Positions 1 through 64,000 of a stretch of DNA of 64,000 nt are shown in pieces; position 1 is the stretch's first letter, and every line of letters starts with the position of its first letter. The stretch spans positions 114,406,001-114,470,000 of the forward strand of contig CP142453.1 in assembly GCA_038049695.1 (NCBI GenBank), written 5' to 3'. The position numbers and the translations under genes were made by a program. The DNA is from Cinnamomum chago (taxonomy: Eukaryota > Streptophyta > Magnoliopsida > Laurales > Lauraceae). The notes beneath the pieces are model-generated. The model was not told where the DNA came from and did no database searches. It worked only from the letters and a program-made list of their open reading frames with translations.

Positions 1-3000
1 AGGATGGGTCACGCTTCTTGATTATATTCCGTCTAGGATCAGCAAATGGTCCTATCCGGTATGAAAGATATAGAGTAGAATTCAGTGAATAAAAGTTATA
101 TGTACTGTACTAGTGTAGTCTACAAACAGTTTCTAAGTTTGTTCTTTTGCCAGAATTGAGAACAGAACAAGAGGTATGATGATAAAGTTTCACCAGTCTG
201 GCTTGAGTGATGATGCCTGGGTCCAATTGCAACCACTTTCAACAACAAACTTCTCTTGGGATGATCCATGTGGGGAAAAACTTCTTGATGTTAGCCTCTG
301 CAGTGGAAGTAACATCTCTGTCCAAAAGTTCAGTTTAGAAAGGACTGGGGAATGCTTCCCTGATGAATGGGCACAAAGTGTCCAGCTTGTTGTAGTAGAG
401 ATGGGTGATATTAAGATTGCTCGGTTCACTGATGACCAAAGAATATTAGAATTGTGTTCACGTGAAAATGTCAATCTCCTCACATGTGTTGGCAACTGGG
501 GCACAACATCAATGCAGAGCAAAATGCAGAACAATAGTGCACCTTTGGAGATTATAGTTGACTTGGGGGTTGTGGGGATCTCTGTGATAGACCACAGACC
601 AAGAGAGCTATTATATATGTACTTGGAGAGGGTCTTCATTTCATATTCAACTGGTTATGATGGAGGCACTACAAGCAGGTAGTGGAGGATGTCTCAGTTG
701 GAGTGTCTTATCTGTCATCCCATTTGACTGCCAATGTCTTGTTTAATATTTGTCTTTAGTCATTCAGATTGAACCGTGTGTGTCTGTATGCTTCCCTGAC
801 ATGGGAATATATGGAACTTTGCTATGATATCCTGAATTGTTATGTTTGTTTGACAGGTTCAAGCTCATATTGGGCTTTTTTCAGCTTGACAACCAGCTGC
901 CACTGACTGTGATGCCTGTGCTATTGGCGCCTGAGCATATTATAGATTCCCACCATCCAGTTTTCAAGATGACTATTACAATGAGCAACAAAAATACTGA
1001 TGAGATTCTGGTGTACCCATGTGTTTATGTCCGGGTAAGATTTCTGGAACATAAGCATGCTCATGATTCCTGTATTCGAGGCAGGCATGGAGTACATTTT
1101 CATGTGTTCATAATCTCATCAAAATTGTTCTCAAATGCTAGGTAACTGAAAAGTGTTGGAGGGTCAACATTCATGAGCCAATTATTTGGGCATTGATGGA
1201 TTTCTACAATAACCTTAGGATAGATCGTATTCCACAGGGCTCAAGTACCACGCAAGTTGATCCAGAGATACGTATAGAGTAAGATCTTGTGTTTCATTTT
1301 CTAAGAGTTTAACCTATGCATGCCATATACTTGAAAGTATGTTGTTTTGTCACTCTTCCATTGCTTTTCTATGGCTGCTTGTAGCCATTGTTACATGCAT
1401 GGTTATTAATTCTTGCATGTCTTATCTATTGAGATGTATGTCCACCACTCTCATCAAGATGTGTCTGCTTATGGTTGATAAAGGACTGCAAAAGTTTCGC
1501 TACTGAAATCTCAACTACTGTCCATTTTTATCGCTTAGAAGTGCTCCATTGAACTATTAGGATTGTCTTATCAATGTGTACTGCACTGTGGGGCAGACTT
1601 GATTCTCAGTCTCTGAACCAATGCCTTTCTTGCACATTCACTGCCCCTTCATTTTGTGGGTTGTATCCATGGGGTGACTCCTTTGTTGCCAGCAGCAGCG
1701 AAGAAATCAGGTGCATGGCAGTTCCAAGATCCAAACATCAGTTAAGAGGTAACCAACTCATGGAAAATATATGTGCTTTGAATTAAAGAGTGGATGGTCA
1801 GATTTGGATCTGAGTAGTAATTGGTGGTCTCGGCCACGCAAGAGCATCAGATAGTTGTGTTATGCAGGCCTATCATCATTGCAATCGGGTCCAACCCAAC
1901 CCTACCTATTAGTTTGAATCTAGAAAACAAGTCTGAATACTATCTAAACTAGAGAGATGATCAGATTCATAAAATCCAAGAGACCGTATCTAAATTCAGA
2001 TGATTTGATTAACAGAAAGAAGAAAGAAAATAGAATGACAATGGATGGTGAAACAGATCCATCAATCAGCTGTACGTGTTTCCTCATGAAGTCAAATCCA
2101 GGTAACAAAAACATTAATATGGCTGAAGCAGATGGAGAGTGGATAACATTTCAGCATTAAAAACAGATTGATAAGCGGGCTCACAAAAGTAAAAGAAGAG
2201 ATTGTAGACTTGGAGAACTAGAAAAAGTGCAATGAAACTCAAAGGATGAGATCTGAGATCCAGTTGGCAGGCTATAGATTAGGTTTGTGGATAATGGTAG
2301 TTATCTGAACTGAATCGGTCAACCTAGAGGCAAACTTAAACAAAGAACCTTCTCATTGAAAAAATAACGGCTACAATCCGAACTCTAAATGTCAACACAA
2401 GTAGAGATGTGATAGCCAGGGCCTAGATCTTGACCAGACATCAACTGTAATATTGAGTGTTGCAAACGAATATGCTCATTGGACAAGGCTTGGCTAATGA
2501 AAACTCGTAATACCCCTGAAACCAACCAACCCCAACATCCCCCCCTCCCCCAAAAAAAAAAAAAACATACCACTCCAAAAAAAAAAAAAAAAACCTGCGA
2601 AAAAGAAAGAAGGAATTAGGAAATTTAAAATTAATTTCCTTGCTTTTGGAATTTTTGACTTATTGTAATCTTTATTTTGTTGTGTGGTGTGTCAACCATT
2701 AATTTGTCTTGATTAAGTCTCTCCTTTTGAATTCAGTTTTAAGTTTTTAGGCATATGTAGGACCCATTGATTTTAAGTTAATAGGATCAATTCTTTTAGA
2801 ATTAGTGGTAGTATTAAATTGTTTGTATTTTATTGGTGGACTTCTTATTTTGGGATTGAGAGATATTAGTGGGACCTTGAGAAGTGATTAATAGGAATTG
2901 TATTCTCATTATAAGAAAGGACCATGAATTAGAAAGTTGTGGTCGACCAAGAATAGGAAAGGAGGACTACTCTTGTCTTGTTGCTTAAAAGGACTCGTAA

Positions 3001-4828
3001 CACAAATTCGAAAGAAGACTTTCCTAGTAGAGTTCAAATTAGGAAAGTGGATAGGTAGCCCTAAATTATAAATATATGTCTCCACTAGCAAAGCCTCCGC
3101 ACAATCTCTCTCTAGCATTCCTGTCAAGTAGAACCCTAGAGAGAACTAGAAGATACTTCAAGAAAACTAGAAAGAGAAGAAAAGATTCAGCGGATTGTTC
3201 TCTTTTGGATGACATTCATCTTCCCCAAGTAAATTGAGCAACTCTAGCTAATTCAAGGTGAATAGACATTCAATTCTAGATGTGTGAATATCATTCTAGT
3301 TGTATTTTTTGTAGATTCTGGGATATTGTGAACCCTATATGCCTTGATATTAAAGAGATTGTAGTTAAGAGTGTTTTGAGTTTTATTTAAGCACAATATA
3401 GTCAGCATCACTATTCATACCATAGTAACTCACTACAGTACACACTGCAGTAACAGTTTCAGAATTGAATTAGATGTTCGTATTTGGTTCTACATGTTCC
3501 TATTTGCATGTGATGTAATTTCTATGGCATTCCTAAATGGTGATTCTATTATGCTACTTGTGAATGTGATATTACATGATTCTAAGATGGTTAATGTATT
3601 GCAATTGTTTCACGTGTCACCTATTGCATATTATTGTTATAAGTTGACTTTTTGGTCATTTGTGGAAGAATCTCAAATTTAGCAGGGTTAGTTATGCAAT
3701 TGCTACACGATCGAGTACCATTAATGAAATGGAAAGGGGCATGTTAAACCTGAAATTCGTGTAAGGGGTTGATTTCAAGATACCTAGTTATAAGGGTTGA
3801 GAGAAATAAGAAGTTATGTTTACACTATTTTTATATGGACTCTAAGCATGAAGTAACATGGTATAATTGGATTAATCGGGACTGACCCATTGGACTTCCT
3901 AGACCACTAGCACATATAAGGCCATGACATAAGTGTTATTTCCTGACTCATAGGTCAGATCCGTTATTCCCTAACTCATAGGTCAGATATGTTTTTCCCT
4001 AACTCATAGATCAGATATATTCCGTTACTCTCAAGTTAGTTATCTGATTGTAACTCAGTCATTTGACTGACTATAGTTCAACCCCCTTATTGATGATAAA
4101 AGGCATTCATGAGATGTATGATTTATGAGCCTGTGTTGTACGGTGTTTAGGTGGTTTTCCTATGGCTAGTGTTAGAAACCTTAATCTGGACTAAATTGTA
4201 AATTCGTTTTGCTAATTCTATGTTTTCATGTTGACTACATACACGTAGACTTAGAATTCTATTCATTCAGTTGTACTGATATGTGAATTTGCCCCAATCT
4301 AGGTAACCAGAACCTACAGATTGAGATTGTCATGATCAAGAAGCCATAGGCTTGGACACGCACATCTGAGGGCAGAAGATTAGAGTTAAGAGATTAGACA
4401 TTAGTAGTTGGTTTCTTTAAATTCCTTAGATTGTTGCTAGTTGATTTCATATTTTGATTGGAAGTTTTAAATGAACTCTATGTATTGAATTTCCAAATTT
4501 ATTAATTTATGCCCATGAATATGAATCATTTATTTGACCTGTGCATGTGAGAATGAATTCGAAGGGCCCTGGATTCCGGGTTGTGACACAACTTATGGTG
4601 GGATCACATAGAGAAGGCAGCTAGTAATGTTATTGATTCAATGTTGTAGTATGAGGCATAACCGAGCTGGTTAACAAGGGTTCTAGGTGGTTCTAGAATC
4701 GGAAACACCTTGTCCTAGATAAATGTTGGCCGAAGCACAACCAAGGTAGGAATTGAAACAGCAACTTGTTGGGCTATTTGAGGTAGTGGTGATGACAGAA
4801 GCAATAAACAGGGCGGCAAAGGTTCTTT

Positions 4829-4874
<46 letters not shown>

Positions 4875-7800
4875 GGATTGCACAGAGGCAAAGTTAACAA
4901 CACAACATTGGGTGTTAGATTTTAGTTCGACCAGCCAGCCAAGAAAGTTGCAAATTGCACGCACTCACACAAGACACGGCATGGGGGCTTTTTCGTGCAC
5001 ATGTGCTCAACATGGCATGGGGCCCTTTTTTGCCCAGCGCTGATTCAAACCTGGGATATGTTGGCTCTGATACCATCTCAAGTTGCTAACCAATACACCC
5101 AAAATGCCTCGGCGTTAGAGGTGTGGCAAATTACCTACTTTACCACAAATTCCATAGGTAATGTCAATTGTAGGAGACATGCAGAGGATCATAGAAAACA
5201 TTGCTACAGTATGTGGTGACTGTGAACAGTGACAAACACCAAATGGACGAACATTTGCAGAGTTGCAAACAGTCAGAGCTATGGGATAGGGTCCCTAAAG
5301 TTTTCAAGTATGAAAACATGGGAACAATTGCTTTGCTGAGTAGAACAGAGAGTAATAAGTGCAAGGCTGGAACTGGGGATAAACAAGAGCAGACATTGGA
5401 ACGGAAGCATATGACAGGCAGATCTGCAGTTGCAGATTCTAATCCAACCCTTGTCAGACAACAAAAAGGAGTTCAACTCGGTGAGACAGTTGAAGGGATG
5501 GCTACTGCTGAAAATAAACAAAGAGCTTGCTATCATAACTGAGGGAAATGGCATCGTGAATGCTTGTGATGATCTTGCTGTCTGAGCATAAATAGATCTA
5601 CAACAAGCGGATGTCAATAAAAGGACGTGTCCAAGGCATGGATTCAGTGACAGTTGGAAGTGTAAGGTTAATTATGGGCTTTGTCCAGATTTAAGTGCAA
5701 AGATGGGATGTACCATTCATCAAGGGGGGATTCAGTGATAGTTGATGTGTAAGGTTAATTGTGGGCTTTGTCTAGATTGCCGTGCAGAGATGGGATGTGC
5801 CCTTCATCAAGAAGGGATCAAGGGATTGAGATTCTCTCTCCATTGAATTCTTAACTTTGTTGATTTGACACTTGAGATTGCAACATGTGGTTTTGATACA
5901 ACTAACAAAAGATTTGCATCAAAGAGTTGAGTGCTAATGATAACCGACAAAATAATCCTAGATAAACAACTCAAACTAATCTCCTTATCACTATGTAATC
6001 CAATAACATGCTAACCTGTCATGTTAATCACTTTTGCCAATGAGGACTTTCATCGTTAGTCAACCCAGTTCATATCCCATGCATAGTCGCAGCGAGAAAT
6101 TATATTGCCATTAAGTTGTTTCAGTTCTCAATTGACACAGTGTTGATGAAACGATCTTGGCTATCAACTACAAACTGGTTCAATCTGAAACCATTTGGGT
6201 CAAAACCCTGGTGCTGAGTGCCGACTGCCGATACCTAAAGCAATAGCCTCTTTCTCTAAGCTTCATTGTATGGGTATAAGTCTTATAGTCTCCAGTTCTT
6301 ATGGTAAGAGATCGTGGTGCCCTGTATTCTTCCTGAATTACTTATACACTATGATGCACAGATACTTCAAAATGGGCAACGTATCGTGTCGTATCATATC
6401 CGATCCTTCACTTTTTATGTGTAAAATCCATGTCCCTGTCGTGTCTACGACATGTCATTGCCGTATCTGTGCATCATAGCTTATACACTCTTCGCTTTCT
6501 GTTTTTTAACAAACTTAAGTATTCAACCTCAGCTTTTATGTAATAAACACAACTATGGCAGTTCATAGGAGCAAAGTCGTTGATATTTCTCTATTATGTT
6601 TGCAAGTTTTCATCCAAAATTGCAATTCACAGGAATTTGGGAGTGGCAAGGGTTTGTAATCGTACTGTCTTACCTTGTCTAGATAACCAGGTTTTTTGGG
6701 TGGGGGGTATAGGGTGGTTTTGGTTGTAATGTAGACCTCACTAACCTATATCTCTGGTGTTACTTTCACTCAATCATCTTCATGTGTAATAATGCCCCTC
6801 TGGGTAGTTTATCTGCTCGAAGAGGTTATATTTTCCCTTTAAAACATAGTGGTGTTTCTAAAATTATGAAAATCAATCATTTGACAATATTTTGGTCATC
6901 TTTACAGCTTAATAGATATTTCAGAAGCAAGGCTTAAACTGTCACTAGAGACAGCACCAACACAGAGACCACATGGTGTCCTTGGCATGTGGAGTCCCAT
7001 ATTTTCTGCCTTTGGAAATGCGTTCAAAATTCAGGTTAACTCAAGAACCTTTCTTGCAGAACAAACAAAAGAAGGAAGGATTCAGTGGAACAGCACTATT
7101 TTTCTTTTTTCTTTTTTTCTTTTTAATGTGTTTCAGATGTGCCATTGCTACATTAGCATTGATCTCTATGTTTCAGGTCCATCTGAGAAAGGTCATGCAC
7201 AGGAACAGATATATGCGGAAAAGCATGGTCATCCCTGCTATTGTAAATCGTATTTGGAGAGATCTTATTCACAATCCTTTGCATTTGATATTTGCGGTTG
7301 ATGTACTTGGAATGACGAGCTCAACTTTGGCTTCCCTTAGTAAAGGATTTGCTGAGCTCTCAACAGATGGGCAATTTTTGCAGCTACGCTCAAAGCAGGT
7401 GAGTCACATTTTCCCTGGATTATGTTGGGTCTTAAATACAAAAATAAAGAAAAAAATAACTTAAGCATGATTCAGGTTTGGTCGAGGAGAATTACTGGTG
7501 TAAGTGATGGAATTCTTCAAGGAACTGAAGCTCTTGCACAAGGCGTAGCTTTTGGTGTGTCGGGTGTAGTGACAAAGCCTGTGGAGAGTGCCAGACAACA
7601 TGGTATCCTGGGGCTTGCTCATGGGCTTGGAAGAGCTTTCCTAGGAATCATAGTCCAGCCGGTAAGTGGAGCATTGGATTTTTTTTCTTTGACAGTAGAT
7701 GGAATTGGTGTGAGTTGTTCAAGATGCTTGGAGATCCTCAGCAACAAGGCTACTTACCAAAGGATCCGAAACCCTCGCGCTATACGTGCAAGTGCTGTAA

Positions 7801-8901
7801 TTGAAGAGTATTCTGAGAGAGCAGCAGTGGGACAGGTAGTGATTTTTCATATCCCTTTTCTTTATCATCTTCACCATCTCAGAGTCTTTATCTCATCAAT
7901 TTCAGATCAGCTAAAAGAGTTCTGATTTGAAATCATCATTTTATTGGTAGTGATTGCATAAGAAGTTTGAGGACTGGTGCCATGATTCTCCAGGGATGAC
8001 AGATTGCAATGTGGCACAATCTTTATTGGAAGGCCATATTGAATATACAGGAAAGAAGGAACATAACATAAATAAAGTTTGCCATGTTAGAGAGAGAGAG
8101 AGAGAGAGTATTTTGGCAAGCTGATCATGGTAATTATAATCGCTTTGATTAAGGAAGCTATGCTACAGAAATACTATGCAACACTCAAATCTCTAGAATA
8201 AGATCCAATATGGAAGCGAATTGTTTATATGCTCATGGAGTTTGGTGGTCTTTTTTTTTTTTTTGAGGGGGGGGGGCACCTCATTACATTTAGATAACTC
8301 CAAGTGTACAAATAAATTTTCAAGGTTTTATAATTGGACTTGGGAAGCGACTTGATCACCCTTGAGTTGAGTCAACTCAATCGAGTCACAAGGGACTCAG
8401 CCAAGTAGGACTGAATCCCAGCCAGTCCCATAACATGTAAAAATATGAAAATAGCAAAAAAAAAAAAATTAATAGAAAATATAGTTCTATGAATTTAGAA
8501 TTTGTTGTATTTCCTTTTTGATTAATGAATTTAAGGATTTCTCTTCGCTGAGAGGTACTTCTCACAACCTGTAGGAGAGGTAACTTTTTTACCACCACAT
8601 ATAAAGACGGATATCCATTTTCTCAATTAAATAACTGGAAGTCACATAGGTGAGCATGCCCGTACACACATCTGTACAATGTCATCTATAGAGCTTATCA
8701 ACTAGTTAGCGAACAGCCTTCATTAAAAAATCTTATTAGAAGAAAACAGGTGGGGCAGGCCAGGCCTATACCTGAACTGGGGTAGCCCATTGGGCCTCAG
8801 GCCCCTGGCTGATCTGGGCTGAAGGATACGGGAGGAGGCCCAGAGAGAAGTACCACATCCGATCACCCCCCATCAGATGGGTGTATGTGGTCCATTTCTT
8901 T

Positions 8902-8942
<41 letters not shown>

Positions 8943-11900
8943 TATGCTATGTCCGCTTGTTATTCTAGAATTCAGAAACTAGAAAGTTGTTTTATTTGAA
9001 GTTTTGTTGAGGGAAGAGTCCTAGTAGTACAAAAGAGGTTTTAGAAAGAAAGGCCAATGGGGTATTAGTTGCTAAAGAATGAAGTTGCCTAGATTAGCCC
9101 ACCCACTATAATGAGAAGCAATTTAATTCAATTATTTGGGAGATTGTTTTTGTTTGGAGTTTTATTAGGGAGAGTAGTGTAAAAGTGATAGCTTTTCGAA
9201 AGAAGGGCAGTAGGATATTAACTGCTAAAGAAATGAAGTTGCCTAGACTTGCCCGTGTATTATTACATAAAGAGATGCAATGCCCTTATATGGGAGATGA
9301 AGACTTGATGAATATTTTAAGAGTTCTCTCTTTTGAAGATGTTCAAGTGTAAGCTCAAACCCGAACAACTTCAAGCTCCATCTTAGTTTCAATCCTTTGG
9401 ATTGAGTCCATATGACCTCCATCGTAAGTGGTGTCAAAGCATGTTTAATATGGAGTCGTTCTCATAGGGCATTGTTGGACTTGACATGAGTCACCAGATT
9501 AGCATGTATTCCTGTGCCATGTGTGCACGTCTCAGCTGTATGACTTATGAACTTGCCGGCAATCCTCGTTTTTCATAAAAGAATCTCGATAGAAGAAGTT
9601 AAGTTAGCATGTGTTATTTTGCACATTTTCAATGCAGAAGGCATGGGGAAGGCATGTCTTCAATGGTGAGATTTTGTAATACATGTTCTTTGTTTGGATA
9701 CTTTCGTTGTATACTAAAATTTGGTTGAAAGTATCGGAAAAATAGGAAATAGTTGAAAGGTAAGGTAAGGTCGGTTCCAAGGCTCAATCAACCAAACTAA
9801 ATAAACAAGTTTCTACCCACAAGAATTTGCACCAACTTTAGTTATTGGCATGAGGACATATTTGTTTCTGTTTTTAACTTTGCTTAGTTTAGATATCATT
9901 GGAAATCATTTATTGATGTGACTTTCCATCCATCAATTCAGATGATCCTTTTCCTAGCAGAAGCTACAAGACATTTTGGTTGTACTGAAATATTCAAAGA
10001 GCCTTCAAAATACGCTTGGTCTGATTACTATGAAGAACATTTCATCGTGCCTTACCAGAAGATTGTTCTAATAACAAACAAGCGTGTCATGCTGCTACAG
10101 GTGTAGTATATAGAATTAAAAATCTTTAAATATCCACCCTTCACATTTTTTTCATTAGAATAATGATTAGGTTCATTTTTCTCAATCAAATACTCCGTTA
10201 AGCCCTTAGTACTTCCCTCATTTGACCTTTTTTTATTGTAGTGCTTGGCTCCAGATAAGATGGATAGGAAGCCCTGCAAGATCATTTGGGATGTACCATG
10301 GGAAGAACTCATGGCATTAGAGCTAGCAAAAGCAGGCCACCCGAAGCCCTCTCACTTAATTCTCCATCTCAAGAATTTCAAAAGGTCGGAAAGCTTCGTC
10401 CGACTGATCAAGTGCAACATCGAGGAAGAGGAAGGAGAACCCCAAGCTATCAGAATATGTTCGGCAGTCCGTAAAATGTGGAAAGCACACCAGATAGACT
10501 CAAGAAGCCTAAATTTGAAGGCTAGTTCTTTAATGCTTTACATTATTTTGTGATGATGATGTGATTTGATGTGGCCCCATCTTCCTGCTAAGATTTTTTA
10601 ATGTACAGGTTCCTAAAAGCCAGCGGCACGTATATTTTGCTTGGGATGAAGAAGATGGTGGGGATTCCCGTAACAGAGTTAAGCCCTTGATTAAGCCAAG
10701 AGACTTCTCTTCAGTGAGTTCTGTCTCTGCTGATAGGAAATTTGTAAGACACAGTATCAACTTTGAGAAGATTTGGAGCAGTGAACAAGATCACAAAGGT
10801 CGATGCAACTTGTGTCCAAAGCAGGTGCTACTAGCTCTTTCATTCTTGTTTTCTTGGGGGATTCATTGGCACTGTCGGTAATAGTATTAACATCAAACTT
10901 TGATCTTTTAGGTAGTGGATGATGGAAGAATTTGTAGCATTTGGAGGCCAATGTGTTCTGATGGGTAATTAATATTCTCTTCATCTTCCAACTGCATCTA
11001 GGGTGCTTGATGTGATGCATTCATTTGCCATTAAAGAAAAGGAGCCAAGAACTTTTTTACCCCTAATTAATTGTTAATTCTCATATTATGACCCAGATAT
11101 GCTGCCGGCTTTGAACCTTCTTCTCTCTTTTGCAGGTTTTTAGCCTTTTTTTCTTTATGTGGAAAATTGGTTTAAGATGATGTGTCAAAGGAATTTGCTG
11201 CCAAGAATTAGCGTTAACACATGAATTACGATACTGCAAAAAACACTCAACACTCTTTTAGTTAAAGTTTATAATGAAATTAAAGCCAAAAGGAAGCATA
11301 TAGAATGATCAAGGGGAACAAGACATTTTCCTGGAGAATACAAAATATACCCATTAGACATAATAAATACAAAGCTCTTCCAACCAAGGATCAAAATGGC
11401 AGTTGTGGAAGGCGTAGCAACAACCAATAGCCAATGCAGCCAATTCGTAGTGAATCAAAAAGGTTGTCAAAGAATTTTGAAAAAAAAAAAATATGGAATA
11501 TTGGAAAATGTTAGAATTTGATTTTTTTTCTTATAATAACCAAGATTAGGGGGGTTATAGCGGTCCCTTCAGTGCTTAAAAGTTTTGTATCACTTAATGA
11601 TTATAAATAACAATATTGATCTAATTTCTCCCATACATTCATGTTGGTTGGCTATACTAAGAACCCATTATGCATTTCTAAATTCATAATTCAAATAAGA
11701 AATTTAGCACAATTGTACATAGCAAAAGGATATATAAATTATAAAGTAATGCTTAAATAAAGTTTGAAGCTCGAACCAGATAACAGATTAGCTTTCATCA
11801 AAACAAACAATGTGTTTTTTGTTGAGAGTAAAGAAAAGAATACGTCTACCAAAGGGGGTTCCTACCAAGATATACCTAGAGAAGAGCCCTTGAAAGGAAC

Positions 11901-14455
11901 TCTCTGTACCGGCTTCAATTCGGTGGAGATCTTGTGTGTGTGTGTGTGTGTGTTTTTTTCTTTTCTTTTTTTTGTTCTTTTAAGCATAAGAGTAGAAGAT
12001 TAAGAAGAGTTGCGTAAAAATGTTGTTCGAAGAGAGAGAGAAAAGAAATAAGCCTTACTGTGTATTTTTAAAAAATTTGGAAAGTTGCCGTTAATCTCAC
12101 TCTGTAGCAGCTCTATAGCGGACCGCAACTGTATGTAGCGGACCGTAATGGCCGCTACAGATAAGAGTGGTGTTAAATACAGTTTATCATAACAGTTGAT
12201 CCATGCTTCCAACAAACCCCAAAGGTCAGTCTTCGAGCATTGTTGCTATGATGAGTTTTAAGATAAATCTACCATGGTTCAAAATAGGGCCGTAGCGGCC
12301 CCATTATCGGCCAAGGTTGATACACATTTTCTAAAAAAATCGGCACTCGCATGCATAATAGCCACTACGTAGCAGATTTTCTTTTTTTATTTTTTCTTTC
12401 ACTTTTTGTTATGGACCACTTGAAAACGTCTTGTAACACGTAGATATCTATCGTTTGCATAGATACATCCCAAATGTTTTGAGTTTCTTTTTATGTTTTT
12501 TCTTTTTCTTTTTCTTTTGGATTTCTGGACATTCTTTTTAAAAATGTTTTTTTTTTTTTTCCTCAAAGCGAGTCAACCAAATCACATCCTAATGCATTCT
12601 AACTTGTAGGTCTATGTTTCACATAGATCAACCTCAAATGGTTTGAGTTATTTATTTATTTTTTGTTTTTTATATTTATTTTTTATTCTTGCGGGATTTT
12701 TTTTTAATGTTTTTTCTCAAATTGGGCCAAGCAAATCGCATTTAAATCATTCCAACTTGTAGATATGTGTTTCCCAACTCTCTATAAAAAAATACTTTCT
12801 TCCATTGATGAAAGATGTTTTGTCATTTGTGTTTAATCTTTAAACTTTAATTTATTTAAACAATATTTTTATATATCCTATGTTGTGTGCAGTTGTACTA
12901 AATAGCTTATTTGAATTAGACTTTGGAAATGCATACTAGTGATGAAGTTTTGATGATAGTGTTTGATTATTAGCATTTTATTAGTTTCTAACTTAACGTA
13001 ACTGCCCAACATGAATATATGTGGAAAAATAGATCAATACTATTATTTTATAATTATACAGCAATAGTGGACCGCTATGTTGTAAGGGGTTCGTTATTCC
13101 CTCCTATCTCAGTTACTAATGAAAAAAAGAAAAAATAAATAACTTCTAGCATTTTTCATTATTATTAAATTTTTAGAGATATTTCACTTTTTATCCCTTT
13201 TTTCAATCCATACCACTACATTGCTACATATCGCCCGGACCACTTTATATCGTTTTGGCCATGACCACTACGCCCACCACAACTGCTATTTTGAACCATG
13301 AAAGTTACAAAAATCAAACATACTTGAATCACCCGTAAGCATTTTAATTATGAATCTCATTCTCTTTTTCTCTTCTTTTGTTGATCATTGAGTATGAAGC
13401 TAATTCTAAATGGTCTCATATATTGGCCTACTTGTTCATTTTGATATGTTATCACAAGCTCTATGTTTCCCACCATTTAAAAAACCAGGCAAAACTCCAA
13501 TTCATCGCTCATATAGTTTTTTGGTACTGGTCTACATATAAAACACAGCTAAGATTGGTCTCCTTCACCATTGACACATGAAACTTTCATACTACATAAA
13601 GTATCACATCATTATACTCTCAAAGCCCTTTTTTGGACTTGTAGATGATGAGCATGTATTGGTGTGCTGCAGGTACGTCTCTGTTGGTGATATAGCCCGT
13701 GTAGGAACCCATCCACCAAATGTCGCTGCCATCTTCCACAATGGGAATGGGCAGTTTGCAACTCCACTCGGTTATGACTTAGTAAGCAGCACTTGCCATA
13801 TTGAAAGATAAGAATGCAGTTGGTTTAAGAATATCCTTTACATACTTTGTTCAATTTAAAGTTTTGCTTATCGTATATTGATCTTATAAGCATTGTCAGA
13901 ACCAGAAGAAATGGGTTAAGAAGCTTTACTGTGGGGGTTTCAGAAGTTCCACATCTTACCACCTTATATATTTACAGATGCATCTGGCCTCTTCATTTGT
14001 CTAGTCCTTGGATTTTGGAGTTCTGCTAAAAATTATATTTATGTTTCCATGCTTGAACCGCCTGCTTATCAATGTATTCGATCTTGTTAATGAAGTTCCC
14101 TAAGATCTTTGCGTTCATTGCCATTTAACAGGTATGGAGGAATTGTTCAGATGATTATATTGAACTCCTATCAATTTGGTATCCCCGAGCTCCTGAAGGC
14201 TTTGTCTCGGTTGGTTGTGTGGCAGTAGCTGGTTTTGAAGAGCCAGAACCTGACGCGGCGTATTGTGTGAGCGCAACGCTTGCAGAGGATACAGTCTTCG
14301 AGGATCCAATGGTTTGGACCACCCCAGACTCTTACCCATGGGCGTGTTATATTTATCAGGTCCAAAGTGAGGCACTTCAATTTATTGCGTTGCGACAGCC
14401 CAAAGAACAATCCGACTGGAAACCAAGGAGAGTTTCTGAGCATCAACAGCGTTGA
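1..14455 (+). CDS. VPS13: VPS13-family lipid-transfer protein (SHRUBBY/VPS13S-like), C-terminal part, 5' partial
   Basis: Thirteen coding exons join in frame to 914 residues plus stop: <1-58, 154-678, 857-1034, 1142-1278, 6908-7034, 7177-7398, 7476-7835, 9942-10100, 10242-10520, 10609-10824, 10912-10964, 13673-13781, 14132-14455. The first ~290 residues match the SHR-BD region of VPS13 proteins. A VPS13 C-terminal segment follows in exons 6-7 (NPLHLIFAVDVLG and a Gly-rich GVSDGILQGTEALAQGVAFG stretch), then a PH-like/ATG2-C-like segment (VPYQKIVLITNKRVMLLQ, IIWDVPWEEL). Two short repeats at the end (YVSVGDIARVG, GFVSVGCVAVAGF) resemble the VPS62/DUF946-like tail of SHRUBBY-type proteins. The family forms bridge-like lipid conduits at membrane contact sites; Arabidopsis SHRUBBY is reported to bind SHORT-ROOT. 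The intron after exon 9 needs a GC donor. Family assignment is firm; the VPS13S subgroup is inferred from the tail. Confidence 0.9.
2600..4591 (+). repeat. Gypsy-type LTR relic in VPS13 intron 4
   Basis: A ~2-kb AT-rich stretch ends in CCGGGTTGTGACA, the terminus style of large plant Gypsy LTRs. Its 3' part (tttgactgactatagttcaa, gaattcgaagggccctgg) recurs in reverse complement at 50689-51400, so the two are copies of one family. No coding internal region or second LTR is visible nearby, so it may be a solo LTR. The 5' boundary is a guess and no target duplication was found. Confidence 0.5.
4833..4870. repeat. (TG)19 microsatellite
   Basis: Uninterrupted TG dinucleotides directly after a T-run in VPS13 intron 4. 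The HTHTHT/CVCVCV open frames across it are artefacts. Confidence 0.95.
5040..5110 (-). repeat. Remnant of an antisense LTR-retrotransposon primer-binding region
   Basis: TTGGCTCTGATACCAT at 5061-5076 is the reverse complement of the ATGGTATCAGAGCCAA motif, complementary to initiator tRNA-Met, that follows the 5' LTR of many plant Copia elements. The same motif is intact at 42897 in this window. Nothing else of the element is recognisable, so this is only a likely fragment. Confidence 0.4.
5642..5817. repeat. Two-copy tandem duplication, 88-bp period
   Basis: Two adjacent units start with attcagtga at 5642 and 5730. They share tgtaaggttaatt, gggctttgtc and gatgggatgt with scattered substitutions. 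They lie in VPS13 intron 4 and no function is apparent. Confidence 0.75.
6350..6479. mobile_element. 130-bp MITE with perfect 9-bp target duplication (Mutator-like size)
   Basis: The ends are perfect inverted repeats: TATGATGCACAGATAC at 6350-6365 and its complement at 6463-6478. The element is flanked by identical CTTATACAC at 6341-6349 and 6480-6488. A 9-bp duplication fits Mutator-like elements; an 8-bp reading would fit hAT. It has no coding capacity and sits in VPS13 intron 4, upstream of exon 5. Confidence 0.85.
8988..9285. repeat. Imperfect ~155-bp tandem duplication in VPS13 intron 7
   Basis: Two diverged units follow one another. Both carry a gaagttttgttgaggga-like start, a ggtattagttgctaaagaa / gatattaactgctaaagaa block and atgaagttgcctaga, then end in a gagaagca/gagatgca block. 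Just upstream at 8904-8939 is a 36-base T run, and at 8251-8276 a T14/G10 junction. The rest of this 2.1-kb intron (7836-9941) shows no recognisable gene. Confidence 0.6.
12273..13300. mobile_element. ~1-kb inverted-repeat element in VPS13 intron 11
   Basis: CATGGTTCAAAATAG at 12273 is matched by its complement ctattttgaaccatg ending at 13300. Inside both ends the sequence is rich in TAGCGG/CCGCTA words. The interior is AT-rich and non-coding. No clear target duplication is visible, so the superfamily is undetermined. A smaller GTAGCGG hairpin lies just outside at about 12095-12165. Confidence 0.6.
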
Positions 14456-14600
14456 GCCAATTGTATTTTAGCATCTACATTGTACAGATAAATTACAAAA
14501 TCCCAAAGCCAAATGATTAGAAGAGAAGTTAATTGAGTGCCATGGGCTACAAATAAGAAATAGAGGAACATGCAGGTGGCAGCCATGAAAAACAACCCCC

Positions 14601-14631
<31 letters not shown>

Positions 14632-15480
14632 AAAGTTTCATGCATGTTCCAAACACGGGCGCACGCGCACACGCACAATTTGGCCCCTGCACCAAACTTC
14701 ACCGCTACACCAAGTTGTCAACTCTACCGGTTGAATAACAAGTGTAAAAAATAATGACTAGTGATAAACAGTACAAAAAAAATCAGTAGTCACCCATGAG
14801 ACTTGGAATGTATATAGGGGATTATCAGGTGCACACGGCGTACTCAAGACATTGTGCTGTGGGGCCCCATCTGCTGGCCCACTTCAGGGTGGGCATTTGA
14901 AGATTTGTGTGGGCCCCTTCTCTTTACAAAAAAATCAGCCACATCTGATCATTCTAACCATCATTCGGGGTCCACAAGTTCAATCGATTGAAGTCAGTCC
15001 ATTCGTATCTATTCAAATCTAGGATGTGTGTACTTTTTTGGGGTTTCACTTGGATGGACCAGCAGGTGGGCCTAACTAGTGGTGTGCATGATAGTCTACG
15101 TGGGCCTAACTGTCGGCCTTGGACTTGGATTTTGGTCCGACTTTTGACCAGGTGGGTGGGTTTGATCATGTGTTTAACACACTGCTTCAAAAACTTTGGA
15201 TATGTAATCATGAATTATAGAGAGAAGGAAAGATGTGTTCTATATATTATTGTGTCACCATTCATAAATCATACATAAATGTGATTTTGTCCGACTATAA
15301 TCTTAAAAAAATTATGATGATTGGGCCAATAAGTGAACCAACCACGGATCAAGTCCACTTCTACTAGAGAAGTGTCCCTTTTATGAACTTGGTTATAGAA
15401 TACGTATTCTATGAAGTTTCTATAGTTAATTAAAACACAATAATGTATAATCCATTCTATAACCAACTTATAAAAATAAT
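14456..15480. other. Intergenic spacer with C20/A13 homopolymer junction
   Basis: Downstream of the VPS13 stop there is no supported gene. The stretch holds a C20 run (14602-14621) abutting A13 (14622-14634), and transposon-like GC-rich patches (gtggggccccat, gtgggcctaact). Short open frames here are unlike any family I know. Confidence 0.6.
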
Positions 15481-15489
15481 TAATTAAGT

Positions 15490-16600
15490 TTCTTCCTCAA
15501 TTTATTTTCGGTGCTGTTGATAGACTTATGCGGGATTTCTTTTGCTATAAATGGATTAGAAGTAATTTGCGTCCTATGGCATAGAGCACTATATTGACTG
15601 TTGATTTAGGTATCCGATCTGTATTTATCTTAGCCCATGCTACTATAATTAAGTAGGTGTGGAAAGTTGTTGTAGATTATTCTTCTTATCGAAACATGTG
15701 GGTTTATACTAAATACATCAAGGATAAGTCTTTATGGGATGTTAAAACTCCAACTGCAGTTTCATGAGGATGGCATTCAATCTGTCTTTTGCGAAGTTGG
15801 ACAATACCTTTTATTCGTCATTTGATAGGAAATGGCACCTCCACATGCATATGGACATATCCATGGATGGAAATTGGGCGTTTGGTCAATCAATATGGCA
15901 TGCGGCCAAGTTATGACCTTTAACTTGGTTTGAATATCTTGGAAAGTAACTAATGCTCTACGGAACATCTGGGGGCATATTATTAGTGAGGTTTATCCAG
16001 CTACTGATTATCCTCAAGAGAATATTTGGACCTTAAAAGATTGTGGGAAGTTTTCTTTGAAATCACCATATAATATGATTGGAAATCATGATGGGATTTT
16101 GGCTCCATTGCCTAACCGTATTTGGTGTAAAGGATATATTAAAAGGCACTTTATTTGCTCCTGGATGGTGATTACATGGTGTCTGAAAACAAAAGACTTT
16201 CTTATACAGTGAAATGTTTAGTGTGACTCTTTTTGTTCCTTATGTGCGGCAAGTTGGGAGTCTATTGAACATACTTTTTCTTTTATTGCCCTTTCACAAT
16301 GTATGAGGATTTGTGCTTCGCTTGCTTAATCTCCAACATATCAATTTTGCCTCACCTATTGAGATGATTGAGTCTATTATTTTACTGGTAAATCAAAATG
16401 ATAAGGCTATAATCACCTTAGGTAGGCTAATTTTCCTTGATGTCACTTGGAATGTGTGGTAAGAGATAAACTCACGCATTTTCCAAGGAAAGAATAAGGA
16501 TTGGAGATGTGTGGCATATCGGACTAAAGCTCAAATTCAGAGTCAGATTCTCTTTTTAGCCCTTTACCTACCAGATCATGTTTCATCCCCCATACCGCAT
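15490..16600 (+). pseudogene. Decayed LINE (non-LTR retrotransposon) 3' fragment
   Basis: Conceptual translation with several frameshifts and stops gives a reverse-transcriptase zinc-binding (zf-RVT) region at about 16110-16310. It has NRIWCKGYIKRHFICSWMVI, CLKTKDFLIQ, then a Cys-rich CDSFCSLC and an ESIEHTF block in the expected order. Upstream words (RDFFCYKWI-like at ~15530) fit the LINE linker. It is old and cannot encode protein. It differs from the LINE family at 41-42 kb and 51.8-53.6 kb. Confidence 0.65.
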
Positions 16601-17636
16601 TAAGCAAGTGAGGATTGTTGTTCATGATCTACCAAATATATGGAGGCTCACTATTGCACGGTTAGCTCCAATGATTATGTGCATTTTATGATTGGTCTTG
16701 GAAGTGTCTTGTTGTGCTCCTTCAATAATTATTGGTAATCTGATTAATGATGTTCTAGTACTGTTGGACTTAGACCTCTCTCATTTGACTCAGTTTTGTT
16801 ATGAATTGGAGGATGATTTATTGAATATTACCAAGTCTCCAACACTTTCAAAATTGGCATTCTTGATTTCGAATGAGGCGATTGCATGATCTTATTAATG
16901 CAAAACATCCACAACTTAGCAAGATCTCAAAGCCATTATGGTAGTTACTTCATAAAATTAAGTAGATTCATGGTTCAAAAGTCTTTCTATATTTAGAGCT
17001 TCATCATTTAATTCTTGAGCCCGGGCTGTGGGCTTTAACTAATGTCTGAATGTAGGCTTCTAATTATTTTCACCCAATTGTGGGATAGTTTTTATAACCT
17101 TCTCCGAGTAGAAATAACTAATAATATATGTGACATAGAAAATTATTATAATATATCAAACTAAGGTATACTGTTTTTATGGTTCATTAGCAAGACGTGC
17201 ATGAGTTGGATTACAGGCATGGCAACCGTGCAGGTTTTATTCATACCCCAACCCGACTTGGGCCTCTTGACGGGTCACTTGCATGCGATATCAAACCTGC
17301 CCCGTTTGGATTAGGATTGGGTCAAATTTAAAGATTAAAATTTTTAAAATACATAAATGCATGAGAATGAATGTAGTCACTGGCGGAACCTGGGTAGGGG
17401 TAGTCATGGCCCTGCCAAAAATCTCATAATGCCTGTTGAGACTTTAATACTCTCCAAGGAAGAATTTTTATTTTTTACATAGTGGCCCCTCTAAGGAAAA
17501 AATTTTAGGTCCAGGTTTGAACGTGGTAGAGATCAAACACATCACCTTCGAGTGTAGTGGGAGATCCTATTCCCACATGCCTTATATTCATGCCCAACAC
17601 CACTTCAGAAAATTTATTTATACCGAGTAATATATA

Positions 17637-18216
17637 AAGGGAGCTGATATTCATACATCCCTTATTGCTCCCTTGCACATCATGGGACCCCTCATGGACC
17701 CCTCTGAAAAAACTCCAAACTACCCCTTCCTTTTTTCCCTCTCCCTCCTCCCTCTTTGTCCCTCTCCTTCTCCCGTCTCTATCGTTCTCCCTGCTCGTTG
17801 CCAAACTTCGCCCGCAGCCTCTCCCTCTCCTTCTCCTCGTCTCTCCCTCTCCTTCTCCCTGATAGCCGTCGCTCTCCCTCCCTCTCTCGTTTGGCCACTC
17901 ATGACCGAACAAATTAGTATATTATTCAGCCCTAGGTGGACGAAAGATTGAAAAAGATGATATTGCTCCTTAGGGCCGAATAATATACTCATTTGTTCCG
18001 CCCTGAGTGGTCGAACGGGGGAGGGAGGGAGGGAGGGAGACGATCAAGGAAAGGGAGATGCAGGGAGAGAAGAGGGAGCGGGTGGAGGTGGAGGTGGGCC
18101 AGCAGGGAGAGAGAAGAAATGGAGGGGTATTTTGGAGATATTTTAGACGGGTCCATCAGGGTACTATTGAAGGATGTGCAGGGAGCTATGAGATATATGT
18201 GAATAGCAGCTCCCTG
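17637..18216. mobile_element. 580-bp near-palindromic foldback MITE
   Basis: The left arm (from AAGGGAGCTGATATTCA, 17637) and right arm (ending TGAATAGCAGCTCCCTG, 18216) are inverted complements along almost their whole length. The match extends to the centre (gaacaaattagtatattatt versus aataatatactcatttgttc). Both ends are flanked by TA (17635-17636 and 18217-18218), as in Tc1/mariner-type insertions. The left arm is pyrimidine-rich and the right purine-rich. The element ends 250 bp before the PPR start codon, so its hairpin could fall in the promoter or 5' leader. Confidence 0.8.
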
Positions 18217-18466
18217 TATTAATGTAAAGTTTTCAAATAAATGTAAGATTTTCAAAATAGGGCTCAAATTTTGCCCCTTTTTCATAAATAAATAAATACA
18301 AAATAACCTTGGAACTCAAAACAGATTCCAGTGATCGAGTTACAGCAGCGTTTTCCATCGATCGCCGCTCGGTCCTTTTCTTCTTCATACTTTCACTATC
18401 AAAATCTAACTTCTTCTTCAGAGACATTCATCCAAACACCTTGCATGTATCATCCTGCGCCGGCGT

Positions 18467-20083
18467 ATGATTGCTTCTCTCACCAAACACTTGAAATCCA
18501 ACAAGAGAACCCTCTCTCTCTTGGAAGAACCCTTTCTCACCATGAGAGAAATCAAGCAAATCCAATCCCATCTAATCGTCTCAGGAACCCTCTCTGACCC
18601 CTTCGCAGCTGGAAAGATCATTGCCTTCTGCGCCATTTCCCACCGCGGCGACCTTGACTACGCCCACCTTCTCTTCCACAGCCTCCCTCGCCCAACCACC
18701 TTCATTTGGAACACCATGATCAGAGCTTTTGCCGAAACAAACCAACCCTCAAAAGCCCTCTCCCTTTACAAACAGATGCTCCACAAGGGTCCCCTCCCCA
18801 ACAACTACACCTTCTCCTTCCTTCTCAGAGCTTGCATTGATCTCTCCTCCCTCTTGGACGGGCAGAAATTGCATTCCCAAATCTTCAGGCTCGGGTGGGA
18901 GCCTTACGATTTTGTTCTCAATGGGTTGGTTCACTTGTATTCGAATTGCAATTGCATCTCCTCGGCTAGAAAGTTGTTTGATGAGAGTTTGTCAAGTAGG
19001 GATGTGGTCACATGGACCGCCATGATCAATGGGTATGCCAAGGCAGGGCAGATTGACGCTGCACGCTCTCTGTTTGATCAAATGCCTGAGAGAAATGTGG
19101 TTTCTTGGAGCGCCATGATCACCAACTACGCTCAAATCGGCATGTTCAAGGAGGGTCTGGAGCTTTTTAATGAGATGCAGCTTGCGGGGTTGAGACCCAA
19201 TCATGCTGGGATTGTCGGGGCGCTCTCTGCCTGCGCTTTTCTTGGGGCTTTGGATCAGGGAAGATGGATTCATGTTTATGTGGATAGGAATGGGATGGAA
19301 CTGGACAAGGTTCTGGGAACTGCTCTGATAGATATGTATGCAAAGTGCGGGTGTATAGAAACTGCCCGTCAGGTGTTTGATCAGATGCCTGAGAGAGATG
19401 TTTTCTCTTGGACTTCTATGATTTCCGGTCTGGCAAATCACGGGCACAGTGCGAGTGCGATTGAATTGTTCATTAGGATGCAAAATGAGGGAGTGAAGCC
19501 AAATGAGGTCACCTTTATATGTGTTCTCAGTGCTTGCAGTCGAATGGGTCTTGTCGATGATGGGCAGAGATTCTTCGATAGAATGAGTGAGGTTTATGGG
19601 ATCGAGCCAGGAGTTGAGCATTATGGGTGCTTGGTCGATCTGTTGGGTCGTGCTGGGATGCTTGAAGAGGCGAAGAGAGTAGTAAATGAGATGCCCATGG
19701 AGCCCGACTCTTACGTTCTTGGGGCACTGCTAAATGCTTCTATAGTGCATGGTGAGGTTGAATTGGGTGAGAAAACAGTCAAGAGTTTTATGGATAGGAG
19801 GATTGATCATGGTGGGGTTCATGTGCTCCTCTCCAACATGTATGCCTCTGCTAATAGATGGGAAGATGTGGCAAAAATAAGGAAGGGGATGGAAGAGAAG
19901 AAGGTGAAGAAGGTGCCTGGGTGTAGCTTAATTGACGTGGATGGTATCGTCATTGAGTTTGTTGCTGGGGACAGATCTCATTTTCAAACTGAGGAGATGA
20001 TTCTGTTATTGCTTGGAATAAACATGCAGTTGAAGTCTTTTGGTTTGGACATTGATACTGGGGAGTTTGGTGGCGCCCTGTAG
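18467..20083 (+). CDS. Pentatricopeptide repeat protein, PLS class, E/E+ type
   Basis: A single 538-codon exon. The product carries consecutive P, L and S PPR motifs from about residue 45 to 430 (DVVTWTAMINGYAKAGQIDA, NVVSWSAMITNYAQIGMFKE, DVFSWTSMISGLANHGHSAS). An E motif follows (DSYVLGALLNASIVHGEVEL) and an E+ motif (VPGCSLIDVDGIVIEF). There is no DYW deaminase domain after it, only a short acidic tail. Such proteins bind organellar RNA with a sequence code and usually act in C-to-U editing or splicing with partner factors. The basic, Ser/Thr-rich N-terminus suggests import into mitochondria or plastids. The ATG at 18467 is the first in-frame start; a later one at 18542 precedes the conserved REIKQIQSHL. 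The RNA target cannot be read from here. Confidence 0.93.
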   Translation: MIASLTKHLKSNKRTLSLLEEPFLTMREIKQIQSHLIVSGTLSDPFAAGKIIAFCAISHRGDLDYAHLLFHSLPRPTTFIWNTMIRAFAETNQPSKALSLYKQMLHKGPLPNNYTFSFLLRACIDLSSLLDGQKLHSQIFRLGWEPYDFVLNGLVHLYSNCNCISSARKLFDESLSSRDVVTWTAMINGYAKAGQIDAARSLFDQMPERNVVSWSAMITNYAQIGMFKEGLELFNEMQLAGLRPNHAGIVGALSACAFLGALDQGRWIHVYVDRNGMELDKVLGTALIDMYAKCGCIETARQVFDQMPERDVFSWTSMISGLANHGHSASAIELFIRMQNEGVKPNEVTFICVLSACSRMGLVDDGQRFFDRMSEVYGIEPGVEHYGCLVDLLGRAGMLEEAKRVVNEMPMEPDSYVLGALLNASIVHGEVELGEKTVKSFMDRRIDHGGVHVLLSNMYASANRWEDVAKIRKGMEEKKVKKVPGCSLIDVDGIVIEFVAGDRSHFQTEEMILLLLGINMQLKSFGLDIDTGEFGGAL

Positions 20084-20738
20084 AAGGGCATGAAGCAATT
20101 GAACATATGTTTTCATGAGTAGCAGTCAAAGGTCATGCTACAAAATGATAAACTGGGTGCAATATTTGATCACCCAAATCTAGGTTTAGCTGTATCCAAT
20201 CAAGCAGCCAACACTACATTTGACTTCATTGAATTGAAAACACAAGCAAACAAGGGAAATGGTGCTGACATGTTGCAGACATCCTATGTTGATAAATTAA
20301 CAGTCCAAAATAACTATTCTTCTGCATCCAAAAAAAAAAAAACGTGTTGAAATATGGTAACATGGAGTGCTTTGCCAATTTGGTAAATTTTGTACTATGA
20401 CCAGCACATAAATTACAATATAACTGTTATAAGTAGAATTTGTATTAGATTGCATGAGTTTTCAGATACTGAATCTTGCCACAACTTAAAATACTCAATT
20501 ATCCTTTACACATTTAGCTTGGACTCTATTAGATAAAATGATAAAGGAGCCAACAAATATTTTGGTGTCAATGCATGTCTCCAAGATGTAAACCAGGAAC
20601 AATGAACCAAATGCTATTGTGATCACTTGTGATGATCATCTTCCCTTCATACACTGTACGTGGATAAAGCCAATTGTAATTTGACTTGCTCTTCTCAAAG
20701 AACAGAAGCTTGCATTATCAAACTCAAGACAACTTCAT
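20084..20738. other. Convergent intergenic region, PPR to MAP65-3
   Basis: The 655 bp between the two stop codons hold both 3' UTRs. AT-rich sequence and an A-run at ~20330 are visible; there is no gene or recognisable repeat. Confidence 0.6.
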
Positions 20739-23700
20739 TCAAACCTGCACTGACTTCAGGTGTGTCATTGGAACAATAAAACCAGCTCTCCGCTCTTCGA
20801 ATGAATACTCTCTCTCGTCTGGCATCTTCAAAGCTCCAGTTTCAAAGGGAATTGAAGCTGGAGAAGGGGTCACCGACATCTGCATGGGTACAGACACTGT
20901 TGAAGGAGTTGCTGGCACCAGAATTGGCGTCTCCTCAGGGGTCAGTGGTGGTGGTATCTCTTCAACGCTACTTGCGAAAAGAACTGCACTGCAAACAGGG
21001 GTTGTTGCTGTCTGCGTGGATTCGGACAATCTTAAGGGGGTTGTGGGCATCGGACTGGATGTCACCTCAGGGTTCCTGTTCTCTTCATTAGTTACAAATG
21101 TCTGTTTGGAGGGAGTGGTAGCCAGCATGTTGTTGGACACAACTGCTTTCGCTGGAGGCCTGTTATGTGAAATATTCAGCCCTTCTAGAGCATTCCCTGT
21201 GTTGGCTTTAGAGGAGAGTGCAGTGACTTGAGATAAGGGCTTTCGGATGAGCGCTTCAGTTTCGAAAGAGTGCTTTTTCATAGGGAGGCCGACAACATCC
21301 AAGCCTCTCCTGTCTGCACAATTTTAACTTCCCAGTCAACTATAGAATATATAAGCAATTTTGAATTAAATTAGTGTTACAAGTTCAAAGCCATGTACCA
21401 GCAGATAAAGTTGCCACACCATCATCCTTTCTGATCGGGCGTGATGCAATTCCTACTAAACCATGCTTTACAGAATGTGGATCGAATTTTGGAGTTTGAA
21501 GCAATGCTCCACCAAGAGACATTCTTCTATTTGCACTTCCAGTGGAAGTTCTGGGAGGCTTTTTCGAGCTTAGGGTTTTGGAAGGGCTTGGTTTTGAACC
21601 AAAAAGAGCCTCCTGCTCTGCTATCAGCTGCCCCTGAAGCCTCTTTTGATCCTGCATTGACGACGAGGATATTAAGATTGCACGCGATATTAAAAAGTAA
21701 ATGATTTTTTTGCACAATATGCATCGCATGGCCCTACCCGCTGCCTCCGCTGTTCTTGCTCTTTCTCCTGTCTCAATATGGTGTACTCTTCAAGCATTGA
21801 AAGAAGCTTGACCTGCATATCAAGAGGAAAAAATAGACCAACTTCAGACACTAGCAAACCAAATCAACTAACAGGAACAAGAAGGAACAAAAGTACTTAC
21901 TCCATCATAGGTGAAATCAACACCTCTTTCTCTCTCCCATGTTGTGGTTTTGCATGCCAATGCCTCCACAATCGCTATACCAGCAGGCATTGGAATAAAA
22001 AAAAAAAAGATGAAGTAATTCGCACAAATTAATGAGGTAACCCAGTAATCTACCAAGAGCTGAAGTGATTAAGCATTAGAATTCCTAATAGTGGTTAGTG
22101 GAAGTAACAAGAATTAAAAACTCGGCCGAGTCTGAAACAGTGATTAGTGGAAGCCAAAGTAATAAATGTGCACCTGGGAGTTTGGCAACTAATGCACGGG
22201 CTTTTTCAGCACGCTTCAATGTAAGATGCGCGCCTCTGCCAGCGTTGTAACGGTTCTCATCCTAAAATGCCACAAGGATCAGCAACAGCAAATAAAAGTT
22301 TCTCAACCTTTTCAAGTTGTTGATAGAAGTTTGAGATAATTTATGAAGATGTACAGTCAAAATGCCTAACCCTGTTGTATTCTTCAAGCCAGCTCTCCTC
22401 CTCACATGCTGCAAGCCATTTCTCAACCTTTTCAAGAACTTCTTTCCTGTTAAGCGCTTCCTCTTTCACCTTTGCAATTTGAACCTCAACTTGTTCCAAG
22501 ACACAAGAGGGGTCGATGGTTCCTACACAAAAGAGAAAAAACCATCAGACAAGCAAGGACAATCAGATGGCCTATGAGCAGCGTTTAGTCGCAGTCATTA
22601 ACCAAATACCAAACTCTGCCTACTTCAGGATTAAAACCCACCTGACTCACTAGCTTCAATTGCATATTCCATAGAAGAATCTGCTTCTGCTACCAAGTGG
22701 GTCTGCCTGCATATCTCATCTAGCTCTGACCTCTTCTTTAAAACAAGCTCTTTCATCTTGCTTTCTTTCAGCTCTTCTAGCCTTAAAACCTCTGCTTCCA
22801 CCTGCATCACAAATTTATCTCTTTTTTTTTTATGGACGACAAACGTCGCCAAAAAGGGTGCCAGAAAAGAAAAATGCTCACGTAGTTAATGAAGTCCACA
22901 GAAAGAGTGCCTGGTTCTTTCATCTCATGTTCTGAAGCTGCAATGTTGCAGGTAACATTTTGAAACATCTGCTGTTCTTCAAGGGGTGTATCCATCAAAT
23001 TCCAAAGCTCCAACATAGTCGTCGCGAGATCTTGAAGCTGCCACATCTTAAAAGTGAGCTAAGGGATGACTCGCAGTATCCAAAGACAAATAAATTTGCC
23101 CCCATCATTTACCTTCTGCATCCTCTGTATCTTAATCTCTCGCAGCCTCTGTATTGCAACTGTCAACCTTTTAATTGTATCGTCACTAATACTCATTGAT
23201 GCTTCATTGTCATCTAAACTGGGATGAATTTCACCAACCATGTGCTGGAAATCCATACCCAGAACCAAACATAGAGAGTTCAATCTGTTTAGGTGGTCCA
23301 TAACCTGTTTCAGGCGATCACTCTGCGAGGAAAGAACAAGGAAAATCAGTCATAGGGAATCAGCACGGTGAATATGAGCAATTCCTTGTTTGCAAACCTT
23401 CTTCTTTTGAAGTGCCTCAAGCTGTTTGTGTAACTCATCGAGCTTCCTAATTGACAAATCATTTTGATCCACAACAATATCAGATGGAGTATAGTCTCCT
23501 GGTCCAAAAATCTCCTTTGAGATCTTCTGTATTTGCTCTACGACTTCATTAAATTGACTGAGTCTGTCATTCTTCCTTCTACGCATCTCCTCAAGTTGTG
23601 GAATGATGACCCTAAGCTCTTCTTTCAAGTTCCCTGTATTCTGGTCAGACTGAGACATAAACCCAGATAACAAACATCAGAGATGGCATGTAAATAGATG

Positions 23701-24208
23701 AGAAACAGTCATATAAAGTGCTGCTCTGTTTCTTTCAATATGGTACAAGAACTAAACAACTCCATTCTTCTTTCTTTTACAGCAAAGACACTGAGACATA
23801 CCTGCCTCAAATGCACCGGTCTCTCACCCATCGCAGAACAAATGGCCGCAAGATCCGCTTCAGAATCAGCAATTGCTTGCCGTAATTGAGCTCTTAACCG
23901 ATTTGCCTGGTCGACCTTTCTTCTGTATACTTCAAGACACTCTTGCTCCAGCTCAAGTAGCAATTTGTCCCTCTCAGCATCTGATTCTCCCACTTCATCC
24001 CATATCATCTACTCAACAGCAAACATAATAACAAGTAGGGGGCAAAAAAAACAGAGGAAAGAGAATGAGAATCAATATTGTCTATTTACATGCATTTCTT
24101 GGTAAATGAGAGATCTCAGAGAGCTTTAGAGAAGACCTGAAGTTCATATAGAAGAGATCCACAAGTTGTCTCCATTTGCAAAATCTGGTCCTTGGGAAGA
24201 TTTGACAT
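20739..24208 (-). CDS. MAP65-3: 65-kDa microtubule-associated protein, MAP65-3/PLEIADE-like
   Basis: Twelve coding exons on the minus strand: 24208-24137, 24008-23802, 23649-23398, 23322-23113, 23037-22882, 22801-22642, 22522-22371, 22261-22174, 21974-21901, 21812-21738, 21651-21399, 21313-20739. All junctions are GT-AG and the frame is kept, giving 757 residues. The N-terminus ([36 protein letters not shown]) starts a long coiled-coil rod for dimerisation. The conserved microtubule-binding core is in exons 7-9 ([34 protein letters not shown]). The long basic tail with [10 protein letters not shown] and EYSFEERR is the MAP65-3 type. This PRC1/Ase1 family bundles antiparallel microtubules; MAP65-3 holds the phragmoplast midzone in cytokinesis. 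The tail carries many Ser/Thr-Pro sites (ATPSTVSVP), fitting cell-cycle phosphorylation. It is ~50 residues longer than the Arabidopsis protein as I remember it. Confidence 0.92.
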
Positions 24209-24603
24209 GGTGAAGGTATAGTTTGATGACTCTCTCACTTTGTAGCACTTTCAGAGATCTGACCAGAACCTATAGATAGATAGATAGAGGGTGACAAGAG
24301 AAATGGAAGGTTTTAGGGCTTGATAGATAAAAGGAGCGTTGGGGGAGAGAGGAAGAATAGGATCTTCTTTTTGTAAGGTTGGTTTGTCTTTTAATGATGA
24401 AAGTTCTTTTTTTCTCTCACTGAGAGGGAATAGGGATTCGACCGTTTGGTTTCTGGGCATTTGAATTTCAGATAGATGTGTATCTGTCTCCTTTTTCCAC
24501 TCTGTGTGGCTGTGCCCATTCATATGTATATAGTAGTCCATGAGTCTATGGTGCTGTATAGTCTGGCGGTGTACACTACCTTTTTTTTGGGCTTGGGGCT
24601 TCT

Positions 24604-25110
24604 ATAGACTGAAAAATTGAGCATAATACATTAATGGTTATTTTTGTTTTGCACATATCTTGAGATTCACAAGATATTATGTGATCAAAATTGACCACAT
24701 AGCTGTTTTCAGCCGCCCAAACATATCCAGCGGTTTTAATATTGTATTTGGAGCCTACATATCACAACAAATTATACTCAATGGCTCACGGTTTGTGGCA
24801 CATATCTCGAGATTGGTGAAGATTCAACGGTTGAAATTTAATTACATGATCATATTTGACCTTGTGAATATTTTTAATGGTTTGGATCTTGATTGGGCTT
24901 ATCAAAGTTGGAGGAAAAAAAAAACTGGATTGAGCGTAATTAAAAAAAAATGGACTGAGCGTGATTAAAAAAAACTGAACTGAGCGTGATTATGCATAAA
25001 TACTGTAGCTCCGCGTCTTCTTTTTTTTTCCTTCTCTCTCTCTATTTTTCAACTACCTCATCAAAGGGGCTGTAGAAAGTAGAGTCATTGTCTCTACTTC
25101 TTCGGTTAAA
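24604..25110 (-). mobile_element. Fragment of the Harbinger-like tandem-unit family (one unit)
   Basis: In reverse complement this stretch matches 37650-38060 closely (tcaagatccaaacc, aaatttcaaccgttg, ccaatctcgagatatgtgc, tgtggtcaattttgatc). It also matches the gagctacagtatt block of the element at 53684. Only one internal unit is present. A short A-rich tandem repeat (gagcgtgattaaaaaaa, three copies) lies at 24925-24995. Clear terminal inverted repeats are not visible, so this copy is truncated. Confidence 0.65.
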
Positions 25111-25179
25111 ATGTAGTGCGAAACTATTTTTTCAATCCTCTATCCATCTCAAAGGGGGAAAACATGTACAGTGTATACT

Positions 25180-25834
25180 TAGGGATGTCAATGGACCGGG
25201 GCGGGGGCGGGGGCGGGGGGCATGGTCTCCATCCCCGTACCCGCTTAAAAAATCTTCGTTCATCCCCGGTCCACCCCCGCTAACGGGTATAATTTTCATC
25301 CCCATCTCCATCCGCGGGTAAATTTATAATCCCCGTCCCCGTCCCCGCTTCCCCCGTACCCGCCTAAGCCTAAGCCTTTTTTTTTTCTAGCCTTCCCCCA
25401 GCTTCCTTGCAACAGGAGATCACACTTGAATCAAGGGTATGAGAAATATTATGACACTTTCAGTACACGAACATCAATAGAGAACTACTCCTAAAAAATC
25501 ATATATATAACAGCGAAATCAAACCAATCACTGCTGCCACGAACACCTGATACATACATTCCTATGAAAAATAACAGCACATAAATCACTAAATGTCATA
25601 ACACCGTAGGTACACTACATATATATTTATTTATTTATTTAGCGGGTAACGGGGACGGGGCGGGGCGGGTACGGTGCGGGGGTAAGGGTAAGTCTATCCG
25701 CACCTCCATCCCCGCACGGGTTTATACGGGTATCCCCGTATACGTCCACCGTCCAATACGTATAGTCCATCCCCGGTCCAAACGGGACGGGTTTGGACGA
25801 ATACTCATTTTTCTCCGGTCCACTGCCATCCCTA
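25180..25834. mobile_element. GC-rich hAT-type MITE, 655 bp
   Basis: The left end TAGGGATGTCAATGGACCGG and the right end ccggtccactgccatcccta are inverted repeats of the TAGGG type typical of plant hAT elements. The flanks tgtatact (25172-25179) and tgtatatt (25835-25842) agree at 7 of 8 bases, the hAT target-duplication length. Near the ends are runs of gcgggggcgggg and ccccgtcccc; the middle is AT-rich. There is no transposase. It lies between MAP65-3 and PCRK, upstream of the MAP65-3 start. Confidence 0.85.
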
Positions 25835-25842
25835 TGTATATT

Positions 25843-27415
25843 TAGTTTGCATGAGTGAGGCGCGTTGTTTGATGATGAATATACCTCGTGAGTGAGTCAG
25901 ATGGTCAGTAGTGGGCCACACCTCAAAATTCTCATCTGTCGAATGATTTCAACCTTTTGACCAACACAGCCTCTGAATTTGACTGTCAAAGGCAGACTCA
26001 CTCAAACCTGCTTCGTGTTTGCTGTCGTGTACAGGGCCAACAAAAACCAGTTTCTGCTAACTCATGGCCCCAACGGCCAACCCACACTACCGGATCGGCC
26101 TCCCATGGGTTTGGAAATCCCACAGCTCTCGGATTATGACGCATGCTTTTCATCTTTCTTTCTGGGTTAGTTTCTGCCTTAATTTTTGAATAATTTTAGC
26201 TCGTTTGCTCTATCAAAATAAAAAAAATTTATGTAATTATTTGTCCCAAAATTTATTGTAATTTGTCTTGTTCTGTCCAAATTTTATAATTTCGGGCAAT
26301 TAGTCTGATTCGTCGGTTTAAAAGTGAAAGAAAAAAAAATTCTGACTTTTTGGCTTAAAGAGATTAGTGGGTTTCATTATGGAGCAACACATGTATTAAA
26401 ATCTCAATAACCATATGGGTGTCCTTATATCAACTAATCAAATTTTATTCCGATAAAAAAATATCTTATAATGAATAAGCTAACCAAGTTTTACTCTAAT
26501 ATGAAATATCCATTAAATATAAATTGACATATTACATTGATTTAATACAATAAATTATATGAATTATATATTATTTTTTTAATATATATAATACTTTTTC
26601 TCCAAAATGTTTCACCAGAATTTTTGAATCAGCCAAAATATTTTATTTGGAGGCCAAACCGAAATAGGGTCCAATCCGAATTTTGTAATACTAGTGACCA
26701 GCATAATCTAAGAGAGTCTGGCTAACTTGAGTGGTAAGCCACTCTCTTGGGTTATTTGCTGACCTTTCGAGACAAGTAAGGTTTCCAAGTTTATAAATTA
26801 TATTTTCACGAACCGAAGGTTCAGTCCACTAAGATCACATCGATGCTGGGCCAATATATAACATTTCCACCAAATATGATCATCCCTTTGTTTCCCTTGA
26901 TTGCTAAGCATCCATGCACGCTGAGAATTTCCAAATTTTGCATGCTTGTAGGGAACAATAGAATCCATCTCTCACTTGTACAAGATATCAAACACTAAAA
27001 ACAACGGAGCATCTGGATATATATGAGCCCCACATTCATCCAAGCCTTGTGACCTTGTAATTTTCATTAAACTGTGTGATTCAATCATTCTAAAAGAACA
27101 AGATGCAAGAGTGATGGAAAGGAAAGACAATCGATGATCAAGTTTTAATTTTGATATGCAATAAGTTTGACTCTCAGTTTTGAAAGGACTAGAAAAAATT
27201 TTATCTTCTCCTCTCTGGCACAAGTTGGGATGGTCATCTCCTGAAGAAAACCCAACTAATTTTAAGAAAATGTAGCTCCTAAAATTTATACAGGGAGCCC
27301 ATCTCGTCCTGCCAACATTCACTATAGATAGAATACATAATTGTGGAGAACCTGTCCTGTTTGTATGGGATTTCAATCATCAGTCAAAGACAGTTAGTAG
27401 TACATCAGCAAGAAC
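25843..27415. other. AT-rich spacer, nothing recognisable
   Basis: Between the hAT MITE and the PCRK stop codon I see no gene. Part of 27000-27415 is presumably the PCRK 3' UTR. Open frames on the minus strand near 27000-27376 resemble no family. Confidence 0.5.
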
Positions 27416-30400
27416 CTATGGCTCTTTGCCTTTTTTCTGCATGACTGTAAATCTTCTCCTACCAACCACATCTGCATGTGCCCTCAGTTTAGCAAGGTGA
27501 ACCATTCTCTTTGCAGAATATTTGGGACCATCAAACTGATTTTCCCTCTGATCATCCATGTCCACGTTGGTTGCAGAAGATTCATCATCTGCCTCCCAAG
27601 GGACCCCATTTTCTACACTTTGGACAGCTTGCTCCAAGCTCTTCACCACCTCACTCATCTTTGGGCGCTCTTTTGCGAGCTTTGATAAACAACTGTCTGC
27701 TAACTTGGCTATCCTCCGCGCAGCACTAAGAGAGTACTGATTCCCAAGCCTCTGATCAATTATCATGCTGAATCTCTTACTTTCTGAAGGAAACTGTTTA
27801 ACCCAATCCAAAAGCTTATGTTCACTTCTCGGGCGGTTTCTATCCAATGATCGTCTACCTGTAAGGATCTCATACAACACCACTCCAAAACTCCACACAT
27901 CACTCTTGGCTGTGAGACGGCCGGTCTCAATGTACTCAGGGGCTGCATAGCCATGAGTCCCCATAACCTGATCATCAAGAATGAGCTTGTGAGCAAGGTA
28001 GGTAGGTCACATTTTGGTTGGGGTGCATTTGATGCATCATGAATCACTTTGGAGAAGTAATCACATTAGATAGGATATTGTTTGCTGAATTTTCTTCACC
28101 GTCAGGAATCAGAAAATATTCAGATCACTAATGATAAGGTTTAAGGCCAACAAACATTAATGTTGTGCGAAGGTTTTGCAAATTATACTAGAAAAGTTTA
28201 TACTATTCCGACACTTAAATTGATTATTGATGGTTCAGCAGACTGACCGTTCAAGCAAAATATGTACATACCGCTGTGGATACATGAGTTTGCCCTGCTG
28301 ATGGCCCCTCCCTAGCCAGCCCAAAGTCTGATAGCTTTGGCTTAAAGTTTTCATCTAACAGTACATTAGAGGCTTTAAAATCTCGATATATCACCTGTAC
28401 AATTGAAGGCAGAACTATTAAAAAGCCATCTGAATATGAAGATGAAGGAGAGGAGCAATAAGAAGGAGATGAAGAAGAAGAACAATAAGTGGAAGGAGGA
28501 GAGGAGGAATCGGACAATAAAATGATTTAAGCCACCCAGTCGGATATAGACATAATGATAGAAACATTGGTCGTATCCGAGTTAGAAGAGCAGAGAGAAG
28601 ATAATAACAGTGAAGAAACAAATTTCACTGGTGTGGTGACCCAGTCTATCTCCTTTGGTGTGGAGATGACTGATTATGAAGATATGGCCCTACAGACAGA
28701 TCTGGTGGTTGCAAACATTTTAGCTGACATAATTGGTAGTACTAGTTTGCTTTAATGTTGCTCTAATTTGATGTAATGGTAATTCTTCCTTTTTAAACCA
28801 TACTGAATTTGCTGGAAGTTGCCTATACCAACAAAATGCATGACAAGCCTCACCAACTTAATTTCTTGAAATTGAATTTGCATCTAGATTTGTTTTTGGT
28901 CTACTTGATGGGGAAAAAATCTAATTTGAAAAGGCCGACGAGGCTATAAATAGTTAAATTAATTAGAAACAGACTAAAATTAAAATAGTAAGTGAGAATT
29001 AGTTAGAGGCAGCCTCTAATAAACTACTCCCAAGCATCAAGATGATAAAAGTTTCATAAGCTACCTGAACTTCCAACTCCTCGTGCAAATAAGCCAGTCC
29101 TTGAGCTGCACCTAAGATAATATGTAGCCTTGTGTTCCAGGGAAGAACAGGGAATGCCCTGTTGAATAAATGATCTTCCAGGCTTTTATTTGACATAAAC
29201 TCATAAACCAATAGCCTTTGAATCCCCCTTTCACCATCTACAGCACAATATCCCACAAGTTTTACAAGATTTGGATGCTCAACAACGCTGAGAAATTGAA
29301 CTTCAGCAATCCATTGCTTATGACCCTGAATGAAAAGTTTTTGAGGAAAAAAAAAAACAGAGCTGTAAGAAACCATTTTTATTTCTAGAAAACAATAGAA
29401 CTAAATCAAACCAACCGTGCACATTGAAAAACAGACAGAGAAAGAGCACTTTACAAAAGAGAAAACTAGCAATGCCACATTGGTATGACTTGAGGAATGC
29501 GCCACATCACAAAGTAAATAACGTAAAGAGCTATCCTCCATCCCTTAACAAGGAAATCAGAAATAGAGATACAGAAGCAATTCTCCTGAAAAAGTGTTCA
29601 CACTTCACATCCATCTATGCATAAACTTGTTTAGTGACTAAAGCTAAACTGATGACCTAGTCATAGCTCACAAGTAGATTTTTAATGGGGCTAAGATAAA
29701 AGAATAAACTACGTATTTTTCGCATACATCCATTGTTCCTGCAGTAGAGCTACCCTGCCAGCTTGTCCACAAGTGAGGATGTTTGAGTGGTGAACATATT
29801 TTGAAGGATTAAAGCTGCTCATCTTCTAATTAGCAAGGATAAAACTGCATACCATCCATCCAATATTAGAATTTCAAATAACAACAGACTATCAATCATT
29901 TAGGCATCCTGAACGGATCACATTTAACGATTAGTAACCCGATAAAACAAGATTATAAGAACTTTTTTTCCTTTTATTGATAAGTTGCCTTTAACCCACA
30001 ACCTCAAGGTTGCAACAATGAGCACCCTCCACTGTCCGAATGGAGAAAAGAATCAATTAGCACAGAATTTATAAGTAGATGGAATTCTTATTTTTTCGCA
30101 AGTTTCAAAATGATGTTTAGCAGACATTTATTTTAAAAGCAAAATTATTATAGACAGTTTGTCAGGCCAAATCAGCCCTAAGGTGCAAAGCATCAGACAC
30201 CATGATTAAAATCAAAGGATTCCAGTTATCACCAAGTCAATGACATTTTCCCAATACTGCAGGTAGGCCTACTGCTATTTCCTACATAAACAGACCCAAG
30301 AACTGGTTTTATACAGATCCCTCTTTCTTGCTGGTGCCAAACCTCCTCCTTTGAACTTGAACTGGTTTTATATACGCGTGTAGTCGCGACATTGGGAAGC

Positions 30401-30979
30401 AATGGTTATGCATGAGAAAATAAAACAAGACAGAAAAGTGCAAAAGAGTCATCAATAGGTGCAAGGGGAAAATAGAAGATGTATGTTATCATCACTTGAA
30501 TTCCAACTTACAAAATTGGCAATGGAACTGACTAATTGAATAAGAAGTCATCTTTTCAATAACTGCAACTGCTCATTTTAATTTTTCCAGACTTAAAAAG
30601 TGAAGTTGGTTACCTGCAATCCATTTGTGTTGAGCTTTTTAATGGCGACCACAATCTGTTTGCCATCACCATTAGGAGGTCTGATGAAACCTTTATAAAC
30701 ACTCCCAAACCCGCCTTCTCCAATCTTAAGCAAGAGGCTGAAATCGTTTGTGGCATTCCTCAGCTCTGAGTATGAAAATACACACAAGTTTTGCGCCTTC
30801 TCCTCATACAAGGCCGGGATACTTCGATGCGAGGACGACACTGTGCTGGCCGTCGAAATTGAAAAGGAGCTACCAGGTACTGCAGCTGAGTTATCCAATT
30901 TTGACCCCTCCACCGATACTGGTGCGGATTTCTGCTCACTAGTCCTAAATCTCCTCTTGAAATAACAGAAACACTTCAT
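27416..30979 (-). CDS. PCRK: Receptor-like cytoplasmic kinase, PCRK1/PCRK2-like (RLCK-VII)
   Basis: Four exons on the minus strand, 30979-30614, 29325-29065, 28394-28272 and 27967-27416, join in frame to 433 residues. All kinase landmarks are present: P-loop GEGGFGSV (about residue 98), VAIKK lysine, [16 protein letters not shown], catalytic [12 protein letters not shown] (an RD kinase), DFG, the AAPEY activation-loop end, and [21 protein letters not shown] Ser-rich N-terminus and a ~70-residue C-terminal tail flank it. [11 protein letters not shown] at the start and [14 protein letters not shown] before the kinase fit the PCRK group. These kinases relay signals from pattern-recognition receptors and support salicylate-dependent immunity. 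There is no Met-Gly myristoylation site; Cys3 and Cys5 beside basic residues suggest S-acylation at the plasma membrane. The subgroup call is by recognition, not alignment. Confidence 0.88.
28430..28760 (+). other. Acidic coding-like stretch in PCRK intron 2
   Basis: On the strand opposite the kinase gene, 28555-28755 is an ATG-initiated 66-codon frame ([31 protein letters not shown]). It is preceded in the same frame by Glu-rich codons interrupted by stops (about 28430-28545). Its composition differs from the AT-rich intron around it. I do not recognise the family. It may be a remnant of a captured or retroposed gene. Confidence 0.35.
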
Positions 30980-33900
30980 TTTAGAAAGAACAGGCGATGG
31001 TTTTCAATACCCAAGTGCTCTTGGGATTTTATTCTTTTTCCATCGAAAGCTTCCACAATCTGCATCAATCATTCTCCAGCTCACTTTGTTTCCAGCATTT
31101 GGGTAGGTGAAAATAACATCAACAACACAAAAAAATGAGAAAGATTGAAACTAACAAGAAGAAGGAAGGAAACCCCGATTGTCAAACAAAGACAAAAAAG
31201 GAAGAGAAACGAACACCACCCCAAGATGGAAAACTGAAAAACAGACAAAGATAAGAAGTATAAAAGAAAGAAGAAAGAGAACCCAGATGGAAAAACCAAG
31301 AAAAATGAGTTGAAAAAGAGGGAGCAGAGAGCACTAACGATTGAATTCGTGCTTAAAACGGTGAAGGGATAACAATAGCTAAAACAGAACCGAAACCCAT
31401 ATCAAGAAAAGAAGAGAAACCCGTGAAGGAGAGGAAAAAAAAAAGTGAGATACGGCCAAATCAAAAGCAACAGCGGATGAACATGCAAACATGTGACAGA
31501 GGGTGGTCAACACGCAAGGAAGCAGGTGAGGGAAGAAGTCAAAATCAATAAAGGAGACTGGACTGGTTAAGGTCAAAACAGGCAAGTTAGGGCAAAGCTA
31601 CCACACAGCAGCATGTGCAGGGGGGCAGGGGGCAGCCTTGATAAATCCAATCCATTCAATGGTTTTAACACGCATGATGAGATATATATATAAAATATTA
31701 TTCAAATCAACAATATGCACCCCGTTGGATTAACTAAATGCTGAACTCACATTATTCAACTTTATTAACTTTTTATGAAAATAGAAGTTGGACATAAATT
31801 TAAAATCAACAAGTCAACCTAAAGGTAAGCCCCACGAAATACACTCTGAAGTTATGTAAGCAAATAATAGGATGTGTGTAAATGATGATGGGCGGATTAG
31901 ATTTCTTAAGCCCGCCCACTTGCATATGGGCGCTGCATCTGTATGGTAGCTTTGCCTACAGTTACGCAGAAAAAGACGCTAGATTATATTAGAAGAGTAA
32001 GAGAGAGGCCTGTTGTGTGTTGTGAACTAGGACCATTGAATTTCTCTTCGTTTTCTTCTATTATCACAGACCGTGGCTTCTCGAAATTCTGAATTTTCTG
32101 CTTAGTCCACGCAGTGCTAAGGTGAATTAAATAAGAAAATGGTCTCCTTCAAGTGTGGTATAGTGCCATGGAGCCTGCTTGGAACACCTTTTATCAGTGC
32201 AGTCCCACACAAGTTTACTATTAGCTCATGGTTTGATTTAATCTAAAAAAATCTATCGTTAAAATAAGAAATACATCCCATATGACAGGTGTTGACAAAA
32301 GTACACACTTGCATTCCTCATACATTTGAAAAAACAATATGTAATAGTCTAATAACCTCTTTGGCAAGTTTGGTTTGTTTGAAATAGAGTTGATCCAAAT
32401 AAAATCTCTTTGCAATAGAGTGATTTTAATTAGATCTTTTTATGAATAAACTAGTTTGGCATGTCAGATTTGAAAAATAAAATCCCAAAATTTGTAATAT
32501 GGTAAAAGTTTTATCAACAAAATTGTCATATTGTAAAAGTAGTCTAACAATATTGTCATGTAGTAAAAGTTGTACTTAAATTTATCATTTCATAAATTTT
32601 ACATGGGCAAACTTGTCAAAGAAAACTTCAAAAAAAAAAAAAAAAAGGGCTTTCATTGTTGTAGAAATTCATGTTTGCTTCATACATTCATGCTTATTTG
32701 AAATGGTTATCTTTTTTTTTTTTTTTTACTTTTTGAAAAAAGAAACGAAAATGTGTTAAACCTAATTCAATTGGACATATGTAACTTTTCACAAATGATT
32801 TAAAGCACTCAAAATATTTGTTTAAATCAGCTTTAGGTCAATTAGACTCAAAAAGTAGACTTTGCATTTCATTGATCTTTTTTCAATATCATTATTTGAA
32901 AAAACAAAAAATATGAATGCTTCACGCCTATCCGACTTGAATGTTCTCTCAAAATAAAGAAATCAAAGGACTAAAAGAAATATGAAGTTAATAAATTTTA
33001 AATTATTATAAAATCCAAATGACCCATTAATCAATTGAACAATTAAACAACAACCCACATTAGAAAACATAAGAAAATTTCGAAAATTATAAAAGAAATA
33101 TAAACAAACAAACAAACAGAGTTGTAATCCTTGTTAAAAGAAAGAAGAGATTTTTCTCATTGATAAACAAGGAGAATATGGAGAAACGTAGAAATGGAGT
33201 TATATTTAATTGCACGTGCCATGACGGCATGACTCCGTCATTTGGGTCAATTGATCCCCATATGTGAGGATGTGTACTTATGATAAAAAGAAGAGCAAGC
33301 AGAGATAGGAAGCAAGAAAGGGAAATTTTAGGATAGAGAAAGAGCATGTAATACTAATGTAAGAAACACTTTCATATGAGAAAAATAGGGACATTTTCTT
33401 TGTGGGAGTGATGAGATTGAGAGATACTATTAGCAACTTTCTCAAAAAACCACTTTCAAATAGCTTCAAAATCTCTACTTAATGGAAATAAAGATACGTT
33501 CTCGTATAATAATACTACTAGTGCTATCAAAGGGCCAAGGGTTAGGCTGGGCCCTCAATATATGCAGGGCCAAGCTAGGGTGAGTTGAGGCTCTCAGAGG
33601 GCCTGTGTATCTAGGGCCTTACACTCCCTCAAGAGCTAGGGCAAGGCTTAGGGTTTAAAAGCTAAACAAATAATTTTATCTTTACTTTTTCCTACACCGC
33701 TATCAAGCATCGACTTTAAGCCAGCTATATATTAAATATTTTTAAGAATCTTTTTTTATTTATGCGTTACAAAGTACTCTCTCTTGTTGCTCATATACTA
33801 ACTTCAGTAATGAATGCATCCATTCATTGGTAAAGAACAAATCGAAATCATTCATTTCTCCCTTTCATTTTCTTATGTCTTCGACGAAGAAGAAGAATAC

Positions 33901-34191
33901 CCAAAACTCTAGAGAGCTTCTCTATTGATCAACAAGCAGACAACAACGCAGATTTAGGTTCGTTTTCTCCATTTCCTCTTTCTTTACTCTCTCTAAAATT
34001 TTCATTTCACACTTACGTGTTTTAAACATTATCAAAGTCTAACCCTTGTAGATCAAAATTGAATTCTAGGGTTTTAATTTTGAAGATAAGTAGTACGTAT
34101 ATTTATGCCATCTTTAAAGATGATGATGCATTCTCTCTCATTTATCTTTTTGGAAGATTGGTTATATGAATATGCATACATACATGTCATC

Positions 34192-34228
<37 letters not shown>

Positions 34229-37200
34229 CATTATAAATCTTTCTTGTGAATAGATCACAAGTTCGAAAATTGTAAATCTTTCTATGGGGATCACCTTGAT
34301 GTGTGTCATCAAGGGCTTGAAGTGGGATCGAGTGCTTCTTATATGGATTAAAGTTGTGTCAGATATTACTAGGCGAGATCTCACATGGGATCTATGGTTG
34401 GGAGCCCAATGGTGTCCATCTAAGAGGAGGAAATGGTAAGTGCTCTGCTTTCAAATCAACCCACATTTCCGTTGAAAACCAACCTAGTGAGCATAAAATT
34501 TGGTACAGTGGAAATTTAGATAGCATTTGGTTCGCTGTATAAAGGTTGGAATGGAATGGTCATTCCAATGAAATGATCATTACCGCGTTTAGTTCGCAAA
34601 AAAGTTGTGGAATGACCATTAATTTCGGAATCACCATTCCTTTATGCATAGGAATGGTCATTGCACTGGAAAGGTAGATGAATGACCTTTTCATTCCTTT
34701 ATAAAAATAAAATAAAATAAATTCCCTCTAATCACATCAAAACCCTACCCTTCTCCCGATTGTTTTTCCCCATTTTTGCAAAACGAAAACCCTAGGCAGT
34801 CTCCATCTCTCTCCTCTCCGTGCCTTCTTTTTTTTTTATACGTGCCTTTTTCTTTTCCAACTATCATCTTTTAAATGAAATCTCCAAGTGATAGTGGACA
34901 AGAGCCTAGGGGGTTTAATTGGGAGCAAGGGCAAAGGAGAAAAAACTTCCATGGAAAATTTACTTGAAGGCGGGTATGTAAAATCCACCAAAGAGTTTTA
35001 AAAAAAGGTTTGGGAAGGGGGGTTGGGGCAATATGTAAATTTTTTTGAGAGTCCTGTAGCTAAAAGTCACCCAAGAATTTTAACAAACTTGGAGGTCACC
35101 ATTTGGGGAGGGTGGAATATTTCTTTGAACCTAAATGTTGCCGGAGAATTTTAACAAATTTAGAGGGGACCATTTCAGGAAGAGGAAGGGAGGGCTGTAA
35201 AGGACCAGGAAAAAAAAACTGTAGACAGAATTTTAAGGGTGAAATCAAACAGCAAGGACAACCCTGATGAGAATCAAATTTGATACAGGGAGATTCAAGT
35301 TGGGGGGATACCAGAGGTGGGTTCCATTGGGCCCTCCCTCATGCATGTTACCAAATGCTCCAAGGATCGTTGGCCCTTTTTAACCATTCACTTCATGATC
35401 CATTAAATAGATGGTCTCAAGATTATCACATCATGCCACTTTTTATGTACTAGGGATCTACAATAAAAGGTTCACACCTTAATCTTATGGAATGCGTCAA
35501 AGAGGGCCATATACATGCAGGGTATGTTCATTTATTAGAATTTCTAACATGAATTTATTATATTATGGTTTTTTAAACATGATGTGACATCTTATCCACT
35601 AGCATTTGTAAATGCTATGTTTCTTCATAAACATTTCAAAATTTCATCTACCTAAAAAAGTCTCAAATGACTTTTGGGAATTCAGGAATTCAAAGCCTTT
35701 GCTTTTTGATGAATTTTCCGGATGCTCAAGTACAAGGGAGCATTCAGGAATTCCACCATGTTTGAGAATTTCAAGATTCTCTAAACAAAAATTCCATGAA
35801 TTTCAGTAAAGAAACATGCCCTATAGGGTGATTTCCCCCGAGGACCCAGTTGAATGCATGCCAAATGAGGGGATAGTGTCAACTGTTGAGAAAGGTCTCA
35901 GTGCGAATTCAATTTTGGGAATAATCATCCCAAGCGGATCTTCTCACTGTTAATTTAAGGATCTCAAAGTTTACTGTATCTTTAAATCACACTTTCTATA
36001 AATTAAGTCTACCAATTCCCCCCCCCCCCCAGGGTTGATTGATTCAACCCGTCCTAGTATCCTACCCTTTCTATCAGATCCCATCCTTCTAGGTCTCATC
36101 CATCCACTTATCCTACTTATCTATCTTTGGCCCATGAAGAATCCCATGCAGGTATGATGTGTGGATGGACAAGATCCAGTAGATGAGTAGTAACTGGATA
36201 AACAAGATTTAGTGGATCAATGTAGGTCCCATATAGATGATCAACATGGAGACATTAGTAGGATATATCATCTAAGTAGGTCCCATGTAGATGAGTGGAT
36301 GGGTCAGATCTTGTGGTAGATTTAATACTTGGGCATGGAGAAGGATGGATGTTTATATCTTTCATGAGTCCCACATATACAAAATTTTGATCACTCAAAC
36401 TAATAGTTATATTTATTTTATATAATATTAAAAATCATAAAAAAAGAATAAAATAATGATAATTTCCATATGACTTCCTTATTCTGGGCAATGTTCTACT
36501 TCATATATGCGGTCAAGCTCATGGGGCTCACATAGACACTTAATAATAAGTAGGGCTTGGCTACATGAAAATGTCTTCTTATGGATAAGACTGTAAAAAA
36601 TACCCAATCCTGTCAAATTATCTTAGCCCTTGATTTAACAGCCCGCCATAAAATTTTGGTCATCTTTTATCGATGTATTTCTTAAAACTTCGATCTAACG
36701 GTGGATAAAAGTTTGATGAGATTGAAATTTGGCCTAATGTGAGATCATGAGAGGATGAGAGAATAAAAGGGCCCACACTTATCAAAGGCGGGCCTAAGTG
36801 GGTCCCATGGAGCTGGATTGCATTTAAGGTTGCTTGTAGGATGACATTTCTCCCCATTTTGCCAATAAGAATGAAATTTACTCCCCCACTGTACACGAGG
36901 GACAATGATTTTGAGCAGTTTGTATCCATAGATGGACCTATGGTCTCATAGGATACCAATTCAAAATGATGCATGTGATAGTGAGGCTTGTTCGTTTGCA
37001 ATTAAATATATATGAGTTGAATACCTATGAATTTATGGGAAAAAGAACTCTACCAAAGGATTATTAAAGATGCCAGAGGGGAAGGGTATAAGGTGAAGTT
37101 GTAGATACACATTCACCTACCAATGTATTGAATTACTAGGTGATGGTTGACTATTCATTTCCCACCTTCTTTTAATTCTATATTTGATTTTCATTTTTAA

Positions 37201-37536
37201 CCACTTTATATTATGCATCCCATATGTTCATTCAATTTCTATGTATTCAAGTGCAAACAAAACCAAACCGTTCATCTGGTGTGGTGGGATGAGCAATGAT
37301 TCAATGAATATATAACAGTGCGGAAAATATCATTATCTTGGATGGAAATCAGATACCGTGGATTGGTTCAGCAGTATATCGTGTGCTGTCAGGACTGCCA
37401 TAGGTGGGCCACACCAACATAGTTGCCCTATCATAAACATTTCCCATTTAAGTGGTTCACATGTTCACTTACTGGTCAAATGGCCCAAACTCCCAGTGAA
37501 GTTGTGCCCCAAACTTTAATCATAGAAATAGACTAA
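30980..37536. other. Intergenic spacer between divergent PCRK and eIF4G
   Basis: Immediately upstream of PCRK, 31000-31620 is purine-rich on the plus strand (pyrimidine-rich in the sense of PCRK), as expected of its leader and promoter. Beyond that the DNA is AT-rich with scattered repeats: a (TA)n run at ~34197-34224, direct gcgtttagttcgc-like repeats at 34520-34700 that look like a truncated MITE, a loose ~70-bp repeat (agaattttaacaaa) at 34970-35170, and C13 at 36018-36030. No gene is supported. Confidence 0.5.
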
Positions 37537-38460
37537 GCTCTAATTTTTACCTCTATTTCTCAAAATCTCATAATTGGATAAAGATTTTGAGGATAGAGGT
37601 ATTTGACAGGCTCTTTTTTAGAAAAATAGAGGTAATGTCTCTATTTCCTACAGCTCACCATTGATTGTATGTACAAAGTAGAAGGGGAAAAAAAGAAAGA
37701 AAAAGAAAGGCGGGTAAACAATGTTCTTGTCCATTCACGCCTTAGTTCGCTTTTTTTCTTCTTCTCAAAATCTAAGAGCGTAAATCAAGATCCAAACCGC
37801 AGGAAATGTTCACGAGATCAAATACGACCATGAAAATTAAATTTCAGCCGTTGGATCACCACCAATCTCGAAATATGTGCAAAAAAAAAAAGAGTCATTG
37901 GATATAATCTTTTGGAATCTGTGGCCTCAAATGCAAAATGCACACCATTAGATCTCTTTGGAGGCATGAAAACGGAAATGTGGTCAATTTTCAAACTTGA
38001 TACCTTGTGACTTTCAACATATTTGCAAAACAATATTAGCCATTGTATTATGCTCAATATTGAATTTGTCCATGAGCAGTACCATTTTTTGTATTTTTTT
38101 ATTAATTTTTTTAGTGTAAATCAAGATTCTAAGAGTTGGAAATGTTGAAAAGATCAAACACGTCCATGACACCAAATCCCAATCATTGGATCAACATCAA
38201 TCTCGAGATATGTGCAAAAAAGCTTGAGCCATATGATGCAATTTTCTAAAATCTATGGACCCCAAACACAAGATCTAAATTGTTAAGTCGCCATAAAGTC
38301 AATTTTTAAGGCTTTATACCTTGTGGATCTTGAGAGATTTATGAAAAACATTCAACCATTGATATAACAAAGTCTATTTTAACATAATAATTTTTTTTTA
38401 ATGGCTCTATTTTAATGGATCTAATATAAAAAAAAAATAATAGAGATACCAAATAAGGCC
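37537..38460 (+). mobile_element. Harbinger-like non-autonomous element, 924 bp, two internal units
   Basis: The element is flanked by TAA on both sides (37534-37536 and 38461-38463), the PIF/Harbinger target-duplication type. The ends are similar inverted sequences (left gctctaatttttacctct, right complement ggccttatttggtatctct). Inside are two tandem diverged units of about 310 bp (from ~37787 and ~38105), each with tcaagatyc, atttcagccgttggatca and ctcgaratatgtgcaaaaa blocks. No transposase. It sits just upstream of the eIF4G promoter. Confidence 0.7.
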
Positions 38461-38689
38461 TAAAAGCCAAGTGGATAGATAATTAATCCCAATTCAGATA
38501 ATCACAACACAACCGTTGTTAGAGATAAATTCAATGATAATTGAATAAAGATACCAAAGGAGTATAATTTGGTGTGACGGCATGGTGCACCAGGCTTAGA
38601 AGGAAACCCATCTCCCAAAGGAATTGAAAGCTTATGCTTCCCCTTTTCATGCCTTTTCATCTTTCTAATTTCTAGCGTCGGTCGGTCGC

Positions 38690-39254
38690 GCTAACATTCT
38701 CTCTCTCTCTCTCTCTCAAAACTGCACTCAAACACGAGAGAAAAAAAATACAAACAACAGCAAGCAATCAATCAAAAGCCACACGAACAGTGCAACCATC
38801 TCCCAATAACAAAACTAGAATACACCAAAGAAAAAACAGTCTCTCTCTCTCTCTCTCTCCTTCTTCTTGTAACTGTTGCAGAAGAAGTTTTCTTGTGTTG
38901 TGCTTCTCGCTCTTCTTTCTCTCTCTATTTCTGATCGTTGTTACGGTTCCCGCCACTCGCTGTGATCAACATTTCCTCACTCTGGAAACCCTAATTTATC
39001 TGTCCATCTCTCACGTTTCCAGGTAAAAGATGTTGGAAACCCCGGCTGCTTCTTGTATGCTGGAATTCCTTCTTTCTAGTTGGAAAAGTTGGATTTTTCT
39101 TAGGGTTTCTGTTTGCATCTCATCTTCATTGTTTTGATGGATTGAATAATGGATCTTCTCTTCTCTTCTTTTTTTTTTTTTGGCGAGGTTTAATTTGGTT
39201 TCTTTGATGTTGCAGAGAGGAGAAAAAGAAGAGGAGGAACGAGGGATTGAATTC
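38690..39254 (+). promoter_or_regulatory. eIF4G 5' leader with CT repeats and a 5'-UTR intron
   Basis: Pyrimidine repeats (about 38697-38717 and 38841-38860) mark the likely leader, as is common in plant 5' UTRs. A donor at 39022/39023 (TTCCAG|GTAAAA) and an acceptor at 39215/39216 (GATGTTGCAG) define a 193-bp leader intron, followed by 39 bases of purine-rich leader before the ATG at 39255. The transcription start is not determined. Confidence 0.6.
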
Positions 39255-42200
39255 ATGTCATTCAATCAATCTAGGGTTGAGAGGAGCGAGTCGTTGTCGA
39301 GGAGACATGGTCGATCGGGCAGCTATTCGCAGCAGCAAAGGAGCTTTGCGGGCGGCGGTGGGGCCGCTCCTCCAACGTCGCCGGCATTGTCGACGAACAA
39401 AAGGTTATTCTTTTCTTCTTCTTTGGTCTTTGTTTTGGTGGAATTGGCGCTTGGTAGGGTAGGATTTGCAAATTCGCTATTCAAGAATTCGATTTTGGAG
39501 ATTATGATATCTCATTGAAATGTTGGTGTGTGTATTTTTCTCGGATTGGTAGCTTCAAGAAGTCTGGTACTGGGCAAGGCGGGCAGTCTCGGATGGGCCC
39601 CACCACAACCTTGAGTTCTGAATCCAATGTTGTTGTTGCCACTAACCGAGCCACGCCGAATGGTGTTCGTGTTCAATCGCAATTGCATGGTAGGGAGTTT
39701 ATGCTTTACTTTTTAATCTTTTTATCTGAGAGGTGTGTTTTTTTTTTCCTCTAATTTTTTTATTTTTGCGGTCCTGGTCTGTTTGAAATTAGGACTGGAT
39801 TGCTATGATAATAGAAAAATGGTGAATTGTGATTGATGCAGGTTTTATTTTTATGTTTGTTGTTGTTTTCAATGTGCTTCAGATGTACCAGTGTTGGGTG
39901 CTGGCAAGCCGATTGATTCGTATGTCCCAAAAAGCTCCCGAGCCATTCCAAAGGCTCCATCTTCTCAATCGGCTTCTGCTGCTGCAGATACTTCTACTCC
40001 TGGAACACCATCTAAAGGTTCAGTTTTATTCCTCAAATGAAAATGTAGTTTCAATTGCGCTTGCTAATTAAGGATTAGATTTATGCACTATTTTTACCCA
40101 AAATTGGAATGCTGAAATAAGGAACTACTTCAAAATCAATTTCCAGGTTTATAAGCTATCAGAGTACAAACAATAAACAACTAAAGTTTCCAGGTGTCCG
40201 TGATTTAGTTTGGGCCAAATTTAAGGTTCCAGGTTCCAAATAGAAAATCATCATTGTTATAATTACCACCACACTCATCTTATCCTCCTTCCATTAAATG
40301 GGGTTGGTTTAATGAGTTATACCATGTAACTATAGAGTAAGCTAGGTCATCTTATATTCCTACTTCCTACCAAGAGTGCATGCAATAGCTCTCTCTCTCC
40401 ATTAAATGGAGAGAGAGGGAGAGCTCTATAGGGAAAATGAACATTCCTTCAATGTATAACCGTAGTTGTCAATTTCATTCCTTTCCAACCGGAAGTGGCC
40501 GGAACATTCTAGAATTGGCCTAGGGTGGAATGGAATGCCCCTCAAAGATTCCGGGCCCAATCTTGGCCCATTATGATTGTTCTGGGCCCAAAATTGGCCC
40601 AAATTCTAGCCCTATTATGGCTCATTCTAGACAGAACCGAATGCCCCCTTAAAGTTTTATTTCGTTTATTAAGTAGTTTTAACAAGTTCACATATTTCAT
40701 GCTTTCATTCATACATAGTGAAAGCTAGAAAATAGTCAATTGTAGAGTATAGTTTAATTTAAATATTGGAAGTATTCATTTTTAGTATTATTTTAGCATT
40801 CTACTCTTTTTTTTTTCCAATTTTAGATTATTCTTTTAGTTTTTTCATTTTTCATACAATTTTTCTAGAACAGAACACTGGAATTGATTGGAACCCCGGA
40901 ATGTTTTACTATAGGGTGAAACCGGAATGGGAACTGAAATGGAATTCTCAACTATTCGTATAAGCCCTAAAACGCACAAAAGATGTGGAGAATCCTCTCT
41001 AACTAATCTTCAAGTGCTAGATTTTTTTTTTTATGGTGACTAAATTTTATTCAAAGCATCGCATCTGTAAAAGAGAAATATAGTAGATCACTACTCAAGG
41101 ACTACCCACAGAGAGATGAACACCCATACAACGCCCAAAAATCAAAAGCTTCAATGTACGATTGATAAACAAGAGCTACAAGAAACTCCCTCTTTGACCA
41201 AGCTATCCGCCTTGGAATTAACACTCCTTTTGACATGAGAAGAGGAGAAAGCATGTCCTTAGACAGATCTGTCACCTCCTCAATGACATCCAGCAAGAGC
41301 AGGATCCGAAGCCCACCTGGTGGCATAAGCTATCTCTTTCCACTATGGCATTGTGATTGTTAAGGTGGCGAATTTCTCGAAGGCCTAACTGCAGAGCTTC
41401 AGCTTCCACTTTGTTCACAAAGCAATGACCTGCCAGATGAAAAGGAATTAACAAAGTATCTCCTCGCTATTCCAAAGAATACCCTCAACTCCTGCCTGAT
41501 TCGGATTGCCAAGAGCACCCCCATTAAAATTAAATTTGATACAACCGAGGGGAGGAGGAATCTAGGGCGGATGAATAGAAAGTTTTTACACCAAAGAGAA
41601 AAGCAATCTTATGCCAACATCTCATGATGGAAGTTATAGAAAATTCTTGTAACTCTGAAGAACTGGACGCCCAATATGCAACATAGAATTTAACCTTTTA
41701 CAACAAAGATTCCAAGGAAGAGGTCTTGTTCTCAAAGCATCTATCATTCTTTTCCCTCCGAAGGTACCAAATGACAACTAGAAAGAAAGCCTCCACATAG
41801 TTCTTTCCCTTCCTGAACCCTTTGCCACTCTCCATGCTTAAAACAAATGACATAGAGAGTTGGAAAGAACCCAACTACAATTGAACCATCTGAACACTGA
41901 TCTTACAGAGAGAATGGAAGAAGTAAATGGTACCTCTGTATCTGAGGTAGCAATGAAGGTGGTGTTATCTGAGATACCCTTTTTTCTTATGGTTTTTTTG
42001 GTAGAAAACCAGAGATGCCTTATAATTGAGAAGGAGATGGCAAATAGATTTCTGCATTGGCAACGCAAAGAGGACAAGCATTGACCATATAGATCTATTG
42101 CTTCCGACGATTGTGCATAGTGAGAATGCGACCTATGCAGGCCAACCACCCAAAAGCAACCATGCTTGGTGCTGCTTTGAACTTCCAAATGCTAGCCGGC

Positions 42201-45200
42201 AGAGAAGGACAATGGCCACCATCTGACATTGCATGATAAAAATATGCGATGGAGAAGTTCCCTTCTGACAAACAAACTAGTCATTTCTCCAACAAGTGAT
42301 CATCAACCTTCCACTAACCCACCCAAAAGACACATGCAAATTCCAAATGGGTTATCATGGGCTCTAAAATCTAAGTGGAAAGAAAGTGGGAAGTTATGCT
42401 ATAAAATCTGTTTTAATTTTGCGAGCCTCTTGCTCAATGACGATTCGGCCGTTTTTCTTATTTACAACTATTACTTTCCATAAATAGGGTGTATTGAGCA
42501 GTCTACTATTGTAATTCATTGTGATGCGTCAATTTAGAATATTGTAGTTGCTTGATTCAGTCGGCTATCAGAACCTCCCTTTCCTAGTCTGGACTGTTAA
42601 ATGGGCTAGTGCTAAATGGGTCAGTGGGTCAGCCCATGACAAATAAAGCCCAAACTTGGGAGATAAGTTACTTCACATGTACAGATATGTAATTTGTATC
42701 ATTGCCATATTAGGAGATGTAATTTAGATTCTGATTAGAATAGATTGGCTATAATCAAGTGATTGCTACAATTATGTAACATATATAGCAACTATATTCT
42801 ATAAAGGATGATCGTGAGCCCTGAATGGGATTCATTGAATTCACAAACAGATTGTGTCTACTGTTTCTATCTTCCTTTCTCCCTACTGGCTTTGACATGG
42901 TATCAGAGCCCTGAGTAAACACAACTCTATACAGAGTTTCTGAGTGATCTTCTTCATCTTCCAACCATTGGAAGTCATCGAGTGTCTTCTATACTCAAGG
43001 AATCTTCATCCTCTGGTCTGATCAAGGTGTGATCAGACGTGGCCCACCCCAGATCCACACTACTGCATCTGGATATTGCAACCAATCTGGTCGACTGCTC
43101 CTTCTGGTATTTGTGGGCATTTTTTGAGGATTTTTAGCATCTCAGAGGTAGGCTTTCTACCCGTTCTAGAGAAATTCCAATTTCTGCTGTATCTTTTCAT
43201 CACAGCCGTCCAAGTTTTTGGATTTTGATCCTTTTTGTGAGCAATCTGGTTTGTTTGGTGCGAATTTGTGGTCCTCATCATCCTATGATCTCTGATTGAT
43301 CATATATTACACTGGTTGACTGCTGCATCCTTTTCTCTCTGCAAAATCCTGGACGCCTGGGCCTATTTTTTTGGTTTTTTTTGCTTAAAAGGTGCTGCTG
43401 TTGGAATCTGTCTTCTCTGATTTCTCTGTTGCAAACTTGGACTTCTCTGTTGCACACTTGGAACTATTTCTCTCATCCGGTTAGCCATTCTTTAAGAAAC
43501 AGTTGGATTTTCTTGCTCATACATCTACTGCCATGGAAAAGCATGACATTGTATTGATTAAATTTAATGGAAAGAATTATACTTCCTGGTCCTATCAATT
43601 TCAAGTCTATCTTGAGGGAAAGGAACTGTGGGGACTTGTTTCCGGATTAGATCCACGTCCTCGGGAATATGAGAAAAAAATACTCTCTTGGCATACAAAG
43701 GATGCCAAAATAAAAACCTGGATTCTTGGTTCTGTTGAACCCCAATATATCCTGAATCTCAAACCTTACAAGACCTCTAAGGAGATGTGGGAATATCTGA
43801 AGCAAGTATATCACCAACGGAACTCAGCCCGACAATACCAACTTGAACTGGAGATCGCTCAGTATACCCAAGGGACTTCTTCCATCCAGGATTATTATAC
43901 AGGTTTTCTTAATTTATGGGCTGAATATGATGAAATCAAATACCTCAATGTCTCTGAGGCCGCTCTGTCTGAGATTCAAAAATTACAGGCAACTTCTCAC
44001 AGAGACCAATTCCTCATGAAATTAAGATCTGAGTATGAGATCATTCGTTCCAATCTGATGAGCAGGGTTCCATCTCCATCCCTGAATGAGTGTCTAAATG
44101 AACTCTTGCGAGAGGAACAGAGTCAGATAACTCAGCATGCTCTAAAGCAACAATCCTCCGGAAACTCTTCTGATATCGCATTTGCTGCCACTACCAATTA
44201 CAACCCGGGAGGGATCACTCATCATACTATTTCTGCTTCGAAAGGACAACCTCCAGCAAGAGATCTCAAAAAAATCCAATGTTTTGGCTGCAAAAATTAT
44301 GGACACTATGCCTCACAGTGTAAGACCAAGTTTTGTAATTATTGCAAATCGAATGGTCATGTTATTACAGAATGCAAAACGCGGCCACGAAATCGCACTC
44401 CACGAGCTTATCATGCCAACACTGCAGATGCTACTTCTTCTAGTGCTAGTCCTTCGGCACCGGTCACGCCTTCACCACCTCCTGCCACCAATAGTGTTCC
44501 TCAAATCACCCCTGAGCTTATTCAACAGATGATCATAAATGCCTTCTCTGCACTTGGCATTTCAGGTAACCACCACTCCTCTTCCTCCCTATGGTTTATT
44601 GATTCTGGAGCTTCCAATCATATGACCACCTCCACCGCTCATCTATCTAACCTGCAACCATACAATGGAAATTTACAAGTCCATACTGCTGATGGTCAAA
44701 AGCTTCCTATTACAGCTACTCGTGATATCATTCATTCATTACCTCTCACAAATGTCTTTCTTTCTCCTCATCTCACTACAAATCTTCTGTCTGTTGGCCA
44801 ATTGATTGATGATAATTGTAATGTTTCCTTCTCTCGCTCTGGTTGTGTTGTGCAGGATCAAGTGTCGGGGACGGTGATCGCGAAGGGGTCTAAGTGTGGA
44901 CGCCTGTTTCCTCTCGTTCTGTCTCCTTCTCCGAATAATCAGCTTTCTGCCTTTTCTTGTTTTTCTCCTCAGGATGTTTGGAGGCTCTGGCATAATAGAT
45001 TAGGCCATCCTCATTCTAAATTGTTATCTTTGATGTTAAACACTGGTAGTCTTAATGAAAATAAAACATCTTTTCGTCACATTTCTGATGAGTGCTCTGT
45101 TTGCAAACTTGGAAAAAGCAAAGTTCTTCCCTTTCCTTCCAAATCTATTATGGCTTCAAATTGCTTTGACATTATTCATAGTGACGTCTGGGGGATTACT

Positions 45201-48200
45201 CCGGTAATCTCTCATACAAATTTCAAATATTTTGTCACTTTCATTGATGATCATAGTAGATTCACTTGGGTTTATTTCTTACACTCTAAATCTGAAGTCT
45301 TTGATGCTTTCCAAAAATTTATGGCATATGTTGAAAATCAGTTTTCTACTCGCATAAAAGTTCTTCGATCTGATTCCGGAAGGGAATATATGTCCCATCC
45401 ATTTCAAACTTATTTGCAAAAATACGGGATTTTATCACAGCGATCGTGCCCTTACACTCCTCAACAGAATGGAGTTGCTGAACGAAAGAACAGACATCTC
45501 CTCGATACTGTTCGTTCTCTTCTCTTAGAATCATCAGTTCCCGCACGATTTTGGCCCGAAGCTTTAGCCACTGCAGTTCATTTAATCAATCGCTTACCAT
45601 CCCATCGCCTCACCAATCAAACACCACACTTTCGTCTCTTTCATACCAAGCCTACTTACACCCACCTACGCATTTTTGGATGTGTGTGTTTTGTTCATCT
45701 ACCCTCAACTGAACGTACCAAATTAACTGCTCAATCGGCAAAATGTGCGTTCCTTGGCTACGCATCTCACCAAAAGGGGTATCTTTGTTATGATCTTGTG
45801 CTCAACCGTCTTCGCATTTCTCGGAATGTCACATTTTTCGAAAATCAAATTTTTTTTTCTACCCATTCTTCTCCTTTACCTTCTGTTTCTCATCTACTAG
45901 CTTTTTCTGACTCGACCACTGCTCCACTCATTGTTTATGAACGGCGTCGTCATAAGGATGTTCCACTACTGCCTCCCCCTCCAGATCCCTCGCCGGCACC
46001 TGATCTTGTCCCCGCTTCATCCTCTCCAGTTCAGCTTCGACGCTCTACGCGTATCTCCAAGCCTCCTGACAAATATGGGTTCACTCACACGTCTTTGCTT
46101 GCTGCCCTCTCCTCCATTGTTATTCCGACTTCTTACTTGCAGGCGGTGAAGCATGACTGTTGGCAAAAGGCTATGCACGACGAATTAACGGCACTGCAGG
46201 AGAATCATACCTGGGATATTGTTCCATGTCCCTCATCTGCAAAACCTATTGGCTGCAAATGGGTTTTTTCTGTCAAACTTAAGGTTGATGGCTCTTTGGA
46301 TCGTTATAAAGCACGGTTAGTCGCTCTCGGCAACCGACAGGAATATGGCATCGACTATGAGGAAACCTTTGCTCCAGTTGCGAAAATGACTACAATCCGT
46401 ACTGTTCTTGCCATTGCTGCTTCTCACTCCTGGCCTCTTTACCAATTTGATGTCAAGAATGCCTTCCTTCATGGTGATCTCAAAGAAGAAGTCTATATGC
46501 GACTTCCCCAAGGCATTACGGGTGCATCAACAGGCGATTGCGCGCGCTTACGCCGCTCTCTATATGGTCTTAAGCAAGCTCCGCGCGCCTGGTTCGAGAA
46601 ATTTAGGGATGCTCTCATTCATCTACAGTTCACTCAGAGTGCTTCTGATCCTTCTATGTTCCTTCACCGCTCCTCAAAAGGGCTTACTGTCCTATTGGTG
46701 TACGTAGATGATATCATCATCTTTGGGACAGACTCTGGCATGATCACACATCTACAAGCATCCTTACATGAATCTTTCCATATGAAAGATTTAGGGCCAC
46801 TCACATACTTTCTAGGCCTTGAGGTTCATCAGTCAGCGAAAGGTCTCATCCTTGATCAACACAAATATGCTATGGATCTCATTGAGACAGCTGGTCTTCA
46901 AAACTCCACTCCTGTAGATACTCCTGTTGAGGCCAATCTTCAGCTCACGCACGATATTGGTGATCTTCTTCCTGATGCCACAATGTGTCGCCGTTTAGTC
47001 GGAAGTTTGATCTACTTGACTATTACTCGGCCTGATATCTCCTATGCAGTAAATCTGGTTAGTCAGTTCATGACATAACCACGCCATCTCCATCTAGTTG
47101 CTGTTCGGCGCATTCTTCGATATGTTCTTCATACACCATCTCGTGGTCTGTTCTTTCCTGTGGGCAATTTGACGTCTCTCATTGCTTATTCAGATGTTGA
47201 CTGGGCTGGTTGCCCTGATAGTCGTCGATCTACCACTGGTTGGTGCATGTTCCTGGGGGACTCCTTAATTTCCTGGAAATGTAAAAAACAAGATAAAGTC
47301 TCCAAATCTTCCACAGAAGCAGAATATCGTGCTATGTCGGCTGCCACATCTGAAATTGTCTGGCTTCGGGGTCTTCTTTCTGAGCTTGGATTTTCCCAAT
47401 CTGGTCCTACTCCTCTTTATGCCGACAACACCAGTGCCATATGGATTACTGAAAATCCTGTCTTCCATGAACGTACAAAACATATTGAGGTGGCTTGTCA
47501 TTACATACGTGATGAATTTGTGCGTGGAGCAATTACTCTTCCTCATGTTTCTACCAGCCTTCAAATTGCAGATATCTTTACCAAGGGTCTTCCCCGGCCA
47601 CGACACCAATTCTTAGTTGGCAAATTGATGCTCGTGGATTCACCCGCATCAATTTGAGGGGGGGTGTTAAATGGGCTAGTGCTAAATGGGTCAGTGGGTC
47701 AGCCCATGACAAATAAAGCCCAAACTTGGGAGATAAGTTACTTCACATGTACAGATATGTAATTTGTATCATTGCCATATTAGGAGATGTAATTTAGATT
47801 CTGATTAGAATAGATTGGCTATAATCTAGTGATTGCTACAATTATGTAACATATATAGCAACTATATTCTATAAAGGATGATCGTGAGCCCTGAATGGGA
47901 TTCATTGAATTCACAAACAGATTGTGTCTACTGTTTCTATCTTCCTTTCTCCCTACTGGCTTTGACATGGACCACAATACTAGAGGAGATAAGGAATCTA
48001 ACAATTCCACACTCACTCCCCCATGAACCTAACTCGAGGAAAGCAAATAACATACCCAATACGACATGAAGTACTCTAAATATAACATGAGCATCCACAT
48101 ACAAAAGCTAAGAAACTTGAAACTAGTCTCATATGAATGCTCCAGTTATTGAGAGTAACTAAAAATGAGGGAATGTGCACTACTAGAATGTCCTGTATTT

Positions 48201-51200
48201 CATTGAGCTTATGTGTATATTATATACTATCATCATATCTCATTCAAAACTAGTCACACATGGAAACTTACAAAAGTTTTAATGACATACACCGTGCTCC
48301 TGAAAACATTTGTTTCACTCCAATCACCACCTTTAACCCTATAGAAGGAAAAAAAAAAAAAAAAAAACATCTTCCTATATGTATTAATGACTCTATAGAC
48401 TCTTTGACCATGCACAACCAACAATACTTTCAATAATAAATATTTTTGGCCATGCACAACTATCCAAGTGTGGAATACTATCTCATGCAAACATATATAA
48501 CTAATATACACGAACTATCATAAGAATGATCTGGACATTATTTGGCTGATGTGGATGGGCCATGCAATAGATGTTATGAAAACTTTGATGTTGACGTTTA
48601 TTTTCTGTCTAATCGATACACATATTGATATGTCATACTATTAATACTATCTTCTTCAATTAAGTCTTTATCATTATCCTTGGGTTGGGGAAAACTCAAC
48701 CTCAATTTTCATCACTAACATCTTCCTTTTCAATAAGGGAGTCAAGCTTAGGACAGGAGGTAGGTGCACCACATTGAAAACATTTGTAGTAGTGACATTA
48801 CTAGGTGACTTGATCTCATGAGCATTTTCATTAATCTGCTTTTGAGCAAATGCGACAACTCACACAACCCAATCATTTTAACTTAATCTCATTATAGGTT
48901 TCCGTGGGCAAATGCTTTTGGTATGCCCATACATGTTCTTCCTCGAACATTGACTTCTCTGATGCCTTTTCCATTGCTTCTTTGTATTTACATTGTTGCC
49001 TCAATATGTTCGCGGACTTTATGATGGATGTCTGTTATGTTCCTCCCAGAAGGTGGGCGATTCAAGCACTGCCCTCCACCGACTCTTTCCCTTCTTTCCT
49101 ATTTTCCCAGATAGAAAGAACAAGGAAGATGGGAAAAGGAGAAACAAACTTGAAATGGGATGAAACTCAAGTTCGAGGATGAGATTACCTCCACAATAAA
49201 CTTTACTGATAGATACTGGATGTCCTTCCATTGCTACATTACTGAATTTAAATACATAAAAGAAATAACAGAGATCTGAAAAAACTAACATAGTAGTGCT
49301 TCCTACAATTGGGCATCCTTAACTAACAACTATCCCCACTTGTTGAAACCACCTGTACATGGAGCTTGGACTAATTCAACTTCTGCAACTGCTTAGAACC
49401 CATGATCTGCTCTTCCCAAACTACTCATACCTCTGGCTCCCCTGCAATGGGTACCATAACAATGTCCCAAAAATGCTTTGCCAAATCTTCTGCTTCACCG
49501 CTAAATATTCCTAGTTAGGAACAGAACCACATTCAAAACATTTTGGGATTGGATCCAAAAACAATATCAAATGAGGATTATTTGTTGTTCGATTCTTCAT
49601 ATGGTTATGCGCGAACTTGAGATGAATCTAGATGAGATCCCAATCCCATTTCTTTGGTTGGTTTCCCTCTTATCTTTGAAGGTTCAGTTTGGTCATCAAT
49701 ATGTGGGTGAATACACATGGCTGAAAATCTCTAGAAAATCTCTATGTAACATTGCGGACAAAAATGATCTACGTATTTGATGTCACAATCTGAAGTAATG
49801 GCTTTTAGAATGCGCCTTGAATCTGCACCATCTCATCAAAATACAAATGAGTAATGATCCTGCAACATAGAATAAAATGTGCCGTTTTGGAAACTTGATC
49901 GATGACAACCAAATATAATATGTATACCTTGTTGCATTCGTGGAAAACCCAAGGCCCTCCCATGGAGCTGTCAGCATTGGCCATGAGTGCAAAATGCTCG
50001 TCTTCTGCAAGTGGCCTTTATTGGTCCAATAGCTATGGACCTACCAACAAATCTTCTTACGTCCCATTTTAACTTTGGAAAAATTAAATTCTCCTCAACC
50101 ATGGAAAGTTTCCAATCTCCTCCCAAAATGACCCCTAAACCTCCATAGTGCTGTTCATGGTCAACAACTTTAGAATTTAAACAACTTGGGACATGTGTTG
50201 CTCTGATATGGATCTAGATACAAACATGAATATAGGGATTGTAGGAACAACTTCCACTTTTGAAAATCCAAGACACGATATGGATATGTCCATCCTATCC
50301 GTAACACTAAATTTTTAAATTTCATAGTTACATTAAAAATTTAGTGTTAATTTTCTTCTTTAGAACATTTCTAGATTAATGAAACTATCATTGTCCGAGG
50401 TCTATTTTGATATATATTATATGAGAATACTCTTGCACTCATTAGCTCAAGTGTGGAAACACCTAATGGGGCCTGCCTGATGATCCATTCAAGTGGACCA
50501 TAAAACATGGACTGATAGTCACCGATCCCTGGGTTTGGCATCAATCCGAATGGACTAGACTGTTGGGCCGACGGTGTACTCGATCAAGTGGTTAGGATAA
50601 TCAATTAAGCCTCCGTCGCCATACATAGGTAGGTTGGGATTTTGGGTGGAACCCACCCCCCCACCCCCCCCCCCCCCCCCCCCCCCCCGGGTTTGTCACA
50701 ACTCAAAATACGGGCCCTTCAAATTCTGTGCCATGTGGATTAAGCATCAATAACACCATCATAAATCAAATCATATGCACATAAAGATTCAGGCTTTCCT
50801 AATCAAATTGGAGTCTTTATTTAATAGTCTACCAATAAAAAGACATGCTCCACAATTTAAAGAAATTGAGACATAATCAACTAAAATATTTAATGTTCCA
50901 AAATGAAAAAAAATGTCTCATAAACTAAATCTTTTAATCTTCTAATGAGTCCTCATGCTGCTCAACCACAAATATCGAATCCTATTTCTTCACTGCCAGG
51001 ACCCTCCTGCATCTCTAGGTTTAGATTACCTGGATTGGGGCAAAAAACAACAACCAATATTTTTGAGTGATAGAGTTCTAAATCTACATGTATGTGAGAC
51101 ATCAATAAAAATAGAGAACATTTCACAATTAAACATAACAATGATTTTCATTTGAGGTCAGATTTAAGGTTTCTAATGCTAGCCTTAGGACTACCACCGT

Positions 51201-54200
51201 ATGGCTAGTGCTTTCAAATCATACATCTCAAGGATGGCTTATGTAATTTTAAAGGCTGAACTATAGTCAGTCGAACGGATGACCTACAGCCAGTAAAACT
51301 TAGCAACTGACCTAAGAGTCAAAGAAATTACGCGGTTGGCCTAAAGTCAACCTAAGTAAACCATCTCTTAGCCTCACATGGTGGTGATTTGTGGGGGGGG
51401 GGGGGGGGGTGGGGGGGAATTGTGGTGTGTTCTCCAATGGGTAGGTCCAATTGATCCATCATACCAAAAAGATGTTCTTTCCGTACATAATTATTACTAA
51501 AGCACATCCCTTGATTGGTCTCAATCCTTATAGATGGCTTGAGATCATACCCTTACATAGTTTCAAACTTATTATGCTTTGCACCATCTCATTACTGGTA
51601 TTCGATTGTATAAAGGCAATCTCATAGCTCATATTGTATAAGTTTGAGGTTTACCAAGATCAAAACAATAGGTGACATGTGATACCACTACAATTCAAGA
51701 ATCACATAATATCACGATCACAAGCAGCATAATTACCATGTGGGAATGTCATAGAATTTCATCACATGTAAATAGGATTGTAAAGAACTAAATACAAGCA
51801 AGTGGTTCAAAACTAGGGAGGGCAGGGATAGAAGAATCTGGATGGCTTCATCTGATGGCCCTGGTGTCTTCTTTCTTCCCTTCGATGTCTGAAGAGGTGG
51901 CAGAGAGCCATTCTTTCTGGGACAGCTTGTGGAGCATGAAAGCTCCGCCTAGAGTAATAGCATTTGGGTGGAATGCGCTGCTTGGTCGGATACTCACGAT
52001 GGACAACTTACTTCGACGTAAAGTGATTGTAGTTAATGCTTGTCCGATGTGCCTCGCAAGTGAGGAATCTATAGACCACTTGCTTCTTAATTTCCCCCTT
52101 GCCCCATGCATATCGAGATCGATATTGACTTGATTCCATTTTTGTGGCCCTCTTCCGAACTCTATCCCTTCTTTGTTTGATGTTTGGAGATTAGGGGTGG
52201 GTTCAAAAAGAGGACGAGTGATTTGGAAGCGTTCGTTCTTTCTTAGCGGCCATTTGTTCCTTATGGAAAGAAAGAAATTTGAAGTGCTTTGAAGGAAAAT
52301 CCTCAGATGTTAGCAAGATAGTGGATAATGTCAAGCATGTTGTGGTTCTTTGGGTCTCCCCTCTACCTTTATTTAAAGGAATTCTGAAAAGTTCCATTCT
52401 TATCAATTGGGATGAAGTGGCTCGTTCTTGTCCTATTTCTAGGTGTATCTTTCCCTGATGGCACGTGCCTCCAAGGTTGGAAACCTCTGGACTCAGACTC
52501 GACTCGTCCAATGCAAAAAAATTGACTCGGATAGAGTCAACGCGGTGACTCGAGAGTCATTTCTTTTTTAAAATAATTTTAAATTTATTTTAAAAATGGA
52601 TCAAATACTCATAAAATATAAATATACATTTATTTACATGCATTCATGATAATAAATTCAAACTAATAAATTTGTATATACAAGAAAAGTATTATAATAA
52701 GAAATTTTTTTGAATGATATTATAATAAGAAAATAAATTAAATAGACTGCATATTACATAATTTGTTAGTCCAAATATCGAATGTAAAATATCAAAAATA
52801 ATTTTCAAATTACATACTAATCATCATTTTAAATTGTTGACTCGTGCATACTTATTTTGAAAACAAATATTAATTGTTTAAAATTAGATCTACCTATCAA
52901 ATGGTTTAAATGTAAATAACTTAATAAACCGAGATGACTCGAGCGAGTCTCCCCTATATTTGACTTGGTCCTTCGTCAAAACGAGATGACTTGGGAGAGT
53001 CAAGAGTTAACTCGGGGGTTTTCCAACCATGCCCACCTCCGCATGGAGCTTTGAAGCTTAATTTCGATGGGAGCGCTCGTGGTAATCTGGGTATGGTAGG
53101 TGTTGGTGGTGTTATCTACAACGAAGATGGGAACATTATTCTATTTTACTATGGCCTAGCAGGTGTTTGCAGGTGCTTGCTCAATCAATAAAGCGAAACT
53201 CCTTGCCTGGAACATAGGTCTTTGATAAGCTTCACGCCTACTTCCTCAACGACTTCTTGTAGAAGGGTATTCTTCTTGTGTTATCCAGTGGATGACTCAG
53301 TCTTCTTCCCCTCCGTGGTATCTTGCAAACATTATAGAAGAGGTGCTTCAATTGTTGGGTGATTTGAACATTTTGTTCCATCACATTATGAGATCAGCAA
53401 TTGCGGAGGCGGATAAACTCGCCAAAGGAGTAGTTCTCCAACCTTGTTTGATCATTTCTGCCCCTACTTAATTTGTTTGTTTTTGGGTTGCCCGTCGTTG
53501 TGGGGCTTTGTTTCTTTTTTGTTTTTGGTCTGACCCGTGTTTTTGTGGTTTTTTGTTTTTTTGTCAGTATAGTCCTCTTATACTGTACAATTTTTGAGCA
53601 ATGAATAGTCGCCATTTAAAAAAAAAGTAGTTCAAAACTGAAACTTAATAATAAAGTTAATAAGATGACATTATGGTCACTAAGGTGGTGTTTGGTGTCT
53701 CTACATCTCGCCTCTATATCTCTTAAAATGGATTCATAACGGTTTTAGACTGTTTGGTAATCATATTTCTCACATCCATTTCAAACCTTTTTTAGATGAA
53801 AACATCTATTTGGGACAGCCTGAGAAAGTGCCCAATAAGAAACAAATACTTTTGTCTGAAGCGGATAGACAACGTGAGAAGAGCGTAGCTACAGTATTAA
53901 ACGGACGGAATTGAGGGTCTGGATTTTTGTTCTTTTTTTTTTTTTTTTCAAATTATGGGACCCAAAATCATCATCCATTCCATTGGATATATTCACAAGG
54001 CCAAACACGGCAACTGTACCAAGTTTGAACCCTTGATTCATCAAGGATCGCAAGATATTTGTGGAAACCTGCAGAACCCTAAATCTACATTTCTGAAATT
54101 CTCTGGGGCCCATAATCAAAATCTGAACCGTTGATTCTTGAGGAAGGTGAAAACGGATGTGTTCAAATGTTAGCCCTTCAGTCATCACAGATCTCGAGGG

Positions 54201-57200
54201 AATTATGAAAAAACGTGAACCATTGATGCACCAAAGAGCCAAAATGGTTGGGTTTACACCTGATTAACAGTCCATTTTTTGTATTAGACTGTGGGGCACA
54301 AAATGATGATCTGAACCATGAGATCTTTTATAAGTTCAAAAACAGCGAGTGTATATAATTTGAGCAGTTTATTTGATACATAGCTCGAGATATTTATAGG
54401 AAACTGTAGACACTTAAATATGTATTTCTGGATTCTGTGGGTAACTTGATTAAGATCTGAACCATTGACCCTCTTGGGAAGATAAATATGGATTTGTGGT
54501 TAAATTTCAGCCATTGATTCTTCATGAATTCTCAGAGATCTATAAAAATTATAAAAAAAAACCTGACCCATTGATGCACCAAAGAGCCAAAAGTGTTGGT
54601 TTACACATGATTTTAATCAGTCCTTTTTTCCTTTTTTCTTTAAATTGTTGGACCCAAAATGATGATCTGAACCATTGGATCTCTTCAAAAGATCAAACAC
54701 AGGCATTGGTTCAATTTTGGGCCGTCGATTCATCAAGGATCTCAGGATATTTGTGAAAAACTGCAGCCCCTTAAATATAAATTTTTGGATTCCGCGGGCC
54801 CCCTAATCAAGATCGGAACTGTTGATCCTCTTTGGAAAGGTAAAACTGTTTTAGAGTTCAAATTTTAGCCCATGATTCATTGTGGTTCTTGAGAAGTTCT
54901 TTTAGAAAAATGTACTTAAAACCTCTATTTCAAAGTATGTACTTGTCTTACCAAACAGTCTATTTATAAAACATCTATTCCACATAGATCTATTATTCAC
55001 AGATCTATTTTTTGAAGATAACATTTGCCAAACAACGCCTAAGTTGGTCCTTATCTTTAAATAAGACTAATTCAGAATACTTCCACAACTCAAGCATGTT
55101 TCGGATGGTCCCTAGACTCTAGGTCTGGCTTGGCATTACCCCCACAGCTCCAATTCAGGTTTGGCTAATGGCAACATGAGAGGGCAGTCCATCATATCTA
55201 TTACCTACATCGATGACCCATCTTAGGGCAATCTTCAACATGGTACAGCCCATCCTATAGTTCCTTACTTCACTCCAGATACTACATAGTTCACCTAGTA
55301 TTGAAAGATCACCCATATCCGTAAACTCCTAGGAATCTAGCATGCCATCAACAAGAGAACTTATGAAACAACATTCCATAGAGGCATAGACCAACAATCA
55401 AGGGTTCTAATGATTACTCCAAGGCCACAGCCCTAAGGATGGTTTGGCACAAACCATAACTCAATTATATGGTTTGGCCTTCACCCAATCCCTACATACC
55501 ATCAGTCGACCAACATTAATTTCCAGGTATCACAGGCGACTAACATTAAAATCAGTTCTGTGCATTTGCAGCCCAGATCTGAACTATCATGGATCAAGCT
55601 GATTTCCATGAATAGGTTGAACAGTCATCAATCATCTTATTACATTACCAAGCCAGCAATAGCTTTTTAGTTCATCAGTCCAAATAGCACCATACATCAT
55701 GGGTAAAGAGGTGCACGGTGCACCACTCCCAAAACCCTAATTATCCAATTCGATTATGAGTTCTGGCCCCAATGTGTAATTCAGCCAATTGTTCATCATA
55801 CCATAGACATCCCTCAACAGCATCAGACCATTAACAACTTCTTTCTATCATTAAACCCTAGATTCTATTAGTAAAGGAACAATTCCAATGAGAAGGACAA
55901 GTAATCATAGAATTCTACTCACCTTTGATTGTAGACTGGCTTTGACAATATGGGGACTGCTATAGGTCATCCACAACAATTCTTAGATCACTTGGCTTCT
56001 TTATTCCATTAATTTTCCTTAATTCTTCTATTTCCAAAGCATGGCTAGGGTTTGAAAGAGAGAGATGAATCCAAGGCCGCATTGCTCGGCCTGGCATGGC
56101 ACGGCGTGCCTGGGCCCTGCCGGTCTTTTGTGTCTGGCTTTCGTGCCATTTTTAGTGTCTTAGACAGAAAAAATTAAAAGATACACACAAAGAAGAGTAT
56201 AAAATATAGATTTAAGTGGTTCGGTCAAACTTGACCCACTTCACTAAGAAGAGAACCATGTGGCTCTTTTCATTTTTGAAGGTTTTTCAGCAGGATTACC
56301 TTCGAAACCTTTACAATTTTTGTAGATAATAAAAATAATAAAGAAGTAAAAGACTATTTTTTATATTTACACTTAAGAAAAGAAAAAATAATTGTATATC
56401 TAGTCCTGTGATGTATTCACTTGGATCGTAATTCAGTTTTTTCCATCTCCCGCTTTCTCTTGTCAGCCAAATACTAGTCTCGTAGGCAAACGCAACACTC
56501 CACTGTACCATACAAATTTCGTCCTTCTGTCATCCACCACACGTCCACCTGCACTAAAAGCTTGTTCTGATACTAACTTAATATCATGCCGACTCCAACC
56601 TTATCACAATCAAGTTGAGATTTTTTCTCAAAATCAAGCATCGCCAATGCCAGAGCTTTAGATATCTTCTCTAAACTTGTAGCTATCATCCACTTCCTTC
56701 ATCCATATGAAATTTCATTTCCTTTTACAATCTGCCATAGAGCCATCATTGTGCTGATGTGTTGGACAAATCAATGGTAGAAAATTGCCAAACCATGAAA
56801 CTTCGCACTTCATTAGTAGGTGTTTCCCAGTCTTGAATTGCCTTAACTTTCTCCTCATTGACTCTTAACACTATTTGTCACATCATCATCAATTCATCAT
56901 GATCATCTTAGCCTTATCTCATCAATTTGCTATCAACGTAACCCAAAAAAATCAATTGATTGCTGATGGAGCTACATTTCTTCTTCTCCAACTAGAGCTT
57001 CTCCAGTGTCCAATATGCCTCTGAATATTTGGGATATACACTTAACTTACGATTCCCCTCATGATCAATCTTAGCCCATCATCGTAACACTCAACCTCCC
57101 TCCCTCTTCTTTTTCCTCCCTATATGCCACAGACACCATGGGTTTTACACCGATCTGAACGGACCAAACCTTTAGGATTGAAATAAAATAAAATGGGATA

Positions 57201-60200
57201 GTGTAACACCATTTAATTTGAGGGCTACAGGTCAAGGGGTTATGATGTTGGGATCAACTTTAAATTATATATATGGGGTGATCCCATCTGGATCTTTTGA
57301 TCCTTCACTTTTGCTATGATTGGCAGGGCCCCAGGTGGGCCCCACAGGATGGTCTCGCACTGTCTCCTGTACAAGACATCCGCACAGCACTATAAGGATG
57401 AACTGGATATTATTAGGCTGGCAAACTGATCCATCACTGTTGGGCGATACTGACGTTACAATATTCAATCAAATTTTCATCGTTGTTCTTCAGTGGAGGT
57501 TGTGTTCATTCTTAAGCACTATAGTCATTGCATATTACTATTCTGTTGCCACAGGAGATGTACCAAGGTCATTCCCTCTTCAGTTTGGATCCATAAGCCC
57601 CGGTTTCATGAATGGAATGCAGGTATATATTTGTTGCATGTTTTGCAGATGATACAATGTTTTTACCAACTATAATTTGACTAAAGCTGTTCCTTTCCTC
57701 TTCAATGAAACAATCACATATGCTGCACATTAGATACCTGCTCGGACTACCTCGGCTCCTCCAAATTTGGATGAACAGAAACGTGACCAGGTTCGTGATG
57801 ATAAATGGCTTTCTATCTTATTGCGATCATGATGGTTTTGTGCTCTATTTTATTTGCTGCTTTACATCACCATTGTCCTCAGCCTGTGTGTATTGTGGAT
57901 CACCATGTTACCTAGATAAATATCACCATTGTCTTAGTACTCTCATCCCATCAATTAGGGTTGGTTTAAAGAGTTCTACCATTTAAACGGGTGTAGAAAA
58001 CTTGCTATTGACTGTATAAACATAATGATAATGATAATGTTGTCCCAGTGGCATTTTAATTTGCTTTATTTTTCTTTTTTCTTTTTTTATCACTGTGTCC
58101 CCAACCTTTATGTTTCACTGTCATTATTTTACCCAGACCATTGCAATCATCATCTTATCCTTATCATCAATCAGGGGTCAGCTTAAGCTTGTCAAAAGAG
58201 AATACAAAACTTGCTAATGGCTAAGAAATCATCGTAATAATGTTATCCCAGGGGCATTTTCTTTGAACTTAGACCTGAAAATGATCTAAAATGACGCTTC
58301 CATTATCTTTTTGTTATCTTATTTTATTTTTTTACTTGAATTGGGTGCAGCAGCTAGAGAGGCTAAGATGGGCCATTTAATCACGACCTTGTTCTTTGCC
58401 CCTCCACCACTAACGCACATAGAAATTCATTGTAGTCCCTTTCCTTTTTTTTTTCTTTTTTTTTTTTTTTTTTTTTTTTGTGTGCAAGTAACAAACTCAT
58501 TAAGTCACTAGCTGTGAAAAATTCAAGCTAATGCTACTACAGGATATTTTGCAGGCACGTCGTGATTCTTATAAATCTATACCCACAACGTCAATACCTT
58601 CAGCTCCCAAGCCACAGAAGAAGAATGTTGTCAGTGCAAACCAACCTAACATCGTAGAGTCTCATCCATCTTCACAGGCAAAGAGGGATTCACAAGTCCA
58701 AATTCCAGTTGCTTCTATTGCCACCACAGCCCAAAAGTCTACTGCTACTCCTATTACTGGAATATCTATGCCCATTTCATATCAGCAACCACAAATTCCT
58801 TTACAATTTGGTGGCCCTGGAGCACAGATGCAGTCGCAAGGCATCAGGGCTAGTTCATTGCAGATGCCAATGCCGCTACCTGTGGGGAATGCTACTCAAG
58901 TTCAGCAGCAAATTTTTGTACCGGGCTTACAGTCCCATCCCCTGCAACCTCAGGGGATGATGCATCAAGGACAGAGTCTGGGATTTGCACCTCAAATGGG
59001 CCATCAGCTGGCTCCTCAGTTGGGCAACCTTGGAATTGGAGTAACCTCACAATTTGCCCCTCAACAACAGGTTGGGATATTTGGTGGTCCACGTAGAACT
59101 GTCAAGATTACTCATCCAGATACTCATGAAGAATTGAAGCTTGATAAAAGGACAGATATGCATTCAGATGTTGGTTCCTCGGGGCCTAGGGTTCATCCTC
59201 ATGTACCCCCTCAATCCCAACCTATTCAAACATTCTCTCCCGCTCATCCAATCAACTACTATTCACCTATTCAACCCAATTCTTATAATTCTTCTATGTT
59301 CTTCCAGAGTCCAACATCTCTTCCTCTAACAAGTGCCCAGATGACTCTCAGTTCCTCAGCAACAAGATACAATTACCCAGTTGGCCAAGGAGGGCCACCC
59401 ATTTCTTTTGTGAACCCTTCCGTACATAATCATTTGCCTGTTAGTAAGGCAGGACCTCCTATGCATGGAATCGCTGAACTTGCAAATTTAGAACATCCTC
59501 GTGATGGTTTTGTGGTAACGCCTTTTGCCCCATCCGCTTCAGTTCAAGTGACAGTGAAGCCATCTGTAACTCCACTTGCAGAAAAGGTTGTGACCTCAGT
59601 GACGGTCAGCTCATCTGCTACCAAGGGTGAATCACCTAAACTAGTGAGACAACCTAGTGGTGAAGCTATTGTTTTCAATCAGCAAGTGGATAATGAAATT
59701 AATTTGGATAGTTGCCTTCAGCAGCCGAAATCTATAGCTGAGTCATCAAATTCCATTTCCTTGCCTGTCACAGTGAAACATTCTGCTTCTGTTCCTTTGC
59801 ATGGATTGCCTCCTAGTCCTTCACCAGTTCCTCCCACTCTGGTGGAAGAGTCTGCTACTGCTGTGAATATTACAGAAGGCGAAGGAAGAGAACCTGTTAG
59901 GAGTTCTAACTCATTGAAGGATCAGAAGAGGAGGCCTAGCAAAAAAGAACTGCAGCTTTCCCAGCAACAGCACCAGGTATGCCATTCTGTGCGCATATCA
60001 ATCTTCCATCACTTATTATTAGGGCTGTCAATGGGTAGGGTTGCAGCAGGCCAGGTTTGGGATGCCTGTCAGGACCAATGCATAAATGAAAAGTTTGTGT
60101 CCTTTATGAAAGTCTCGTATCATCTTAATGATACTTTACAACCATAGGGTTACACAGTTTTTAGTGAGGTTATCTTGCAGTAGCTTCTTGACCATCTTGA

Positions 60201-63200
60201 CAAGATCTCACACGGTTTTATCCTTATCGTATTACTGACCTTGTATGATCATAAATATATGATGGTGCTACTTTTTTAAGTTTGTGACATGAGGCTTTTT
60301 AAAGATCTTGATAAGATCTCAAACAATTTTATTCTTGATACAATGGACGGGGCCTGAGTTTAAGGTCTTATGCTAAATGGGCAGGGCCTAGGCATCCATT
60401 TTAGATTTACTCTATTGAAGCCTATCCCACAAATATTACAGCTGGTCTTGAGCCAGGATTTTGGTCTTGTGGGTTGGTCCAACATGATTTCAGGCCCAAA
60501 ACATGGCCCGATTTACCCCTACGTATGAGATTTCATTTTTTAGGTCATTAGTTGTAATATTTCAATCTTCATTTCATTTAATTATGGAGATATTATTTCT
60601 TTGCAGGCAGATTCTTCTGATGTTGCAGGTAGTTTGAAGTCACCTTTGTCAATATCTGGCGATAATAGTTCCTCAGATGATGCCAGGCAAGCATCCATAA
60701 ATCCTGAGAAGAGGGTTGGAGAGCCTACCGATGTATCGAGTATGCCTCCTAATTTAGAGCCGAGTGTTTATTCTTCATCTGATGCTGATGGAGATAAAGC
60801 ATTAACTTCGACATCAGTAAGCTCTGGACTTATTTTGGAAGCAGCTGGAGAAGCATTACAAGATGCTCATGCAGGCAGTTGTGATGCATCTACAATGCTG
60901 GATGATGGTGGTCTGGATGGGGAGGGAGATCCCTGTGAGCCATCCAAGTCTGTTTGCCTTGAAGCTGATGGGAATACATCTAAGAAGTTGGATGATTCTC
61001 TTCTTACGAAGCAAAATGATTGTGCTATGCTGGATGTTGGATTGAAACAAGAAATTAAGGTAATAGAGGAGCACAGGAATACTAGAAGACCTGATGGGTC
61101 CTCGCAAGATTGCAGTAATTCTGAAATGCATAGTGGATCTAATGTTTCAGAACCTACTGAAGGCGAAGAGGAGGAGGAGGTAGTACCACATGTGGCTGTA
61201 TCAGATAATGTGGAAGAAATGAATGTTGGTGAGTCTAGTTGTGCAGAAACTAAATTTGTGGATGTGAATTCTGCAGCAGGACGGAGCTCTGAAGTTGTCA
61301 GGACAGTGGATAACTTAGTTAGGCCTTTAAATATATCTTCAAGCTCCATTGATGGCACAATAGCCCCTTCTTATTATTCTTCTACAGATGCTCTTGAATA
61401 CGAAACTTCATCGGCTGCCTCCAAAACTGGAAGTGAAAAAAGCACACTTTGTCAAGAAGTTGCCATGACAGGATCTGGTATACTGAGTCAGGAGTCAGCC
61501 ACTGCCCCACATTCAGCTTCGTCTGAAGTCACAAGGAAACATGAATGGAGAGGGACAGAGCGTACGATTGGAGGTCAAACATATACTTCATTGTTGGGAT
61601 CCAAGGATAAAATATCTATGGAACAGAATAGGGCAAAGACTACTGCTGAAAAGAAGAAATTGTGGAAGGAATGTCTTGTGAAAGCAGATGCTGCTGGGAT
61701 AACCTCTGATCTGTATTTGGCATACAAAAGTCCAGAAGAAAAGCATGAGACCCATGTTACGTCGGAAAGTGTGGATAGTTCTGCTGCTGATGTGAAGCAT
61801 GCAGATAGAGATGATACCAAGAGGAAAACAGTGGCAGTTGAGGATGATGGACAAAATAAATCTGAACTGGATGATTGGGAAGATGTGGCAGAGATCCCCA
61901 CTCCAAAACTGAAAACATCAGAAAATAGGGAACTGGTCCATGGTGCCACCAAGCATGATGATGAATATGGAGGCAAGGTAATGGGTAAAAAGAAGTACAC
62001 CAAAGATTTTCTCTTGACCTTTTCAAAGCAATGCAGGGACCTTCCTGTAGGTTTTGAGAATTCAGCGGATATACAAATGAGTGGCCTGGTGGCTGCTTAC
62101 GTGGTTGACCATGATTCCCACACAAGTTATGGAAGGATTATAGATAGGCCAACTGGGGGATCCCGTCTTGAACGCAATGAGAGTGGAATTGTGGATGATG
62201 GCAGATGGGGCAAAGCACCTGGTTCTTTTGGTTCAGGACGGGATCCACGTGTGGACATTACTCACGGAGGTGTGGCTATAAGCTCTCGGCCGGGTCAAGC
62301 AGGCAGTCATGGGGTTTTAAGGAATCCACGTGGGCAGTCATCTGGTCAGCATATTGGTGGACTCTTCTCAGCACCAATGCAGGCACTGGCTTCTCCAGGA
62401 GGCCTGGCACGGAATAGCCTTGATGCGGCGAGGTGGCCGCGTTCTACTGTTTTTCAGAAGGGTTTGATTCCTGCTCCTCAGTCTCCATTACAGGCAATGC
62501 ATAAAGCTGAGAAGAAGTATGAAGTGGGTAAAGCGTCTGATGGGGAACAGATCAAGCAAAGACAATTGAAAGCAATTCTCAACAAGCTAACTCCTCAAAA
62601 CTTCAATAGACTTTTTGAGCAAGTCAAGGAAGTCAACATTGATAGTGCAGTCACTCTAACTGGTGTAATCTCACAGATTTTTGATAAAGCTTTGATGGAA
62701 CCAACTTTCTGTGAAATGTATGCAGACTTCTGCTACCATCTTGCTGGTGCTTTGCCTGGTTTCAATGAGGATAATGAGAAGATTACATTCAAAAGATTGC
62801 TTTTGAACAAGTGTCAAGAGGAGTTTGAGAGGGGGGAAAGAGAGCAAGCTGAAGCTAACAGAGTTGAAGAGGGAGAGATTAAACAGTCCAATGAGGAAAG
62901 AGAGCAAAAAAAGGTTCAGGCACGGAGGCGGATGCTTGGGAATATACGGTTGATTGGAGAACTGTACAAGAAAAAGATGTTGACTGAGAGAATCATGCAT
63001 GAATGCATTAAGAAGTTGTTGGGTCAGCATCAAAATCCTGATGAGGAAGATGTTGAAGCTCTGTGCAAGTTAATGAGTACGATAGGTGAGATGATAGATC
63101 ATCCTAAAGCCAAGGTATATATGGATCAATACTTTGACGCAATGTTGAAGTTATCAAACAACCATAAGCTATCTTCTAGGGTACGATTCATGTTGAAGGA

Positions 63201-63980
63201 TGCAATTGATCTGAGAAAGAATAAATGGCAACAAAGGAGGAAAGTTGAAGGGCCTAAAAAGATTGAGGAAGTTCACAGGGATGCAGCTCAAGAACGGCAA
63301 CTACAGACGAGTAGGTTGTCTCGTGGCGGACCTGGCATCAGTTCTTTGAGAAGGGGGCAGCCTATTGATTATTGTCCTCGAGGGTCCACTGCATTATTTT
63401 CATTGAATCCCCAACAAATGAGTGGTCTCCGCAGTTTCCCACCTCAGGTTCGTGGATATGGAACTCAAGATGTTCGGTTGGAGGATAGACATTCTCTCGA
63501 AAGCAGGATGCTATCAGTTCCCCTGCCACAAAGGCCTATTGATGACGACTCTATTACTCTAGGCCCACAAGGTGGTCTTGCAAGAGGAATGTCCATTAGG
63601 GGACAACCTTTGATCCCAAGTGCTCCCTCCCCCGATGTTTCTTCTATGAATGGGGACCCCAGAAGAATGGCATTGGGTCCAAATGGTTACAGTTCTGCAT
63701 CAGATTGGGCGTTTAATTCAAGAGAGGATCTTTTGCCGAGATACGGGCCAGAGCGGTTTATGGCAGCACATGCTTATGAGAAATCAAATTCCCTAGAGCG
63801 CAGTACTTCTGGTGGCAGGGATTTAAGGAATGCTGATAGTGCTTTTGATAGATCGATGGCAACATTGATTGGCATGGATCATGGATCTTCAACTGGGGTT
63901 CGCGGTCTTCCGATGGAATCGAAGATGTCTGAAGATCATTTGCGAAATAAGTCCATATCAGCCATTCGGGAATACTACAG
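39255..63980 (+). CDS. EIF4G: Translation initiation factor eIF4G, 3' partial
   Basis: Seven coding exons in view: 39255-39403, 39553-39689, 39883-40017, 57555-57622, 57734-57790, 58555-59976, 60607-63980, giving 1780 residues; the gene continues past the edge. The start MSFNQSRVERSE matches the plant eIF4G N-terminus. KITHPDTHEELKLDKR lies near residue 365 and DDWEDVAEIPTPKL at about 1080. The eIF4E-binding motif YTKDFLL (Y-x4-L-hydrophobic) is at about 1120, and the MIF4G domain runs from about 1306 to 1534 (QLKAILNKLTPQNFNRLF to VRFMLKDAIDLRKNKW). The MA3 domain should follow outside the window. eIF4G scaffolds eIF4E, eIF4A, eIF3 and PABP on capped mRNA. The frame is kept across the 17.5-kb intron 4 (phase 1 on both sides), so the distant exons belong to one gene. 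The reading frame is open through all exons; the last donor is TACTACAG|GTTACA. Confidence 0.93.
40463..40954. mobile_element. Possible ~490-bp inverted-repeat element
   Basis: TAGTTGTCAATTTCATTCC at 40463 resembles the complement of the right end (ggaattctcaacta, 40941-40954). Inside the ends, attccrgg/ccggaat words and cccaaaattggccca repeats recur. The flanks do not give a convincing target duplication, so this is tentative. Confidence 0.35.
41023..42260 (-). pseudogene. Antisense LINE 3' fragment (zf-RVT and RNase H)
   Basis: Read on the minus strand from ~42230 down, it gives a zinc-binding segment (IWKFKAAPSMVAFGWLACIG, RILTMHNRR, MVNACPLCVANAE). A linker follows, then an RNase H segment (KFNFNGGALGNPNQAGVEG near 41540; NKVEAEALQLGLREIRHLNN near 41400; NAIVERDSL). 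It ends at a T-run (41023-41033), which is the poly(A) tail in sense. Several stops and frameshifts break it. The same family occurs in the opposite orientation at 51.8-53.6 kb. Confidence 0.8.
42595..42897 (+). repeat. Copia 5' LTR
   Basis: 303 bp, starting TGTTAAATGG and ending TTTGACA, so the canonical TG...CA ends are present. It differs from the 3' LTR only in the block ataatcaagtg (ataatctagtg in the 3' copy). Confidence 0.97.
42898..42909 (+). other. Copia primer-binding site
   Basis: TGGTATCAGAGC follows the LTR without a gap. It is complementary to the 3' end of plant initiator tRNA-Met, the usual primer for copia elements. Confidence 0.93.
43533..47657 (+). pseudogene. Copia gag-pol, one in-frame stop
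   Basis: The first ATG (GCCATGG context) is at 43533. A 1181-codon frame runs to a TAA at 47076-47078, and the same frame is open again from 47079 to the TGA at 47655-47657. Domains in order, residues from 43533: gag UBN2-type region from about 10; two Cys knuckles (CFGCKNYGHYASQC at 250, CNYCKSNGHVITEC at 268); aspartic protease WFIDSGASNHMT (~354); pre-integrase WHNRLGH (~486); integrase core with HSDVWG, DDHSR and NGVAERKNR (about 548-655); reverse transcriptase from ~875 with FDVKNAFLHGDL and the catalytic YVDD at ~1057. After the stop comes RNase H with SDVDWAGCPDSRRSTTG, STEAEYRA and HIEVACHYIRD. There are no other stops or frameshifts. The stop should separate RNase H from the polyprotein, so this copy is probably unable to move on its own. 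Confidence 0.95.
47656..47664 (+). other. Copia polypurine tract
   Basis: GAGGGGGGG directly precedes the 3' LTR, overlapping the gag-pol stop codon. It is the expected plus-strand primer site. Confidence 0.85.
47665..47967 (+). repeat. Copia 3' LTR
   Basis: 303 bp, identical to the 5' LTR except for one A/T difference (ataatctagtg). Confidence 0.97.
49540..50060 (-). pseudogene. Antisense Gypsy integrase relic
   Basis: Minus-strand translation gives APWEGLG (~49965), then VVIDQVSKTAHFILCCR (~49900) with HLYFDEMVQIQGA. Further on are DCDIKYVDHF (~49790) and KFAHNHMKNRTTNNP (~49600). This is the order seen in Gypsy/Ty3 integrase (APWE, VVVDRFSKMAHFIPC, D-KF-HF, FAYN). Frames shift between blocks. 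It is non-functional. Confidence 0.7.
50689..51400 (-). repeat. Antisense Gypsy LTR relic, same family as in VPS13 intron 4
   Basis: In reverse complement the stretch ends gaatttgaagggcccg then gagttgtgaca, matching 4558-4591. It also contains cgactgactatagttcag, matching 4069-4082. Its terminus abuts a C25 run (50664-50688), and a G17 run lies at 51393-51409. Confidence 0.55.
51800..53629 (+). pseudogene. LINE 3' fragment (zf-RVT and RNase H), split by a MITE
   Basis: 5'-truncated. The segment from 51800 to 52472 encodes a zinc-binding region (FWDSLWSMKAPPRVIAFGWN, RILTMDNLLRRKVIVVNACP, CLASEESIDHLLLN) and a linker (SLWKERNLKCFEGK). After a 558-bp insertion it resumes at 53031 with RNase H (PPHGALKLNFDGSARGN), an EGYSSCVIQWM-like block near 53260, and AIAEADKLAKGVV near 53400. 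It ends in an A-run at 53618-53626. Several frameshifts are present. It is the same family as the antisense copy at 41-42 kb. Confidence 0.82.
52473..53030. mobile_element. 558-bp MITE inserted in the LINE
   Basis: The ends are inverted repeats (AAGGTTGGAAACC left; complement of the right end ATGGTTGGAAAACC). Just inside are GACTCG/CGAGTC words on both sides, with an AT-rich centre. The interrupted LINE reading (W-H-V-P | P-P-H-G-A) resumes exactly beyond it. The flanks cgtgcctcc and cccacctcc suggest a decayed 9-bp duplication. Confidence 0.7.
53684..55039 (+). mobile_element. Harbinger-like non-autonomous element, 1356 bp, about three internal units
   Basis: Flanked by TAA at 53681-53683 and 55040-55042. 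The ends GGTGGTGTTTGG and complement of the right end GGCGTTGTTTGG are inverted repeats of the Tourist/PIF style. Inside are about three diverged tandem units of ~350 bp, starting near 53950, 54292 and 54648. Each begins (g)gacccaaaatgatgatctgaacca-like and ends tgatgcaccaaagagccaaaa or is truncated. No transposase frame is visible. Related copies lie at 37537 and 24604. Confidence 0.78.
56560..57050 (-). pseudogene. Antisense Gypsy reverse-transcriptase/RNase H relic
   Basis: Minus-strand translation over three frames gives, in order, SEAYWTLEKL, EKKKCSSISNQLIFLGYV, NEEKVKAIQDWETPTNEVRS, and ISKALALAMLDFEKKSQLDC followed by DKVGVGMILS. This is the classical Gypsy stretch at the RT/RNase H junction. 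Many frameshifts and stops are present. Confidence 0.75.
60020..60521. mobile_element. hAT-like MITE in the eIF4G intron before the large exon
   Basis: TAGGGCTGTCAATGGG at 60020 and the complement of the right end TAGGGGTAAATCGGGCC (60505-60521) are the TAGGG-type ends of plant hAT MITEs. The 8-bp flanks cttattat and cgtatgag agree at only 5 positions, so the duplication is decayed or absent. It nearly fills intron 59977-60606. Confidence 0.6.
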
Positions 63981-64000
63981 GTTACATATTGTCTCCTGAT

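Follow-up and report, generated by a model that had tools for sequence, protein, structure and literature searches.

An intron of 17.5 kb rich in transposable elements in an eIF4G gene of Cinnamomum chago contains a young, full-length Copia element in sense orientation

Long, TE-bearing introns in other plants

Introns lengthened by transposable elements (TEs) have been described in several plant lineages. In the portions of the reports drawn on here, Chloranthus sessilifolius has 8187 genes longer than 20 kb with TE-lengthened introns, 876 of 2184 orthologues in C. spicatus exceed 20 kb, and long introns are given for magnoliids (PMC8626473, PMC8626421, PMC7917104). For rice, the relevant parts of two further papers describe heterochromatic introns in about 11% of gene models, many of them transcribed, and an effect of OsIBM2 loss on genes with such introns; in Arabidopsis, proximal poly(A) sites within intragenic TEs are probably kept from use by IBM2 and EDM2 (PMC7145194, PMC10241880). 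Among Arabidopsis TE-gene transcripts, Copia elements are slightly over-represented, above all in TE-ALE events, as far as the excerpted source goes. A literature search, judged by title, returned nothing on an eIF4G gene with a retrotransposon-bearing long intron. COPIA-R7 sits within an intron of RPP7. It is the element named in the part of PMC7529245 used here, and the corresponding part of PMC10241880 presents the intronic TE of Arabidopsis RPP7 as able to cause premature polyadenylation of the host transcript.

The locus described here lies in a window of 64,000 nucleotides, the whole stretch of DNA that was analysed. It resembles the Chloranthus and magnoliid cases, as portrayed in those excerpts, in having LTR elements and other TEs in a long intron of a conserved gene, and differs in that eIF4G is not among the long-intron genes named in the excerpts. 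With the rice and Arabidopsis introns dependent on IBM2/EDM2, which in the cited parts are TE-containing introns of transcribed genes and give premature polyadenylation when the system fails, it shares the position of the TEs; however, the eIF4G case is known from sequence, and a dependence on such factors would rest on analogy. RPP7 is a resistance gene, whereas eIF4G is a core translation factor. The first-pass annotation had regarded the intron as far longer than is usual in small-genome plants. Published plant genomes, at least in the portions considered, show such long, TE-filled introns to be common in certain lineages, which weakens the surprise.

The eIF4G gene and its third coding intron

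Seven coding exons on the plus strand, spanning 39255-63980 and joined at GT/AG sites, yielded a stop-free frame of 1780 codons. Exon 1 (39255..39403) starts with an ATG (MSFNQSR...), and exons 2 (39553..39689), 3 (39883..40017), 4 (57555..57622, beginning GDVPRSFPLQFGS), 5 (57734..57790) and 6 (58555..59976) were placed by splice sites and frame. Exon 7 (60607..63980) encodes an MIF4G domain and, upstream of it, the stretch KKKYTKDFLLTF, which we take to be eIF4E-binding. The MIF4G domain (Pfam PF02854) scored above the cut-off (E 1.1e-53), the product matched PDB chains named EIF4GII and eIF4G 1 (E 7.9e-62 to 5.7e-61), and the KKKYTKDFLLTF stretch aligned with the eIF4G chain 5me5_B (PDB 5ME5, presumably the melon protein) at E 3e-11. 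Plant eIF4G carries an MA3 domain at its C-terminal end, and the gene probably continues beyond the window end at 64000. In tblastn searches within the window every exon mapped to one place only; thus, the window contains no second eIF4G 5' end, including the complete one near 57.5 kb that the first-pass annotation had named as counter-evidence. The N-terminal 182 residues gave 110 pattern-matching stretches but no relatives in a non-plant collection of genome contigs, and the last exon gave four stretches and no relatives in viral contigs. Over the whole window, Rfam at the gathering threshold returned no matches and ARAGORN no genes.

The third coding intron (40018..57554, plus strand, GT...AG) is 17,537 bp long and in phase 1, with the donor AAG/GTTCAG at 40017/40018 and the acceptor CCACAG/GAG at 57554/57555. 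The phase 1 exon borders proposed earlier were thus confirmed by the GT/AG sites and by the joined frame, open over 1780 codons. The numbering of the flanking exons as 4 and 5 holds once a 5'-UTR exon with its end at 39022 is included in the count; a probable 5'-UTR intron (39023..39215, plus strand, donor CAG/GTAAAAG, acceptor TTGCAG/AGAGG) can be read from the sequence. Among coding exons alone they are 3 and 4. With the intron retained, translation would stop after 147 residues, so splicing is needed for the 1780-codon product. Without its Copia element the intron would still measure 12,159 bp. That a core translation gene carries a long, TE-rich intron is well supported by the sequence.

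Repeats within the intron

The intron contains a full-length, young Copia element in sense orientation to eIF4G. Its 5' LTR (42595..42897, plus strand, 303 bp, TGTTAA...TTGACA) and 3' LTR (47665..47967, plus strand) differ at one of 303 positions and are enclosed by the TSD TGGAC on the left (42590..42594) and on the right (47968..47972). Each LTR contains an AATAAA (42642 and 47712) and a TATAAA (42800 and 47870). The 5' LTR is followed by a primer-binding-site-like sequence, TGGTATCAGAGCC (42898..42910, plus strand), presumably of the initiator Met tRNA type. The gag-pol frame (43485..47078, plus strand, 1197 codons from stop to stop) encodes gag, Pol_BBD, GAG-pre-integrase, integrase and RVT_2, and Pfam placed the integrase (rve, 563-659 of the frame) ahead of the reverse transcriptase (RVT_2, 907-1149). 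Paired direct LTRs of the TG...CA type, a TSD and the integrase-then-reverse transcriptase order are features of Ty1/Copia elements. The polyprotein is interrupted by the one in-frame stop that closes the 1197-codon frame; beyond it, 192 codons (47079..47657, plus strand) resemble by eye part of an RNase H, and Pfam found no match in this piece. An uninterrupted polyprotein is required for an autonomous Copia copy, not for membership in Ty1/Copia. The earlier description of a Copia element with two near-identical sense LTRs was accordingly borne out by the 302/303 identity, the flanking TGGAC copies and the Pfam domains.

Two LINE relics, each representing the 3' part, were also recovered as claimed. 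The sense relic (about 51792..53471, plus strand) contains zf-RVT (E 7.1e-15) and RVT_3 (E 2.6e-5), both above the Pfam cut-offs. The antisense relic (41284..42250, minus strand) is homologous to it: the two matched over 41602-42250 with E values of 4.7e-14, 4.5e-6 and 2.5e-6, making this part firm, and more weakly as far as 41284 (E 0.001 to 0.04), while zf-RVT in the antisense relic (E 5e-4) stayed under the Pfam cut-off. An unclassified dispersed repeat at 51011..51795 has a diverged inverted copy at 3480-4321, aligned in two pieces of 67.6% and 72.8% identity, and 53929..54880 contains diverged copies of a further repeat that are 61-80% alike. Long C and G runs occur at 50652-50688 and 51393-51409.

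Other elements listed in the first-pass annotation were not confirmed. The Gypsy relics rest on a resemblance by eye to integrase or reverse transcriptase in four pieces (49808-50017, 49839-49970, 56718-56864 and 56749-56877, minus strand), none of which matched in Pfam. A strict search of the whole intron for Harbinger-like elements (14-nt TIRs with at most one mismatch, the same TAA or TTA flanks, 120-3500 bp apart) gave no matches. Pfam likewise showed no Harbinger match in a sample of 33 pieces outside Copia, taken from 132 pieces of at least 42 amino acids; the sole transposase-type match among the 33 was a hAT dimerisation region far under the cut-off (E 0.26). As to the proposed nesting, for no element were parts traced to both flanks of a second one.

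Splicing of the intron and its meaning

The true donor is weak, agreeing with a 9-letter donor consensus at five of nine positions, and 74 of the 776 GT sites from 40018 on (true donor included) outscore it. Chance expectations for such decoys came from first-order Markov sequences, 60 in each case. On the sense strand 74 donor-like sites outscored the true donor (87.0 expected, sd 8.3), and on the antisense strand 101 did so (114.9, sd 11.0); acceptor-like sites numbered 97 (113.0, sd 9.5) and 90 (93.9, sd 9.0), respectively. The acceptor shortfall of about 1.7 sd in sense versus 0.4 in antisense is a weak signal, and the upstream 36 kb deviates equally or more, with 31 strong minus-strand donors, scoring 7 or more (43.9 expected, sd 5.5), and 201 minus-strand acceptors (228.8, sd 13.7). 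A purging of decoy splice sites from the intron is unsupported, the counts being near chance (within about 1.7 sd). That splicing has to ignore many cryptic sites, as had been pointed out, applies to any intron of this length, with counts close to chance. Sense-strand AATAAA motifs were not depleted in the intron (20 versus 13.4 expected, sd 3.9).

We consider it highly probable that the locus is a nuclear eIF4G gene with a TE-grown intron that is spliced as a whole, the TE block being silenced by heterochromatin with IBM2/EDM2-type help. The third coding intron would have been enlarged by repeated independent insertions of two truncated LINEs, further repeats now decayed, and Copia, the full-length sense Copia probably being the latest among those detected. 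The intron would be removed whole, like other long plant introns, its splice sites being recognised across the short flanking exons. Heterochromatin would silence the TEs, and IBM2/EDM2-type factors may let the polymerase get past the LTR poly(A) signals; a role of such homologues at this intron is plausible by analogy. Counting against this reading are the weak donor, the lack of AATAAA depletion in sense, with one such motif in each LTR, and the slight Copia excess among Arabidopsis TE-gene transcripts.

A partly compatible reading, which appears unlikely, is that of a gene split in practice, many of whose transcripts end at poly(A) signals within the sense LTRs; a second promoter, in the 3' LTR or at the intron end, would give an eIF4G truncated at its N-terminus that begins with the exon at 57555 or ahead of it. 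Each sense LTR offers AATAAA and TATAAA, and the Copia excess among Arabidopsis TE-ALE events, in the excerpt mentioned above, points the same way, but these motifs are short. Upstream of that exon its frame stays open over 78 codons and includes an ATG at 57398 after ACTATAAGG; among the positions tested in the right-hand portion of the intron, only 1.07% have an upstream open stretch of such length, a statistic from one look at one junction. Against a split, the eIF4G 5'-end protein sequence is not repeated near 57.5 kb in the window, and the three 5' coding exons are open in frame, which suggests continued use. It is very unlikely that the young sense Copia or the intron 3' end has become a second transcription start of eIF4G whose N-truncated product begins near ATG 57398, with sense-LTR poly(A) sites truncating part of the full-length message; if true, the balance between the two forms of eIF4G would depend on TE silencing.

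That the gene is a pseudogene or decaying paralogue, in which a big intron would be cost-free, is highly improbable given seven exons with 1780 codons and no stop, and an MIF4G domain and eIF4E-binding stretch that align with solved eIF4G chains. Least probable of the readings considered is a misplacement of Copia or a larger block between the exons during assembly: the long C and G runs (50652-50688, 51393-51409) are places where assemblies can fail, but matching 5-bp duplications flank Copia, as in a true insertion, and the phase agrees across the intron.

The intron is ordinary in kind, and the phenomenon is already known from a number of plant genomes. The one thing that makes it useful is the young LTR element in sense orientation inside a core gene, which comes with promoter-like and poly(A)-like motifs of its own. 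The locus would offer a clean single-gene case in which to ask how a core gene stays functional despite such a full-length element in its intron, and if insertion-free individuals exist, the same eIF4G could be compared with and without Copia.

The eIF4G gene model

The coding exons of the plant eIF4G gene on the + strand, whose 3' end probably lies beyond the window, were read from the sequence with limits chosen by eye and then joined in silico. The seven exons are located at 39255–39403, 39553–39689, 39883–40017 (ending in phase 1), 57555–57622, 57734–57790, 58555–59976 and 60607–63980. GT...AG borders were present at all six separating introns, and the joined product comprised 1780 codons without a stop. 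As proposed in the first-pass annotation, the joined frame shows a phase-1 exon end at 40017 and resumes at 57555; the exon numbering used there is consistent with ours once a 5'-UTR exon is counted. The intron in between (40018–57554) has 17,537 bp versus 111–764 bp for the other five coding introns, and its retention gives a translation stop after 147 residues. As judged from the sequence, a long intron is well supported, and we infer that it is spliced out whole.

The last exon in the window contained an MIF4G domain (Pfam, E 1.1e-53) and matched eight distinct PDB sequences, the best three of which are named EIF4GII and eIF4G 1 (E 7.9e-62 to 5.7e-61). The segment upstream of MIF4G aligned with eIF4G in the PDB entry 5ME5 (E 3e-11), the melon protein. 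The N-terminal 182 residues gave no Pfam match; presumably, they resemble the N-termini of other plant eIF4G proteins. In a tblastn search of the product against the window, every exon was found at a single place, with one additional chance-level match (E 3.8); thus, the second eIF4G 5' end near 57.5 kb that had been considered earlier was not seen in the window. The frame of the fourth coding exon is open for 78 codons upstream (57320–57554) and holds an in-frame ATG at 57398, after ACTATAAGG; among positions tested in the right-hand portion of the intron, 1.07% had an open stretch this long. Together with the TATAAA and AATAAA motifs of the sense LTRs (see below), this makes an alternative eIF4G start near 57398 conceivable, although it is a single look at a single place and may be chance.

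One copy (37777–38232) of a dispersed repeat lies shortly before the eIF4G 5' end; the other (24613–24894), 13 kb away, is inverted and 73–78% alike. Elsewhere in the window, PPR repeats and an E motif were observed in one stop-to-stop frame of 557 codons (18410–20083), together with three protein-kinase-matching frames on the minus strand (27416–31003; Pfam cut-offs passed by two, missed by one), probably one kinase gene with introns, and a weak VPS13 C-terminal domain match below cut-off (7356–7922, E 0.0068).

Transposable elements in the long intron

The Copia element with two near-identical sense LTRs noticed in the first-pass annotation was recovered: the direct repeats at 42595–42897 and 47665–47967 differ at 1 of 303 positions, start with TGTTAA, finish with TTGACA, and the element is flanked by TGGAC on either side. 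A primer-site-like TGGTATCAGAGCC directly follows the left LTR, a G-rich tract lies ahead of the right one, and TATAAA and AATAAA are present in each. The gag-pol frame (43485–47078, 1197 codons stop-to-stop), also sense to eIF4G, has the Copia arrangement of gag, integrase and RVT_2; beyond its closing stop, 192 more codons in the same frame gave no Pfam match. By simple arithmetic, the LTR difference corresponds to an age of ~0.13 million years at the grass substitution rate of 1.3e-8 and of ~1.1 million years at 1.51e-9 per site per year, both with a several-fold error as they derive from a single difference. The latter rate is the one used in PMC8626473, taken there from magnoliid studies. 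Without Copia and one target duplication, the intron has 12,159 bp; it was probably already long before this insertion because the other recognised elements are decayed.

Both LINEs listed earlier were identified as 3' ends interrupted by stops, one in sense at ~51792–53471 (zf-RVT E 7.1e-15, RVT_3 E 2.6e-5) and one in antisense at ~41284–42250 (zf-RVT E 5e-4, below the Pfam cut-off). The two are similar to one another (best E 4.7e-14 when a 2.6-kb stretch was searched), with weak matches below 41602 (E 0.001 to 0.04). Gypsy relics were not confirmed (Pfam matches in 0/4 candidate pieces), and a strict TIR search found no Harbinger element in the intron. Outside Copia there are 132 pieces with a length of at least 42 aa, 33 of which were compared with Pfam, and further relics may therefore have escaped notice. 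A repeat at 51011–51795 has a diverged inverted copy at 3480–4321, and diverged copies of another repeat occupy 53929–54880. Nesting, as proposed initially, was not seen in the strict sense, and "mosaic" is the safer word. A 45-residue minus-strand piece (56466–56600) resembles an hAT dimerisation region, with an E value (0.26) that falls far short of the Pfam cut-off. Long C (50652–50688) and G (51393–51409) runs in inverted arrangement, ~700 bp apart, are possibly an assembly weak spot or element ends.

Decoy sites and proposed splicing mechanism

The true donor at 40017/40018 is weak, scoring 5 of 9 against the 9-letter donor consensus versus 6 or 7 for the other six coding donors, and 74 of 776 GT sites (true donor included) outscore it. 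Decoy donors and acceptors, i.e., splice-site-like sequences within the intron, were up to ~1.7 standard deviations below the expectation of a first-order Markov model, with a similar donor shortfall on both strands and a greater acceptor shortfall in sense. Sense AATAAA was not depleted (20 seen versus 13.4 expected, sd 3.9), and departures from the Markov expectation were equally large in the upstream 36 kb. Therefore, there is no clear sign of decoy purging.

Splice-site recognition across short exons is an established principle, and the mechanism most likely to apply here is this familiar one, in which the sites of the long intron would be recognised across the flanking short exons, with the TE block silenced and the polymerase transcribing through. 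According to the literature, the use of proximal poly(A) sites within intragenic TEs of Arabidopsis is probably held down by IBM2 and EDM2 (PMC10241880), and OsIBM2 loss alters transcription of rice genes with heterochromatic introns, and also of others (PMC7145194).

Long introns among plants

In the orthologue set of PMC8626473, introns average 153 bp for Arabidopsis and 372 bp for rice; in a genome of that kind, the surprise at a 17.5-kb intron voiced in the first-pass annotation would therefore be justified. The same study counts 876 of 2184 orthologues >20 kb in Chloranthus spicatus, as against 2 for rice and 0 for Arabidopsis, and states higher expression in genes with long introns, up to an intron length of 40 kb. 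For C. sessilifolius, 8187 genes >20 kb are reported, with introns lengthened by TE accumulation (PMC8626421). The mean intron of Magnolia biondii is ~2774 bp and the median 525 bp, which is attributed to exceptionally long introns of some genes (PMC7917104). No prior report of this locus was found among the matches listed from the literature on eIF4G introns and TEs. The TE-expanded long intron described here belongs to a known phenomenon and is of low general interest.
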